64,000 nucleotides of DNA from Arcobacter porcinus. Its GTDB lineage: Bacteria > Campylobacterota > Campylobacteria > Campylobacterales > Arcobacteraceae. Shown piece by piece: positions 1 through 64,000 of this stretch (its first letter is position 1; each line of letters opens with the position of its first letter). A program made the position numbers and the translations under genes. Under the pieces are notes generated by a model. The model worked only from the letters and a program-made list of their open reading frames with translations. It had not been told where the DNA came from and ran no database searches. Where the stretch lies: NCBI RefSeq assembly GCF_004299785.2, contig NZ_CP036246.2:1798001-1862000 (forward strand), in the 5' to 3' direction.

Positions 1-462
1 AATTTTATTAACATTTGTTATTTTTAAAATAGTGTAAATTGACAAATCAACAGTTCGTTTTGATATATGTTCTGAAATAGCTTCACTTGGAGACTGAAAT
101 TTACTATCTTTCCAACCAACATATAAACTATTATTTTTTCTTTCATTTATTGTTTCTACAAATTTATCTTTTTGTCTATGTAAAGCTATAGGAAATGAAA
201 AAAATTCAATTTTTGATTTATGACTATTTAGCCTTTTTTGTAATTTTTTATTATCATATTCTTTACCAGCAATTACTTCAATACCAATTCGAAATAAGAT
301 ATACAACTTACTAATTTCTTCTCTTGCTATATGTGATAAAGTATACGCTCTAGCAAAATATTTATTATTCAATAATAGCTCAGCCTCATCTGCTAAAGAT
401 TGTGCATTTAATGTAATTTTCACCATACCATCAATAATATCATCTACTGTAATATGTTGCAT
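1..462 (-). CDS. AbiV-family abortive infection protein (3' end beyond window)
   Basis: The frame is open from an ATG at 462 to the window edge (154 codons, no stop), so the C-terminus is missing. The N-terminal part has the AbiV pattern: an NAxxLxxEAELL helix (residues 19-31), a KYFARAYTLSHIAREEISK stretch (about 34-52) and later conserved His and Lys residues. AbiV proteins stop phage growth; lactococcal AbiV blocks phage translation through the phage protein SaV. The gene begins 49 bp after hsdR and is the last visible member of the defence operon, probably cotranscribed with it. The family call rests on sequence pattern. The phage target here is unknown. Confidence 0.75.
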   Translation of the reverse strand, partial: MQHITVDDIIDGMVKITLNAQSLADEAELLLNNKYFARAYTLSHIAREEISKLYILFRIGIEVIAGKEYDNKKLQKRLNSHKSKIEFFSFPIALHRQKDKFVETINERKNNSLYVGWKDSKFQSPSEAISEHISKRTVDLSIYTILKITNVNKI

Positions 463-511
463 TTTAATCCGTTCTTATAATCATTATTTCGAATATTTTT
501 ATAATATGTAA

Positions 512-3340
512 TCATTTCTCATAAAACTTATCCACAAACCCAACAATCTTATCAAGAACTCTTGTCACTATCATTTTTCTCTCTAGATATTTTGGAGCAA
601 TATTTAATGTTTTAGCAATATCATTTGGAAGTGGTTCTCTTTGTTCATAAATATATGTATCAACTACTTTTTTTAGTTCATCTTTATTTAGATTTTCTTC
701 ATTTGCAATTTGTTCAAATGCTTTTACTTTTTCTTCATCCCAGAATTTTATAAATTCATCTTCAATGCTATCACTGTTATCAATTTTTACTAGATTTTCA
801 TTGATGAATTTTTCTATTAATTCTCGTTTACTTCTAAGTTGAGGGTTATTATTTAGTAAGTTTGAAATCTCTTCTTTTTGTTTAGCTTTTTGCTCTTCAT
901 TTTCGCTTTCTTTAAATAAACCCAGAAGCTTTAAAATATATGTAACATTTATCTCATCTTTATGAATTAGCTCTAGTTCAAAGTCCACATCTTCTAGAAT
1001 AGATACTTTTTCTTTATTAGGATTAATGCTTGGTTTTAAATCAAGGTATTTACTCATATAATCTTCAAACTCTTGTTCTAATATCTTTAAATCATCCCAT
1101 TTAAAATCACTAAAACCACCTAAAACATTCTTTACTCTTAATAGTTCTCTAAATGCTTTTATAAACTCTAGTTTCTCTTCTTCACTATATAAATCACTAA
1201 CACTACCAACTGTTGGAACAATTAATTTTAAAGCATCATATTTTTCATTGAAAGTTTCTACATAACTTTCATATGGTTGCATTATAATTATCTCTTTTGC
1301 GTCTTTGTTTGAGAAAAGTGCAATTGCATCATCAGTAGCAGTTTTTAAATTTCTAAAACAAACTATATTACCTTGAGATTTTAATTCATTTAATATTCTA
1401 TTTGTTCTACTAAATGCTTGTATTAATCCATGATATTTTAAATTTTTATCAACATAAAGAGTATTTAGAGTTTTACTATCAAATCCAGTTAAAAACATAT
1501 TTACAACAAGTAAAATATCTATCTCTTTTTGTTTAACTCTTTTTGATAAATCATTATAGTAGTTATAAAAACTTTGAGAATCTTTTGTGGAGTATTTACA
1601 TCCAAAGATTTTATTATAATCATCAATAAACTCATCTAGTTTTTCTCTAGAGTGTTTATTTATATGCTCTTCATCAACAAATGCACCATTAGCTTCTTCT
1701 AAATCAACTATTCCTGTTGCATCTTTATCATCTTCATTTGCACTATATGAAAAGATTGTTGCAATTTTTAAATTATGGTTTTTGCTTTTAAATAGTTCAT
1801 AATATTTTATAAGCATTTCAACAGAACTTACACACATCATAGCTGTAAACTCTTTTGAGTGAGTTTTTCTATCATGATTTGCAATTATATAATCAACAAT
1901 TTTTTCAATTCTATCACTACTTTCAAGAAGCTCTTTTTTATCAATATCTTCAACAGCAATATCAATATTTGTAACACTATTTTCTTTTTGTTTATATTTA
2001 CCTATATATTCAACTGAGAATTTTAAAACATTCTCATCATTAATAGCATCAGTAATTACATATTTATGTAAGCACTCATCAAATAACTCTTTTGTGGTTC
2101 TTTTCCCAAGTGCATTTCCAGTTGCATTTTGTGCAAATATTGGAGTACCTGTAAATCCTATCATTTGGTTATTTGTAAAGAATTTAGTAATAGCTAAATG
2201 AGTTTCACCAAATTGACTTCTATGGCACTCATCAAAAATAAATACAATATTTTTATCTTTTACTATACTCATTTGCTCTAAATACTGTTTTTTTGAAATT
2301 GCAGTATTTAGTTTTTGAATAGTTGTAACAATTAGTTTTGTATCATCAGCAAACTGTTTTACAAGAGTTTTTGTATTATCAGTTCCATCAACACTTCCAT
2401 CACTAAAACTATTAAACTCTTTTGTTGTTTGATAATCTAAGTCTTTTCTATCTACAACAAATACTACTTTTTCAACTTTTGGAAGTTTCATAAGTATTTG
2501 AGCTGTTTTAAAAGAAGTTAGAGTTTTTCCACTTCCAGTTGTATGCCAAATATATCCATTTTTATTTGTATCTCTAACTCGCTCAATTATAGCTTCAACT
2601 GCCCAAAATTGATAAGGTCTTAGAACCATTAGGGATTTTGTAGCTTGAGCTAAAACGATATATTTACAAATCATTTTAGATAAGTGGCATTTTTCTAGGA
2701 AATTTGTTGCAAATTCATTTAAACTATCTATTCGTTTATTGTTTTTATCACTCCAATAGAAAGTTTGTTTAAAATTCATAGATTCTAGTTTATTATTAGA
2801 GTAGTATTTCGTATTAACATTATTTGATATAACAAATAGTTGAATATAGTTAAATAAAGCATTATTAGAGCTATATGAGTGTCTTTTATATCTAAGTGTT
2901 TGATTAAATGCTTCTTTTAGTTCTAAGCCACTTCTTTTTAGCTCTATTTGGCATAAAGGAAGACCATTAATTAAAATAGTTACATCATATCTATTTTTAT
3001 ACTTACCTTCAACACTTACTTGTGAAGTTACTTGAAATAGATTTTGGCACCAGTGTTCAGAATCTAAAAATTCAATATATTTACTAGTTCCATCATCACA
3101 AATTAAAACAAATTTATCTCTTAATATCTTTGCTTTTTCAAAAACATTACCTTTACTTAAATGATTTAGAACTCTTTTAAATTCAGTATCACTAATAATT
3201 GTTTTATTATGCTTTTCAAGTTGAATTTTTAGATTATCTTCTAACTCTTTATCATCTTTAATAACAACTCTTTCATACCCTAAACTTTGGAGTTGTTTTA
3301 ATAAGTTTTCTTCTAAGATTGCTTCAGATTGTTTGCTCAT
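512..3340 (-). CDS. hsdR: Type I restriction enzyme subunit R (HsdR)
   Basis: This is the ATP-dependent translocase and nuclease subunit of a type I restriction-modification complex (R2M2S). The N-terminal PD-(D/E)XK nuclease site is visible as Asp119 and Glu133-Leu-Lys135. The helicase core follows: Walker A TTGSGKT (267-273), a DECH box (370-373), TGTP (397-400) and a GLIQAFSRTNR motif VI further on. A long helical C-terminus follows, as expected for binding the methylase core. At 942 residues it is normal to slightly short for the family. It starts 1 bp after the Shedu-like gene stops, so translation is probably coupled. It is unusual that three other genes lie between it and hsdS. Confidence 0.95.
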   Translation of the reverse strand: MSKQSEAILEENLLKQLQSLGYERVVIKDDKELEDNLKIQLEKHNKTIISDTEFKRVLNHLSKGNVFEKAKILRDKFVLICDDGTSKYIEFLDSEHWCQNLFQVTSQVSVEGKYKNRYDVTILINGLPLCQIELKRSGLELKEAFNQTLRYKRHSYSSNNALFNYIQLFVISNNVNTKYYSNNKLESMNFKQTFYWSDKNNKRIDSLNEFATNFLEKCHLSKMICKYIVLAQATKSLMVLRPYQFWAVEAIIERVRDTNKNGYIWHTTGSGKTLTSFKTAQILMKLPKVEKVVFVVDRKDLDYQTTKEFNSFSDGSVDGTDNTKTLVKQFADDTKLIVTTIQKLNTAISKKQYLEQMSIVKDKNIVFIFDECHRSQFGETHLAITKFFTNNQMIGFTGTPIFAQNATGNALGKRTTKELFDECLHKYVITDAINDENVLKFSVEYIGKYKQKENSVTNIDIAVEDIDKKELLESSDRIEKIVDYIIANHDRKTHSKEFTAMMCVSSVEMLIKYYELFKSKNHNLKIATIFSYSANEDDKDATGIVDLEEANGAFVDEEHINKHSREKLDEFIDDYNKIFGCKYSTKDSQSFYNYYNDLSKRVKQKEIDILLVVNMFLTGFDSKTLNTLYVDKNLKYHGLIQAFSRTNRILNELKSQGNIVCFRNLKTATDDAIALFSNKDAKEIIIMQPYESYVETFNEKYDALKLIVPTVGSVSDLYSEEEKLEFIKAFRELLRVKNVLGGFSDFKWDDLKILEQEFEDYMSKYLDLKPSINPNKEKVSILEDVDFELELIHKDEINVTYILKLLGLFKESENEEQKAKQKEEISNLLNNNPQLRSKRELIEKFINENLVKIDNSDSIEDEFIKFWDEEKVKAFEQIANEENLNKDELKKVVDTYIYEQREPLPNDIAKTLNIAPKYLERKMIVTRVLDKIVGFVDKFYEK

Positions 3341-3341
3341 A

Positions 3342-4394
3342 CTAACTCACTTTGCTTTTGTAAATCTCAATTAGTTTTTCTGCATTTTTAATTAAATTAT
3401 CATAGGTTAATATTTCAATATTGTTTAATGATGAATTGAATCGTCTCAATGCTTCTTTTTCTCCATTTTCTATGGGTTCTTTTCCAATAATCAACTTTGC
3501 TTTTGGGAACAGAACAGTTGTTTGATTAGCTTTTTCAATGTTGGGTTTAAATTCATCTACATCTTGCAAGTATTTTAGAACTTGTCCTAATGCAGCAGAG
3601 AGAGCTGTTGAGGGATAATAAGACTTATGATTTTTGTCATATCTAAATAATTCGGCTGATGGTAGTTTAACTTCAATTAGTTCATAAAATCCATCTAAAG
3701 TTTCCATTACAATGTCACTATCACTACTAAAAGATAAATTAGTTTTATCAAGTTTTCTGATATAAGATGTTCCAAATATCCATAGATTTGATTCTATCCA
3801 GTTTTGAAAAAATTTCTCTTTTTGATTTGCTTCATAAAGACAAGTTAAAGGGTCACTTTTAGCATGGTCTAAAAAGTTTATATTTTCATTATCTAAATAT
3901 TCTATTAATTTCTCCAATGAATCTTTCGAAGTTGAAAACTTTTTAATATTTATAATTCCATCTAAATTCTCCAATTCATCAAGTGATAAATTGCTCTTTT
4001 GTAATAAATCTTTTATTTTAGAAATTTCTACAAACTCTTCTTTATCCGTAATGACTATTTCATGGTCAACTTTTTGACCTATTAACTTATTTTGTGAATT
4101 TAGAAAATCTGATAATTTTTTAATCGCATCTTTATCAGTTATTCTAATTTGTTTACTTACAGCATCTTTAAAATCTTTATCTTGATTTAAAAATGGTTCA
4201 AAATCTTTAGTTCCACTTTTTCTTTTCCATACTGACAAATCAATTGTATAGTGATGTATTTTCCCTTCATTTTTTTTATCTGGAATATGAAAAGCATTGA
4301 TTTTAATATGTGTATCTCTTGTCTTTTTTAGATAAACTGTATTGGTTGAAGAAAAACCTTTACTTGATGGTTTTATATTAATATTATTATCCAT
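3342..4394 (-). CDS. Shedu-type (SduA, DUF4263) nuclease-like defence protein
   Basis: The C-terminal half (about 180-350) carries the SduA/DUF4263 PD-(D/E)XK nuclease pattern: Asp227, then Glu241-Val-Lys243 (the sequence ELIEVKLPS), Gln271, and the family's closing RRFNSSLNNIEILTYDNL segment (318-334). Shedu is a single-gene anti-phage system whose nuclease assembles into oligomers. The N-terminal half (1-150) is not recognised and may be the sensing domain, which varies in this family. The start codon directly abuts the stop of the DUF4268 gene, and its stop lies 1 bp before hsdR. It is therefore embedded in the R-M operon instead of standing alone. Family call is good; activity is inferred. 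Confidence 0.8.
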   Translation of the reverse strand: MDNNINIKPSSKGFSSTNTVYLKKTRDTHIKINAFHIPDKKNEGKIHHYTIDLSVWKRKSGTKDFEPFLNQDKDFKDAVSKQIRITDKDAIKKLSDFLNSQNKLIGQKVDHEIVITDKEEFVEISKIKDLLQKSNLSLDELENLDGIINIKKFSTSKDSLEKLIEYLDNENINFLDHAKSDPLTCLYEANQKEKFFQNWIESNLWIFGTSYIRKLDKTNLSFSSDSDIVMETLDGFYELIEVKLPSAELFRYDKNHKSYYPSTALSAALGQVLKYLQDVDEFKPNIEKANQTTVLFPKAKLIIGKEPIENGEKEALRRFNSSLNNIEILTYDNLIKNAEKLIEIYKSKVS

Positions 4395-5519
4395 TTAATT
4401 AATCTCTTTTTGAACTTTTTCCCAAACAGGATTGATTACATTATAAAAGTCTTTAAATGAGTTTCTAAACCAGTCTATTTTTTGACTCCAATTGTCTTTA
4501 TCTTTAAATGTACCTATTTCTTTAGCTAAGGACTCATCCATTTCAAATTTTATTCTTGAAGCTTTTTTACCTTCTAATTCTTCCCAGATAATTTGTCCAT
4601 TGAACTTAGTTTCAATTTCAGATTGATATTTTTTCATAGTGTTGAATAGAATTTTTTCAGAGTCGTTAGGAAAATAAATTTCAACTCTTTGAGCTGTTCT
4701 TCCAAATACAAAACCAAAAAGTGCTTTACCCCTTGAGAAGTTAACATACCATCTTCCTCTTGGAGATATATTGCTTAAAAAATCAATATTATGTTCGGAA
4801 AGGTTTTGTTTAAACATAGTCCAGAATTCAATTAGTAAAGAATCTGTTTCTTGAGCAATTTTACCTTTTATTTTAACTTCTTCTTTTTCTTTTTCTTTCA
4901 TGTTTATCATGAATTCAGCTGTTTCTGGAACAGGAATAATTTGGTCAATCTGTAAGAATAGTTCATCATTTAAACTATATGGTGTTGCTTTAAAACATTT
5001 GACTTTTATATCATGGTTAATAAGCCATAAAACAGTAGATGTAACTTCTTTTCTATAATTGTTAGCAACAAACATTATTCTTTGGTCATTTTTGTTTAGA
5101 ATTAAATCTTCTTCACTTTCTAATTCCAAAAACTCAATTAATAAATCTTTTGCATCTTCATTAATTGATGTGTTATTTAAATAACTTTGATAAATCTTTA
5201 TAATTTGAGATGTAGATAGTGTAGAGCAATAAGATGTATATTTTAATGCTTGCCATACAACATCTCTTCCTGTATCATCAAGTTTATTTTCAATAATAAC
5301 CAATGAACCATCTTTATCAAGTGCTAATAAGTCTAATCTTTCATTTGTATCATTAAAACCATCAAATTCTTTTTGAATAATAAGAAGGTCTTCTCCTAAC
5401 ACTTCTGGATTTTTTGCAATCCATTCTTGAAGATTTTCTCTTTCTCTAAAACCTAATTCACTAAATAAACATTGTTTCAATTTAGTGATATTATTTGATG
5501 ATTTATTAATTTGATACAT
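4395..5519 (-). CDS. DUF4268-family protein with NucS-like PD-(D/E)XK domain
   Basis: The first 110 residues match the familiar N-terminus of DUF4268 proteins: a LQEWIAKNPEVLGEDLLIIQKEF stretch (residues 30-52), then NERLDLLALD and LVIIENKLDD. These provide Asp63, Glu77-x-Lys79 and Gln90, a likely nuclease active site. The C-terminal half (about 220-370) has the DUF4268 fold seen in restriction-associated proteins. Function is unknown; a DNA-recognition or nuclease role in defence is inferred from motifs and position. The start overlaps the end of the Abi_C gene by 14 bp and has a good AAGGAG site; the stop abuts the Shedu-like gene. Confidence 0.7.
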   Translation of the reverse strand: MYQINKSSNNITKLKQCLFSELGFRERENLQEWIAKNPEVLGEDLLIIQKEFDGFNDTNERLDLLALDKDGSLVIIENKLDDTGRDVVWQALKYTSYCSTLSTSQIIKIYQSYLNNTSINEDAKDLLIEFLELESEEDLILNKNDQRIMFVANNYRKEVTSTVLWLINHDIKVKCFKATPYSLNDELFLQIDQIIPVPETAEFMINMKEKEKEEVKIKGKIAQETDSLLIEFWTMFKQNLSEHNIDFLSNISPRGRWYVNFSRGKALFGFVFGRTAQRVEIYFPNDSEKILFNTMKKYQSEIETKFNGQIIWEELEGKKASRIKFEMDESLAKEIGTFKDKDNWSQKIDWFRNSFKDFYNVINPVWEKVQKEIN

Positions 5520-6306
5520 GAATCTCCTTATATGTTTTAAATAAAAATATTGCCATTGTTCCTGCCAGATTTACAGCTAATTCACTATGTCTTTCTTTTG
5601 GTTTAATATTTAGACCATTTGTACCATGAGAATCGCCTAACTTATTTCTCATTTGACCTAATCCATTAACTATTGCACTTGAACCACCAAGTATCTGCTT
5701 GAAAATCTTTTCTTGATGTTGTTCAGGAGCTAGATTCAATAGCTTTGCTACTTCTTTATATAGCTCTGATAAATCACTACTTTCACTAAATGATATTTTT
5801 TGCTCTTTTAATATGTATTTTAAAATACTTTCAATGAGTGTTCTTGAAATAGTAATAGCACCTTCAGGGTCTTTTACTTTTCTATCTAATGCTTTTTCCC
5901 ATTGTTCATGTATAAAATCTTCTGAAAATATAATATTTTTCTTAAATATTTCAATCGTTTTATTTAGTTTAATAATCTCAATATTTTTTCTATTTATTTT
6001 AATTTCATATCCATCATACTCTAAATATAAATTAAACTCGGTTATAAACCCCTCAAGTCTTTCATAATCAGAAATAAAATTAATAGGGCTAAATAAATCT
6101 ATTAAACATTGTTTCATATACGTTGTATCATTTATTTCAGCTAATTTCATATCTGTATAAACCCATCTTGATGGAAATCCTTGAGAATATATATCATCAG
6201 AAATATATGAATAAAAAAAGCTAACTAATTTTGGACCTGATTTATATTCAATCTCTTCATTAATTAGTTTTCTAAGTTTTTCAAGTGTTTTAGCATTTAA
6301 TTTCAT
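5506..6306 (-). CDS. Abortive infection family protein with Abi_C domain
   Basis: The C-terminal 120 residues fit the Abi_C domain (PF14355): a helix with TLIESILKYILKE (156-168), a spacer, then GGSSAIVNGLGQMRNKLGDSHG (207-228). The conserved Arg-Asn and Asp-Ser-His lie where the domain has its HEPN-like RNxxxDSHG signature. The N-terminal 130 residues are unrecognised. Abi_C proteins are found in phage-exclusion loci, and an RNase-type toxin role is plausible but not shown. It begins 12 bp after hsdS and its last 14 bp overlap the DUF4268 gene. The plus-strand frame inside it is a shadow. Confidence 0.75.
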   Translation of the reverse strand: MKLNAKTLEKLRKLINEEIEYKSGPKLVSFFYSYISDDIYSQGFPSRWVYTDMKLAEINDTTYMKQCLIDLFSPINFISDYERLEGFITEFNLYLEYDGYEIKINRKNIEIIKLNKTIEIFKKNIIFSEDFIHEQWEKALDRKVKDPEGAITISRTLIESILKYILKEQKISFSESSDLSELYKEVAKLLNLAPEQHQEKIFKQILGGSSAIVNGLGQMRNKLGDSHGTNGLNIKPKERHSELAVNLAGTMAIFLFKTYKEIHVSN

Positions 6307-6318
6307 TTTATTATTTAC

Positions 6319-7581
6319 CTAAATAAACATCTGTTGTAATAGTGCTTTTTTGAACTCTTTTGTAGAGTTTAGTTGTTTTTGAACTTGTTCTATTTTAGAG
6401 TCTATTGAAGATAGGAAGTTGGCTATTTTTGTTTGTTCTTCTAGGCAAGGGAGATTAATTACTATTTTAGAAAATCCTCCCACAGAAATAGTGAATCTAG
6501 TACTTCCAGTTGATACTTTTGTTATCTGCTTTAATACTTCAGGAATATTGCAAAAATAATGAGAATATAAAATATCTAGTTTTACTTTTGGTCTAAATCT
6601 CATTAAATGATAACTATAAACAGTATTCTCTAAATCTTCAAATATAACTACTGAATGACCAATATCATCAGGAGTTTCAGAAGATGGAGTGAAAAGAATA
6701 TCACCTTTTTTCAAATCACTTGTTAATATTTGGTTTTCCTTAGCTGATACTCTCATATAATTTTTAACAGTTTGATTATTAATATTTTCGTGATTATAAA
6801 CATTCATATAGTTTACTAAATAAACTAACTCTTCATCTTGAATAGTTTTTTTATCAACACTACTTGTTTTGAACTCTCCAATATCTCCTAACTTCTTCTC
6901 TTTCCAATCCTCAAACTCACTACCATCATCAGCTTTAAATCTAATCTCTTGATTAAAGATTTTTTGCATTACACCTTTTTTGTATTGCAGTAAAAGTTCT
7001 TCTTTACGTGTCAGCTGTTCTATTTTTGTGTCAACTGAAGTAAGAAATGAAGCTATCTTTTTTTGTTCTTGTTTTGATGGAAGATTTAGTTTAAAAGCTC
7101 CAATAGATTGAAAATTAATACCTTCTCTTCCACTTCCTGTTTGACCTTGATAAATAAGTTTTTGTCCATTAAATGATGATAAAAATGATTGTAAAAAAAA
7201 TGGTTCATAATTATCTTTTAATCTTATAATACATACGTGTTGATTAACATTTCCTTCTTTAAAATCTTTAGGCACCACACAACTTCTACCTATTGAAGCT
7301 CCCGTAATATTCAATAGTATATCATTAGCTTTAACCGTACTATTTCTCATACTATTATGTATTTTTTCATCAATATAAGTTACATCATTGAAAATTAGTT
7401 TATTATGATTCACATTTTGGCTTCTAATAAAAGGAATACCTGAAGTTTTATAAACCTGTTCTCCCCCTCTTGGAGTACTACCACTTCCTATTTTAACAGA
7501 TATTGTTTTTAACTTCTTTTCTTCCCACTCCCCATCAAACTCTTTAAATCTCAACTTAGGTACATTCATATTTTTACTCAT
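6319..7581 (-). CDS. hsdS: Type I restriction-modification specificity subunit (HsdS)
   Basis: HsdS selects the two-part DNA target for both methylation and restriction. Two target-recognition domains are visible (about 10-165 and 225-375). Each is followed by a conserved helical spacer: SKQEQKKIASFLTSVDTKIEQ in the middle and LEEQTKIANFLSSIDSKIEQ near the end. I chose the ATG at 7581, eight bases after an AAGG motif. A GTG at 7587 is in frame but too close to that site. It overlaps the preceding 79-codon gene slightly. The recognition sequence cannot be read from the protein. Confidence 0.93.
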   Translation of the reverse strand: MSKNMNVPKLRFKEFDGEWEEKKLKTISVKIGSGSTPRGGEQVYKTSGIPFIRSQNVNHNKLIFNDVTYIDEKIHNSMRNSTVKANDILLNITGASIGRSCVVPKDFKEGNVNQHVCIIRLKDNYEPFFLQSFLSSFNGQKLIYQGQTGSGREGINFQSIGAFKLNLPSKQEQKKIASFLTSVDTKIEQLTRKEELLLQYKKGVMQKIFNQEIRFKADDGSEFEDWKEKKLGDIGEFKTSSVDKKTIQDEELVYLVNYMNVYNHENINNQTVKNYMRVSAKENQILTSDLKKGDILFTPSSETPDDIGHSVVIFEDLENTVYSYHLMRFRPKVKLDILYSHYFCNIPEVLKQITKVSTGSTRFTISVGGFSKIVINLPCLEEQTKIANFLSSIDSKIEQVQKQLNSTKEFKKALLQQMFI

Positions 7582-7813
7582 TATCACTACCTTTTAAAAG
7601 TAGATTTCTTTCCCTTAAAAGCTCTTTTTGTAGCTCTTCAACTGTTGGTAAATATTTATTACTCACTAAGTCTTGAATTGAAAAAGTTAGGTAATTGCTT
7701 AAACTCAATTTGAGAGACGCCGTCTCCTGAGTTAGTAATCTTGAGTTGATTAAAAGATTTCTAATATCTTCTATCATTTGATTATTGATTATATTACTCA
7801 TAACATATTCCAT
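7574..7813 (-). CDS. Small protein between hsdM and hsdS, possible DUF1016 (YhcG-like) remnant
   Basis: A 79-residue reading frame fills the gap between hsdM and hsdS. Its ATG overlaps the hsdM stop in a TAATG arrangement; an ATG at 7801 is an alternative start. The C-terminal segment YLPTVEELQKELLRERNLL resembles the tail of DUF1016/YhcG PDDEXK proteins, and the N-terminal QMIEDIRNLLINSR resembles their first helix. Those full-length proteins are often found inside hsd operons. My best guess is an internally deleted remnant that keeps only the two ends. It could equally be a genuine small operon protein of unknown role. Confidence 0.5.
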   Translation of the reverse strand: MEYVMSNIINNQMIEDIRNLLINSRLLTQETASLKLSLSNYLTFSIQDLVSNKYLPTVEELQKELLRERNLLLKGSDNE

Positions 7814-9375
7814 TAAAATGGTTTAGCAATTCCAAGTTCATCGCAGAACTTAGCTATTGTTTCATCAGTTGTTTTCATCTCTATTTCTAAAGCTTTTAAC
7901 TCACTAGAAACTTTGTCTAAATCAATAGTTTCTTCCTCTTCAAATGTATCTACATATCTTGGGATATTTAGATTGTAGTCATTCTCTTTTATTTCATCTA
8001 AAGAAGCTAAATGAGAGTATTTTTCTATCTCTTTTCTATTTGCATAAGTATCAATAATTTTTTCAATATTTTCATTTGTTAGATAGTTTTGATTTTTTGA
8101 TTTTTCGTAATCATTTGATGCATCAATAAAGAGTATATTATCACTATGTTCTCTACACTTTTTAAATACTAAAATACATGTAGGTATTGAAGTACCATAG
8201 AAGATATTTGAAGGTAATCCTATAACTGCATCTAAATAGTTTCTATCTTCAATTAAATATTGTCTAATATGACCTTCAGCTGCTCCTCTAAATAAAACAC
8301 CATGAGGTAAAACAATAGCCATAGTTCCATTATCATCAAGATGATAAATCATATGTTGAATAAATGCAAAATCAGCTTTTGAGCTAGGTGCTAATTTTCC
8401 ATATTGACTAAATCTATCATCATTTAAGTGAAGTGGATTTGCACTCCAGTTTGCAGAAAATGGAGGATTAGCAACTATTGCTTCAAATCTATGTTCTAAA
8501 TGTTGAGGATGTTCAAGAGTATCTTCTTGTTTTATATCAAATTTTCTGTAATGAACATCATGCATAATCATATTCATTCGAGCTAAGTTATATGTAGTTC
8601 TATTTAACTCTTGCCCATAGAAGTTTGACACATCTTCAACTTCTTTTGCTACACGAAGAAGTAGTGAACCAGAACCACATGTTGCATCATATACAGATTT
8701 TAATCTAGTTTTTCCAACAGTTACAAGTTTTGCTAATATTTTTGATACTTCTTGAGGAGTATAAAATTCACCTGCTTTTTTACCAGCACCTGCTGCAAAT
8801 TGCCCTATTAGATACTCATATGCATCACCTAAAACATCTCTATCATGATTTTTTAGTTCAAAGTTAATATTATCAAGATGATATAGAACTTTTGCTATTA
8901 GTTTATTTTTTGCTTCTTCAGTACGACCAAGTTTTGTGCTAGTTAAATCTAAATCTTCAAATAAATGTTCAAAATCATCTTCACTCTCTGTTCCCATAGT
9001 TGATGATTCAATGTGTCTTAGTACTTGTGTTAAATCATCAAGGATAAAGTTATTGTTATCACTATTTCCTTTTTTTGCCATAGCTGAAAATAGTTCATTT
9101 GGTTTTAAAAAGTATCCAAGTTGTTGTACACAATCATCTTTTAAACTATTTAATATTTTATTATGTTCAGGATTATTTAAATCAAGGCTTGTAAATGTAA
9201 TACCATCTACTTTTAAAAGTTCATTTGTAAAGTTTTCAATTTTTTCAGATAGATATTTGTAAAAGATAAAACCTAGAATATAATCTCTAAACTCATCGGC
9301 ATCCATCTTACCTCTAAGTTCATTTGCAATATTCCATAATTGTTGCTCAAGTGCTTTTTTATTTTCTTCACCCAT
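7813..9375 (-). CDS. hsdM: Type I restriction-modification methyltransferase subunit (HsdM)
   Basis: This is the N6-adenine methyltransferase subunit of the type I system, which protects host DNA using S-adenosylmethionine. An N-terminal helical HsdM_N domain is followed by GEFYTPQEVSKIL (202-214), the SAM-binding motif DATCGSGSLLL (230-240) and the catalytic NPPF motif (303-306). At 520 residues it has the normal family length. It is the first gene of the defence operon, with an AGGGG site about nine bases before the ATG. The next gene overlaps its stop codon. The methylation motif cannot be deduced from the sequence. Confidence 0.96.
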   Translation of the reverse strand: MGEENKKALEQQLWNIANELRGKMDADEFRDYILGFIFYKYLSEKIENFTNELLKVDGITFTSLDLNNPEHNKILNSLKDDCVQQLGYFLKPNELFSAMAKKGNSDNNNFILDDLTQVLRHIESSTMGTESEDDFEHLFEDLDLTSTKLGRTEEAKNKLIAKVLYHLDNINFELKNHDRDVLGDAYEYLIGQFAAGAGKKAGEFYTPQEVSKILAKLVTVGKTRLKSVYDATCGSGSLLLRVAKEVEDVSNFYGQELNRTTYNLARMNMIMHDVHYRKFDIKQEDTLEHPQHLEHRFEAIVANPPFSANWSANPLHLNDDRFSQYGKLAPSSKADFAFIQHMIYHLDDNGTMAIVLPHGVLFRGAAEGHIRQYLIEDRNYLDAVIGLPSNIFYGTSIPTCILVFKKCREHSDNILFIDASNDYEKSKNQNYLTNENIEKIIDTYANRKEIEKYSHLASLDEIKENDYNLNIPRYVDTFEEEETIDLDKVSSELKALEIEMKTTDETIAKFCDELGIAKPF

Positions 9376-9435
9376 ATATAGTAACCCCTAAATATCAAAA
9401 ATAGTGTGTAATTTTATAGTGTTAAATTAGTATTA

Positions 9436-9441
9436 ATTATA
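9436..9441 (-). promoter_or_regulatory. Probable -10 box of the hsdM defence operon
   Basis: On the minus strand there is a perfect TATAAT about 60 bases upstream of the hsdM ATG, preceded by an A/T-rich stretch and no convincing -35 box, as is common in Campylobacterota. This would give a leader of roughly 54 nt. A second weaker candidate (CTATAAA, about 9413-9420) lies closer to the gene. Inferred from sequence only. Confidence 0.4.
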
Positions 9442-9526
9442 CTTTTTTGAAACTTCTAAGGTGGTTAAATGAGTAATTTATAAATGTATTAATTTAGGAA
9501 ATGTGGATTTGATGTATAGATTTGAT

Positions 9527-9559
9527 ATAACCTGTAGAGGATTAACCTCTACAAGTTAT
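9527..9559. repeat. Inverted repeat, 14-bp arms with 5-base loop
   Basis: The arms ATAACCTGTAGAGG and CCTCTACAAGTTAT pair along all 14 positions with one G-T wobble around the loop ATTAA. It lies in the 250-bp gap between hsdM and the composite transposon. No T-run follows on either strand, so it is not a textbook terminator. It could be a terminator of a lost gene, a regulator site or an old recombination site. Confidence 0.5.
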
Positions 9560-9625
9560 GCAAATATTATATTTAGTATGTTTATATTAATTGAATTAAT
9601 TGTCAATATTTTTATTTCTTATAAA

Positions 9626-11177
9626 CTTAACTTTCGCACGTTAAATTGATTAAAATTGTAGCTAAATATCCCTAAATAATTACTTCTATATGTAATAATC
9701 TCATTCTTGTTGACATCAACTTGATTTGCTTGGTTTTTCTGTTTTAAATTCTTTACAAATCCCTTAAATAGGAACTTTTAGATATAATATCTATTATATT
9801 AAAGGGTAAGAATGCAGATAGAATCTAAGATAATCGGTATCATAAACGACAAACTAAAGAATCCAATTTATGAAACATTGCGACTATTAAATATGAAAAC
9901 GATTTTAACAAAGAGCAATTTTTCTAAAAAAGAGGGAGTTGCTGTTCATATGGTTGTATTACACTTTGTATATATGCTAGTTATGAATAAAAAAATATCA
10001 ACTTTTATGGATCAGAGTAATGATAGCTTTAAAAAAGATGTCTATTACAGACTACTTGCTAATGCTCACTACAACTGGAGAAAACTATTATCACTTAGTT
10101 CTTTAAAGATTTTATCACTGCTTCATAAAGTACAAGATGCAAAGCTAGTAAGAGTTCTTATACTTTATGATACTGTTGAAGATAAAGTTGGTAAAAATAT
10201 AGAGGGAAGTTGTGACAACCTTTGGAGCAATAAAGCAAAGAGAAAAATCAGAGGTGTAAATGTTGTATCACTAAACTATAGTGATGGTTATTCAAATTTT
10301 ATGTTGGACTTTGCAATTGCTATGAATAATTATGCAAGGGTAAAGATAGAAGAGTTTACAAATATTATTGATCATCGAACCAATGCACATAAGCGAAGAT
10401 TGGAAAGCTTAAAAGGGAAATCACAAATTGCTATAGAGATGATTAAAAGAGCAGTAGCTAGTGGTATATATGCAGATTATCTGCTTGTGGATAGTTGGTA
10501 TTCTAAACCTGTGTTTATAGAAACAATGAATGAGCTAGGATTGCAAGTTATTTCAAGAATGGTAAACAATGATAGAATCTGGAACTTCACAGGGGAGAAA
10601 AAAACTCTTGATGGTATCTATAACAAGTTTAAAAAGCTTAAAACTATTAAGATGGGTCAATATGGCAAAAAGATAAAGTTTGAATACTTCGGGGTCATAG
10701 TTGAACATAAAAAAGCAGGAAAATTAAAAATTGTTTTTATAAAAACCAAAGAGAATCTCATCCCTATTGTATCTACAAACTTAGACTTGAGTGATGAAGA
10801 AATTATCGATATTTACAAACGACGATGGGATATAGAACAAGGGTATAAAGAACTTCGTGAACACTTTGGGTTTGGTAAAGAAGAAAATCGAATTTATGAA
10901 GCACTTATTGCTCGCATAACACTCTCATTTTTTACATACAATGTTGTTAGCTATATAAATCGTATCAGTAATGAACCAAAAACTATTGGTGGATTGTTTA
11001 AAGATCTAGAATGTGAACTTCACACCTTGGCAATTGCTATGCAAGCATTTTTAGCTATTTTAGATGAGATTGCAAAAATTGAAGAAGTTGTCAATAGAAA
11101 TGAGGATTTTACAGCAATAATCGATCTATTAAGAGATGTGACTGGAAAACTACTTGGTTTTAGGTGCGAAAGTTAAG
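9626..11177 (+). mobile_element. IS4-like element, copy 1 (left end of composite)
   Basis: This is a 1552-bp insertion sequence with imperfect terminal repeats (CTTAACTTTCGCAC at 9626-9639; the complement at 11164-11177) and one intact transposase gene. Its coding part is essentially identical to copies 2 and 3. Its 186-bp leader, however, differs from theirs at many positions and is 11 bp shorter, so it is a mosaic or a sister isoform. Confidence 0.85.
9812..11176 (+). CDS. IS4-like DDE transposase, copy 1 (intact)
   Basis: A 454-residue DDE transposase that cuts and joins the IS ends. Likely catalytic residues are Asp120 (in LILYDTVEDK), Asp227 (LLVDSWYS) and Glu342, the last inside a YREK-like signature Y335-x2-R338-x3-E342. 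The ATG follows AAAGGGTAAGA, a strong ribosome site, and a TATAAT-like box precedes it. The stop codon lies inside the right terminal repeat. The protein is identical to that of copy 3. The IS4 superfamily call is from the signature; a subgroup is not assigned. Confidence 0.88.
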   Translation: MQIESKIIGIINDKLKNPIYETLRLLNMKTILTKSNFSKKEGVAVHMVVLHFVYMLVMNKKISTFMDQSNDSFKKDVYYRLLANAHYNWRKLLSLSSLKILSLLHKVQDAKLVRVLILYDTVEDKVGKNIEGSCDNLWSNKAKRKIRGVNVVSLNYSDGYSNFMLDFAIAMNNYARVKIEEFTNIIDHRTNAHKRRLESLKGKSQIAIEMIKRAVASGIYADYLLVDSWYSKPVFIETMNELGLQVISRMVNNDRIWNFTGEKKTLDGIYNKFKKLKTIKMGQYGKKIKFEYFGVIVEHKKAGKLKIVFIKTKENLIPIVSTNLDLSDEEIIDIYKRRWDIEQGYKELREHFGFGKEENRIYEALIARITLSFFTYNVVSYINRISNEPKTIGGLFKDLECELHTLAIAMQAFLAILDEIAKIEEVVNRNEDFTAIIDLLRDVTGKLLGFRCES

Positions 11178-11257
11178 AAGGTAATTTTATAATATGTTTG
11201 CTAATAAGATATTAATGATGAATATTTTTTAATAAGTAGATAATGATTTGTTAATAC

Positions 11258-12046
11258 TTAATAACTATTAAATATCCTCTTGGCTAATTTAACAAATTCT
11301 TCAACTTCTGCAAGTTTATTTGACCAGTCAACAATTTCTAAGCCAAGATATTCATTATGTGCTAATTGTAAGATTTCTGCATTCGTGCCTGATAATTGGG
11401 GCAATAACCATTGTGCAGCTTGGCTTTTACCAATAATTTGACCACTTTCTCGGCTGAATAATATACGTGCTAATGTCAAAATGATATTTCGTTCATCGCC
11501 AATTAAATCTTTTGGTTCTTGCCATATCTGTAAGGTTTCTTCAAATGTTCTGAATAAATCTTCTATCGGAATAATTGGCAATAGGTTTTGTGCTGATTCT
11601 CCTATTAAGGCAACGCCTTTATTTCTAACTTTTGATAATAAAATCACAAGATCAATATCATATTCACTCTTCCCATATTGCCCTGCGATCATTTCATCAC
11701 GTAACCATTCTCCAAATTGTAATTCACGTTTAGGAGGAAAATTCCATGGAATTATTTCTGAATAAATAACTATCGTTACCTCAAGTGCCCTATATATTTT
11801 AGAACTCAAGGGATAAGCAGATATTTCTAATAATCCTTTCATTAGAAATGCACGATCATTAAACGACAAGGGTTGTTTAATTACTACCAAAAAGTCTATA
11901 TCACTGTAAGGTTGTAATCCATCTTCTACTGCTGAACCATATAAATATACAGCTAATAAATTATCTAACAAACATTGAGAAATAAATGTCTGCACTTTTT
12001 GTACTTGTTGCTGCTCAATTTCATTTAAATTAAGTATTGAATACAT
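11258..12046 (-). CDS. AadA-like aminoglycoside nucleotidyltransferase, ANT(3'')/ANT(9) type
   Basis: This 262-residue enzyme matches the whole length of the AadA family. AadA enzymes adenylylate streptomycin and spectinomycin in the cytoplasm. Key features are the LYGSAVEDGLQPYSDIDFLV nucleotidyltransferase motif (35-54; Gly37, Ser38, Asp49, Asp51), the catalytic-base region LEVTIV (Glu89), IIPWNFPPKRELQFGEW, and a C-terminal GDERNIILTLARI helix. It is clearly not one of the common integron aadA genes: many positions differ, and there is no attC site or integron gene nearby. It lies between IS copies 1 and 2, antisense to both transposases. Resistance is inferred from family; the drug range needs testing. 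Confidence 0.85.
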   Translation of the reverse strand: MYSILNLNEIEQQQVQKVQTFISQCLLDNLLAVYLYGSAVEDGLQPYSDIDFLVVIKQPLSFNDRAFLMKGLLEISAYPLSSKIYRALEVTIVIYSEIIPWNFPPKRELQFGEWLRDEMIAGQYGKSEYDIDLVILLSKVRNKGVALIGESAQNLLPIIPIEDLFRTFEETLQIWQEPKDLIGDERNIILTLARILFSRESGQIIGKSQAAQWLLPQLSGTNAEILQLAHNEYLGLEIVDWSNKLAEVEEFVKLAKRIFNSY

Positions 12047-13766
12047 AAATGATCAACTCTTAATATTACAAAAATATTTTGATAAACTTGTAAGTTGTAA
12101 TTTTGAATTAGATTTTTTAATATATAGTATTAAAGCATTATATAATATAACATTAGAACGAATGTCTGAATATCCTATATTAATAGTTGCTAAATGATCA
12201 ATAATTTCTTTATCCTTTATAATAAATCAGTAACGATATTATTTTTATTCTTAGTCTTGACTTATTTTACTTAACTTTCGCACGTTAAGTTGATTAAAAT
12301 TGTAGCTAAATCTCCCTAAAATATTACTGCTATAGGTAATAATATTATCCTTGTTGACATAAAAATAATTTAGTTGTTTTTCTATGATATTTTTCTATTT
12401 TGAACTCTCAATAAATCCCTTAAATAGGTATTTTAGCTATAATATCTATTATATTAAAGGGTAAGAATGCAGATAGAATCTAAGATAATCGGTATCATAA
12501 ACGACAAACTAAAGAATCCAATTTATGAAACATTGCGACTATTAAATATGAAAACGATTTTAACAAAGAGCAATTTTTCTAAAAAAGAGGGAGTTGCTGT
12601 TCATATGGTTGTATTACACTTTGTATATATGCTAGTTATGAATAAAAAAATATCAACTTTTATGGATCAGAGTAATGATAGCTTTAAAAAAGATGTCTAT
12701 TACAGACTACTTGCTAATGCTCACTACAACTGGAGAAAACTATTATCACTTAGTTCTTTAAAGATTTTATCACTGCTTCATAAAGTACAAGATGCAAAGC
12801 TAGTAAGAGTTCTTATACTTTATGATACTGTTGAAGATAAAGTTGGTAAAAATATAGAGGGAAGTTGTGACAACCTTTGGAGCAATAAAGCAAAGAGAAA
12901 AATCAGAGGTGTAAATGTTGTATCACTAAACTATAGTGATGGTTATTCAAATTTTATGTTGGACTTTGCAATTGCTATGAATAATTATGCAAGGGTAAAG
13001 ATAGAAGAGTTTACAAATATTATTGATCATCGAACCAATGCACATAAGCGAAGATTGGAAAGCTTAAAAGGGAAATCACAAATTGCTATAGAGATGATTA
13101 AAAGAGCAGTAGCTAGTGGTATATATGCAGATTATCTGCTTGTGGATAGTTGGTATTCTAAACCTGTGTTTATAGAAACAATGAATGAGCTAGGATTGCA
13201 AGTTATTTCAAGAATGGTAAACAATGATAGAATCTGGAACTTCACAGGGGAGAAAAAAACTCTTGATGGTATCTATAACAAGTTTAAAAAGCTTAAAACT
13301 ATTAAGATGGGTCAATATGGCAAAAAGATAAAGTTTGAATACTTCGGGGTCATAGTTGAACATAAAAAAGCAGGAAAATTAAAAATTGTTTTTATAAAAA
13401 CCAAAGAGAATCTCATCCCTATTGTATCTACAAACTTAGACTTGAGTGATGAAGAAATTATCGATATTTACAAACGACGATGGGATATAGAACAAGGGTA
13501 TAAAGAACTTCGTGAACACTTTGGGTTTGGTAAAGAAGAAAATCGAATTTATGAAGCACTTATTGCTCGCATAACACTCTCATTTTTTACATACAATGTT
13601 GTTAGCTATATAAATCGTATCAGTAATGAACCAAAAACTATTGGTGGATTGTTTAAAGATCTAGAATGTGAACTTCACACCTTGGCAATTGCTATGCATG
13701 ATCTGGCTACACTAAATAGGACATAGAAAATAACTATGTTAAAATTAGTGAAATCGGAGAATAAAA

Positions 13767-14060
13767 ATGAGAAAAAGTAATTACTCACAAGAGTTTAGAG
13801 AATCAACAATAAAGTTTTGTATTGATAATAGTGATAGATCAATTTCAAGTATAGCAAGAGATTTAGGACTAAATAAAGGAACTTTAGCTTTATGGGTAAA
13901 TGAGTACAAAGCTAAAAATAATTTACTACCTGTAAATGATTTAAAAAATGAGACTCTAGAGCAAGAGAATAAAAGACTAAAAAAAGAACTTGCAATTTTA
14001 AAACAAGAAAAAGAGATATTAAAAAAGGCAGCAGCATACTTTGCAAAAGAAACTCTGTAA
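13767..14060 (+). CDS. IS3-family transposase OrfA
   Basis: A 97-residue helix-turn-helix protein: [19 protein letters not shown] begins the DNA-binding domain, followed by a leucine-zipper-like helix rich in Lys, Glu and Leu (about 63-90), as in IS3 OrfA proteins. OrfA binds the IS ends and regulates transposition. Near its end the slippery heptamer A-AAA-AAG (14021-14027) lies in the correct frame for a -1 shift into orfB. Confidence 0.9.
14021..14027 (+). promoter_or_regulatory. Programmed -1 ribosomal frameshift site (A AAA AAG)
   Basis: The heptamer is read in the orfA frame as A-AAA-AAG, the classic slippery sequence of IS3-family elements. After a -1 slip the frame is open without stops into orfB (...[13 protein letters not shown]...), giving an OrfAB fusion that is the true transposase. 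Confidence 0.8.
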
Positions 14061-14107
14061 AGTATGCATGGATAAAAGAACACTCAAAGAGTTTTAATGT
14101 ACAACTT

Positions 14108-14935
14108 ATGTGTAAACTATTTAAAGTTAGTAGAAGTTGTTACTACAACTGGATTGACAAAGGTTGTATTGTAAATAAAATTGATAAAGAGCTAAATGAA
14201 CTTGTAAAAAACATTTTTGAACAAGCAAGAGCAACTTATGGAACAAGAAGATTGAAAGAGGTTTTAAAACAAAGATATGGTCTTATAGTTTCAAGAAGGA
14301 AACTTCAAAGAACTCTGAAATATTTAAATCTAAAAGTAAAAATGAAACGAAGATTTAAAGTAATTACAACAACATCAAATCATACTCTACCAATTGCACC
14401 AAATCATCTAAATAGAGATTTTTATAGCTCACAAATAGATAAAGTTTATGTTGGAGACATTACATATATTCCAACAAATGAGGGATGGTTATATTTGGCT
14501 GTTGTAATCGATATTTACTCAAGAAAAGTTGTTGGATGGTCTATGAATTATAGTTTAAAAACTTCACTTGTTAATGATGCACTATTAATGGCATTAAAAA
14601 GAAGAAATCCTTCTAAAGGACTAATTTATCATACTGATAGAGGAAGTCAGTATGCCTCTTATGAACATAAAAATCTTTTAGAAAAATATGGGATAGTTCA
14701 AAGTATGAGTAGAAAAGGAGATTGCTGGGATAATGCAGTTGCAGAGAGTTTTTTTCATTCTCTAAAAACTGAATTAATTCATCATGAAAAGTTTTTAACA
14801 CGCTCACAAGCAAATGAAAAAATATTTGAATATATAGAGATTTTTTACAATAGACAAAGATTACATTCATCAAATGGATATATGTCTCCAAGTGAATTTG
14901 AAGATAAAATGTTACGTTTAGAAATGGTTAGTTAA
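14108..14935 (+). CDS. IS3-family transposase OrfB (rve integrase core)
   Basis: A 275-residue catalytic half with the integrase core: [10 protein letters not shown] (first Asp), [12 protein letters not shown] (second Asp) and [17 protein letters not shown] (Glu), the D,D(35)E triad. An HTH_21-type region ([19 protein letters not shown]) precedes it. The ATG at 14108 is the first in the frame, but coding similarity extends upstream to the frameshift site. The protein is therefore probably made mainly as an OrfAB fusion. Confidence 0.9.
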
Positions 14936-15139
14936 ATTATAAATTTTTTGTCCTATAAAGTGTTGACAGATCAGCAAGCATTTTTAGCTATTTTAGATGA
15001 GATTGCAAAAATTGAAGAAGTTGTCAATAGAAATGAGGATTTTACAGCAATAATCGATCTATTAAGAGATGTGACTGGAAAACTACTTGGTTTTAGGTGC
15101 GAAAGTTAAGTAAGATTAGCAAAAAGGGATTAAAAAACA

Positions 15140-15376
15140 ATGACAAAAGAAGAAATGAAAAATTATGCAATTAAAACAATTGAAAATATGGAAGATTTAC
15201 GAGATGATTTGGCAAGGATTAATCTTAGTTCAAAGTTAGATATTTTAAATGAAAATTTAAGAAAAATTATTGATGAAAAAACAATTGATCAAAAAGAGTT
15301 TTTTTATTTAATCGAAGATTTACGGGATACGATAATTGATTTTCATTCATACATTTTTAGTGAGTTACCAAACTAG
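15140..15376 (+). CDS. Hypothetical small helical protein in plasmid remnant
   Basis: A 78-residue frame with an AAAAAGGGATT ribosome site 10-20 bases before the ATG. The product is acidic and appears entirely alpha-helical, with no recognised motif. It lies directly after IS copy 2 and ahead of the promoter-palindrome-mob stretch. It is therefore probably part of the same plasmid fragment, perhaps an accessory or addiction-type gene. No function can be assigned. Confidence 0.45.
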   Translation: MTKEEMKNYAIKTIENMEDLRDDLARINLSSKLDILNENLRKIIDEKTIDQKEFFYLIEDLRDTIIDFHSYIFSELPN

Positions 15377-15401
15377 GTAATTCATTTTAAGTGGTAAACT
15401 C

Positions 15402-15430
15402 TTGCCAAAATTTTAGCCTTGTGCTATAAT
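15402..15430 (+). promoter_or_regulatory. Sigma-70 promoter, TTGCCA-17-TATAAT with extended -10
   Basis: TTGCCA at 15402-15407, a 17-base spacer and TATAAT at 15425-15430, preceded by TGC (extended -10). Unlike typical host promoters it has a good -35 box. It points at the palindrome and the truncated mob-like gene. Confidence 0.65.
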
Positions 15431-15451
15431 TTTCAACTAGCTCTCCGTTAG

Positions 15452-15477
15452 GGGTGCTATGTTGCAACATAGCACCC
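15452..15477. repeat. Perfect 26-bp palindrome, possible oriT or operator
   Basis: GGGTGCTATGTTG is followed directly by its reverse complement with no spacer. It starts about 15 bases after the expected transcription start of the promoter at 15402 and lies 80 bp before the mob-like gene. A smaller hairpin, TGGCT...AGCCA, follows near 15495-15520. The position is typical of either an origin of transfer next to a relaxase gene or a repressor-binding site. Confidence 0.6.
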
Positions 15478-15557
15478 TAAAGAGTGCGATGTTGTTTTGG
15501 CTGATGGGGACAAGCCACCACCAACCAAAATCTCCAGTTAAAAAGGAAAATTATTAT

Positions 15558-15827
15558 ATGCGAAAAGGAACTTTTTCTGTACAAACTGCAACTGCATTTT
15601 CAAGCAAACATAACTCAAGAGAATTAGCCCCAAAATATTTAGTTGATAGTTCTGCAAAAAACTATTATGAACTTATAAAAAAAGATGAAGATTTTATACA
15701 AGAAGCACAAGTAATTTACAAAGAAAAAATTAGACAAACTATGCAAAAAAAACAAGTTGAAAATTTAGTACAAGAAACTATTTTAACTTTGCAACCACAC
15801 CAAGTAAATCTATTACCTTATTATTAA
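15558..15827 (+). pseudogene. Truncated plasmid mobilisation-like (relaxase N-terminus) gene
   Basis: The frame opens upstream, but the ATG at 15558 has an AAAGGAAAA site seven bases ahead and lies after the palindrome, so I start there. The 89-residue product (MRKGTFSVQTATAFSSKHNSR...) resembles, from memory, the start of Mob proteins on small Campylobacterota plasmids. It stops soon after a conserved QxHQVN-like stretch, where the pUB110-like sequence begins, as expected for a fusion junction. The family assignment is tentative. It carries no complete relaxase catalytic motif. Confidence 0.4.
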
Positions 15828-15857
15828 TTCAATTCGCTCATAATTAATCCTTTTTCT

Positions 15858-16802
15858 TATTACGCAAAATGGCCCGATTTAAGCACACCCTTTATTCCGT
15901 TAATGCGCCATGACAGCCATGATAATTACTAATACTAGGAGAAGTTAATAAATACGTAACCAACATGATTAACAATTATTAGAGGTCATCGTTCAAAATG
16001 GTATGCGTTTTGACACATCCACTATATATCCGTGTCGTTCTGTCCACTCCTGAATCCCATTCCAGAAATTCTCTAGCGATTCCAGAAGTTTCTCAGAGTC
16101 GGAAAGTTGACCAGACATTACGAACTGGCACAGATGGTCATAACCTGAAGGAAGATCTGATTGCTTAACTGCTTCAGTTAAGACCGAAGCGCTCGTCGTA
16201 TAACAGATGCGATGATGCAGACCAATCAACATGGCACCTGCCATTGCTACCTGTACAGTCAAGGATGGTAGAAATGTTGTCGGTCCTTGCACACGAATAT
16301 TACGCCATTTGCCTGCATATTCAAACAGCTCTTCTACGATAAGGGCACAAATCGCATCGTGGAACGTTTGGGCTTCTACCGATTTAGCAGTTTGATACAC
16401 TTTCTCTAAGTATCCACCTGAATCATAAATCGGCAAAATAGAGAAAAATTGACCATGTGTAAGCGGCCAATCTGATTCCACCTGAGATGCATAATCTAGT
16501 AGAATCTCTTCGCTATCAAAATTCACTTCCACCTTCCACTCACCGGTTGTCCATTCATGGCTGAACTCTGCTTCCTCTGTTGACATGACACACATCATCT
16601 CAATATCCGAATAGGGCCCATCAGTCTGACGACCAAGAGAGCCATAAACACCAATAGCCTTAACATCATCCCCATATTTATCCAATATTCGTTCCTTAAT
16701 TTCATGAACAATCTTCATTCTTTCTTCTCTAGTCATTATTATTGGTCCATTCACTATTCTCATTCCCTTTTCAGATAATTTTAGATTTGCTTTTCTAAAT
16801 AA
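15858..16802. other. pUB110-like segment carrying aadD
   Basis: Beyond aadD itself, the downstream stretch (GGCCCGATTTAAGCACACC, GCGCCATGACAGCCATGAT and so on, from about 15858) and the upstream stretch up to TTTTCTAAATAA (16802) match pUB110 sequence that I recall. This gives a transferred block of about 0.95 kb, cut on the right by IS copy 3 and on the left by the mob-like remnant. Exact borders need an alignment. Confidence 0.6.
15993..16754 (-). CDS. aadD: Kanamycin/tobramycin nucleotidyltransferase ANT(4')-Ia
   Basis: The enzyme transfers AMP to the 4'-hydroxyl of kanamycin, neomycin, tobramycin and related drugs. The sequence agrees along its length with the Staphylococcus plasmid pUB110 enzyme as I know it. 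It has Gly38-Ser39, metal ligands Asp50 and Glu52, and the catalytic base Glu145. Asp80 and Thr130 are the wild-type residues, not the thermostable D80Y/T130K forms. I chose the GTG start, which gives the canonical 253 residues and is spaced nine bases from AGGGA. An in-frame ATG at 16763 abuts that site. Codon use and G+C are clearly higher than in the neighbours. IS copy 3 begins 48 bp upstream of the GTG. Confidence 0.95.
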   Translation of the reverse strand: MNGPIIMTREERMKIVHEIKERILDKYGDDVKAIGVYGSLGRQTDGPYSDIEMMCVMSTEEAEFSHEWTTGEWKVEVNFDSEEILLDYASQVESDWPLTHGQFFSILPIYDSGGYLEKVYQTAKSVEAQTFHDAICALIVEELFEYAGKWRNIRVQGPTTFLPSLTVQVAMAGAMLIGLHHRICYTTSASVLTEAVKQSDLPSGYDHLCQFVMSGQLSDSEKLLESLENFWNGIQEWTERHGYIVDVSKRIPF

Positions 16803-18365
16803 CTTAACTTTCGCACGTTAAGTTGATTAAAATTGTAGCTAAATCTCCCTAAAATATTACTGCTATAGGTAATAATATTATCCTTGTTGACATAAAAATA
16901 ATTTAGTTGTTTTTCTATGATATTTTTCTATTTTGAACTCTCAATAAATCCCTTAAATAGGTATTTTAGCTATAATATCTATTATATTAAAGGGTAAGAA
17001 TGCAGATAGAATCTAAGATAATCGGTATCATAAACGACAAACTAAAGAATCCAATTTATGAAACATTGCGACTATTAAATATGAAAACGATTTTAACAAA
17101 GAGCAATTTTTCTAAAAAAGAGGGAGTTGCTGTTCATATGGTTGTATTACACTTTGTATATATGCTAGTTATGAATAAAAAAATATCAACTTTTATGGAT
17201 CAGAGTAATGATAGCTTTAAAAAAGATGTCTATTACAGACTACTTGCTAATGCTCACTACAACTGGAGAAAACTATTATCACTTAGTTCTTTAAAGATTT
17301 TATCACTGCTTCATAAAGTACAAGATGCAAAGCTAGTAAGAGTTCTTATACTTTATGATACTGTTGAAGATAAAGTTGGTAAAAATATAGAGGGAAGTTG
17401 TGACAACCTTTGGAGCAATAAAGCAAAGAGAAAAATCAGAGGTGTAAATGTTGTATCACTAAACTATAGTGATGGTTATTCAAATTTTATGTTGGACTTT
17501 GCAATTGCTATGAATAATTATGCAAGGGTAAAGATAGAAGAGTTTACAAATATTATTGATCATCGAACCAATGCACATAAGCGAAGATTGGAAAGCTTAA
17601 AAGGGAAATCACAAATTGCTATAGAGATGATTAAAAGAGCAGTAGCTAGTGGTATATATGCAGATTATCTGCTTGTGGATAGTTGGTATTCTAAACCTGT
17701 GTTTATAGAAACAATGAATGAGCTAGGATTGCAAGTTATTTCAAGAATGGTAAACAATGATAGAATCTGGAACTTCACAGGGGAGAAAAAAACTCTTGAT
17801 GGTATCTATAACAAGTTTAAAAAGCTTAAAACTATTAAGATGGGTCAATATGGCAAAAAGATAAAGTTTGAATACTTCGGGGTCATAGTTGAACATAAAA
17901 AAGCAGGAAAATTAAAAATTGTTTTTATAAAAACCAAAGAGAATCTCATCCCTATTGTATCTACAAACTTAGACTTGAGTGATGAAGAAATTATCGATAT
18001 TTACAAACGACGATGGGATATAGAACAAGGGTATAAAGAACTTCGTGAACACTTTGGGTTTGGTAAAGAAGAAAATCGAATTTATGAAGCACTTATTGCT
18101 CGCATAACACTCTCATTTTTTACATACAATGTTGTTAGCTATATAAATCGTATCAGTAATGAACCAAAAACTATTGGTGGATTGTTTAAAGATCTAGAAT
18201 GTGAACTTCACACTTTGGCAATTGCTATGCAAGCATTTTTAGCTATTTTAGATGAGATTGCAAAAATTGAAGAAGTTGTCAATAGAAATGAGGATTTTAC
18301 AGCAATAATCGATCTATTAAGAGATGTGACTGGAAAACTACTTGGTTTTAGGTGCGAAAGTTAAG
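16803..18365 (+). mobile_element. IS4-like element, copy 3 (right end of composite)
   Basis: An intact 1563-bp copy with terminal repeats at 16803-16816 and 18352-18365. The leader matches copy 2. A single base difference from copies 1 and 2 was noticed in the coding part (T at 18214). Its right flank, TTATAAA, repeats the left flank of copy 1. Confidence 0.88.
17000..18364 (+). CDS. IS4-like DDE transposase, copy 3 (intact)
   Basis: The protein is identical over 454 residues to copy 1, with the same Asp120, Asp227 and Glu342 and the same AAAGGG ribosome site. A TATAAT at 16971-16976 is the likely -10 box, 24 bases before the ATG. As an intact copy at the composite's right end, it can supply transposase for the whole unit. 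Confidence 0.88.
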   Translation: MQIESKIIGIINDKLKNPIYETLRLLNMKTILTKSNFSKKEGVAVHMVVLHFVYMLVMNKKISTFMDQSNDSFKKDVYYRLLANAHYNWRKLLSLSSLKILSLLHKVQDAKLVRVLILYDTVEDKVGKNIEGSCDNLWSNKAKRKIRGVNVVSLNYSDGYSNFMLDFAIAMNNYARVKIEEFTNIIDHRTNAHKRRLESLKGKSQIAIEMIKRAVASGIYADYLLVDSWYSKPVFIETMNELGLQVISRMVNNDRIWNFTGEKKTLDGIYNKFKKLKTIKMGQYGKKIKFEYFGVIVEHKKAGKLKIVFIKTKENLIPIVSTNLDLSDEEIIDIYKRRWDIEQGYKELREHFGFGKEENRIYEALIARITLSFFTYNVVSYINRISNEPKTIGGLFKDLECELHTLAIAMQAFLAILDEIAKIEEVVNRNEDFTAIIDLLRDVTGKLLGFRCES

Positions 18366-18538
18366 TTATAAAATAAATAATGCTAAATTTATTCTACTAA
18401 AGAATTAGTAAAAATTGCTTACAGAGTACCATTATTAATGGAATGTAGCTTATTGTACTAAAAATATTTCAAATATAAATTTTACTTTAATCAAAAATAA
18501 TAGAAACACATATCATTTAATTAATATTTAAAGTTATT

Positions 18539-18973
18539 TTAATCTTGTCCTCTATCAACGGGAGGTAAAGGCTTATCTAATTGAACTGGACTCATTCCAT
18601 GTGCATATGCATTATATGCCCATCTTGCAAACTGATAAAGCAAATCAGCATTCTCTTTCTTTAATCTTTCATTTTCAGCCTCAATAGTTCTAAGTTTTTC
18701 AGTGAGAATATACTCTTTTTGAGATAAAGATGCATCTATTCTTCCAGTATTTTCTCTTTCCCTTATAATTCGTTCTTTAGCAATATCATATGCTCTTTTA
18801 ATCCGCGAATGTTTTGATAGAGTCTGCCTTGTATATGATTCTCCAGTTCTTATATAAATAGCTTCAATTAAATCTTCCCATGTAACTTTTCCATCCATTC
18901 CATCTAGAATACTTACTGCTACTTCTATATTATCATCTGTCAAATTTTTTGAACGGTTTCTTTTCTCTGTCAT
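18539..18973 (-). CDS. Small coiled-coil protein of recombinase operon (GmtX-like)
   Basis: A 144-residue protein, last of the four-gene recombinase operon, starting 10 bp after the GmtZ-like gene. The N-terminal part looks like a DNA-binding helical domain (TWEDLIEAIYIRTGESYTRQTLSKHSRIKRAYD). Residues about 85-115 form a coiled coil (EKLRTIEAENERLKKENADLL). Its size, position and layout match the third partner (GmtX) of gamma-mobile-trio systems and also recall TnpC of Tn554. It has no recombinase active site. Assignment is by context; the molecular role of this family is not known to me. Confidence 0.55.
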   Translation of the reverse strand: MTEKRNRSKNLTDDNIEVAVSILDGMDGKVTWEDLIEAIYIRTGESYTRQTLSKHSRIKRAYDIAKERIIRERENTGRIDASLSQKEYILTEKLRTIEAENERLKKENADLLYQFARWAYNAYAHGMSPVQLDKPLPPVDRGQD

Positions 18974-18983
18974 TAAAATCCTT

Positions 18984-21047
18984 TTATAAATCTTCTAATA
19001 ATTCTCTCATCTCATCTAAATTAATGGATGATTCACCTACTATTTCTTTATTCCTAATTTGTGCTTGCTCACTTTGTGAGATTGAAGGAGCATCAGAAAT
19101 TTGAATAAGAGTTCCATCTTTAACATTGTCATTATCAAATATGTCACATAGTTGTTTTAATTTTTCTAATTCAATAGATTGATGTTTAATCCACCTATTA
19201 GCTCCTACATGTCCTTCTTGTTGAGCTTTTTTTGCAATTTCTAAAGCTTCTTCAACTTCTATTTTTCTTTGCCTTATTCTTTCATTACTATTTTTATCAC
19301 CCTTAATACAAACTTGCTCAGTACAATTTAAACAATCCATATGCAGTTGACAAGGCATCATAGAAAAATCATGAATACAAACACCAAAATCAGTTTTATG
19401 AGCTGTTCTTACCTTAAGCTGTGCATATTCATCACGAGATATAACTACTTTCTTTTTAATCCCTTCTATGTTATTCAGTTGACTCATCAGCATTTCTTCA
19501 TTTCCGACAGCTTTTTGAACTAATAATAACATTTCATTCGCAGAAACATGATCATAGGCTCTATTTTGGCTAACTTCTTTTCGCCCTGACCACTTTGCAA
19601 TATCGAGTTGACTTGCACCACCTTTTTGTGCTAAAGTATTTAAATAATGCCTAAATTGATGTGTAGTAACTTTAATAGGATCTCCATTAGATTCTTTAAA
19701 TCCAAATCTTTCAAAAATAGAAGATTTAGATATTCCTTGTCTAGAGCCTAATGCATCATTAATAAAACCAATATTAAAATTATCTATTGATGGTAAAATT
19801 GTTGATTTTATATAATTATATTCATTTAGTCTTTGAATTAATAAAGTTTCAGAATACTTAAATCCCTTTTCTTTGTTTATATATGGGAAATCTTTAGGTA
19901 AAGACTCTAGAATAGCTTTTTCTAATGCTTTAAAACCTACTATAACCTTCTTATTTACTATTTCATATTGTATATTATAAATTTTACATAAATTTGCCAC
20001 ACCTTTTAACTCTTTACCAAACAAAATTAAAGAAATATCTTTTGTAGTTAACAACGTTTTATTACGCATATACTTTAATTCTTCTGGTATATATAAATCA
20101 TTAGGATTTTCTTCATACCATTTAGCAACTTTTCTTGCTTCTTTAGTTAATTCTCTAATTTGATTAATTGCTTTCTTTACAACATCTACCATTGAAGGAA
20201 TTATCCATTTAACCATTGGTTCAGCACCTTTTTCTGGATACCATCTTAAACCATATTTTTCTTTACCATCTAATCCTTTTTGTACAACTTCACAATACTC
20301 TTGTAACAATAAAACCTCACCTATTCTATTAGGAGCTCCAAATAAAATAGCTATGATTGATGTTATTAAAATATCTTTTGGTTCTGTTGCTTTTAAAAAT
20401 ATCTCTGGTAATGCTTCTAGAGCTCTTTCTGAAGGCATTTTTTCATTTCTTCTATCATCTGCTTTTTTACCAACTCTTAGTGCATCATTTGGTCTTTTAG
20501 CTGAATTCTTCCAATCTATAGGTATCTTTGAAATCCTTTTTTCAGAAATAAATTGAGCAACTTTTTGTAAAAAAGCTCCTTGTCTATATACTACTGCTTC
20601 CGTGAAATTTTCTTTACCAATTGCAATAGCTCTATTTAAAACATCTGTAGTTATATTTAGAGGATTTGCTGTTTGTGTCATTTCAATTAAAGCTTGTTCT
20701 AAAAGCCTCATTGAAGCAATTAAAGGTACTAAACTTTTAACTGGCTCCATTGCTTGTTTGTATCTTAAATAAGCCTTTGTAAAACTTAAAAATGGCTCTT
20801 TCAATGGAATAAGATTATCTATAGTAAATTTATTAAATTCTTTAGAGCATTTAAGATTAGAAAATATTATTTTTTGTTTTGTATTTTGTTTTCCTGGATT
20901 TGTTTCTGTTATATCCCAAATATTAGAATCAAAAAGTAAATCCTTACCAAAAATTTCTAAATCATTTTTTGCCATATTTATAAAATCAAACAATATTTCT
21001 TCTGAACTAAAATCTTCATTTACGGAATAGTATTTACTTTGCGACAT
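18984..21047 (-). CDS. Large tyrosine recombinase-like protein (GmtZ-like)
   Basis: A 687-residue protein with a C-proximal tyrosine recombinase fold: Arg241 (APNRIGEVLLL), His463-x2-Arg466 (THQFRHYLNTLA), Trp486 and Tyr498 (NRAYDHVS). A large insertion separates the first Arg from the HxxR box. After the catalytic domain comes a cysteine cluster (Cys557, 566, 572, 575, 580) likely to bind zinc, then a helical tail. Length and layout fit the VPA1269/GmtZ family of gamma-mobile-trio islands. It overlaps the preceding gene by 14 bp, so the two are translationally coupled. Confidence 0.65.
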   Translation of the reverse strand: MSQSKYYSVNEDFSSEEILFDFINMAKNDLEIFGKDLLFDSNIWDITETNPGKQNTKQKIIFSNLKCSKEFNKFTIDNLIPLKEPFLSFTKAYLRYKQAMEPVKSLVPLIASMRLLEQALIEMTQTANPLNITTDVLNRAIAIGKENFTEAVVYRQGAFLQKVAQFISEKRISKIPIDWKNSAKRPNDALRVGKKADDRRNEKMPSERALEALPEIFLKATEPKDILITSIIAILFGAPNRIGEVLLLQEYCEVVQKGLDGKEKYGLRWYPEKGAEPMVKWIIPSMVDVVKKAINQIRELTKEARKVAKWYEENPNDLYIPEELKYMRNKTLLTTKDISLILFGKELKGVANLCKIYNIQYEIVNKKVIVGFKALEKAILESLPKDFPYINKEKGFKYSETLLIQRLNEYNYIKSTILPSIDNFNIGFINDALGSRQGISKSSIFERFGFKESNGDPIKVTTHQFRHYLNTLAQKGGASQLDIAKWSGRKEVSQNRAYDHVSANEMLLLVQKAVGNEEMLMSQLNNIEGIKKKVVISRDEYAQLKVRTAHKTDFGVCIHDFSMMPCQLHMDCLNCTEQVCIKGDKNSNERIRQRKIEVEEALEIAKKAQQEGHVGANRWIKHQSIELEKLKQLCDIFDNDNVKDGTLIQISDAPSISQSEQAQIRNKEIVGESSINLDEMRELLEDL

Positions 21048-22584
21048 CTACTATTACCTCAATCTTATTATCTTTATACTCCATACAAGCTTTTACAATT
21101 TGAGCTACCGCCATAATTGTTTTATCATTAACACTTGCAATTCTGTAATCAGTTACCTCTAGTAATCTTTCTCTTTCTCTAAGTAAGTGTTGTAACACTG
21201 CTTCATGTGGTCCATCTATCCATGCTTGAAAACTACTACAAGTATAGCAAGCCAATGGTGACATCTGCCCACAGAAACTATGACTCCCACATTTTCCTGA
21301 AGGAGTACAAGTTTTATCAATACTTGGATTTATGATATCAGCTTCAGGATCATTTGCACGAATAGCTTTTGATTTATCTTTAACTAATGTTCCTGAAAAT
21401 GCTTGCGCAATAGGAGCCATATACAATGCTAGTGCTCTATCTAATCTTTCTATTATTTCTGGTCTTGACTCTACATACACTTGTGCATTTTGTGTATCAC
21501 TATGATCTAGTATCTCTGCGATTATAAGACTTCCATGTCCTTCTACTGCAGCTCGTGTTCCAATTGTTCTTCTAAATCGAATTGGAGTTATATGCATAAA
21601 ATCATTTGTTCTTTCTGATTTTAATTTTAAATGATTAAGTACATTTTCGATTTTAGAACTTAATTGAGATGTTGTTAAATGATATTTCAATAAATAATTA
21701 TTATCTTCATTATAACTTATTGAAGTATTATTAAAAAAAAGAGGTGCTTCACTTACATTTGGGAAAATATCTTTAAATTTATTTTTGATTTCCGCAGTAT
21801 AATTTAATATTAGGTTTGAAAAACTAACAGGGACAATTCTTTTTTTGAATTCACTTCTTACACCTTTTCTATTCTTTACTCTTGGAATATTTAAAAAAAC
21901 TTCATAACTACCATCATTTCGCTTAGCAAATATTACATCTTTTATTTTCATTTGAGCAAATTGAATTGGTCTTGAACCATAAATCATAAAAAGCCATACA
22001 AGAATATAATCATCCGTCTTTATTTCATTTTTTGCATAAGAATTATTAATTGCTGTTTGAATTAACTCTAACTCAATATCTGTAAATGGCCCCATAAAAG
22101 GATCCATTGTTGCAATTGCTTCTCCTTTAGGATTCCCTTTAATCTTTATTTCTCGAAGATATCCATAAGCTTCTTTTGTTATACAAGAATCACCCATCTC
22201 ATACCATTTTTTTAAGAATCCCGATAAAGAGCCAAGATACCAATCTCGTTCTTTACCTAAATATCCCCTAAAATTAATAAGATTCATATCAGTAATTATA
22301 GAAATTTTATTTTCAAAATTATCTGATATATATTTACAAAATATTTTTAAATATTTATACATATTTTCAGAATGTCTAGAAGAATGATTCTCTAAATACC
22401 ATTTAAAAACATTTTTACAACTATACAAATTTTTATTATCAAGATTTATTTTTTTGAAATCAAATATTATTCTTCTATTTGCATCGTTAATATCCCATAA
22501 ATCTTTATTTGGGTCAAAAACAACACCATTTTTTGTTTGACTAACATGAAGAAAGTGATTAATACTTTTTAAATCATTGATCAT
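21034..22584 (-). CDS. Tyrosine recombinase with C-terminal Cys cluster (GmtY-like)
   Basis: A 516-residue recombinase: Arg205 (IYGSRPIQFAQM), the box II arginine Arg338 (TPIRFRRTIGT), His361 (ILDHSDTQ) and the nucleophile Tyr370 (AQVYVE). The usual first His of box II is Ile335 here, so catalysis may differ or rely on partners. A zinc-ribbon-like set of cysteines follows (Cys426, 432, 438, 446, 449). It overlaps the first recombinase by 4 bp (ATGA). Best fit is the GmtY partner of the trio. A RIT-type element recombinase is the main alternative. Confidence 0.65.
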   Translation of the reverse strand: MINDLKSINHFLHVSQTKNGVVFDPNKDLWDINDANRRIIFDFKKINLDNKNLYSCKNVFKWYLENHSSRHSENMYKYLKIFCKYISDNFENKISIITDMNLINFRGYLGKERDWYLGSLSGFLKKWYEMGDSCITKEAYGYLREIKIKGNPKGEAIATMDPFMGPFTDIELELIQTAINNSYAKNEIKTDDYILVWLFMIYGSRPIQFAQMKIKDVIFAKRNDGSYEVFLNIPRVKNRKGVRSEFKKRIVPVSFSNLILNYTAEIKNKFKDIFPNVSEAPLFFNNTSISYNEDNNYLLKYHLTTSQLSSKIENVLNHLKLKSERTNDFMHITPIRFRRTIGTRAAVEGHGSLIIAEILDHSDTQNAQVYVESRPEIIERLDRALALYMAPIAQAFSGTLVKDKSKAIRANDPEADIINPSIDKTCTPSGKCGSHSFCGQMSPLACYTCSSFQAWIDGPHEAVLQHLLRERERLLEVTDYRIASVNDKTIMAVAQIVKACMEYKDNKIEVIVDVAK

Positions 22585-23888
22585 TTCTTGTACTCCATTC
22601 TAGAATTCTTAAACAGATTTTCTGCCATTTCATTAATTACTTCATTTGCTTTTTCTCTAACATGTCTTTTTGTATAATTTTCAGCCATTTTTGAACCATC
22701 TCTCCATCCCATTTGATAATTTCTAATTTGTTGTTCTCTTTCTTCTGTTATCTCTTTTTTATCCATAAGCTTAGAAAAATTATCATTCCAAGTATGTCTT
22801 AATGTATGTGCAGTAAAATCATCAGGTAAAGTAGGAATTTTTTTTCTCAATCTTCTGAACATTACTGATATAGCTTCTAGACTTAATGGATTACCATCTG
22901 TTCCAGAAACTATTAAATACTCATTTTTCTTTGCTCCTCTTATTTTTGATCTATAATCTAAAATATAATGTTCAGTAATTTCCATTATTTTATCAGGTAT
23001 TGCCAATATTCTACTTTTAGTTTTTACATTAGGCTTATTTATTCTTGGATCATCAATATCATCTGCTCGTCTTAGAATTTTAACTTGCTTTTTTCTAAAA
23101 TCAATATCTGATATTTTTATATTTAGAAGCTCACCTTTTCTTATTCCAAACTTTATTAACCATACAAATATTACTTCATTTCTTGATTTTAGGAAGTCTC
23201 CTCTAAAAGGATTATTTTCAGACTTTCTATTAATCAAATCCAAAAGAGTTTTCATTTCTTCTTCTGATAATCCTTCTTTTCCATCTATTAATGAATTAGA
23301 TGACTTTGCAGGAATGCGTGCTTCAATTTTTTCTTTAAAATCTTTTAAATTGTCTTTAAGTGTTAAGAAATTTAAACTATTTATCTTAGCTCTTCCTAAG
23401 TATCCATTAGCTAACCAAATCACATAATCTCTGATTGTTCTTAATCTATTTCCTGCAGTAGCTTTATCAACAAAATTTCTTTTATCAAGATAATTAGCAC
23501 TTCTAAACTTTTCTAACGACTTTAATGATAAAGTTTTAAATAATGGTTTATCATTCTTAGTATTTATAATATCATCAATAATATCATCTATTTTAAATTT
23601 ACAGTCTTCAACAATTCCTTCTAATTCATAATGATGAAATATTATGCCATCTTCAAATCTTTTAAGAAAAAATTCTTCACTCATATAATATTTCTCTAAC
23701 AGAAGTTTAAAGAAAGAAATATTTCGTAGTGTGTATTTAATTGTAGCTGCAGCTTTACCTTTTGATCTTACTTGGGTTAAAATAAAAAGTGTAGAGTTAA
23801 TATCAGGTATTCCAGTATCTGAATTTATTAGTAAGGGAAATATTTCTCCTGTTGAAGTTATAATTGTTTTTTCTTTAAATCTTTTCAT
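22581..23888 (-). CDS. Tyrosine site-specific recombinase (integrase), first gene of operon
   Basis: A 435-residue integrase with a complete active site: Arg250 (FGIRKGELL), a lysine in VKTKSR (about 289-291), His361-x2-Arg364 (TAHTLRHTW), Trp395 and Tyr405 (AENYTKRH). The N-terminal 200 residues form the core-binding half. The start has GGAA seven bases upstream and a TATAAT further up. It is the recombinase closest to ssb, the presumed island edge, and reads inward. It probably does the strand exchange at the attachment site together with its two relatives. Confidence 0.85.
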   Translation of the reverse strand: MKRFKEKTIITSTGEIFPLLINSDTGIPDINSTLFILTQVRSKGKAAATIKYTLRNISFFKLLLEKYYMSEEFFLKRFEDGIIFHHYELEGIVEDCKFKIDDIIDDIINTKNDKPLFKTLSLKSLEKFRSANYLDKRNFVDKATAGNRLRTIRDYVIWLANGYLGRAKINSLNFLTLKDNLKDFKEKIEARIPAKSSNSLIDGKEGLSEEEMKTLLDLINRKSENNPFRGDFLKSRNEVIFVWLIKFGIRKGELLNIKISDIDFRKKQVKILRRADDIDDPRINKPNVKTKSRILAIPDKIMEITEHYILDYRSKIRGAKKNEYLIVSGTDGNPLSLEAISVMFRRLRKKIPTLPDDFTAHTLRHTWNDNFSKLMDKKEITEEREQQIRNYQMGWRDGSKMAENYTKRHVREKANEVINEMAENLFKNSRMEYKK

Positions 23889-23916
23889 AATTTATTTCCA
23901 CTTTTATAGTGTTGTC

Positions 23917-23922
23917 ATTATA
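23917..23922 (-). promoter_or_regulatory. Probable -10 box of recombinase operon
   Basis: A perfect TATAAT on the minus strand, about 29 bases before the ATG of the first recombinase gene, with an AT-rich stretch upstream and no -35 box. It would give a leader of about 22 nt. Confidence 0.5.
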
Positions 23923-24000
23923 ATAAATTTAAAAAATTTAGTCAAGTAAATGTGTAAATAAAATTTTCGAAAGAATTTAAAAAGATATATAAGTAGAATC

Positions 24001-24015
24001 CCCTTAGAAAGGGGA
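24001..24015. terminator. Hairpin between ssb and the island recombinases
   Basis: CCCCTT-AGA-AAGGGG is a 6-bp stem. On the minus strand it lies about 60 bases after the ssb stop, followed by T-rich but not continuous sequence. It is a likely weak terminator for the rnr-holA-rpsF-ssb operon. The surrounding 189 bp (23889-24077) contain no gene. If the island is cut at one side here, this is where the junction should be. Confidence 0.45.
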
Positions 24016-24077
24016 TATAAAAGAATTAATATTATATATAATATAAAATATATTTACATATTATATTAGTGTACCTA

Positions 24078-24590
24078 TTAAAACGGTATTTCGTCATCGA
24101 TATCAATTTCAGGAATATTTGAAGCAGCTCTTTGCTGATTCATATTTCCACCATAGTTGTCATACGAAGCTTGGTTATTATTATACTCTTGTTGCTGAGG
24201 AGCTTGATTATAGTTTTGGTTTTGATTGTATGAATTTTGATTATATCCACCACCATCATTTGAACCTTTACTATCAAGCATTTTCATCTCATCAACTCTT
24301 AAAGTATGTCTATTTCTATTGCTTCCATCTTGAGCAGTCCATTGTTCATAAACAAGTCTACCTTCTAATAAAACTTTAGAACCTTTTCTTAAGTATTGAT
24401 TTGCAACTTCTGCTATTCTTCCAAAAATATTAAACTCCAAAAAGCATACTTCCTCTTTTTGCTCTCCTGTTTGTGCTTTATATTTATATGAAGTTGCAAT
24501 AGAACTTCTAGCAATAGCAGCACCACTTGGAAGATATTTTAGTTCAATATCTCTTGTAAGATTTCCTACCATAATTACTTTATTATACAT
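24078..24590 (-). CDS. ssb: Single-stranded DNA-binding protein
   Basis: An OB-fold protein of 170 residues: MYNKVIMVGNLTRDIELKYLPSG at the start, a Gln/Asn-rich linker (about 115-155) and the acidic tail DIDDEIPF that recruits partner proteins. It coats single-stranded DNA in replication, repair and recombination. It follows rpsF by 22 bp. In most Campylobacterota rpsR comes next, but here the recombinase operon follows. The C-terminus is intact, so the insertion did not damage ssb. Confidence 0.96.
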   Translation of the reverse strand: MYNKVIMVGNLTRDIELKYLPSGAAIARSSIATSYKYKAQTGEQKEEVCFLEFNIFGRIAEVANQYLRKGSKVLLEGRLVYEQWTAQDGSNRNRHTLRVDEMKMLDSKGSNDGGGYNQNSYNQNQNYNQAPQQQEYNNNQASYDNYGGNMNQQRAASNIPEIDIDDEIPF

Positions 24591-24612
24591 AAAAGGCTCC
24601 TTTTTATAAAAA

Positions 24613-24969
24613 TTATTTAGCAGCTTTTTTTAGAGCTTCTTCACTCATTTTTGTCCAAGAAATAATCTCTTTTTTAGTTTCATATTTAATAAATATAAAT
24701 CTAACTAAGTTTTCATTATTTTTGTAGTTTCTTTCAATTTCTGCAATAGCTGCTGCTGGTGCTTTGAAATATGCAACAAAGTAATAACCTCTTTTTTGTT
24801 TAGCAATTTCGTATGCTAACTCTTTGATACCGATGTTATCAGTAGATAAAATCTCTGCACCATTTTTTTCGAATAGAGCTTTGATTCCGTCAAGTTGTGC
24901 TACAGTCTCTTCTTCAGTTAGTGTAGGCTTTAAAATAAACATTGTTTCATAATGTTTTAATTTAGACAT
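24613..24969 (-). CDS. rpsF: 30S ribosomal protein S6
   Basis: The longest frame begins at 25026, but the ATG at 24969 (MSKLKHYETMFILKPTLTEEE) has AAGGAG six bases ahead and gives the normal S6 N-terminus, so I use that. S6 (118 residues here) binds S18 on the small-subunit platform. The KR-G-YYFVAYF strand and the lysine-rich end are typical. It is the third gene of rnr-holA-rpsF-ssb. Confidence 0.95.
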   Translation of the reverse strand: MSKLKHYETMFILKPTLTEEETVAQLDGIKALFEKNGAEILSTDNIGIKELAYEIAKQKRGYYFVAYFKAPAAAIAEIERNYKNNENLVRFIFIKYETKKEIISWTKMSEEALKKAAK

Positions 24970-24990
24970 TGCGTTCTCCTTATAGTTTAT

Positions 24991-25024
24991 GCCGATTTTC
25001 TTTTCACTTCCCAGACCTATCAGC
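24991..25024 (-). promoter_or_regulatory. Possible leader hairpin upstream of rpsF
   Basis: In the 84-base gap between holA and rpsF, GCTGAT can pair with ATCGGC (minus strand) around a 22-base loop. This lies just before the rpsF ribosome site. Many bacteria control rpsF with an S6:S18-binding leader. I do not see the diagnostic bulged CCG, so this is only a candidate. Confidence 0.25.
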
Positions 25025-25053
25025 AAGGATATTTTTCTGTAAAGTTTCGGATT

Positions 25054-26037
25054 CTATCTAAATAAAGCTGTAAATTTTCTTATATTTGCTTGTAAAAATA
25101 AAGATGTATTTGAAATTTTAGAACTTTTTAAATCTAATTCTAAATTTAATAAAAATTCAAATAGTTTAAGATATTTTTTTGGGTTTATATTTATAGCTAA
25201 TCTTGATTTTGTTTCCCAAACATCTTTTGGAGGATTAAATCCTAAAATATCTATAGCTTTTGGTGCTCCAAAATTTCTTGCATATGCACTTATCATAAAA
25301 AGTTGATGCACAAATTGAGTTATTTGATTTACAATAAAAATGCTATCCATTCCCTCTTCTAAAAGCAAATCTAAATCACTATTTACATCTTTAAAACTAA
25401 GCAGATTTACTAAAAAATCATCAAAATTAACAGCTCCTAATCCAAAACAGTAGTTATCAACGCTTTTTGAACTAATCTTTTCATCAAGAACTTTTAACTT
25501 TGATAGATCATTTACACATAAAGTCAAATCTCCTTTATGCATAAAATATAGATGACTCATAGCACTTATTTCATACTCAAGTCCTATTCTTTTGGCTTCA
25601 TTATTTAAATAAGATATTGCTTCATTGTCTTTTAATGGGAAAAACCTTACAAAACAAGAGTTTGTTTTATGACTTAAACTACTCTCCATAGATTTAAAAG
25701 TAGCATCATCTCCATAACAAGCTATTATTAAAGTGCTACTAGAGTTTTTATTTGTTGCTTCTACTAATAAATCTAACTCTTTTTTTGGTATCTTTTTATC
25801 AACTCTTAAATAGACAACATTTGAAGAAGCAAATAGTGAAGATTGTTGTAAACAGTTTAATATATATTTAAAATTATATTCATCAAAATATATCTTTATA
25901 ATATCATCTTCTTTTGCAATGATTTTAGAAATAATCCATGAATATTGCTCTATCATAAATGTAGATTGTCCATAAAACATATAAGTACTAAAGTACTTTT
26001 TATCTCTTAAATATTTATCAAATTCGCTTTTATACAT
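25054..26037 (-). CDS. holA: DNA polymerase III delta subunit
   Basis: A 327-residue protein of the delta family, which opens the beta sliding clamp as part of the clamp loader. The start MYKSEFDKYLRDKKYFSTYMFYGQ fits the family's N-terminal 'FYG-E' segment. The C-terminal helical domain ends with LFLQANIRKFTALFR. Sequence conservation of delta is low, so the call relies on length, pattern and the conserved rnr-holA neighbourhood in Campylobacterota. It starts 29 bp after rnr. Confidence 0.75.
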   Translation of the reverse strand: MYKSEFDKYLRDKKYFSTYMFYGQSTFMIEQYSWIISKIIAKEDDIIKIYFDEYNFKYILNCLQQSSLFASSNVVYLRVDKKIPKKELDLLVEATNKNSSSTLIIACYGDDATFKSMESSLSHKTNSCFVRFFPLKDNEAISYLNNEAKRIGLEYEISAMSHLYFMHKGDLTLCVNDLSKLKVLDEKISSKSVDNYCFGLGAVNFDDFLVNLLSFKDVNSDLDLLLEEGMDSIFIVNQITQFVHQLFMISAYARNFGAPKAIDILGFNPPKDVWETKSRLAININPKKYLKLFEFLLNLELDLKSSKISNTSLFLQANIRKFTALFR

Positions 26038-26066
26038 TTTAAAATACTATCCTATATTTGCTTGTT

Positions 26067-27914
26067 TTATAATATTCTTGCAACTATAACTTTTGTTGCA
26101 AGGTTACTTGAAACAATTTTAACTCTATGTTTTGAAAATAGTTTTTGTGCTTTAAAATTTTCTAAAACAACTTTAAGTCCTACCATTTTGTCATAGCATT
26201 CAGCCCTTGATTTTTCAATATCTGTTATTTTTACTTTTATCTCTTTATCAATATTATCTTTTGCCCATCTTGCATATGTTCTATCCTCAAAATCCCAAAC
26301 AAGATTATCTATTTTTCTCTCTTGTTCTGAGATATATAAAGTTGTTTCATCAATATCTTTTGGTACTTGTTTACTTTTCAAAATTCTATGTAAAACCAAA
26401 TCTGAATATCTTCTAATTGGACTTGTAAAATGAGAATAAGAGTTAAATCCTAAACCAAAATGCCCAAGATTTTTTGAAGAGTATTTTGCTTTTTCTTGTG
26501 CTTGAATTATAAGTTCATCAACTTCAGCTTCCAAACCATAGTTACTTGCTTCTTTTTGAAGATACAAAATAGTTTCGTGAGTATCATTTTTTATTTCAGC
26601 TTTTATTCCAATTAGATTTATATCATCAATCAATCTTGAGATAGATTTAAAACTTGGCTCTTCATGAATTCTAAATATTCCAAAATTTCCTACTTTTTTA
26701 CTAGCTTCAATATTTGCTAAAAGCATACACTCTTCAACTAATTGATGAGAAGCTGTTGAAAACTCAATATTAATTGCTTCAAGAAGATTATTCTTTAAAA
26801 CCAACCTATTTTCTTGAGTTCTAAAGTCATAACCTTTTTGCAATCTTTTTTTTCTAAAGTTTTTTGTAATTTCATATAAAGGAAGTAAATAATCAAAAAT
26901 CTCTTTTTCTATTTTGTTATATTGATCCAACTTTCCTTCTAAAACTCTATCAACTCTCCCATATGATAAGTTTCTATGATTTTTTATAATTGCTTCAAAA
27001 AGTGATGATTTTTTTACACTTTTTGCATTTAAATCTAATTCCATTTTAAAAACATATGAATATCTTATTTCATCCTCTTTTAATGAACATAAATTCTCAC
27101 TCAAAACTTTTGGAAGCATTGGCAAAGTTTTTGTAGGAAGATATATTGTATTTCCCTTTTTAAATGCTAATTTATCAAGCTCTGAATTCTCTTTTACAAA
27201 ATATGAAACATCTGCTATTGCCACATATAAAGTATTTGAAGTCTTATCAAAATATATTGCATCATCATGATCTTTTGCACTATTTGGATCTATTGTACAA
27301 AAAGGAAGAGAAGTCAAATCTACTCTTTGTTTTGTATCATCCATAAAAAACTCTTCATCTTCATTTTTATCAAATCTATACAGTTCATCATATAAATATA
27401 AAGAGATAAACTCATCAATTTTTGGATCAGATAAATTTCCTACAAATTTAATCTCTTCAAAATTCTTATTATCTACTATTACAACATCATTTTCTTTGTA
27501 TTTTTTTGAGTTTTTATTAAAAATTTGAATATGCTCTTTCATTGTAATAAATGATTCATCTTGAACATAAACCATTATTTCAGATTTTTTGCCTTCTAAA
27601 ACTTTTACAACTTTTGCTTTTATTTTACTTCTTGGATTAAAAATCTTCTTTGCTAAAACTAAATCTTGATCAAAAGCTCCATTTAAAAACTCTTTTTCTA
27701 CTCTGATATTTTTAATAGGATTTACTAAATCTAATATTTCTGCATATTTTTTATCAATCTTTAAAATACCTATTTTATATTTTGAATTTATCTCATAATT
27801 CTCTTCATTTTTTATAACAATATCATTTTTTATAAACTCTTTTAACTCTTTTTCTTCATCTTTTGAAAAATTAAAATTATTTTCTAAAATCTTTTTAAAT
27901 AACTCTTTTAACAA
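26067..27914 (-). CDS. rnr: RNase R / RNase II-family 3'-5' exoribonuclease
   Basis: It degrades structured RNA from the 3' end. N-terminal cold-shock-like domains precede the RNB catalytic domain, with the magnesium-binding segment CTIDPNSAKDHDDAIYF (Asp residues in DHDD) and the later GLGFNSYSHFTSPIRRYSDLVLHR signature. The C-terminal S1-like part is short. At 615 residues it is shorter than the E. coli enzyme but usual for this phylum. It is the first gene of rnr-holA-rpsF-ssb and is divergent from ilvC. Confidence 0.92.
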   Translation of the reverse strand: MLKELFKKILENNFNFSKDEEKELKEFIKNDIVIKNEENYEINSKYKIGILKIDKKYAEILDLVNPIKNIRVEKEFLNGAFDQDLVLAKKIFNPRSKIKAKVVKVLEGKKSEIMVYVQDESFITMKEHIQIFNKNSKKYKENDVVIVDNKNFEEIKFVGNLSDPKIDEFISLYLYDELYRFDKNEDEEFFMDDTKQRVDLTSLPFCTIDPNSAKDHDDAIYFDKTSNTLYVAIADVSYFVKENSELDKLAFKKGNTIYLPTKTLPMLPKVLSENLCSLKEDEIRYSYVFKMELDLNAKSVKKSSLFEAIIKNHRNLSYGRVDRVLEGKLDQYNKIEKEIFDYLLPLYEITKNFRKKRLQKGYDFRTQENRLVLKNNLLEAINIEFSTASHQLVEECMLLANIEASKKVGNFGIFRIHEEPSFKSISRLIDDINLIGIKAEIKNDTHETILYLQKEASNYGLEAEVDELIIQAQEKAKYSSKNLGHFGLGFNSYSHFTSPIRRYSDLVLHRILKSKQVPKDIDETTLYISEQERKIDNLVWDFEDRTYARWAKDNIDKEIKVKITDIEKSRAECYDKMVGLKVVLENFKAQKLFSKHRVKIVSSNLATKVIVARIL

Positions 27915-27999
27915 TATTTATCCTTTTTATTTAAACCATTATAATATATTTAGTTAAGGTTTTGTATAATCTTTTAAAATTTTAATAAATAGAGGATGA

Positions 28000-29025
<1,026 letters not shown>

Positions 29026-29026
29026 T

Positions 29027-29050
29027 TTTAAGAGGATTTCTCCTCTTAAA
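29027..29050 (+). terminator. Hairpin after ilvC
   Basis: TTTAAGAGGA-TTTC-TCCTCTTAAA is a perfect 10-bp stem just after the ilvC stop. The tail (AACTCTTAAAT) has few U's. The next gene starts 11 bases later, so it may act as a partial terminator or mRNA 3'-end protector. Confidence 0.55.
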
Positions 29051-29061
29051 AACTCTTAAAT

Positions 29062-30174
29062 ATGAGCAAAGAAAAAACTACAACAACTAAAAAAAGATCT
29101 ACTCGTTCTAGAACAAATCGTGTTATTAAAAGAAATGTTGGCAAAAAAATATTAGCAAATAACTTTCTAATAGCTCTTTTTTTAATTGTTATTCTTCTAT
29201 CTGCTTCTTATTTTCTCTTATCTAATAGTTTAAAAGAAAATTCAACTATTATCCAAGATATTAAAAAAGAGATTACTCTAAAAAACTACTCAAATGAAGA
29301 GATTATGGATGAAGTTTTACTCTCTGAAGGTATAAAAGAAGAGGTAAAATTAATTGAAGATAGTAAAAAGTTACTTGAACAAGCCAAAAAAGAAGAGCCA
29401 AAAGTAAAAGAGATAATCATAAAAAATGAAGTGCAAGAAGAGATAATTTATGAAGATAAAAAGAAAATAGATGATAAAAAAGTAGTTACAAAGAAAGATA
29501 AATATACTCCAAAAAACAATCAAAAACCAAAACTTGTAATAGTTATTGATGATGTTGTATCAAAAAGTCAAGTTAACAAAATTTTAGATATTGGCTATCC
29601 TGTAAATATATCTTTTCTTCCTCCAGCAAAAAATCATAAAAACTCTGCAAATATAGCTAAAGATATAAATTTTTATATGATTCATTTTCCTTTACAAGCA
29701 TCAAAAGCTTTTAAAAACTTTGAAGAGAATACTTTAAATATAGCTGATTCATATCAAAAAATAGAAACTAGAGTTAAACAACTTAGAGCTTGGTACCCAA
29801 ATGCAATATATACAAACAATCATACAGGATCAGTGTTTACAGAAAACTATGAAGCTATGGATAAGTTATTTCGTGCTTTAAAAAAACATAACTTTATCTT
29901 TGTAGATAGTAGAACTTCTCCAAATAGCGTTGCAAAAGAACTTAGTGTAAAATATAAATTCCCTTACATTGTAAGAGATGTTTTTTTAGATAACAATAGA
30001 AACTATGATGATATTTTAAAACAGTTAAAAGAGTCAATATCTATTGCAAAGAAACAAGGTTTTGCTATTGCTATTGGTCATCCTTATGATATAACTTTTA
30101 AGGTTTTAAAAGAGTCAAAAGAGCTTTTAAAAGATGTTGAACCAATATTCTTAGATAAACTTCCATATTTGTAA
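29062..30174 (+). CDS. Membrane-anchored divergent polysaccharide deacetylase-like protein
   Basis: A basic N-terminus (residues 1-30), one membrane span (about 34-53) and a charged linker precede a domain of the divergent polysaccharide deacetylase family (PF04748, YibQ-like) from about 150. Visible are LVIVIDDVVSK, INFYMIHFPLQA, TNNHTGSVFT, FIFVDSRTSP and FAIAIGHPYD. The His and Asp residues of these motifs would form the metal site. It is probably periplasmic and involved in cell-wall or surface glycan processing; the substrate is unknown. It is followed by dprA. Confidence 0.75.
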   Translation: MSKEKTTTTKKRSTRSRTNRVIKRNVGKKILANNFLIALFLIVILLSASYFLLSNSLKENSTIIQDIKKEITLKNYSNEEIMDEVLLSEGIKEEVKLIEDSKKLLEQAKKEEPKVKEIIIKNEVQEEIIYEDKKKIDDKKVVTKKDKYTPKNNQKPKLVIVIDDVVSKSQVNKILDIGYPVNISFLPPAKNHKNSANIAKDINFYMIHFPLQASKAFKNFEENTLNIADSYQKIETRVKQLRAWYPNAIYTNNHTGSVFTENYEAMDKLFRALKKHNFIFVDSRTSPNSVAKELSVKYKFPYIVRDVFLDNNRNYDDILKQLKESISIAKKQGFAIAIGHPYDITFKVLKESKELLKDVEPIFLDKLPYL

Positions 30175-30213
30175 TATTTTTGTTAGAATCTTCAATAAAC
30201 TTTGGAGTTTCTT

Positions 30214-30990
30214 ATGATAAAAACTATTGATTTTGAAATTAAAGAGTTAAATTCTATGGCAAAATATCCAAAAGAGATATTTTATATAGGAAATACTGAA
30301 CTTCTTAAAAAAAGAAAGATCTCTATTGTTGGCACAAGAAGACCAAATTCTTATTCAAAAGAGTTTACATATAAGCTTTCTTCTAAATTATCTTCATCTA
30401 ATATTTGTGTTGTAAGTGGTGCTGCTATGGGTGTTGATAGTATTTCTCATAGCGGTGCTGGAGCTTCAAATACTATTGCTGTTGTTGCAAATGGTTTAAA
30501 TATTAGGTATCCAAGTGTAAACAAAAACCAAATAATTGATATAGAAAAAAATGGTTTAATTCTTTCAACTTTTAAAGATGATGAAAAAGCAAAAAACTAT
30601 ACATTTGTTTTAAGAAATGAATTAGTAGTTGCTCTTGGAGAAGCTTTAATCGTCACAGAAGCTGATTTAAATAGTGGAAGCTTGACATCAATAAACTATG
30701 CAATAAAACAAAATAAAAAAATATTTGTTTTACCTCATAGAATAAATGAGAGCCTTGCTACAAATGAACTTATTAAGAAGAATATTGCAAAAGTAATTTA
30801 TGATATTGATGAGTTTGTTGAAGAGTTTTCTGGAATTAAACAATCACAAATTAAACTTTGCGAAGTCTTAGAGTTTTGTAAAACAAATCCTAGTTATGAA
30901 AAAGCAATTCTTCTTTATCCTGATAAAATATTAGAATATGAACTTGAAGGAAAAATAAGAATAGAATCTGGAAAAGTTTTTTTAATTTAA
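30214..30990 (+). CDS. dprA: DNA processing protein DprA (Smf family)
   Basis: It loads RecA onto incoming single-stranded DNA during natural transformation. The Rossmann-like core shows ISIVGTRRPNSYSKEF, VVSGAAMGVDSISHSGA, TIAVVANGLNIRYP and NSGSLTSINYAIKQNKKIFVLPH. The ATG at 30214 follows TTTGGAG; the frame also has an upstream TTG at 30202 that overlaps this site, so I rejected it. The 258-residue protein lacks extra N- or C-terminal domains, as in other Campylobacterota. Confidence 0.88.
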   Translation: MIKTIDFEIKELNSMAKYPKEIFYIGNTELLKKRKISIVGTRRPNSYSKEFTYKLSSKLSSSNICVVSGAAMGVDSISHSGAGASNTIAVVANGLNIRYPSVNKNQIIDIEKNGLILSTFKDDEKAKNYTFVLRNELVVALGEALIVTEADLNSGSLTSINYAIKQNKKIFVLPHRINESLATNELIKKNIAKVIYDIDEFVEEFSGIKQSQIKLCEVLEFCKTNPSYEKAILLYPDKILEYELEGKIRIESGKVFLI

Positions 30991-31014
30991 AGAAGAGATA
31001 AAAATCTCTTCTTT
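30989..31014. terminator. Bidirectional terminator between dprA and purF
   Basis: AAAGAAGAGAT-AAAA-ATCTCTTCTTT is an 11-bp perfect stem overlapping both stop codons of the converging genes. T-rich runs follow on each strand, as expected for a shared terminator. Confidence 0.7.
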
Positions 31015-32359
31015 ATGCTTTTACGAAATAATCTCCATCAAAGCTTTCCAATGCATAATGTCTATTATCTCCAATAGCTTCAACTAAATCCTCAATAGAT
31101 AGATATTCTAAACTATCAGCTTCTATATATTTACATATTTCATCTTTAGTCATTTTTGTAGAGATTAACTCCTCTTTTGTTGGAGTATCTATTCCATAAA
31201 AACATGGAAACTTGATTTCAGGGCTAGCAACTCTAAAATGAACCTCTTTTGCACCTGCTTCTTTAAGCATTTTAACTATTCTTTTTGAAGTTGTTCCTCT
31301 TACAATTGAATCATCTATTACAAGAAGAGATTTTCCTTCTATGATTGAATTCATAGGACTTAATTTCATTTTTACTTTGTTATTTCTCATCTCTTGAGTT
31401 GGTTCAATAAATGTTCTTCCAATGTAGTGATTTCTAATAATCCCATATTTAAAAGGTATTCCACTTTGTGCTGAATATCCTAGTGCTGCTGGAACTCCAC
31501 TATCTGGAACAGGAACAACCATATCATATTTTGTTTTGTTTTCCACATCTCTTTTTGCTAGAGCTTTCCCCATATTCTCTCTTGTTGTATATACATTTTT
31601 ACCATCAATAACTGAATCTGGTCTTGCAAAATATACATATTCAAAAGCACATGGTCTAAAATCTGGTTCAAAAAGTTGTATTGATTCAGGTTCACAATTA
31701 CCATCAAAAATAAGCATTTCTCCTGGTCTTACATCTCTTATGAATTCAGCTTCAAGCAAATCAAAAGTACAAGTTTCACTTGCAACTATATATCCACCAC
31801 TTTTCAATTTTCCAAAAGACAGAGGTCTAATTCCATATCTATCTCTTATTACAAACTGTTTACTTCTACTTTGAATAATAAAACAATATGCTCCAATAGT
31901 TCTATTTAATGCTTCAATGATTCTATCTTTTAAATGATCTTTTGTATTTTTAGCAATTAGATGAATTAAATTCTCAGTATCCATTCCTGTTTGGAATATT
32001 GCACCTTTATCAATTAAATCTTCTCTAACTTCATCTTTGTTTATTAGATTTCCATTATGAACTATTGATATTTCACCCAGTTTGTATTTAGCATAAACAG
32101 GTTGAGCATCTAAAACAGAATCACTTCCAGCTGTTGCATATCTATTATGACCTATTGCCATATCTCCTTGCAAATATGCTAAAGCTTCATCTGTAAAAAC
32201 TTCAGAAACCAAACCTCTATCTTTTTTTGTATATATTTTTCCATTGCAAGATGATGATATTCCACTTGCTTCTTGACCTCTATGTTGCATGGCAAATAGA
32301 GCCATGGACGCTAATCTTGCGGCATTTTTATTGCCATAAATTCCTACTATTGCACACAT
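31013..32359 (-). CDS. purF: Amidophosphoribosyltransferase (glutamine PRPP amidotransferase)
   Basis: First step of de novo purine synthesis: PRPP plus glutamine gives phosphoribosylamine. Cys2 directly after the initiator Met (MCAIVGIYG) is the glutaminase nucleophile, so there is no propeptide. GHNRYAT, MDTENLIHL and the PRPP loop LLVIDDSIVRGTTSKR are present. 448 residues is normal. It is the last gene of trxB-dapB-purF (12-bp gap). Confidence 0.96.
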   Translation of the reverse strand: MCAIVGIYGNKNAARLASMALFAMQHRGQEASGISSSCNGKIYTKKDRGLVSEVFTDEALAYLQGDMAIGHNRYATAGSDSVLDAQPVYAKYKLGEISIVHNGNLINKDEVREDLIDKGAIFQTGMDTENLIHLIAKNTKDHLKDRIIEALNRTIGAYCFIIQSRSKQFVIRDRYGIRPLSFGKLKSGGYIVASETCTFDLLEAEFIRDVRPGEMLIFDGNCEPESIQLFEPDFRPCAFEYVYFARPDSVIDGKNVYTTRENMGKALAKRDVENKTKYDMVVPVPDSGVPAALGYSAQSGIPFKYGIIRNHYIGRTFIEPTQEMRNNKVKMKLSPMNSIIEGKSLLVIDDSIVRGTTSKRIVKMLKEAGAKEVHFRVASPEIKFPCFYGIDTPTKEELISTKMTKDEICKYIEADSLEYLSIEDLVEAIGDNRHYALESFDGDYFVKA

Positions 32360-32371
32360 CTTTTATCCTTT

Positions 32372-33145
32372 TTATAAACCTAAAGCATCATTTATAGAGT
32401 AAAGACTTGCATCTTTATTTACTATCCATTTTGCAACTTTTAATGCACCTTTTGAAAATGTATTCCTTGCAGTTGCTGTATGATTTAACTCTAAAAATTC
32501 CCCATCATTATAAAAACCAACAGTGTGTCTTCCAACTATATCTCCACCTCTTAAAGCCATAACTGCAATTTCATCTTTTGTTCTAGCTCCAATTTGTCCA
32601 TCTCTTTCAGATACTCTTACTTTATCTAGTTCTAATTCTCTTGCATTACTTGCATGTTCTGCTAAAGTTAATGCTGTTCCTGATGGAGCATCAACTTTAT
32701 GTCTATGATGTTGTTCAACAATTTCTATATCAAATTCTCTTAATGTTTTAGATGCTAGAGCTACAAGTTTATTTAAAACTGCAACTCCTAAGCTCATATT
32801 TGTAGCATATAAAATAGGTACAAGCTTACTAGCTTCAAGAAGTAAGTTTTGTTGGTGTTTATTAAGACCAGTTGTTGCAATTACCAAAGCTTTTCTTTTT
32901 CCACCTTCAACAACAGCTTCTAAAAGCTCTTGAGTTGCAGATGGACTTGAAAAATCAATAACTACATCACTTTCATCAAATAATACATTAATATCATTTG
33001 TTACAACTGTATTTTCTGGTAGAGTTTTTTCCATCTTACCAAAAACATGAACACAAGATAGTTTTGCTTCTTTATCATTTTTTAAATCATCAATTAATAA
33101 ACTTCCAACTCTTCCTGTACTTCCTAAAATACCTATTTTTATCAT
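32372..33145 (-). CDS. dapB: 4-hydroxy-tetrahydrodipicolinate reductase
   Basis: Lysine and diaminopimelate synthesis, NAD(P)H-dependent. It has the nucleotide-binding [13 protein letters not shown], the ATTG loop (TTGLN), the catalytic [19 protein letters not shown] signature (two His and a Lys) and the C-terminal [20 protein letters not shown]. 257 residues, full length. It begins 4 bp after trxB. The plus-strand frames inside it are shadows. Confidence 0.96.
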
Positions 33146-33149
33146 CTAT

Positions 33150-34079
33150 TTATCCTAAATATTCAATTATATCAACTGCAGCCGTAGCTCCATCACCAGC
33201 TGCACAAACAACTTGTTTTGCTGCTTCAATTCTTATATCTCCAGCAGCATAAAGTCCTTTTACATTTGTTCTCATTTTTAAATCAACAACAACTTCACCA
33301 TTATCATTCATATCACATAAGAAAGTTCCATCTTCTTGTTTTAATGGTGCATTTAGTGCATGTCTTCCAACAAAAACAAAAACACCTGGTGTTGGTAAAT
33401 CTCTTGTTTCACCTGTTTTATTACATTTAACTTTTAATCCAGTAACTCCTGAAGCATCTCCAAGAACTTCTTCAACACTTACATTTGTAACTTCTTCAAT
33501 ATTTGCTGATTTTTTAATATTCTCAATAGTTGAAGGAGCAGCTCTATAAGTATCTCTTCTATGTACTAAATATACTTTTGAACACATTTTTGCTAAGTAG
33601 TAAGCTTCTTCAAGAGCAGCATCTCCACCACCAATTACAGCAACTTCTTTTCCTTTATAAAAGAATCCATCACAAGTTGCACAAGTTGAAATTCCTCTTC
33701 CAAAGAACTCATTTTCACCTTTAAAACCTGCTTTTTTTGGAACTGATCCAGTAGCAAATAAAACTGATCTAGCTTCATACTCTTTACCTTCAGCAGTTTT
33801 AACTAAAAAGTTATCGCCTTTTTTACTAATATTTGAAACTTCTGCCATTTCGTGTTTTAATCCAAACTTTTGGCATTGCTCAGGCCAAGAAGCCATAAGA
33901 TCCATACCAGTCATAACACTTCCTTGTCCTGGATAGTTTTCAATTTCACTAGAACCAGTAATTTGACCTCCTGGCATTCCCATTTCAAACATTATTACAT
34001 TTTTTAAACCACCTCTAGTAGCATATAAACCAGCAGTTAATCCAGCTGGTCCTCCACCAATAATTGCTAAATCTAACAT
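33150..34079 (-). CDS. trxB: Thioredoxin reductase
   Basis: FAD- and NADPH-dependent enzyme that reduces thioredoxin. It shows the FAD loop [15 protein letters not shown] near the start, the redox-active CATCD pair, the NADPH-site [13 protein letters not shown], and the closing GLYAAGDIR and GDGATAA segments. 309 residues is usual. It is first in trxB-dapB-purF, with trxA just upstream but separated by a terminator. Confidence 0.96.
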
Positions 34080-34160
34080 ATAAAACTCCTTTTATTTATT
34101 TCATTGGAGAAATTTTATCATTTAATATTTTATATTTCTCTTAAGACTTTTGAATTAAAA

Positions 34161-34187
34161 AAAGGAAGATGTAAGACACCTTCCTTT
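34161..34187 (-). terminator. Rho-independent terminator after trxA
   Basis: AAAGGAAG and CTTCCTTT pair, extended inward by TGT/ACA across one mismatch. On the minus strand the stem is followed by a run of seven T's (34163-34157), so it ends trxA transcription before trxB. Confidence 0.75.
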
Positions 34188-34217
34188 ATCTCTTTATCAT
34201 ATACTTATGATTTGTTA

Positions 34218-34535
34218 TTATAATAAAGAGTTGATTTTATCAGTAAATGCTTGTTTTGAAGATGCACCTATTAATGTATCTACAACTTCTCCATCTCTCA
34301 TGAAAACAATTGTTGGAATAGATCTAACTCCATATTTAACTGCTAAATCTTGCTCCTCATCTGTATTTACTTTACAAATATTTGCTTTCCCTTCAAAATC
34401 TGCTGCTAATTCATCAATAACTGGAGCTATCATTCTACAAGGTCCACACCATGGAGCCCAGAAATCTACCATTGAAATACCTTTACTTGTAACTTCATCA
34501 AAGTTAGCCGATGTTAATTCAATATATTTTGCCAT
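34218..34535 (-). CDS. trxA: Thioredoxin
   Basis: A 105-residue thioredoxin with the active-site WCGPCRM, a cis-proline loop (RSIPTIVFMRDGE) and a closing alpha helix. Two ATGs stand side by side; the second (34535) is better spaced from AAGGAT, so I start there. It donates electrons to ribonucleotide reductase and peroxiredoxins and is recharged by the neighbouring TrxB. Confidence 0.96.
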   Translation of the reverse strand: MAKYIELTSANFDEVTSKGISMVDFWAPWCGPCRMIAPVIDELAADFEGKANICKVNTDEEQDLAVKYGVRSIPTIVFMRDGEVVDTLIGASSKQAFTDKINSLL

Positions 34536-34729
34536 CATTTATCCTTTTTTATTAAATATCAATTCTCTTATTTCAAGTTAAAATTATATAAATATAATTA
34601 GAACACAACGATTATATCTTTAAAAAACTTAAATTCTTTTTATATTAATAAGAATTATATAAATTTATATAATCAAAGCTAAATCATATTTTAGATATAT
34701 TTGCAATTATTTTATTATGGAAAAATTAA

Positions 34730-37285
34730 ATGGATATAAGAAGAGAATTTTTAGAATTTTTTAAAAGTAAAGGTCACGAAGTTGTATCATCTATGCCACT
34801 TGTACCAGATGACCCAACTTTGATGTTTACAAATGCAGGTATGGTTCAATTTAAAGATATTTTTACAGGAAATATTCCTGCTCCAAAGAATCCTAAGGCA
34901 ACATCTTGTCAACTATGTATAAGAGCTGGTGGAAAACATAATGATCTTGAAAATGTAGGTTATACAGCAAGACATCATACTTTATTTGAAATGCTTGGGA
35001 ATTTCTCTTTTGGAGATTACTTTAAAGAAGATGCAATAGCTTATGCTTGGGAATTTATAACAGTAAATCTTGAACTTCCAATAGAGAAACTTTGGGTAAC
35101 TGTTCATGAAAATGATTATGAAGCGTTTAATATTTGGACAAAGTTTATAGATCAAAAAAGAATTTTAAGATTTGGAGATAAAGACAACTTCTGGTCAATG
35201 GGAGATACGGGTGCTTGTGGTCCTTGTAGTGAGATTTTCTATGACCAAGGTGAAGAGAATTTCTCTGGTCCTGAAGATAAAATGGGTGGAGATGGAGATA
35301 GATTTTTAGAGATTTGGAATCTTGTTTTTATGCAATATGAAAGAACAAAAAGTGGAGAGCTTCTTCCTTTACCAAAACCTTCAATAGATACTGGAATGGG
35401 TCTTGAAAGAGTAATTGCGATAAAAGAAGGTGTTTTAAATAACTTTGATTCTTCAAATTTTAAACCAATTATTGAAACTTTAGAAAAAATTACAAATAAA
35501 AAAGCAAGTAAAGAAAATATAGGTTCATATAGAGTAATTGCTGACCATTTAAGAGCTTGTTCATTTATGTTAAGTCAAGGAATTCTTTTTGGAAACGAGG
35601 GAAGACCTTATGTTTTAAGAAGAATTTTAAGAAGAGCTATTAGACATGGTTATTTAATTGGTCTTAGAAAACCTTTTATGGCTAAGCTTGTTGATACTTT
35701 AATTGATATTATGGGCGGACATTATATTGAATTAAAAGAGAATACAAACTATATAAAAGAGCAACTAACTTTAGAAGAAGAGAGATTTTTCAAAACTATT
35801 GACCTTGGAATGAATTTATTTAATGAAGAGTTAGCAAACACAAAAAAACTATTTAGTGGAGAAATTGCATTTAAACTATATGATACTTATGGTTTCCCTT
35901 TAGATTTAACAGAAGATATGCTAAAAGATAAAGGTTTAAAAGTTGATATGAGTAAGTTTGAAGAGCTTATGAATAATCAAAAATCTATGGCAAAAGCTGC
36001 TTGGAAAGGTAGTGGAGATGCTTTAAATGAAGGTGATTTTAAATCTTTATTAGAAAAATATGGTCAAAATGAATTTGTGGGTTACACAAACACAACTTTT
36101 GATTCAAAAGTTTTAACTCTTCTTGATGAAAATTTTAAAGAAGTAGATTCTTTAAAGAATCAAAAAGGTTGGGTACTTTTAGATAAAACTCCATTTTATG
36201 CTACAAGTGGTGGACAAAATGGTGATATTGGTGCATTAGAGTTTGATGGACATAATATTATGGTTCTTGAGACTTCTAAATTCCATAATTTAAATCTATC
36301 TTTACTTGATGTAAAAGATACAAAACTTACAAAAAATCAATCTTTATTAGCAGTAGTTATAAATAGAAATGAAGTAATGAAACACCATAGTGCTACACAT
36401 TTACTTCAAAGTGCTTTAAAAATGGTTCTTGGAGATAGTGTTTCTCAAGCTGGTTCATATAATGATGATTTAAAACTAAGATTTGACTTTACTTATCCAA
36501 AGGCTATGACAAAAGAACAAATTGATGAAGTTGAAGATTTAGTAAATTCAATGATAAATAGAGCTTTAGAAGGTGTTATTGAAGAGTTGCCTTTGGAAGA
36601 AGCAAAGAAAAAAGGTGCAATCGCTATGTTTGGTGAAAAATATGGTGATTTTGTAAGAGTTGTTAGCTTTGGCAAAGATGTTTCTATTGAATTTTGTGGT
36701 GGAACACATGTAAAAAATACAACTGATATTGGAAGTTTTTATATAGTTAAAGAATCAGGTGTTAGTGCAGGAATTAGAAGAATAGAAGCTGTTGTTGGAG
36801 CTAGTGCAATTAGATATGTAAAAGAGCAATTAAATAAACTATCAGAAATTCAATCTGAGATTAAGTCAAATGATGTTTTAAGTGGAATTAAAAAACTTAA
36901 AAATGAGATTAAAGAGCTTAAAAACGAAGTTAAAAATGTTCAAAGCCAAGTTTCAACACCTATAAATGAAGAGATTATTGAAGACACTAAATTAATAGTT
37001 AGTATTGTTGAAAATGGTGACTTAAAGAAAATTGTAGATGATAGCAAGAATGGAAATGAGAAAGTTGCAATTTTACTTTTACAAGCAAAAGATGACAAAG
37101 TTACAATTGTTGCAGGAAGTAAAAACACTAAAATAAAAGCTGGAGATTGGATCAAGCAAATTGCTACAATACTAGGTGGAAATGGTGGTGGAAGAGCCGA
37201 TTTTGCACAAGCTGGTGGAAAAGATGCAAGTAAAATGGAAGAAGCAAAAATAGCAGCTATTGCTTATGCAAAAGAGAATTTATAA
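34730..37285 (+). CDS. alaS: Alanine-tRNA ligase
   Basis: 851 residues with the class II catalytic core ([46 protein letters not shown]), the editing domain (HHSATHLLQ and CGGTHV supplying His and Cys zinc ligands) and the C-terminal glycine-rich domain ([17 protein letters not shown]). It charges tRNA-Ala and clears mischarged Ser/Gly. It is divergent from trxA, with an AT-rich 190-bp gap containing its promoter. Confidence 0.97.
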
Positions 37286-37305
37286 TATAAATTTTAGGAG
37301 AAAAG

Positions 37306-37785
37306 ATGAAAGAGTTTTTCACTGATTATTTATCTATAATTCTTTTTCTGCATTTGATTTCTGTTGTAGTTTGGATTGGTGGAATGATAGTAATTAGGTT
37401 TTCTGTTCATTATTCATTTCTTCAAATAAATGATCCCAAAATAAGATTAGGAAGAAGCTTAGAGAATCTAAGAATCTTCTTTAATATGGTAATAGTTTTA
37501 ATAATTACTATTTTTACAACAGCTATTATCATGCATTTAGCTTTTGATTTAAGTAATTCGGATTTAAAAAATATTGCATTTTTAAAAGAGTTTATTCTAG
37601 TTATTATGACTTTAATTTTTATAGTAATTTTTATAAAAAGAAGAAAAACTGAGAATCTTTTCAAAAATGAAAATCTAGCTCTTGCCAAAAAAGAGTTAGA
37701 ACTTATTTCAAAATATTTAATTCCTATAAATATCTCTTTAGGTCTTATAGAGATATTTTTAGGAGTGAGTTTAAGAGGCTTTTGA
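37306..37785 (+). CDS. Small integral membrane protein, four spans (CopD-like)
   Basis: 159 residues with four hydrophobic segments (about 8-28, 57-78, 88-107, 135-155). The first carries LHLISVVVWIGGMI, a His-containing span like those in the CopD/HemJ superfamily. It follows alaS by 20 bp, with AGGAGAAAAG before the ATG, so it may be cotranscribed. A heme or metal role is only a guess. Its last 15 bp overlap the end of the converging MFS gene. Confidence 0.6.
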   Translation: MKEFFTDYLSIILFLHLISVVVWIGGMIVIRFSVHYSFLQINDPKIRLGRSLENLRIFFNMVIVLIITIFTTAIIMHLAFDLSNSDLKNIAFLKEFILVIMTLIFIVIFIKRRKTENLFKNENLALAKKELELISKYLIPINISLGLIEIFLGVSLRGF

Positions 37786-38916
37786 TAGCCTTTTCTTACT
37801 AATCATTAATACATATAGAACTACAATTAATATAGCACCAAAAATCCAAATCATAATATCCCAACCGTAGCTTTTATATATAATCGATGGGAAAAATGAC
37901 CCCATGGCTCCACCAAGATAGTAAAAACTAAGATACATTCCTGATGTTAAAGACTTTTGTGAGCTTTTCATAGAATTTGCTAATTGTGTACTTACAGTAT
38001 GCGTTGTAAACATTCCTACACACAATAAAAATAGAAGAATAAATAGATATATAATATCTTCTGTAAATAGTGTAAAACATATTATTGTAAAGAATATTGT
38101 AGAAACTATTATAGTATTTAAATCTCCTTTAAAAAAGTTTGTAATCTTTTTTGAGTTTAAAGATACCAAAATTCCCATCCCATACCCTAAATATAGTAAT
38201 GATATTTGAAACTCAGAAAAGTTTTCTGAAATCTCTTTTGCTCTAAAAGGAAGAACATTTAAAACACCTGCAAATACAAAAAACACACAGAACATTAGAA
38301 AATATATAAGTAAAAATCTTTTATCTTTCAGAATATTTTTTATATCTTCAAATTTTGGTTTTAAAATATTTGCTTCTCCATCAAAATCAAGTTTTCTAAT
38401 AAGAAGAATTGAGATAAAAATTGCAAAAGATAAAGAGTAAAATACATAAGTATATGAAAAGTTTGTTGCAATAAAACCTGAGAATATTCTTCCTACAAGT
38501 CCTCCAAATACTGTTGCAGCAACATAAACTGACATATTAAATTTTATATTTTCTTTATCTATTGAAGCTAGAATACTCATAAGTGAAGTTAAAACAGCAG
38601 GTACAACTAATGCCTCTAAAGTTCTAAAAATCATAAAAGATTCAAAACTTCTTGAAAGACCTAAACATATATTTGTAACAAGTAAAATAATACTTGCATT
38701 TATTAACATCTTTTTAGGACACATTTTCTCTAAAAAATATCCATAAATGATTGGAGATATTGCCATAAAAAGCAAAACTATAGCTGTAAATTGAGATGCT
38801 TCAATTACACTTATATCGAACTCTCTTGCCAAAAGTGGTTGTATTGGCTGAGTTGCATACATTACTGATAATACAACAATTATTGAATAAACAATAATAA
38901 GCAGATTTGTTTTCAA
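37771..38916 (-). CDS. Major facilitator superfamily transporter
   Basis: 381 residues with about twelve membrane spans. The N-terminal half starts MYATQPIQPLLAREFDIS, as in YnfM/arabinose-efflux-type MFS exporters. The cytoplasmic loop 2-3 motif (YGYFLEKMCPKKML) and a long central loop (about 190-205) are seen. The substrate is unknown; drug or metabolite export is likely. It lies 17 bp after arsS and may share its transcript. Confidence 0.85.
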   Translation of the reverse strand: MKTNLLIIVYSIIVVLSVMYATQPIQPLLAREFDISVIEASQFTAIVLLFMAISPIIYGYFLEKMCPKKMLINASIILLVTNICLGLSRSFESFMIFRTLEALVVPAVLTSLMSILASIDKENIKFNMSVYVAATVFGGLVGRIFSGFIATNFSYTYVFYSLSFAIFISILLIRKLDFDGEANILKPKFEDIKNILKDKRFLLIYFLMFCVFFVFAGVLNVLPFRAKEISENFSEFQISLLYLGYGMGILVSLNSKKITNFFKGDLNTIIVSTIFFTIICFTLFTEDIIYLFILLFLLCVGMFTTHTVSTQLANSMKSSQKSLTSGMYLSFYYLGGAMGSFFPSIIYKSYGWDIMIWIFGAILIVVLYVLMISKKRLSKAS

Positions 38917-38933
38917 GGCTGATTCTTTCTTTC

Positions 38934-40154
38934 CTATATTATTTTTATACTAAAAATATTAAATCCGTTTTGGTGTTCATATGTTAAATTAAATTTATGT
39001 AAATTAACAATAGCTTTTACAATATAAAGTCCTAAACCAAAACCACTACTTCTTTTATCCTCTTGATAAAAAGCATCTGTATAAAATGTCAAATCATTTT
39101 TTAACTCTGGTGCTTTTGATATGATTTTTATAACCGATTCGTTGGCATTTACTATTGCTTTTTTATCAGAGCTGAATTTTATAGCATTATCGATTAAATT
39201 CTTCAATACTATTGACATCATATAAATATCTACATTAAAATAAAAGTCTTCTATTTTAGCTTCTATTTTAGAAGAATCAATTAACATCAAATCTAAAGTC
39301 TTATTAAATATTGTTTCAAAATTAACTCTCTCTTTATAAAGTATTGTACTTTTTGAAGTTATTTTCTCAACAGTTGCAAGCTCCTTTATAATATCATCCA
39401 TTCTTTTAAAAGCTCTTTGAAGATTATCTCTTGTTTTTTTATCATCTAAACTTTCTGCAATAAACATAGCTTTTGTTATAGGAGTCTTTAATTCATGCAT
39501 CATATTTCTCATAAATAGCTCTTTTGATTTTGATTGATTATTTATAATATTTATAGCTTCATTAAAGTTTTTTGCTATTGTTCCTACCTCATCTTTACTT
39601 TTATACTCTAATTTTATATCTTTATTTCCATTTGAAAACTCTATAATCTTTCTATTTAACTCTTTTAAAGGCTTAAGTTTTCTATTTATAATCTCATATA
39701 AAATTAAAAAAACCATCAAAGATATAAAAAGTCCTATAATAATAAATGCAACATTATAGTTGTGATATTTTGTATCTTTTAGCATAACATTGTAACCATA
39801 TTGTTGAACATAAATATAATAAGTTTCATCAAATTTATATACTCTATATGTTCCTAAATAGTTTTGATTTATTGTAAGCTCTTGAGCATTATTTATAATT
39901 TCAAGCTTTCGCTCTATCTTTTCAATTGGTTTTACATTTAATTTGTTATAAAGTTCATTTAATTTTGAACTTGTAGGGTATTCTTGAAAAAGTATTAGAA
40001 AATTTTCAGCAATTAGTTCATATCTACTTTGTAAATTTAAATCATGTCTTTGCTTATCATAACTTATAAAAGTTGCAAAAGTTAAGAAAATTGCTAAAAA
40101 AGCAAAAGCAAATATTATATTTACAAAAGTAGAAATGGAGATATTTCGTATCAT
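38934..40154 (-). CDS. Sensor histidine kinase, ArsS-like
   Basis: Two membrane spans (about 10-31 and 133-154) enclose a periplasmic sensor of about 100 residues. A HAMP-type linker, the phosphoacceptor His220 (MRNMMHELKTPI), an N box (LKNLIDNAIKFS) and a G box (SGFGLGLYIVK) follow. Size and the htrA-regulator-kinase order match the ArsRS acid-response system of Helicobacter and the same cluster in Campylobacter. Here the signal is unknown. It overlaps the regulator stop by 4 bp. Confidence 0.85.
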   Translation of the reverse strand: MIRNISISTFVNIIFAFAFLAIFLTFATFISYDKQRHDLNLQSRYELIAENFLILFQEYPTSSKLNELYNKLNVKPIEKIERKLEIINNAQELTINQNYLGTYRVYKFDETYYIYVQQYGYNVMLKDTKYHNYNVAFIIIGLFISLMVFLILYEIINRKLKPLKELNRKIIEFSNGNKDIKLEYKSKDEVGTIAKNFNEAINIINNQSKSKELFMRNMMHELKTPITKAMFIAESLDDKKTRDNLQRAFKRMDDIIKELATVEKITSKSTILYKERVNFETIFNKTLDLMLIDSSKIEAKIEDFYFNVDIYMMSIVLKNLIDNAIKFSSDKKAIVNANESVIKIISKAPELKNDLTFYTDAFYQEDKRSSGFGLGLYIVKAIVNLHKFNLTYEHQNGFNIFSIKII

Positions 40155-40828
40155 AAAAGCTGATATCCAATACCTCTTACTGATTTTATATGTTGTTTAG
40201 AATCATCAATTTTTGCTAATTTTGTTCTAATTCTTGAAATTATTACATCAATATTTTTTAAAGAAGAATCATCTTCAATATTATCACTTGTATAGATAAA
40301 ATCTTCCCTAGAAACAACACCTTTATTTCTTTGAATTAAAAGCTTTAAAATATCATACTCTGCTAAAGTAAGAGTCAAAGGCTCATTTTGGAAAAGTATT
40401 TGCATATCACTCTCTCTTAATTCAAATGCTGAACTATCTTTTTCTTTTTTTATTGAAGCTTGATGGTCTACTCTTTTTAAAATAGTTTTAATTCTAGCTT
40501 CAAGTTCTCTTGGATTATACGGTTTTGGCAAATAATCATCAGCTCCTCTTTCTAATCCCATAACTTTATCTAAAATATCATCTCTTGCTGAACTGATTAT
40601 TATAGGAATTTGTGACTTTTCTCTAATCTTTGGAATAAGCTCTAATCCATCAATTTCTGGTAGAGTTAAGTCAAGTATTATAAGCTGAAAATCTTTATTC
40701 ATATCCAACATTGATAGCCCAATATATGGACTATCAGTATTCTTAACATCAATATCGAATGATTTTAAATAATCAGTGATAATTTGAGCTAACTCTAAAT
40801 CATCTTCAATCATAAGTATCTTAATTAT
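40151..40828 (-). CDS. OmpR-type response regulator, ArsR-like, with non-standard start codon
   Basis: Receiver domain with the acidic pocket (IEDD), phosphoacceptor Asp53 (IILDLTLPEIDG) and a Lys in LPKPYNPRE; the winged helix at the end closes with HIKSVRGIGYQLL. The first ATG (40813) lies 21 bases after the only good ribosome site and would cut off the first beta strand. Reading back, ATA (40828) or ATT (40825) gives MIKILMIEDD, with AAGGA six or nine bases away; a stop lies two codons above. I therefore extend to ATA. A sequencing error that hides an ATG is the alternative. Confidence 0.85.
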   Translation of the reverse strand: MIKILMIEDDLELAQIITDYLKSFDIDVKNTDSPYIGLSMLDMNKDFQLIILDLTLPEIDGLELIPKIREKSQIPIIISSARDDILDKVMGLERGADDYLPKPYNPRELEARIKTILKRVDHQASIKKEKDSSAFELRESDMQILFQNEPLTLTLAEYDILKLLIQRNKGVVSREDFIYTSDNIEDDSSLKNIDVIISRIRTKLAKIDDSKQHIKSVRGIGYQLL

Positions 40829-40840
40829 ATCTTATCCTTT

Positions 40841-42253
40841 TTATTGAATTACAACTAAAGCAGTTTGTCCATATCTATTAATATAAACTTTCTTATAAAT
40901 ATTATTATATCTTTTTAGTGCTGTTTGGATGTTTGAGAAATCTTTTATCTCAATATCTTCAATCTGTATAATAATATCTCCTGCTAAAAATCCTGCTTTT
41001 TCTGCTTTTGATTTTGGTTCGACTTCTATTATTAAAACTCCTGTTAAATCGTTTGGAAGTCTATATTTTCTTGCTATATCATTTGTAATAGGACTTATTT
41101 TTAATCCATTTAAAATATTTTGTTCATCTTTTGAAACACCTTCAATAGAAGTTCTATCTCCTAAAACAATCTCTAGCTTAATATCTTTTTTATCTCTTTC
41201 AATACCAAATACAACTTTCTCATTTGGTTTAAAAGATGCAATTATATTTTGAAGAGTTGTTCTATCTTTTACTTTTTTATCATTAATTGAGAAAACCAAA
41301 TCCCCTCTTTTTAATCCTGATTGTGAAGCTGGTGTATTTGGAGCAACATCAAGAATAATTGCACCCTCTTTTTTATAAACTTGCTTTGTATCTTTATCAA
41401 GGTCAGCTATGATAACTCCTAAATAACCTCTTGTAACTTTTCCATCAAGAACCAACTTACCAACAACATCTTTTACCATATCAACAGGAATTGCAAAACC
41501 TATTCCATCATTTCCACCACTTTTTGATAAAATTGCTGTATTTATTCCGATTAAAGCTCCACGGCTATCAACCAAAGCCCCTCCACTATTTCCTGGATTT
41601 ATTGAAGCATCTGTTTGAATATAGTTTTCATATTTATTTATTCCAACTCTATTTTTATTAAGTGCAGATATGATTCCCATTGTAACTGTTGTTCCAACTC
41701 CAAAAGGATCTCCAATAGCAAAAGTTAAATCACCAACTAAAAGCGAATTTGAATCACCTAATTTAATCGGAGTTAGTGTATTTTTAGTATCAATTTTTAT
41801 AACAGCAATATCACTATCAGCATCTTTTCCAATTAGTTTTGCACTATATTCAGTTTTATCATCAGCAATAGTTACAGCTATCTCTTCAGCATTTTCAATT
41901 ACATGATTGTTTGTTACTATATAACCATCTTTTGTAACAATTACTCCAGAACCCAAAGAGTTCTGGATTCTATTTTGTTTAAATTGATTTGAAAACTCAT
42001 CACCAAAAAACTTTTTAAAGAATGGATCATCTAACATTGGAAAAGGCATATTAGAGTTTGTAACACTTCTTTTTGTAGATATATTTACAACAGACTTTAC
42101 AGAGTCTTTTATATTGTTATTAAAAGATAAAATTTCACTTTGTGAGTTTGGACTCACTCTTACTGGACTCTTTTGCATCTCTTCAAACTCTATTGTTTTT
42201 GCAAAAATAGTAGTTGATAATACAAAAGCTATTAAAACTATCTTTCTATACAT
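40841..42253 (-). CDS. htrA: Periplasmic serine protease/chaperone HtrA (DegP/DegQ family)
   Basis: Signal peptide (1-18, cleaved near IFA-KT), trypsin-like domain with His117 (TNNHVIE), Asp148 (DADSDIAVI) and Ser223 (INPGNSGGAL), then two PDZ domains (about 265-355 and 375-468). It degrades or refolds misfolded envelope proteins under stress. 470 residues is typical. It leads the htrA-arsR-arsS cluster; the regulator starts 12 bp after its stop. Confidence 0.96.
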   Translation of the reverse strand: MYRKIVLIAFVLSTTIFAKTIEFEEMQKSPVRVSPNSQSEILSFNNNIKDSVKSVVNISTKRSVTNSNMPFPMLDDPFFKKFFGDEFSNQFKQNRIQNSLGSGVIVTKDGYIVTNNHVIENAEEIAVTIADDKTEYSAKLIGKDADSDIAVIKIDTKNTLTPIKLGDSNSLLVGDLTFAIGDPFGVGTTVTMGIISALNKNRVGINKYENYIQTDASINPGNSGGALVDSRGALIGINTAILSKSGGNDGIGFAIPVDMVKDVVGKLVLDGKVTRGYLGVIIADLDKDTKQVYKKEGAIILDVAPNTPASQSGLKRGDLVFSINDKKVKDRTTLQNIIASFKPNEKVVFGIERDKKDIKLEIVLGDRTSIEGVSKDEQNILNGLKISPITNDIARKYRLPNDLTGVLIIEVEPKSKAEKAGFLAGDIIIQIEDIEIKDFSNIQTALKRYNNIYKKVYINRYGQTALVVIQ

Positions 42254-42346
42254 ATTTAATTCCCTTATTTTTTAAAATTTATCTAACATAATATCAATAT
42301 ATTGTAAACTGTTTTTCAATAAATAATTAATAAATAGTTAATTATT

Positions 42347-44035
42347 CTATAAATCTGTTTTTAATACTGCTCCACTACTTGCATTTGTAACTAAAGCTCT
42401 ATATTGTCCTAGCCAAGATGAGTTTATCTCTTTTTTAAATGGTTTAAAATCAGATTTTCTTTTAGAAATCTCTTCATCACTTAAATCAACACTTAAAATA
42501 TATTTATCTACATCTATATTAATGATATCTCCATCTTTTAATAGTCCAATCATTCCACCTTCAGCAGCTTCAGGACTAACATGCCCAATACTAGCTCCTC
42601 TTGTTGCTCCACTAAATCTTCCATCAGTTATAAGTGCAACACTATCTCCAAGTCCCATTCCCATAATTAAACTTGTAGGTGCTAGCATCTCTTGCATTCC
42701 TGGTCCACCTTTTGGTCCTTCATATCTAATAACAACAACATCACCAGCTTTTACTTTTCCACCAACAATTCCTTTTATAGCTTCTGCTTGTCCATTAAAA
42801 CAAACAGCTTTCCCACTCATAGCTCTAGCACCTGTAATACCAGCTGTTTTAATAACAGCTCCTTGCTCTGCTAAATTACCATATAAAACTGCTAGTCCAC
42901 CTACTTCTGAATAAGGATTATCAATTGTATGGATTATATTTGTATCTAAAATTTTTGCATCTTTTATTTTTTCATATATAGTTTCGCCTGTAACTGTTAA
43001 GTTATCCAATAAGATATCAGTTCCTCTTTTACTCATTTCATGCATAACTGCACTTACTCCACCCGCTTTGTTTATATCTTCCATATGAACAGTTGATAAG
43101 CTTGGAGAGATTTTTGCAATATGTGAAACTCTTTTTGAAATATCATTTATATCTTTTAATTCAAAATCAACACCAGCCTCTTTTGCAATAGCAAGCATAT
43201 GTAAAACTGTATTAGAGCTTCCACCCATTGCCATATCAACAGCAAAAGCATTTCTTACAGCATTTTCATTTAATATATTTTTTAATTTATATTTTTCTCT
43301 ATTAGTTTTATCAAGTGCTAGTTCACAAACTCTTTTTGCTGCTTTTCTATAAAGCTCTTCTCTCTCTTTTGTTAAAGCTAATATTGTTCCATTTCCAGGA
43401 AGTGCAATTCCCATAGCTTCCATAAGTGTATTCATAGAGTTTGCTGTAAACATTCCAGAACAAGACCCTCCACCTGGACAGGCATTACACTCTATATCTT
43501 TTAACTCTTCTTCTGTTATTTCACCAGCTTCAAATTTTCCAACAGCTTCAAAAGCAGTTGCCAAATCTATTGGTGTCCCATCTTTTTTATAACCTTTTTG
43601 CATAGCTCCACCACTTACAAAAACTGTTGGAACATTTACTCTTAATGCTCCCATAATCATACCTGGAACAATTTTGTCACAATTTGGAATAGCAATCATT
43701 GCATCAAGTTTATGTGCATTCATTACAGTTTCAATAGAGTTAGCTATTAATTCTCTACTTGGTAAAGAAAAAAGCATTCCATCATGTCCCATTGCAATAC
43801 CATCATCAACACCTATTGTATTAAATTCAAAAGGAACACATCCATTTTTTCTAATCTCATCTTTAATTATTGCTGAAACTTTATCTAAAAAGAAATGACC
43901 TGGAATAATCTCAATAAATGAGTTTGCAACTCCAATAAATGGTTTATTAAAATCATCATCTTTTAATCCTGTTGCTCTTAATAGAGATCTATGTGGTGCT
44001 CTTGCATAACCTTTCTTTACTTCATCACTTCTCAT
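42347..44035 (-). CDS. ilvD: Dihydroxy-acid dehydratase
   Basis: Iron-sulfur enzyme for branched-chain amino acid synthesis. Cluster-binding cysteines are seen in [10 protein letters not shown] and [40 protein letters not shown] is the family's late signature. An upstream ATG at 44041 touches the AAGG site. The ATG at 44035 (MRSDEVKKG) has correct spacing and the family N-terminus, giving 562 residues. Confidence 0.96.
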
Positions 44036-44143
44036 ATTCATCCTTAGTTTGTTATTTAATAAAAATTTATATGATTATACATAGTTTCATTTTCATATTT
44101 TATTAAGTCATTTTACAAATTTTTAATTATTTTTAAAAAGCTC

Positions 44144-44172
44144 TTGACAAACAAAAAAAAAGCTACTATAAT
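44144..44172 (+). promoter_or_regulatory. Consensus sigma-70 promoter of the tRNA cluster
   Basis: TTGACA (44144-44149), exactly 17 bases, TATAAT (44167-44172). This is a full consensus promoter, rare in this phylum, and fits strong stable-RNA expression. The start would be about 40 bases before tRNA-Leu. Confidence 0.8.
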
Positions 44173-44220
44173 TCCAGTCCATTTTAAGAAGAACGCTTAA
44201 ATATGGATTCTATTTATAAT

Positions 44221-44308
44221 GCGAGTGTGGCGGAACAGGTAGACGCGCGGGACTTAAAATCCCGTTCCAGTTTATGGAGTGTGGGTTCGATTCTCACCAT
44301 TCGCACCA
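44221..44308 (+). tRNA. tRNA-Leu (anticodon UAA)
   Basis: The acceptor stem GCGAGTG pairs with CATTCGC, the anticodon loop is CTTAAAA (TAA at 34-36), there is a long variable arm, the T loop is GGTTCGATT and CCA is encoded. First of three tRNAs behind one promoter. Confidence 0.95.
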
Positions 44309-44323
44309 TTATAAAATGTGTAT

Positions 44324-44412
44324 AGAGGATTGACAGAGTTGGTCGATTGTACCGGTTTTGAAAACCGGCGAGGTGAAAGCCTCCGAGGGTTCGAATCCCT
44401 TGTCCTCTGCCA
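44324..44412 (+). tRNA. tRNA-Ser (anticodon UGA)
   Basis: The acceptor stem AGAGGAT pairs with GTCCTCT, the anticodon loop is TTTGAAA (TGA), there is a long variable arm (GGCGAGGTGAAAGCCTCC), the T loop is GGTTCGAATC and CCA is encoded. Confidence 0.95.
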
Positions 44413-44458
44413 CCTAAAATCATTCAAATCACTTTACTATATGATTTTCTGTACTTTT

Positions 44459-44534
44459 GGAGGTATAGCAAAGCTGGTAATGCTTCGGATTGCAAATCCG
44501 ACATGCGTTGGTTCGAGTCCGACTACCTCCTCCA
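44459..44534 (+). tRNA. tRNA-Cys (anticodon GCA)
   Basis: The acceptor stem GGAGGTA pairs with TACCTCC, the anticodon loop is TTGCAAA (GCA), the variable loop is short, the T loop is GGTTCGAGTC and CCA is encoded. Last of the tRNA cluster. Confidence 0.95.
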
Positions 44535-44592
44535 AATTCATAAATAATTTATACTTAACATAATTTTAAGTTATTCTAATCCATTTTTTAGC

Positions 44593-44598
44593 TACAAT
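44593..44598 (+). promoter_or_regulatory. Probable -10 box of dksA-like gene
   Basis: TACAAT after a T-rich TTTTTTAGC, the usual Campylobacterota arrangement, 25 bases before the start codon. A strong GGAGGGGAT ribosome site follows. Confidence 0.5.
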
Positions 44599-44623
44599 AC
44601 TGCTTTTAAAATATGGAGGGGAT

Positions 44624-44995
44624 ATGGCAAATAAAAATCAAATTGACGAATTAAAAGATATTCTACTTAATAGAAAAGAAGTTATTTTTACTAATGTTAA
44701 AAATAGTAGGGACAGTATTGAACAGCTAAAAGATCAAGGTATGATCGATGATTTAGACTATGCTGATTTTGTTAGTGACTCATTTACACAAGGAATGATT
44801 GCAAATCATCAATTAGAAGAGCTAAAGCAAATTGAAGATGCACTTAAAAAAATAAAAGATGGAAGCTATGGTATTTGTGATATGTGTGGAGTTAACATTC
44901 CATTAGGTAGATTAAAAGCAAAACCTTTTGCAAAGTTTTGTACTGAGTGCAGAACAGTTTTTGAGCAAGAGGAAATAAAAAGAGCAAAAATTTGA
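44624..44995 (+). CDS. DksA/TraR-family RNA polymerase-binding regulator
   Basis: 123 residues: an N-terminal coiled coil (about 1-85) and a C4 zinc finger, CDMCGVNIPLGRLKAKPFAKFCTEC. DksA-type proteins enter the RNA polymerase secondary channel and, often with ppGpp, adjust rRNA and stress transcription. The acidic tip residues in the DDLDYADF segment fit DksA. The stop overlaps the start of truD. Confidence 0.85.
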   Translation: MANKNQIDELKDILLNRKEVIFTNVKNSRDSIEQLKDQGMIDDLDYADFVSDSFTQGMIANHQLEELKQIEDALKKIKDGSYGICDMCGVNIPLGRLKAKPFAKFCTECRTVFEQEEIKRAKI

Positions 44996-45996
44996 ATATA
45001 ATAAAAAGAGATTACTTTTTACATGATAAAAAATTAAATTTTAAATTTTTTCAAAATGTAGATGATTTTATAGTAGAAGAAGAACCAATAGGGTTCTCTT
45101 CTTATGGAAATTTTTTAGTTTTAAAAGTTAAAAAACAAAACTGTGATACTTGGGAACTATTAGATAGATTTTCTAAGCATCTTGGCGTTTTCTCAAATGA
45201 GTTAGGTTATGCTGGTTTAAAAGACAAAAATGCAACTACAACTCAATATATAACTATTCCAAAAAAATATCAAAAAGAGATTAAAACTTTTAGAAGTAAG
45301 AAAATTGAGATATTAGATAGTTTTTTACATAATAAAAAACTTAATATTGGTGATTTAAATGGAAATAGATTTAAAATTAATCTAAAAGAAGTTGAACTTG
45401 AAGAGCTTTTTATAATTGAAAAAGTTTTAAAACTTGTAAATAAGTTTGGTATGCCAAACTATTTTGGTTATCAAAGATTTGGTAAAGATGTAGAAGATAA
45501 TCTTGAAAAAGCAAAAGATCTACTATTTGATGAATCAAAAATAAAAGATAGGAAACTTGCTAAAATGCTTATAAGTGCTTATCAAAGCTCTTATTTCAAT
45601 GCTTGGCTAAAAGAGAGATTAAAACTAAATAAAGAAGATTTTACTCTTTTAGATGGTGATGTATTTTTTGATATTAAAAATAATAAACTATTCACACCAA
45701 AAAATATTAATAAAAAAATTATAGATGATTTTAAAAATCATGATATTACTCCAACTGGTCTTCTTCCAGGAACTGATGTTTTTAAAGCAAGAGATGATGC
45801 TTTATTAATTGAACAAAAGTATGATAATAGTGAAATAAGGGAAAAAGGTTATAGAAGAGAAGCTATTATATTTCCTAAAATTTTAGATACAAAGTATAAT
45901 AAAGATAAAAAAGAGTTACTTTTGGATTTTATTTTACCAAAAGGCTCTTATGCAACAGTTTTAATAGAACTTTTAGCTAATAGAAACTTCTCTTAA
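44992..45996 (+). CDS. truD: tRNA pseudouridine(13) synthase
   Basis: It makes pseudouridine at position 13 of tRNA-Glu and others. The catalytic Asp lies in GYAGLKDKNATTTQ, and the family signatures NYFGYQRFGKD, LISAYQSSYFNAWL and TGLLPGTD are present. Translation must start at TTG (44992), which overlaps the previous stop (TTGA), because the next ATG is far inside conserved sequence. This indicates coupled translation. 334 residues. Confidence 0.93.
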   Translation: MNIIKRDYFLHDKKLNFKFFQNVDDFIVEEEPIGFSSYGNFLVLKVKKQNCDTWELLDRFSKHLGVFSNELGYAGLKDKNATTTQYITIPKKYQKEIKTFRSKKIEILDSFLHNKKLNIGDLNGNRFKINLKEVELEELFIIEKVLKLVNKFGMPNYFGYQRFGKDVEDNLEKAKDLLFDESKIKDRKLAKMLISAYQSSYFNAWLKERLKLNKEDFTLLDGDVFFDIKNNKLFTPKNINKKIIDDFKNHDITPTGLLPGTDVFKARDDALLIEQKYDNSEIREKGYRREAIIFPKILDTKYNKDKKELLLDFILPKGSYATVLIELLANRNFS

Positions 45997-45997
45997 A

Positions 45998-46981
45998 TTA
46001 AGGAAGTTCTATATAACTTTTATCAAAATAGAGTTTATTATCAATTGATAATACTCTTTTTTCATTATTAAATTTAAATTTATATACTTTTTCACTATCA
46101 AGATTTTTATCTAAATTTATCAAATAACCTTGAGATTCTAAAGCATATAAACTCTCTTTATATGCCAAGGCAAGAATTTTCGCATATTTAAATTTTACAA
46201 TGCTTTCTTCATCCAATGAGCTATTCATTTTTATTATCTCACCTTCAATATTTGCAAGATATATCTTATCTTCTTTAAAAATAATATCTCTTATATTGTA
46301 CTCTTTTGAAATAGTATCTCTTGGTGAAATTGATAAAATCTTATTTGAACTTGCAACAATCAATGTTTCTTCATTATTAAGTAATCCTAATGCAATAATA
46401 TTTTTAAACTCATTATCAGGATCAACTGCAATATTTCTTACAATTTCATTTGAAACTAAAGATACAATTATTAATCTTCCATCTAGTGTTGGAAATAGGA
46501 CTAAGCTTCCCATAAATAAAGGATTAGTAACTCTCACATCATTTGCTAATGATAATGAAAAATACTCTTTAAATAGAGTTTTATTTGAATTTATATCAAA
46601 TAGTTCAACACTATTATTTGAATAGATTACGGCTAATCTATCTCCTACTAAACTTGCCGCTACAACTGGGTTTTCTGTATTTATTTCTATATTATCAATT
46701 AAAATCTTATCAAGATTATTTGTTGCAATTATTTTTTTATCATCAGTCAAATTAATAAAATCAAAATTCTTTGATAGTTTAATTTCACTAAGCCCTAATT
46801 CTGATATAAAAACTCCACTATCTAAAGTTCCACCTACTTTGTTCATAGATTTTATAGAACTTTTCATAGATTTCTTTGAAACTTCAAATTCACCTTCAAC
46901 ATCAGTAGGCTCATAATATTTTTTACCAGAACATCCTGATAATAAAAATAAAAATAGAACTAAATATAAACTATATTTCAT
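45998..46981 (-). CDS. BamB-like beta-propeller lipoprotein
   Basis: Signal peptide with lipobox LLSGC (Cys17), so it is a lipoprotein. The rest consists of repeated short beta strands (ILIDNIEI, VAASLVGDRLAVIY, LVLFPTLDGRLIIVSL...) like a PQQ/WD-type propeller. Pairing with the TPR-like membrane protein just upstream (2-bp gap) is the same as the yfgM-bamB order in other Proteobacteria. A role in outer-membrane protein assembly is therefore plausible. Similarity is structural, not strong in sequence. Confidence 0.6.
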   Translation of the reverse strand: MKYSLYLVLFLFLLSGCSGKKYYEPTDVEGEFEVSKKSMKSSIKSMNKVGGTLDSGVFISELGLSEIKLSKNFDFINLTDDKKIIATNNLDKILIDNIEINTENPVVAASLVGDRLAVIYSNNSVELFDINSNKTLFKEYFSLSLANDVRVTNPLFMGSLVLFPTLDGRLIIVSLVSNEIVRNIAVDPDNEFKNIIALGLLNNEETLIVASSNKILSISPRDTISKEYNIRDIIFKEDKIYLANIEGEIIKMNSSLDEESIVKFKYAKILALAYKESLYALESQGYLINLDKNLDSEKVYKFKFNNEKRVLSIDNKLYFDKSYIELP

Positions 46982-46983
46982 CT

Positions 46984-47562
46984 TTATTTAGTAACCAAAT
47001 AGTGTTTTAGAAATATTGCTAACTCATAAGCTTTTGATTCTTTATTTATCTCTTCTATAAGCTCTTTTGATTTTGCATATTCACCTTTATTTACTAAAAC
47101 TATTGCTTCATTTAAAATTGCATAATCTTTTATTAAAAAATCATCACTCTTTCTTAATAGCTCAAGTTTAGAACTATCTGCATTTTTCTCAGCAAGTTGA
47201 TATTCTAATAACTCTTTTAAATATTTTAAAGATACACTCTCTTCACTTAAACTCTTTTTTGCAGTTAAATATATTGCGAGTTCATATAAGTTTTTATTAT
47301 TATTTTTTAAATATTCCAAAGAAGAAGTATCATTTTGTTCTAAATAAGTATTTAAAGCATTATTCGCTTTGTTAAGATTAGTTTCATCAATACTATTCTT
47401 AATATATATCCCAATTGGAGTAACTATTGCCAAAAATATTAATATATAAATAATTTTTTTATATTTTTTAAAAAATCTTTCAAATTTTACAAAATTTACT
47501 AAAAGCTTTTCATCATTACTGAATTCATCTTTTATAAATTTCACTTCATCTTTCATACTCAT
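46984..47562 (-). CDS. Membrane-anchored TPR-like protein (YfgM-like)
   Basis: A cytoplasmic N-terminus (1-33), one membrane span (about 36-53, IIYILIFLAIVTPIGIYI) and a helical periplasmic domain of tetratricopeptide type (LNEAIVLVNKGEYAKSKELIEEI). YfgM partners with the SecYEG/PpiD chaperone network. The second ATG (47556, MKDEVKF) is a possible start. It is coupled to the following lipoprotein gene. Confidence 0.6.
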   Translation of the reverse strand: MSMKDEVKFIKDEFSNDEKLLVNFVKFERFFKKYKKIIYILIFLAIVTPIGIYIKNSIDETNLNKANNALNTYLEQNDTSSLEYLKNNNKNLYELAIYLTAKKSLSEESVSLKYLKELLEYQLAEKNADSSKLELLRKSDDFLIKDYAILNEAIVLVNKGEYAKSKELIEEINKESKAYELAIFLKHYLVTK

Positions 47563-47637
47563 AATCTTGCCTTATTTTTAAAATAAACATTATTCTACAA
47601 AAATATTGTTAAAATCTTACTTTTATTTTTTTTTATG

Positions 47638-47643
47638 TATAAT
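47638..47643 (+). promoter_or_regulatory. Probable -10 box of ctpA
   Basis: TATAAT with a preceding TG (extended -10) after a long T tract, 30 bases before the ATG. No clear -35 box. Typical of this phylum. Confidence 0.55.
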
Positions 47644-47673
47644 TATTGTCATAAATTTTAAAGGTAACAAATT

Positions 47674-48981
47674 ATGAAAAAACTACTAATCTCTTCGATG
47701 ATATTACTATCTTTATCTATTTCTTTACTTGCAAAAGAGAATCAAAATGCACAAGTTTCAGAGCAAACTAGATTTGAGTCTTTAACAAAACTAACAAAAG
47801 TAATAGGAACAGTTGAGAAATATTATGTAGATGATTTAAAACTTCAAGAAATTATAGATAAAGCATTAAAAGGTCTTATGCAAGAACTTGATGCTCACTC
47901 AAGCTATTTAGACAAAAAAGCTTCAAATGAGATGAATATTTCAACTGCTGGTGAATTTGGTGGATTAGGAATTACTGTTGGAATGAGAGATGGAGCATTA
48001 ACAGTTATTGCTCCAATAGATGATACTCCTGCATATAAAGCTGGTGTAAAAGCTGGTGATATTATTTTAAAAATTAATAATGATGCAACTTTGGGTATAA
48101 CTTTAGATGAAGCAGTAAGTCAAATGAGAGGAAAAGCAAAAACTGATATAACTATTACTGTTGTAAGAAAAGGTGAGCCAAAGCCAATAGAGATAAAAAT
48201 GCAAAGAGATATTATTAAAGTAAAATCTGTATTTTCAAAATCTATTGAAAATGAAGAGTTGTTGTATATTCGTATCTCAAGTTTTGATGCAAAAGTAACT
48301 GATGATTTACAAAAAGCAATTAAAAGCAATCCAAATGCAAAAGGAATCATTTTAGATTTAAGAAATAATCCAGGTGGATTATTAGGTCAAGCTATTGGTG
48401 TTGTTGATACTTTTATTAGAAATGGTTTAATAGTTTCTCAAAAAGGTAGAGATAAAGAGTCTCAAGAGAAATTTGAGGCAAATAAATTTAGTTTTAAAAC
48501 TGATCTACCTCTTGTTGTTTTGGTAAATGAAGGTTCAGCTTCTGCATCTGAAATTGTTAGTGGTTCACTACAAGACCATAAAAGAGCAATAATTATTGGT
48601 GAAAAAACTTTTGGTAAAGGTTCTGTTCAAGCTGTTTTACCTATAAATGATGATAAAACTGAAAATATAAAATTAACTATTGCAAAATATTATTTACCAA
48701 GTGGAAGAACTATTCAAGCAGAAGGAGTTGTACCTGATATCATTGCAAGTTCAGGTTCTGTAACTCAAGATGAAGATAGTGCATTTAGAATAAAAGAAGC
48801 TGATTTAAAAAGACATTTAGAAGGTGAATTAACAAAAGTAGATAAAAGAGTTAAAGATGAAGAAAAAGCAATAAAGAATGAGAATAAAAAAGATATCTCA
48901 AAAGAGGATCTACTACAAGACAATCAGTTAAATACTGCCCTAGGTATTTTAAAAAGTTTAATAATTATGAATAAATTTTAA
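47674..48981 (+). CDS. ctpA: Carboxy-terminal processing protease (S41 family)
   Basis: Signal peptide (1-20, cleaved near LLAKEN), PDZ domain (about 95-165, GLGITVGMRDGALTVIAPIDDTPA) and an S41 domain. The catalytic Ser is in NEGSASASEIVSG and Lys in IIGEKTFGKGSVQ. It trims periplasmic protein C-termini. 435 residues, full length, with a charged C-terminal helix. Followed by purC with an 11-bp gap. Confidence 0.94.
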   Translation: MKKLLISSMILLSLSISLLAKENQNAQVSEQTRFESLTKLTKVIGTVEKYYVDDLKLQEIIDKALKGLMQELDAHSSYLDKKASNEMNISTAGEFGGLGITVGMRDGALTVIAPIDDTPAYKAGVKAGDIILKINNDATLGITLDEAVSQMRGKAKTDITITVVRKGEPKPIEIKMQRDIIKVKSVFSKSIENEELLYIRISSFDAKVTDDLQKAIKSNPNAKGIILDLRNNPGGLLGQAIGVVDTFIRNGLIVSQKGRDKESQEKFEANKFSFKTDLPLVVLVNEGSASASEIVSGSLQDHKRAIIIGEKTFGKGSVQAVLPINDDKTENIKLTIAKYYLPSGRTIQAEGVVPDIIASSGSVTQDEDSAFRIKEADLKRHLEGELTKVDKRVKDEEKAIKNENKKDISKEDLLQDNQLNTALGILKSLIIMNKF

Positions 48982-48991
48982 AAGGATATTG

Positions 48992-49945
48992 ATGAATATA
49001 GAAGAGATAAAAGAGTTAAAACTTTGGCCAAACAACAAAAAAACAACTACAAACAAAGGTTTAGATGAACTTGAGAACTCAGGTTATAAATTATTTTATA
49101 TAGGTAAAAATGCTGATTTATATACTATTTCTGGTAAAGAAGCAAAAATTTTACTTGTAAGAAGTGATAGAACTTCAGTTTTTGATATTCCACTTAATTT
49201 AGAGATCGAAGGAAAAGGAATAATTCAAACTTCAATATCTAATTTTGGAGCAAAATTTGCAAATAATTTTGGTATTAAAACAGCTATTTTAGATGAAAAA
49301 GTTGATTCAAATTTAAAAGTTTTCCCAAGATGTCAAATGATGGAACTTTGTAAACCTTTAGAAGCAACAATAGATGGAGAGCTTGTTCAATTTGAACTTA
49401 TTTTTAGAAATTATTTAACTGGATCACTTTTTCAAGCTCTTCAAGATAATTTAGATCCTTATGGTTTAAATCTTCCAAAAGATCTAAAAGAGTGGCATAA
49501 ATTTGATAATGCAATTTTTACTCCTACAACAAAAGGTTTAAAAGATGAACCTCTAAAATCAGCAGATGTAAGAGAAGTTTTCCCAGAAATTATAGAAAAA
49601 CTAGAAAACCTATTTAAATCTTTTACAAAATTTGCAGAAGAAAGAGGAATTATTGTAGTTGACACAAAATTTGAAGTTTTCGTAGAAGAAGATGGAACTT
49701 GGGTATTAGGAGATGAGATTTTAACTCCTGAAAGCTCAAGATTTATTCCAAAAGAGGAGTTCCTAAAAGGTAATTTTGTTTCTATGGATAAACAAATTTT
49801 AAGAGATTTTGGTAAAAAAGAGAACTGGAAAGAGCAATCTAAATCTTTAAAAGCTGGTGAAAAATTAGAAGTAAATGTACCTCAAGAGATTAAAGATAAA
49901 ATCTTAAATGGTTACAAAACAATTTTAGAAAGATTAAGCAAATAA
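48992..49945 (+). CDS. purC: SAICAR synthase (PurC)
   Basis: It joins CAIR and aspartate in purine synthesis. The kinase-like fold shows LYTISGKEAKILLVRSDRTSVFD, FRNYLTGSLFQAL, GIIVVDTKFEVFVEEDG and ILTPESSRF. A TTG at 48989 is also in frame, but the ATG at 48992 is five bases from AAAGGA, so I start there. It belongs to a purC-purS-purQ group. Confidence 0.95.
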   Translation: MNIEEIKELKLWPNNKKTTTNKGLDELENSGYKLFYIGKNADLYTISGKEAKILLVRSDRTSVFDIPLNLEIEGKGIIQTSISNFGAKFANNFGIKTAILDEKVDSNLKVFPRCQMMELCKPLEATIDGELVQFELIFRNYLTGSLFQALQDNLDPYGLNLPKDLKEWHKFDNAIFTPTTKGLKDEPLKSADVREVFPEIIEKLENLFKSFTKFAEERGIIVVDTKFEVFVEEDGTWVLGDEILTPESSRFIPKEEFLKGNFVSMDKQILRDFGKKENWKEQSKSLKAGEKLEVNVPQEIKDKILNGYKTILERLSK

Positions 49946-49991
49946 AATTTTCGATATAATCGCAAAAAATTATAAAAAAGAGGCAATAAAT

Positions 49992-50237
49992 ATGAGAGCA
50001 ATAGTTAATATAGGTTTAAAAAAAGGTGTACTTGATGATCAAGGAAAAGCAATTAATAATGCTTTAGGAACATTAGGATTTAAAGATTTAATAAATGATG
50101 TAAGAGTTGGAAAACAAATCATCATAGAGTTAAACACAAATGATAAATCAAAGGCTGAAGCTGAAGTTACTCAAATGTGTGAGAAACTTCTTGCAAATAC
50201 TGTAATTGAAGATTACACAATAGAAATAGTTGGTTAA
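49992..50237 (+). CDS. purS: Phosphoribosylformylglycinamidine synthase, PurS subunit
   Basis: An 81-residue subunit that links PurQ and PurL in the three-part FGAM synthase. MRAIVNIGLKKGVLDDQGKAINNALGTLGF is the family start. It sits between purC and purQ (2-bp gap to the latter), with AAGAGGCAATAA upstream. No purL is in this stretch. Confidence 0.94.
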   Translation: MRAIVNIGLKKGVLDDQGKAINNALGTLGFKDLINDVRVGKQIIIELNTNDKSKAEAEVTQMCEKLLANTVIEDYTIEIVG

Positions 50238-50239
50238 TT

Positions 50240-50911
50240 ATGAAAGTTGCTGTACTTAGATTCCCAGGAACAAACTGTGAATTTGATGCTAAATATGCAT
50301 TTGAAAAACTAGGTTGTGAAGTAGAAATAATCTGGCATAAAGATGAAAAACTTCCAGAAAACTGTGATTTAGTTGTAGTTCCAGGTGGATTTTCATATGG
50401 AGATTATTTAAGAAGTGGTGCTATTGCAAGATTTGCAAAAATTATGGAAAGTGTAAAAGAGTTTGCAAATAATGGTGGAAAAGTTTTAGGTATTTGTAAT
50501 GGTTTCCAAATTTTACTTGAAGCTGGACTTTTACCAGGTGCTATGAAAAGAAATGACACTTTGCATTTTATTTCTAAACATCACCACTTAAAAGTAGTTG
50601 ATAATAATAATCCTCTACTAAAACTATTAAATATTGGTGATGTTGTTAATATACCTGTTGCTCACCATGATGGAAACTACTATATTGATGAAGCTGGTCT
50701 TAAAGATTTAGAAAAAAACAATCAAATACTTCTTAAATATTGTAACTCTAATGGTGACTTAACAAATATGAATGGAAGTGTTTCAAATATCGCTGGTATT
50801 TGTAACAAAGATAGAAATGTATTTGGTCTTATGCCTCATCCTGAAAGAGCTATGGAAGAAGTATTAGGTTCAAGTGATGGTCTTAATATGTTAAAAGGTT
50901 TTTTAAAGTAG
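50240..50911 (+). CDS. purQ: Phosphoribosylformylglycinamidine synthase, PurQ glutaminase subunit
   Basis: Class I glutamine amidotransferase that supplies ammonia to PurL. Cys in LGICNGFQILLEAG is the nucleophile; the closing MPHPERAMEE has the His and Glu. 223 residues. VLRFPGTNCEFD is the usual start. It is the last of purC-purS-purQ; a hairpin spans its stop. Confidence 0.96.
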   Translation: MKVAVLRFPGTNCEFDAKYAFEKLGCEVEIIWHKDEKLPENCDLVVVPGGFSYGDYLRSGAIARFAKIMESVKEFANNGGKVLGICNGFQILLEAGLLPGAMKRNDTLHFISKHHHLKVVDNNNPLLKLLNIGDVVNIPVAHHDGNYYIDEAGLKDLEKNNQILLKYCNSNGDLTNMNGSVSNIAGICNKDRNVFGLMPHPERAMEEVLGSSDGLNMLKGFLK

Positions 50912-50930
50912 ATTAACTCTACTTTAAAAA
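50900..50930 (+). terminator. Terminator after purQ
   Basis: TTTTTAAAGTAGA-TTAAC-TCTACTTTAAAAA is a perfect 13-bp stem overlapping the purQ stop, followed by TTTAT. It lies only six bases ahead of the next ATG, so some read-through is likely. Confidence 0.6.
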
Positions 50931-50935
50931 TTTAT

Positions 50936-52006
50936 ATGAAAAAGTTTACTCTACTTTTTGTATCCTTTTTAACTCTTTTTGCTCTAAATCTTTTCGCATC
51001 GAAAAATTTATATCTATCTTTCTCTAAAATACCAAAAAACATCTATACAAATCAGAAATTTGAAATAACAATTGAAGCTTTAGTTCCAAACTCAAAATTT
51101 ACAAACTTTAGAGTTGCATTTTTAGATATGGAAGATATAGATATTATAAATCCAAATTCTAATTGGAAAAAAGTATCTAATAATACTTGGCAAAATAGTT
51201 TTTATCTTCAAGTTTTAAGCCCAAATTTCAAACTACCTGAAATAAATGTATCTTTAATAAATTATAATGAAGAGATAGATAATACAAGTCTATTTTTAGA
51301 TGGTATAAATTTCTCAAAAATTGGGAAAAGTGATGAAAGATATGCAAATATAGTTGCTGAAGAGTTAATTTTAAAAGCATATAAAACAAAACAATACAAT
51401 AATAAAGAGGCTCTTACAATAGTAGATATTGATGCCATAAATTCAAATTTAGGGAATTTCCATTTAAACTCTATTGAAGAACAAGGAATTCATAGCATAA
51501 AAGAACAAGAAAATATAGAAAATCTAGTTTACTATTTTGTAACACCTATTTTCCAAAAAAATCTATATTTTACATATTTTAATAGCTCTTTAAATAGATT
51601 TGAAGAGGTTAAAATACCTCTTATTCTACAAAATGAACTTGTAAGCACTCAAACAGATCTAAATCCAAATGATTCAACATTTGAAAAATATAAAAAGATT
51701 GCTTCTATTATTGTATTTATTATATTTTTACTTATATTTATTTGGAAAAGAAATAAAATACTTTTAATTTTTGTAATTATCACTTTAATCTTTGCTGTAA
51801 TTTACAACTATCCAAATCAAAAGGGTTATATAAGTGAAGGCTCATACATATATATTTTGCCTACAAAAAACTCAACAATTTTTTTCAAAACATTAGAAAA
51901 AGAGAGTGTTGAAGTATTAGAAAAAAAAGGTCAATTTAAAAAAGTTTTAGGAATTGATAATAATTTTATCGGTTGGATAAAGGAGGATAGTTTTGAGAAA
52001 AATTAG
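50936..52006 (+). CDS. BatD-like membrane protein with C-terminal SH3-like domain
   Basis: Signal peptide (1-21), a periplasmic beta-rich region (NLYLSFSKIPKNIYTNQKFEITIEA...) as at the start of BatD/aerotolerance proteins, two membrane spans (about 253-269 and 274-291) and an SH3-like end (GSYIYILPTKNS...GWIKEDSF). A similar protein exists in Campylobacter jejuni (Cj0515 type, from memory). Function unknown. Its end overlaps plsC. Confidence 0.6.
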   Translation: MKKFTLLFVSFLTLFALNLFASKNLYLSFSKIPKNIYTNQKFEITIEALVPNSKFTNFRVAFLDMEDIDIINPNSNWKKVSNNTWQNSFYLQVLSPNFKLPEINVSLINYNEEIDNTSLFLDGINFSKIGKSDERYANIVAEELILKAYKTKQYNNKEALTIVDIDAINSNLGNFHLNSIEEQGIHSIKEQENIENLVYYFVTPIFQKNLYFTYFNSSLNRFEEVKIPLILQNELVSTQTDLNPNDSTFEKYKKIASIIVFIIFLLIFIWKRNKILLIFVIITLIFAVIYNYPNQKGYISEGSYIYILPTKNSTIFFKTLEKESVEVLEKKGQFKKVLGIDNNFIGWIKEDSFEKN

Positions 52007-52679
52007 AGGTTTATTTGTTGCTATTCAGTTTTCTATAACTGTTGCATTTGTTATTCTTTTTATGTATATTTTTAGAAATCATACACATAAAGTTATAAAA
52101 GTTTGGATGAAAATTCAGATTTTCTTTTTAGGAATTAAAATAGAAATTGAAGGTAAAGCTGATGAAAGTTGTGATTTACTACTTTTGAATCATCAATCAA
52201 TGCTTGATATTATAGTAATTGAATATTTACATAAAAGAGATATCGCTTGGGTTGCAAAACAAGAAATAACAGATATGTTCTTCTTTGGTCACATAATAAA
52301 AGCACCAAGAATGATAAGTATTGATAGAGAGAATAAAGCAGGTCTTATTCATCTTATTAATGAAGTAAAAGATAGATTAAGTAAAGATAGACCAATAGCA
52401 ATTTTTCCAGAAGGTACAAGAAGTGATGGTACATTTATGGGAGATTTTAAAGCTGGTGCTAAAATGGTTGGAAATAAATATGGTTTAAAAGTACAACCTA
52501 TTGTTCTATTTGGAACTAGAAACATAGTTGATTCTCAAAAACTTGAAGCAAGTCCAGGTATTGTTAAAATAGTTTATTTAGAACCAGTTATTGCCAGTAA
52601 AGAAACATCTTGGTACGAAGATACTGAAAAAAATATGAAAGAAGTTTTTGAAAAAGAGTACAAAAACTATGTTCATTAA
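51993..52679 (+). CDS. plsC: 1-acylglycerol-3-phosphate acyltransferase
   Basis: Phospholipid synthesis: it acylates lysophosphatidic acid at the inner membrane. Membrane span near the start (10-29), catalytic NHQSMLD (HX4D), FPEGTRSDG and the VQPIVLFGTRNI segment. TTG start (51993) with a very strong AAAGGAGG six bases upstream. It overlaps the previous gene by 14 bp. 228 residues. Confidence 0.92.
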   Translation: MRKIRGLFVAIQFSITVAFVILFMYIFRNHTHKVIKVWMKIQIFFLGIKIEIEGKADESCDLLLLNHQSMLDIIVIEYLHKRDIAWVAKQEITDMFFFGHIIKAPRMISIDRENKAGLIHLINEVKDRLSKDRPIAIFPEGTRSDGTFMGDFKAGAKMVGNKYGLKVQPIVLFGTRNIVDSQKLEASPGIVKIVYLEPVIASKETSWYEDTEKNMKEVFEKEYKNYVH

Positions 52680-53055
52680 CTGGCAAATAATTTTTGCCGT
52701 TGGCTTAGGTGGAGCTTTAGGCTCTATTCTAAGATATATTGCTGTTTATTATCAAACAAAATTCTATCCTATTGATTTTCCACTTGGAATACTTATTGTA
52801 AATATAGTTGGTTCTTTTCTAATTGGATTTTTTTATTTATACTTTAGCTCTTTTATAGTTTCAGATAATCTAAAATATCTATTAATTACAGGTTTTTTAG
52901 GTGGACTTACAACTTTTTCTACTTTTGCTTTAGATAGTTATCTACTTTTAAATTCATCTTTAACTTTTGCAATATTAAATATTTGTTTAAACTTATTTGG
53001 ATCAATTATTGCAGTTTTTATTGCTATAAAATTAGCTCAATTATTTTTTAAATAG
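52669..53055 (+). CDS. crcB: Fluoride channel CrcB/Fluc
   Basis: 128 residues, four membrane spans. Conserved GGALGSILRYIAV, the pore motif LIVNIVGSFLIGFFY and GFLGGLTTFSTFALD (Phe box) are seen. It exports fluoride as an antiparallel dimer. The ATG at 52669 overlaps the plsC end by 11 bp; a TTG at 52648 is a less likely start. No fluoride riboswitch was seen upstream, since the gene sits inside the plsC operon. Confidence 0.93.
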   Translation: MFINWQIIFAVGLGGALGSILRYIAVYYQTKFYPIDFPLGILIVNIVGSFLIGFFYLYFSSFIVSDNLKYLLITGFLGGLTTFSTFALDSYLLLNSSLTFAILNICLNLFGSIIAVFIAIKLAQLFFK

Positions 53056-53114
53056 AAAAAATTTTAAGCTATAAAAAGCTATAATATTTGCTATCTTAAA
53101 AAAAAGGAATAATT

Positions 53115-53345
53115 ATGGGTATGCCAAGTGGTATGCAATTATTAGTAATTGTTTTAATAGTATTAATTTTATTCGGTGGTAAAAAAATACCAGAACTTGC
53201 AAAAGGTATTGGAAGTGGAATTAAAAACTTCAAAAAAGCTGTAAAAGAAGATGGCGAAGATGAAGTTGCAAGTGCATCAAATATTGATGATAAAAAAACT
53301 GAAGTAAAAAAAGACGAAAATAAAAAAGAAGAAGCTAAAGTATAA
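53115..53345 (+). CDS. tatA: Twin-arginine translocase TatA/TatE-family subunit (first copy)
   Basis: 76 residues: a short periplasmic start (MGMPSGMQ), one span ([25 protein letters not shown], with the [10 protein letters not shown] hinge), an amphipathic helix and a charged tail of Lys and Glu. Forms the protein-conducting part of the Tat system. AAAAGGAATAATT precedes the ATG. A second, very similar gene follows 2 bp later. An opposite-strand frame here is a shadow. Confidence 0.9.
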
Positions 53346-53347
53346 TT

Positions 53348-53560
53348 ATGGGTCCAAGTGGTATTCAAATTTTAGTTATTCTATTAATTGTTGTTATTCT
53401 TTTTGGTGGTAAAAAAATTCCTGAACTTGCAAAAGGGCTTGGAAGTGGAATTAAAAACTTTAAAAATGCACTAAAAGATGATGAAAAAGAAGAAGTTTCA
53501 AAAGATTCTAAAATAGAAGAGATTGAAAATAAAAAAGATAATGAAACAAAACAAGTATAA
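53348..53560 (+). CDS. Twin-arginine translocase TatA/TatE-family subunit (second copy)
   Basis: 70 residues, close paralogue of the preceding gene: [34 protein letters not shown] and a shorter, more acidic tail. The two share almost all of the first 45 positions, which points to tandem duplication. It may be a TatE-like or TatB-replacing partner; this is not decidable from sequence. It is 9 bp before argS. Confidence 0.88.
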
Positions 53561-53569
53561 GAGTAGAAT

Positions 53570-55168
53570 TTGCAAAATATAGTTAAAGAGTTTATAGAAA
53601 ATATATTAGAAAAAAACAGTGTTGTTTTAGAAAAACCAAAAGATTTATCTTTGGGTCATTTTGCAACTCCAGTTGCTTTTTCTTTAGCAAAAGAGCTTAA
53701 AAAATCTCCTATGATTTTAGCTGATGAATTAGTTTCTAAATTAGAAAATAAAGAGTTATTTGAAAAAGTTGAAGCTGTAAAAGGTTTTATAAACTTCACT
53801 CTTTCAAAAGAATTTATAGAAAAACTCACAAATGAAGCCTTAAACAAAAAAGAAGATTTTGCAAAAAATTCAGATATAAAAAGAGATGAAAAAATTCTTT
53901 TAGAATTTGTTAGTGCAAATCCAACTGGACCACTTCATATAGGTCATGCAAGAGGTGCAGTTTTTGGTGACACTTTATATAAAGTTGGAAAATATCTAGG
54001 ATTTGATATTACAAGTGAGTATTATGTAAATGACGCTGGTGCTCAAATGCAATTACTAGGAACTTCTGTTAGTTTGGCTGCTAGAGATTTTATTTTTAAA
54101 GAGAAAGTAAAATATCCTGAGAGTTATTATAGAGGTGATTATTTAGTTGATATTGCTGAACAAATCATTGCAAAATATGGTAAAGAGATAATCTATGATG
54201 AAAATAGATTTGATGAGATGGCACTATTTGCAAAAGATATTGTAATGCAAATTATAATCAAAGATTTGGGTGATTTAGGAATAAATTTCCAAAATTTTGT
54301 ATCTGAAAAATCTCTTTACAGCTCTTGGGAAAGTACAAAAGATGTTTTAGAAAAAAATACTTCACTTTATACAAAAGATGGAAAAGTTTATTTAAAATCT
54401 ACTCAATTTGGTGATGATAGTGATAGAGTTGTTGTAAGAGAAAATGGAATTCCTACATATCTAGCTGGTGATATAATTTATCATAAAAATAAATTTGATA
54501 GAAACTTCGACAAATATATAAATATTTGGGGTGCTGATCACCACGGATATATTAGTAGAGTAAAAGCTGCTATTGAGTTTTTAGGAAATGACTCTTCAAA
54601 ACTTGAAGTTATTTTATCTCAAATGGTTCAACTACTAAAAGGTGGTCAACCATATAAAATGAGTAAAAGAGCTGGAAATGTTATTTTAATGTCAGATATA
54701 ACAGCTGAAATTGGAAGTGATGCTTTAAGATTTATATTTTTAACTAAAAAAAGTGATACTCACCTAGAGTTTGATATTGATATGTTAAAAAATCAAGACT
54801 CTTCAAATCCAATTTTCTATATAAATTATGCACATGCAAGAATAAATCAAGTTTTTGTAAAATCTTCTTTAAATATAGATGATGTAAAAGATGAGAAATT
54901 TGACAATTTAAATGCTGAAGCTCTTAATTTACTTTATGAATCTTTACTTTTAAATTCTGTTCTAGAAGATGCATTTTCTAAAAGAGAGATGCAAAAAATC
55001 ACAGAATATTTGTATAATTTAGCTTCTAGTGTGCATAAGTTTTATAATGAACACAAAATTATTGGAAGTAGTGAAGAAAAAACTTATTTAAAAGTTTTAA
55101 GTATGGCAAAATTAAGTATTAAAACAGGACTTAAATTACTTGGAATTGAAGCAAAAGAGATTATGTAA
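53570..55168 (+). CDS. argS: Arginine-tRNA ligase
   Basis: 532-residue class I synthetase: SANPTGPLHIGHARGAVFGDTL contains the HIGH motif, and KMSKRAGNVILMSD the KMSK-like motif. The C-terminal DALR domain includes YINYAHARINQV. The start is TTG (53570, MQNIVKEFIEN); no ATG lies near the conserved N-terminus. It sits 9 bp after the second tatA gene. Confidence 0.96.
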   Translation: MQNIVKEFIENILEKNSVVLEKPKDLSLGHFATPVAFSLAKELKKSPMILADELVSKLENKELFEKVEAVKGFINFTLSKEFIEKLTNEALNKKEDFAKNSDIKRDEKILLEFVSANPTGPLHIGHARGAVFGDTLYKVGKYLGFDITSEYYVNDAGAQMQLLGTSVSLAARDFIFKEKVKYPESYYRGDYLVDIAEQIIAKYGKEIIYDENRFDEMALFAKDIVMQIIIKDLGDLGINFQNFVSEKSLYSSWESTKDVLEKNTSLYTKDGKVYLKSTQFGDDSDRVVVRENGIPTYLAGDIIYHKNKFDRNFDKYINIWGADHHGYISRVKAAIEFLGNDSSKLEVILSQMVQLLKGGQPYKMSKRAGNVILMSDITAEIGSDALRFIFLTKKSDTHLEFDIDMLKNQDSSNPIFYINYAHARINQVFVKSSLNIDDVKDEKFDNLNAEALNLLYESLLLNSVLEDAFSKREMQKITEYLYNLASSVHKFYNEHKIIGSSEEKTYLKVLSMAKLSIKTGLKLLGIEAKEIM

Positions 55169-55176
55169 TCTCTTTT
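55153..55176. terminator. Terminator between argS and rsfS
   Basis: AAAAGAGATT-ATGT-AATCTCTTTT, a perfect 10-bp stem over the argS stop, with T-rich sequence on both sides. It serves argS and probably the converging nadD-rsfS pair. Confidence 0.65.
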
Positions 55177-55190
55177 CTATATTTTATTTC

Positions 55191-55517
55191 CTAAGATTTA
55201 ACTTTAACAAAGCTCTCTAAGAACTCTTCAATATTATATTTATCTCTATATTTCTCACTCATTAAATGTATGAATATATCACCTAGATCTATAACAGTCC
55301 AATTCTCATCTTCATCAACTCTTAAAAACTCTTCACCTTGTGGTTTTAAATCAATTTTTAAATAGTCTAATAAAGCACTTGCATGTTTTGGGTTTAATGT
55401 AGTAGCAATAACAACATAATCAACCAAATACTCTTTTGAGCTTAAATCAAAAACCTCAACATCAACTGCTTTTTTATCTTCTAATATCACTTTGATATTT
55501 TCTATTCTTTTGTTCAA
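55191..55517 (-). CDS. rsfS: Ribosomal silencing factor RsfS
   Basis: 108 residues of the Iojap/RsfS family. Markers are the SSKEYLVDYVVIATTLNPKHASALLDYL and VIDLGDIFIHLMSEKYRDKYNIEEF segments. It binds L14 and stops subunit joining during starvation. Its start overlaps the nadD stop by 4 bp, the usual pairing. Confidence 0.93.
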   Translation of the reverse strand: MNKRIENIKVILEDKKAVDVEVFDLSSKEYLVDYVVIATTLNPKHASALLDYLKIDLKPQGEEFLRVDEDENWTVIDLGDIFIHLMSEKYRDKYNIEEFLESFVKVKS

Positions 55518-56068
55518 AATTTTCCTTTTTTTAATTTTTCTAACTCTTTTTTTACATCATCTTTTATAATATCTGGAATATATGATAAATCCAATTTATC
55601 TCTTAAAAGTGTAGAACTAATATCTATATTAATATCAAAACTTTTAAACTCATTGTTACTCAAATTATATCCTGCTCTTTTTGCAACAACAAATTCTAAA
55701 TTGTTTTTTAATTCATCAATATTATGCCATTTATGAAGAGATTTTAGGTTGTCTTCTCCAATTATAAAATAGATTTTACTAGGATTTAATAAAGATTTAA
55801 TATACCTAATAGTCTCATAAGTGTAGCTTAGTTTTTTTTGTTTTATTTCGTAATCACTAACGAAAATTCTACTGTCATCTTGAAAGACTTTTTTAAGAAA
55901 TTCAAACCTTATTTTTGGCTCAAATAAAAAATCCTTTTTAAATGGATTTAAATAAGTAGGAATAACAATTATTCTATCAAGATCTAAATTTTTTAAAGCA
56001 GTTCTTACTATTGATTCATGTGCTATATGAATTGGGTCAAAACTACCACCAAAAATTGCAATTTTCAA
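55514..56068 (-). CDS. nadD: Nicotinate-nucleotide adenylyltransferase
   Basis: NAD synthesis: nicotinate mononucleotide plus ATP. It has IFGGSFDPIHIAHE (nucleotidyl transferase HxxH motif), IIGEDNLKSLHKW and the closing DISSTLLRDKL (SSTxxR-like). 184 residues. It is divergent from gap with a 90-bp gap. Confidence 0.94.
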   Translation of the reverse strand: MKIAIFGGSFDPIHIAHESIVRTALKNLDLDRIIVIPTYLNPFKKDFLFEPKIRFEFLKKVFQDDSRIFVSDYEIKQKKLSYTYETIRYIKSLLNPSKIYFIIGEDNLKSLHKWHNIDELKNNLEFVVAKRAGYNLSNNEFKSFDINIDISSTLLRDKLDLSYIPDIIKDDVKKELEKLKKGKF

Positions 56069-56158
56069 AAAAAACTTTCCTTACTTTTGTGATTAAATTA
56101 TATTATAGCAATTTTTGGATAAAATATTTGCTATTTAGAATTTTTACAAAGGGATTAG

Positions 56159-57157
56159 ATGGCTATTAAAGTTGCAATAAATGGTTTTGGAAGAATAGGA
56201 AGATGTGTAGCTAGAATTATTGCTACAAGAGATGATATTGAATTAGTTGCTATAAATGATACAGCTAAGCCTGATATGCTTGAATATATTACAAAATATG
56301 ATACGGTTCACGGTACTTTTGATGGTGATGTTAAAGTTGAAAATGGTTTTTTAAAAATGGGAAAAATTAATGCAAAACTATATTCAACAAGAGATGCAAA
56401 TGAATTAACTTTTACAAAAGATTGTGGAGCCCAAATTGTGTTGGAGTGTACAGGTGCATATCTTACTCAAGAAGCTTGTGAAGTTCATATTAAAAATGGT
56501 GCAAAAAAAGTTGTTATGAGTGCACCTGCAAAAGATGCTACAAAAACTTATGTTATAGGTGTAAATGAAAATACTTATGGTGGAGAGAATATTGTTTCAA
56601 ATGCTTCTTGTACTACAAACTGTCTTGGTCCAATAGCAAAAATTATTGATGATGCTTTTGGTATTGAAAAAGGTTTAATGACAACAATTCACTCATATAC
56701 AAATGATCAAAATATCTTAGATGTAAAACATAATTCAGATAAAAGAAGAGCAAGAGCTGGAGCTGCTAATATGATTCCTACAAGCACAGGAGCTGCAAAA
56801 GCTATGAGATTAATTATGCCTCAACTTGATGGAAAACTTCATGGTCAAAGTGTAAGAGTTCCAACTCCAAATGTATCAATGGTAGATGTAAACTTTTTAG
56901 TTAAAAAAGATACAACAAAAGAGGAGATAAATGCTCTATTTACTCAAAAATCAAAAGAGCTTAATGGAATTGTAGCAGTTGATAATGATATGCTAGTTTC
57001 AAGTGATTTAATAGGAAATACAAATTCAACAATAATTGCTTCAGATTTAACACAAGTTATTGGTGGAAATATGATAAAAGTTATGAGTTGGTATGACAAT
57101 GAGTGGGGATACTCTTCAAGATTAATAGACTTAGCTCTATATATTTCTAAAAAATAG
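56159..57157 (+). CDS. gap: Glyceraldehyde-3-phosphate dehydrogenase
   Basis: 332 residues. NAD-binding [14 protein letters not shown], catalytic Cys in [12 protein letters not shown], His in [11 protein letters not shown], and the [21 protein letters not shown] segment are present. AAAGGGATTAG precedes the ATG. It is first in gap-pgk-tpiA-fabI and works in glycolysis/gluconeogenesis. Confidence 0.97.
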
Positions 57158-57165
57158 GCTTTAAG

Positions 57166-58368
57166 ATGAAACTACAAGAGTTAAAAAACATAGATATATC
57201 TGGTAAAAAAGTATTTATTAGATGCGATTTTAATGTTCCTGTTGATGAATATAATAATATAACAGATGATAGAAGAATCAGAAGTGCTTTAAATACAATT
57301 AGATATTGTATAGATAATGATTGTTCAGTTATCTTAGCTTCACATTTTGGAAGACCAAAAGGTGGATTTGAAGAGAAATACTCTTTATCTCCAATTGCAA
57401 AAAGACTTCATATATTACTTAAGCAAGATATTAAACTAGCTCCAAATGTTGTTTGCGAAAAAACTATTCAAATGGCAAAAGAGTTAAAAGCTGGTGAAGT
57501 AATGCTTTTAGAAAATATGAGATTTGAAGCTGGTGAAACAAAAAATGATGAAGAGTTAAGCAAAAAACTAGCTTCTATGGCTGAAGTATATGTAAATGAT
57601 GCTTTTGGAGTTTCACATAGAGCACATTCATCAGTTGAAGGTGTTGCAAAATATTTTGATAAAAACCATAAAGCAGCAGGTTTTTTACTTGCTAAAGAGA
57701 TTAAATTTTTTCACCATATAGTTGAAAATCCAAAAAGACCTTTTGTATCAATAGTTGGTGGCTCAAAAGTATCTGGTAAACTTGAAGCTTTATATAATTT
57801 AGTTCCAAAAGTTGACAAAATAGTTATTGGTGGAGGAATGGCATTTACATTTTTAAAAGCTCAAGGGCACGAAATTGGAAAATCTTTGGTTGAAGAAGAT
57901 TTAATTCCTGAAGCAATTAAAATAATGGATTTAGCAAAAAAACAAAATACAAAACTATATTTGCCTGTTGATATTGTTGTAGCTGAAGCTTTTGATGCTG
58001 AAGCAATAGCAAAAATAGTTCCAGTTCAAGAGATTCCAAAAACTTGGATAGGTTTAGATATTGGTCCTGCAACTGCTCTTTTATTTAGTGAAGTTTTAAA
58101 TGATGCAAACACTATTTTATGGAATGGTCCAATGGGTGTTTATGAGATGGAAAAATTTGCAAAAGGTAGTACAAAAATATCAAATGCAGTAGCCAACTCT
58201 TATGCAACAACTGTTGTTGGTGGTGGAGATACAGCTGATTTAGTAAGAATCACAGGCGATGAAACTGATATGACTTTTATAAGTACAGGTGGAGGAGCTT
58301 CTTTAGAATTAATTGAGGGTAAAATTTTACCAGGAGTTAAAGCACTACTTTTAGAGGATGAAGAATAA
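57166..58368 (+). CDS. pgk: Phosphoglycerate kinase
   Basis: 400 residues: [54 protein letters not shown] and the C-terminal [16 protein letters not shown] and [12 protein letters not shown] for nucleotide binding. It follows gap by 8 bp, and tpiA starts directly after its stop. Confidence 0.97.
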
Positions 58369-59903
<1,535 letters not shown>

Positions 59904-59914
59904 ATTTGTTCTAT

Positions 59915-59942
59915 AAAGCTCTTAAGAACTCTTAAGGGCTTT
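59915..59942 (+). terminator. Terminator after fabI
   Basis: AAAGCTCTTAAG-AACT-CTTAAGGGCTTT forms a 12-bp stem with one G-U pair, 12 bases after the fabI stop, followed by TTATATTAT. Confidence 0.65.
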
Positions 59943-59945
59943 TAT

Positions 59946-59994
59946 ATTATAAAATTTTAAGAACTTTAATATAGAGTTTTTAAAATTTTATAAT
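59946..59994 (+). repeat. 20-bp stem-loop upstream of lysA
   Basis: A 15-bp perfect inverted repeat (ATTATAAAATTTTAA and its complement) extends through one G-U pair and four more pairs to a 20-bp stem with a 9-base loop. It ends 21 bases before the lysA ATG and directly follows the fabI terminator. It may be a second terminator, a repressor site or an RNA control element. Confidence 0.6.
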
Positions 59995-60015
59995 AGATTT
60001 TAATTAGGATAAAAT

Positions 60016-61224
60016 ATGAGTATAAATTTCAAAAAACTAGCAGATAAATATCAAACTCCATTTTATGTATATGATTTTAACCATATAACAAAACAGTATG
60101 AAGAGTTAAAAAGCTCTTTTAGAGCAAGAAAGTCTTTAATAGCTTATGCAGTAAAAGCAAACTCAAATTTAAGTGTTATAAAACATTTAGCAGAGCTTGG
60201 AGCTGGTGCTGATTGTGTAAGTATTGGTGAAGTTAAAAGAGCTTTAAAAGTTGGAGTACCAACATATAAAATTATTTTTTCAGGTGTTGGGAAAAGTGAT
60301 GAAGAGATTAAAGAAGCTCTTTTACTTGATATTCTTATGATAAATGTTGAAAGTGCAGCTGAACTTAATAGAGTTGAAATAATTTCAAAAGAGTTAAATA
60401 AAGTTGCAAGAATTTCTATAAGAGTAAATCCAAATATAGATCCAAAAACTCATCCATATATTTCAACTGGACTTCATGAAAATAAGTTTGGAGTAGATAT
60501 TGATACAGCAAAAAGAATGTATATTCAATGTAAAAATAGTGAATACTTAGAGCCAACTGGAATTCATTGTCATATTGGTTCACAATTAACTGAACTTGAA
60601 CCAATAAAAGAATCAATAAATATTGTTGCAAATTTAGTTAGAAATTTAAAAGCAATAAAAATTGAACTATCTTTTATGGATGTTGGTGGAGGATTAGGTA
60701 TTGTTTATAAAGATGAGAAACTAATAAATACTTATGATTATGCACAAACTATTTTAGACTCTATGTTTGGACTTGATTTAACAGTTATTTGTGAACCTGG
60801 AAGATTTATTGTAGGAAATTCTGGAATATTTGTTACAAAAGTTTTATATGAAAAAATAAATGGAAATAAGAGATTTATTATTGTTGATGGTGCAATGAAT
60901 GATTTAATAAGACCTGCTTTATATGATGCTTATCATAAAATTGAAGTTTTAAATGACAATAAAGATTTTAGTGACTGTAATATTGTAGGTCCTGTATGTG
61001 AAAGTGGTGATTTTTTTGGAAAAAATATTGAATTGCCAAGTACACAAAGTGGTGATTTAGTTGCAATTTATAGTTCTGGAGCATACGGTTTTACAATGGC
61101 AAGTAACTATAATACAAGAGAAAGAGTTGCAGAAATTGCTCTTATTGATGGTGAAGATAGATTAATTAGAAGAAGAGAGAGTTTTGAAGATCTAATTGCA
61201 CATGAAATTGAATTTATAAAATAA
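60016..61224 (+). CDS. lysA: Diaminopimelate decarboxylase
   Basis: PLP enzyme for the last step of lysine synthesis. PLP lysine in IAYAVKANSN, HENKFGVD, GIHCHIGSQLTEL, DVGGGLGI, CEPGRFIVGN and GPVCESGDFF (active-site Cys) are in order. 402 residues. TTAGGATAAAAT precedes the ATG. It leads lysA-pheA-hisC. Confidence 0.97.
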   Translation: MSINFKKLADKYQTPFYVYDFNHITKQYEELKSSFRARKSLIAYAVKANSNLSVIKHLAELGAGADCVSIGEVKRALKVGVPTYKIIFSGVGKSDEEIKEALLLDILMINVESAAELNRVEIISKELNKVARISIRVNPNIDPKTHPYISTGLHENKFGVDIDTAKRMYIQCKNSEYLEPTGIHCHIGSQLTELEPIKESINIVANLVRNLKAIKIELSFMDVGGGLGIVYKDEKLINTYDYAQTILDSMFGLDLTVICEPGRFIVGNSGIFVTKVLYEKINGNKRFIIVDGAMNDLIRPALYDAYHKIEVLNDNKDFSDCNIVGPVCESGDFFGKNIELPSTQSGDLVAIYSSGAYGFTMASNYNTRERVAEIALIDGEDRLIRRRESFEDLIAHEIEFIK

Positions 61225-61234
61225 GGTAACATAA

Positions 61235-62314
61235 ATGACAAGCGAAGATGGATTAATTGATATTAGAAATAAACTTGATGATATAGACAATAGATTACTT
61301 AATTTATTAAATGAAAGAATGGAACTTGTTCATCAAGTTGGAATTATAAAAGCACAAAGTGGTGGTGCAATTTATAGACCAGAAAGAGAAAAGTCTATTA
61401 TTGAAAGACTTGATAATATTAATAAAGCAAATAAAGGACTTCTTACAAGAAGTGCGATAGAAGCACTATTTTTAGAGATTTTTGCAATTTCAAGAAACCT
61501 TGAACTACCTGAAAACATAGGTTATCTTGGTCCAAAAGGAAGTTTTACTCATCAAGCAGCTGAAACAAGATTTGGAGCGATGAGCTCTTATATTTCAATA
61601 TCTTCAATAAAAGGAATTTTTAAAGAGCTTGAAGCAAAAAATATAAAGTTTGGAGTTGTTCCAATTGAAAACTCTTCAAATGGTATTGTAAATGATACTA
61701 TAAATAGTTTCACTCATTTTAATTCAAAAATTGTTGCTGAAGTAATATTAAATATTCATCATACCTTAGCAACAACTTGCGATAAAATAGAAGATATAAA
61801 AAAAATATATTCAAAAGACATTGCTTTTGACCAATGTAGAAGATTCTTAACAAATTATGGTCTTGATGAGATAGAACTAATTCCAGTAGAATCAACAACT
61901 AAAGCAGCAAAACTAGCTGTTGAAGAGCCAAACAGTGCAGCAATTTGTGCTCATGTAGCTGCAAAAATATATAATCTTCCTATATTATTTGAAAATATTG
62001 AAGATAAAGATAATAATAAAACAAGATTTTTTATATTAAGTGATTTTGATAATTCTCCAAGTGGAAATGATAAAACTTCACTTCTTGCAAAATTTCCTGA
62101 TGAGCAAGGTATATTAGTTAAGTTTTTAAATGATTTGAATAATGCAAAGATAAACTTAACTAAGATAAAATCACATATTGTAGAAGGTGATTCTATTTTC
62201 TTCATAGATTTTGATGGTCATAAAGATGATGAAAATATAAAAGAAGTTTTAGAAAAACATAGTGAAAACGTGAAGATACTTGGATCTTATGTAAAAGAGA
62301 TAAAAGATATATAA
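61235..62314 (+). CDS. pheA: Bifunctional chorismate mutase / prephenate dehydratase
   Basis: Phenylalanine synthesis. Residues 1-85 are an AroQ-type chorismate mutase (IRNKLDDIDNRLLNLLNERMELVHQVGIIKA). From about 97 comes the dehydratase (GYLGPKGSFTHQAAETRFG; catalytic Thr in NKTRFFIL). An ACT domain for feedback control by Phe closes the protein (about 275-355). 359 residues. Starts 10 bp after lysA. Confidence 0.95.
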   Translation: MTSEDGLIDIRNKLDDIDNRLLNLLNERMELVHQVGIIKAQSGGAIYRPEREKSIIERLDNINKANKGLLTRSAIEALFLEIFAISRNLELPENIGYLGPKGSFTHQAAETRFGAMSSYISISSIKGIFKELEAKNIKFGVVPIENSSNGIVNDTINSFTHFNSKIVAEVILNIHHTLATTCDKIEDIKKIYSKDIAFDQCRRFLTNYGLDEIELIPVESTTKAAKLAVEEPNSAAICAHVAAKIYNLPILFENIEDKDNNKTRFFILSDFDNSPSGNDKTSLLAKFPDEQGILVKFLNDLNNAKINLTKIKSHIVEGDSIFFIDFDGHKDDENIKEVLEKHSENVKILGSYVKEIKDI

Positions 62315-62326
62315 AAAGGAAACAAA

Positions 62327-63430
62327 ATGAAATTCAATAAAGTGTTAAAAAATGTGCCTCTATATGAAGCTGGAAAACCAATTGAATTGGTTACAAGAGA
62401 GTATGGTATATCTCCTAAAGATGTTGTAAAACTGGCATCAAATGAGAATCCTTATGGAACAAGTCCAAAAGTTGTTAAAAAAATTCAAGATATTGCAAAA
62501 GATATGTTTAAATATCCTGATGACTCTATGTATGAGCTTAAAGAAGCTTTAGCTTCAAAATATGAGGTAGAAAGTAATAATATTGTTATTGGTTCAGGAA
62601 GTGATCAAATTTTAGAGTTTGCAATTCATGCAAAATGTAATAAAAAATCAAAAGTTTTAATGGCAAAAACAACGTTTGCAATGTATGAAATATATGCAAA
62701 ACAAACAGGTGCTGAAATAATTAAAACAAAATCTAGCCAACACAATTTAAAAGAGTTTAGAAAACTTTATAAAAAACATAACCCTGATATAATCTTTCTT
62801 TGTATTCCAAACAATCCATTAGGGGAGTGTTTAGATAAAGTAGAAGTTTATGAGTTTTTAGAATCTGTTGATAAAAATACACTTGTGATTATTGATGGTG
62901 CATATATGGAATATGCTGCTTATAAAGATATTAATAAAAAAATATCACCAAAAGATTTAATAAATACTTTCACAAATGCAATATATCTTGGAACTTTCTC
63001 AAAAGCTTATGCACTTGGTGGAATGAGAGTTGGATATGGTGTTGCTAATCCAGAAATTATTCAAAATCTATATAAATTAAGAGCTCCTTTTAATATTACA
63101 ACTTTAAGTTTAGCAGCTGCTATTGAAGCATTAAAAGATGAAGAGTTTGTAAATGATTGTATTGATAAAAACTTCAAACAGATGAAAAGATTTGAGAAAT
63201 ATTGTAATGATAATAACTTTGAATATATACCTTCATATACAAACTTTATTACAATCTTATTTAAAAATTTCATATCTAAACAAGTTGCTCAAAAGCTTTT
63301 AGAAAGAGGAATGATAATAAGAGATTTAACTGGTTATGGTTTAAATGCAATTCGTGTAACTATTGGTACAACTACTCAAAATACGAAGTTTTTTAAACTA
63401 TTAAATGAAGTTTTAGAAGAGTTAAAATAG
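62327..63430 (+). CDS. hisC: Histidinol-phosphate aminotransferase
   Basis: Type I PLP aminotransferase: [54 protein letters not shown] and the PLP lysine in [17 protein letters not shown]. 367 residues. Such enzymes in Campylobacterota may also serve aromatic amino acids, which fits its place after pheA. The gap to pheA is 12 bp. Confidence 0.94.
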
Positions 63431-63438
63431 ATTTAAAT

Positions 63439-64000
63439 ATGCAGATAAAAGATAAATCAACTGAAGAATTAATTCAAATATCTAATCAAATTAGAGAAAG
63501 AATCATTGATGTAGTGTCAAGAAAAGGTGGTCATTTTTCATCTACTTTAGGTGCAGTTGAACTGACTTTAGGTATGCATAAAGTTTTTGATGTAAAAAAA
63601 GACCCATTTATTTTTGATGTTTCTCATCAATGCTATGCACATAAACTTCTCACAGAAAGATGGGAAGAGTTTGAAACTGTTAGACAATTTAATGGAATGT
63701 GTGGTTTTACAAAACCAAAAGAACATCCAGCTGACTACTTTGTAGCTGGGCATAGTTCTACTTCTATATCTATTGCAACAGGTGCTGCAAAAGCAATTAA
63801 ATTAAAAAATCAAGATAGAGTTCCTGTTGTTATGATTGGTGATGGCTCTATGAGTGCTGGAATGGTTTATGAAGCTATGAATGAGCTTGGTGATTTAAAA
63901 CTTCCTGTTGTAATAATATTAAATGATAATGAGATGAGTATTGCAAAACCAATTGGAGCAATTTCAAAATATCTATCAAAAATATTAGCAGGAAAGTTTT
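63439..64000 (+). CDS. dxs: 1-deoxy-D-xylulose-5-phosphate synthase (5' part, cut by window end)
   Basis: The frame is open from the ATG at 63439 to the window end (187 codons). It shows SRKGGHFSSTLGAVELT, FDVSHQCYAHKLLT, AGHSSTSISIATGAA and the thiamine diphosphate motif VMIGDGSMSAGMVYEAMN with ILNDNEMSI. This is the first step of the MEP isoprenoid pathway. Starts 8 bp after hisC. Confidence 0.95.
   Translation, partial: MQIKDKSTEELIQISNQIRERIIDVVSRKGGHFSSTLGAVELTLGMHKVFDVKKDPFIFDVSHQCYAHKLLTERWEEFETVRQFNGMCGFTKPKEHPADYFVAGHSSTSISIATGAAKAIKLKNQDRVPVVMIGDGSMSAGMVYEAMNELGDLKLPVVIILNDNEMSIAKPIGAISKYLSKILAGKF

What the first reader, a model, noticed from the sequence alone, without database searches (positions are those of the whole stretch)
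18539..23888. Gamma-mobile-trio-like recombinase operon in a Campylobacterota genome
Three tyrosine recombinase-like proteins (435, 516, 687 residues) overlapping or nearly so, plus a 144-residue coiled-coil protein, match the layout of GmtY/GmtZ/GmtX islands, which are known mainly from gammaproteobacteria and carry defence cargo. Finding it beside a defence operon in Campylobacterota would widen the range of that island type. The extra complete integrase at the front makes it a quartet.
Basis: partly seen in the sequence, partly recalled or inferred. Interest (0 to 1): 0.7.

Follow-up and report, generated by a model that had tools for sequence, protein, structure and literature searches.

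The report
GInt resistance island in Arcobacteraceae genome
This is a known kind of mobile DNA island (a GInt, moved by three recombinases and a helper protein) seen here for the first time in the Campylobacterota genomes I could search; it sits in the tail of the ssb gene and carries phage-defence and aminoglycoside-resistance genes.

Summary
The four genes are real and at the stated coordinates. They are not a gamma-mobile-trio. [quoted passage not shown] Bardaji 2017, PMC5385486): three tyrosine recombinases plus a small coiled-coil protein. All four align, in the same order, with operons in Pseudomonas, Azospirillum and other bacteria. The NCBIfam scan gave no Gmt hit. The operon starts 190 nt after the ssb stop codon, and 55 of 66 related operons also sit directly behind ssb. 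I could define both ends: an island of about 25.96 kb lies between ssb and rpsR, bounded by the 9-nt repeat ACCGTTTTA, which falls in the codons of SSB's conserved C-terminal tip. In 22 relatives ssb and rpsR are 11-24 nt apart. The cargo is a type I restriction/defence cluster and IS-borne aminoglycoside-resistance genes. It is the only such operon found in samples of 397 phylum and 399 order genomes. So: new member of a known kind, with a host-range extension. The insertion splits the rpsF-ssb-rpsR operon, and the right end holds a promoter-like sequence facing rpsR. Excision was not tested.

The parts
1..24087 (-). in-window part of the GInt island (whole island about 25,965 bp, G000:C1:1796124-1822087; its right end lies about 1.9 kb before window base 1)
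   Evidence: attL in the window, attR in L037; length; 22 relatives with ssb directly joined to rpsR
24079..24087 (-). attL core ACCGTTTTA, overlapping the last codons of ssb; the second copy (attR) is at G000:C1:1796115-1796123, just upstream of rpsR
   Evidence: relatives carry a single copy, GAAATACCGTTTTAG; the same core position is shown by an empty-site comparison in Pseudomonas plasmids
23889..24078 (-). left-end non-coding region, 190 nt, 17% GC: TGTAAA subterminal motif 19 nt after the ssb stop codon, a terminator-like hairpin (24000-24013), and a TTGACT-17-TATAAT promoter (23945-23917) for ginA
22581..23888 (-). ginA, 435-aa tyrosine recombinase; catalytic set R250-K289-H361-R364-W395-Y405
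21034..22584 (-). ginB, 516-aa tyrosine recombinase (NF041502); R205-K237-R336-H361-Y370 conserved; four invariant Cys near the C terminus
18984..21047 (-). ginC, 687-aa large tyrosine recombinase; R241-K273-H463-R466-W486-Y498 conserved, plus a Cys-rich C-terminal segment
18539..18973 (-). ginD, 144-aa helical/coiled-coil partner
9400..18538 (.). resistance part of the cargo: three IS4-family copies (ORFs 9812-11176, 12467-13726 truncated, 17000-18364), an IS3-type element (13767-14935), an aminoglycoside adenylyltransferase-like gene (11258-12046 -) and ANT(4')-Ia (15993-16763 -)
512..9375 (-). defence part of the cargo: hsdM (7813-9375), hsdS (6319-7587), AbiJ/Abi_C-like (5506-6306), PDC-S11/DUF4268 (4395-5519), Shedu-like DUF4263 (3342-4394), hsdR (512-3340); an AbiV gene follows outside the window (L037:3804-4463)
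24078..24590 (-). host ssb, the target gene; its product keeps the normal ...EIPF end

Best explanation
It is a GInt: a site-specific genomic island moved by its own ginABCD operon and inserted in the 3' tail of ssb in an Arcobacteraceae genome (probably Aliarcobacter, inferred). Shown: operon, homology, conserved catalytic residues, ends, intact sites in relatives, cargo. Inferred from the GInt literature: GinA, GinB and GinC bind the att sites, cut about 6 nt apart in CCGTTT and exchange strands, with GinD as the TnpC-like helper, so the island leaves as a circle and enters other ssb tails. The site is the CCN-TTY-stop stretch coding the Pro-Phe tip of SSB, nearly invariant in bacteria, which would explain why related elements use ssb in distant hosts without harming it. 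In this host the insertion cuts the rpsF-ssb-rpsR operon; the right end carries an outward promoter-like sequence (TTTTTGCTATAAT) about 85 nt inside attR that I think restores rpsR transcription (inference).
For: Four proteins align over their length with the same gene order in P. aeruginosa, Azospirillum and (in part, IS-interrupted) E. coli operons: GinC 32-44%, GinB 33-40%, GinA 30-33%, GinD 33-46% identity. SSB directly upstream in 55 of 66 related loci; all 55 SSBs end in PF, and 39 of 55 have TGT[ATC]A[AC] 17-20 nt after the stop against about 1% background per 9-nt stretch; the window has it at the modal offset, 19. The ends share ACCGTTTTA. Empty-site control: P. putida plasmid L139 against P. 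aeruginosa p3 L033 gives overlap CCGTTC at the same place. 22 relatives have ssb and rpsR 11-24 nt apart. Bardaji 2017 reports the same operon, ssb tails as preferred target, 10-17 nt imperfect repeats, restriction and resistance cargo, and the need for all four genes.
Against: No empty-site strain of this very species was available, so the exact crossover is inferred from sister species. The repeat is 9 nt exact, a little shorter than the published 10-17 nt imperfect repeats. I could not fetch the type GInt (Pst DSM 4166) and compare with it directly. Bardaji reports the first catalytic Arg missing in GinC; here an Arg (R241) is present in all 80 compared GinC proteins, so this family differs from the founding one or the earlier alignment missed it. 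Mobility is not shown.
Confidence: 0.94

Rival explanations
1. A gamma-mobile-trio (GmtY/GmtZ/GmtX) island with an extra integrase.
For: Similar general picture: several recombinases, a small coiled-coil protein and defence cargo.
Against: No Gmt model matched any of the four proteins in NCBIfam at E<=1; GmtY NF040693 has no match in the genome; the four proteins form the complete ginABCD set at the ssb tail.
Confidence: 0.02
2. A Tn554-type transposon or RIT element.
For: GinD has a weak, below-cut-off match to DUF6262 (E 0.0042; 3 of 5 family members), a family I recall as TnpC-like, and Bardaji notes that GinD resembles TnpC. Three adjacent recombinases recall RIT.
Against: Tn554 has two recombinases plus TnpC, RIT three of 315-410 aa with no fourth gene; here there are three of 435, 516 and 687 aa plus GinD, with sequence homology to GInt operons.
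Confidence: 0.02
3. A strand-biased circularizing integrative element (SE: IntA-Tfp-IntB-Srap), a sister type to GInt.
For: Same four-gene logic; median SE size 15.7 kb, GInt 34.9 kb, and this island is 26 kb.
Against: In SEs the second protein, Tfp, lacks the catalytic residues; here all three recombinases keep them. SEs were reported from Gammaproteobacteria only. SE proteins were not compared directly here.
Confidence: 0.02

Closest known systems
GInt (Genomic Island with three Integrases), ginABCD type, especially the ssb-inserted families (Bardaji et al. 2017, PMC5385486)
   Same: Four-gene operon in the same order and strand at one end of the island; ssb 3' tail as target with product unchanged; short imperfect direct repeats; AT-rich other end; restriction and resistance cargo.
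   Different: Host phylum (Campylobacterota not among the groups reported); GinC keeps all catalytic residues; ssb lies in the rpsF-ssb-rpsR operon, so the insertion separates rpsR from it.
GInt-like element on P. aeruginosa plasmid p3 (NZ_CP083369, L033)
   Same: All four proteins homologous (GinC 44%), directly behind ssb, crossover at CCGTT(C/T), restriction gene as cargo.
   Different: Plasmid-borne, about 9.7 kb, Gammaproteobacteria.
[quoted passage not shown]
   Same: Three recombinase-like proteins plus a small helper; short overlap; antimicrobial-resistance cargo.
   Different: Second protein lacks catalytic residues; separate sequence clusters (PMC10214605).
Gamma-mobile-trio (GmtY/Z/X)
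   Same: Recombinase-driven island rich in defence genes.
   Different: No match to GmtY; different gene set.

Membership tests
GInt | ginABCD operon: three tyrosine recombinases plus a small fourth protein, same order and strand | tested here: met
GInt | sequence homology of all four products to GInt operons | tested here: met
   through relatives with the same layout and ssb position; the type element itself (Pst DSM 4166) was not available
GInt | site-specific insertion flanked by short imperfect direct repeats (10-17 nt) | tested here: met
   9-nt exact repeat ACCGTTTTA within less similar flanks; intact single site in 22 relatives; analogous empty site in plasmids
GInt | preferred target at the end of ssb without altering the product | tested here: met
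   SSB still ends EIPF
GInt | cargo begins at ginD; short AT-rich 3' end | tested here: met
   IS/resistance cargo starts within about 0.2 kb of ginD; right-end 270 nt is 21.5% GC
GInt | first catalytic Arg missing in GinC (reported for the alleles studied in 2017; not used there to define GInts) | tested here: not met
   R241 is present in all 80 GinC proteins compared
GInt | excision as a circle; all four genes required | not testable with these tools
   needs PCR and gene removals
Gamma-mobile-trio | GmtY recombinase | tested here: not met
Gamma-mobile-trio | GmtZ and GmtX | tested here: inconclusive
   whole NCBIfam scan gave no Gmt hit, but I did not verify the accessions of these two models; NF040692 'recomb_assoc' also had no match, and its control rang nowhere
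Tn554 | two recombinases plus TnpC | tested here: not met
   three recombinases
RIT | three recombinases of 315-410 aa, no fourth gene | tested here: not met
   435, 516 and 687 aa plus GinD; feature from PMC10214605
SE | second protein (Tfp) lacks RHRY residues | tested here: not met
   GinB keeps R205, R336, H361 and Y370

The most novel reading that the evidence does not exclude
The island has taken over transcription of an essential ribosomal-protein gene: by splitting rpsF-ssb-rpsR and supplying an outward promoter at its right end, it makes S18 expression depend on the element; and all three of its recombinases are catalytically competent, so recombination may use three different active subunits.
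Probability: 0.3. Interest if true: 0.5.

Novelty: new member of a known kind. Interest (0 to 1): 0.36.

Why it matters
It extends GInts to Campylobacterota in the genomes searched, ties the ssb preference to codons for SSB's invariant Pro-Phe tip, and shows a GInt carrying aminoglycoside-resistance genes in a group of food-borne relevance, one of them identical over 999 bp to a staphylococcal plasmid gene. It also raises a testable point: how an element inserted in an essential ribosomal operon keeps rpsR expressed.

Tried and rejected
Gmt: GmtY model tested, no match; NF040692 and NF040694 were tried as guesses for the other Gmt models, but NF040692 is 'recomb_assoc' and NF040694 is 'ribK_Meth', unrelated. 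The single-sequence scan of genome contigs found nothing; the alignment-based scan worked. A weak GinB match in another Campylobacterota genome (G047, L121) proved to be a lone integrase with no gin neighbours. A first right-end pattern found nothing in other loci and a loose one was no better than its reverse-strand control (16 against 19); a tighter one gave 4 against 0, so right ends elsewhere are only suggestive apart from p3. My full Campylobacter-type promoter pattern had no match; the shorter TTTTTGNTATAAT is present once in L037 (expected 0.04; 7 of 200 shuffles reach it) but with one mismatch it is not enriched in the window, and the generic sigma-70 scan did not list the site, so the rpsR promoter remains a suggestion. 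Profile searches of PDB sequences gave nothing for GinC and only weak XerA-like hits for GinB. Two Pseudomonas loci without ssb (L094, L117) were looked at as possible founding-type GInts: the first sits at a histone-deacetylase-like gene, the second is unclear (ORFs read by eye). Placing the window in the GinC tree: nearest rows are beta- and gammaproteobacterial, but the end branch is long and no starred set holds it, so the donor is open.

Full report
Observation. The four ORFs are present as described. The operon reads 435, 516, 687 and 144 aa on the minus strand, with overlaps of 4 and 14 nt and a 10-nt gap. The first two match Phage_integrase; the 516-aa protein is a strong NF041502 member (E 1.8e-163). 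The third has no meaningful match in Pfam, but its AlphaFold model (mean pLDDT 84.6) is a tyrosine recombinase over residues 84-516 (best Z 13.6, Tn1549 integrase; XerH, Cre and lambda integrase follow).

What it is. Searching plasmids with the 687-aa protein gave 87 records, none above 60% identity. Inspecting four of them showed the same gene order, and on three the operon lies directly behind an ssb gene. Literature search led to GInts (PMC5385486): islands defined by ginABCD, three recombinases plus a small protein, all four needed for excision and integration, preferring the end of ssb genes. All four window proteins align with these relatives. A profile search of named genomes found 121 loci encoding relatives, nearly all of the 80 kept being Pseudomonadota, with a few Acidobacteriota and delta-type bacteria. 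In 55 of 66 loci with enough upstream sequence, ssb is the gene directly upstream.

Ends. In the sister species ssb ends GAAATACCGTTTTAG and rpsR starts 11-24 nt later; 22 relatives show this uninterrupted. In the window ssb ends GAAATACCGTTTTAA and then runs into the operon; the other half of the junction, CTAACCGTTTTAGAAAAAAGGAGATAAAATG, lies just upstream of rpsR, about 26 kb away. The island therefore measures about 25,965 bp, bounded by ACCGTTTTA. Next to both cores, reading inward, is TGTAAATA, about 20 and 18 nt from the core. The left motif falls 19 nt after the ssb stop codon, the modal offset among relatives (29 of 55 at exactly 19; 39 of 55 at 17-20; background about 1%). An independent check comes from two Pseudomonas plasmids nearly identical around the site: L139 (empty) and L033 (filled) define an overlap CCGTTC in the same Pro-Phe codons.

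Mechanism. GinA, GinB and GinC each keep the catalytic residues of active tyrosine recombinases, invariant or nearly so in 72-80 homologues. By analogy with the tested GInts, they cut about 6 nt apart in the core and exchange strands with the help of GinD; this is inferred. The target falls in codons for the tip of SSB, whose sequence is nearly invariant in bacteria, which I think explains the repeated use of ssb. Bardaji and colleagues reported GinC to lack the first Arg; the family seen here has an Arg in that position (R241, in APxRxxE), so at least in this group GinC looks catalytically complete. The assignment of R241 rests on the alignment and on its place just before the helix at 242-246; I did not inspect the active site in coordinates.

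Host consequence. In the relatives ssb sits between rpsF and rpsR; the insertion leaves rpsF-ssb on one side and rpsR on the other. The left end has a terminator-like hairpin and a good sigma-70-like promoter for ginA. The right end has TTTTTGCTATAAT facing rpsR, about 85 nt inside attR. The generic promoter scan did not list it, so its role is a proposal.

Cargo. Next to ginD lies a region of IS4-family copies, an IS3-type element, an adenylyltransferase-like gene and ANT(4')-Ia. The IS-adenylyltransferase-IS block is also on an Aliarcobacter butzleri plasmid from poultry meat; the ANT(4')-Ia stretch is identical over 999 bp to pUB110 and many staphylococcal plasmids. Beyond it is a type I restriction system with AbiJ-like, PDC-S11 and Shedu-like genes nested in it, then AbiV. 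Restriction systems and resistance genes are cargo classes already reported for GInts.

Range. GinC of this family was found in 1 of 397 Campylobacterota genomes sampled, and NF041502 above its cut-off in 1 of 399 genomes of the order; in both cases that one is the window's own genome. No paper found in the library reports a GInt in this phylum; this is a limited search. The GinC tree puts the window among beta- and gammaproteobacterial sequences on a long branch without a firmly supported partner.

Verdict.

Noticed in passing
window 15804-16802: 999 bp holding ANT(4')-Ia, 100% identical to Staphylococcus plasmids such as pUB110 (NC_001384), inside a Campylobacterota chromosome: a recent cross-phylum acquisition.
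   Followed up: partly
window 9776-15111: IS4-family copies around an adenylyltransferase-like gene; the same IS-gene-IS block lies on Aliarcobacter butzleri plasmid NZ_CP104333. The second copy is interrupted by an IS3-type element, with its tail reappearing at 14974-15111.
   Followed up: partly
window 3342-6306: Three defence-like genes (AbiJ/Abi_C, PDC-S11/DUF4268, Shedu-like DUF4263) nested between hsdS and hsdR of one type I restriction operon.
   Followed up: no
L037:3804-4463 (-) and 2917-3804 (-): AbiV HEPN gene followed by a 295-aa gene of no recognised family, overlapping by one base: possible two-gene defence unit near the right end of the island.
   Followed up: no
GinB and GinC C-terminal parts (window 21034-22584 and 18984-21047): Sets of invariant cysteines (GinB C432, C438, C446, C449; GinC C557, C566, C572, C575, C580 with H559) in 77-80 homologues, likely metal-binding.
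   Followed up: no
L041 and L043 (Tepidimonas fonticaldi): Two GinC-identical operons about 22 kb apart on one contig, only the first directly behind an ssb-like gene: possibly a tandem or duplicated GInt.
   Followed up: no
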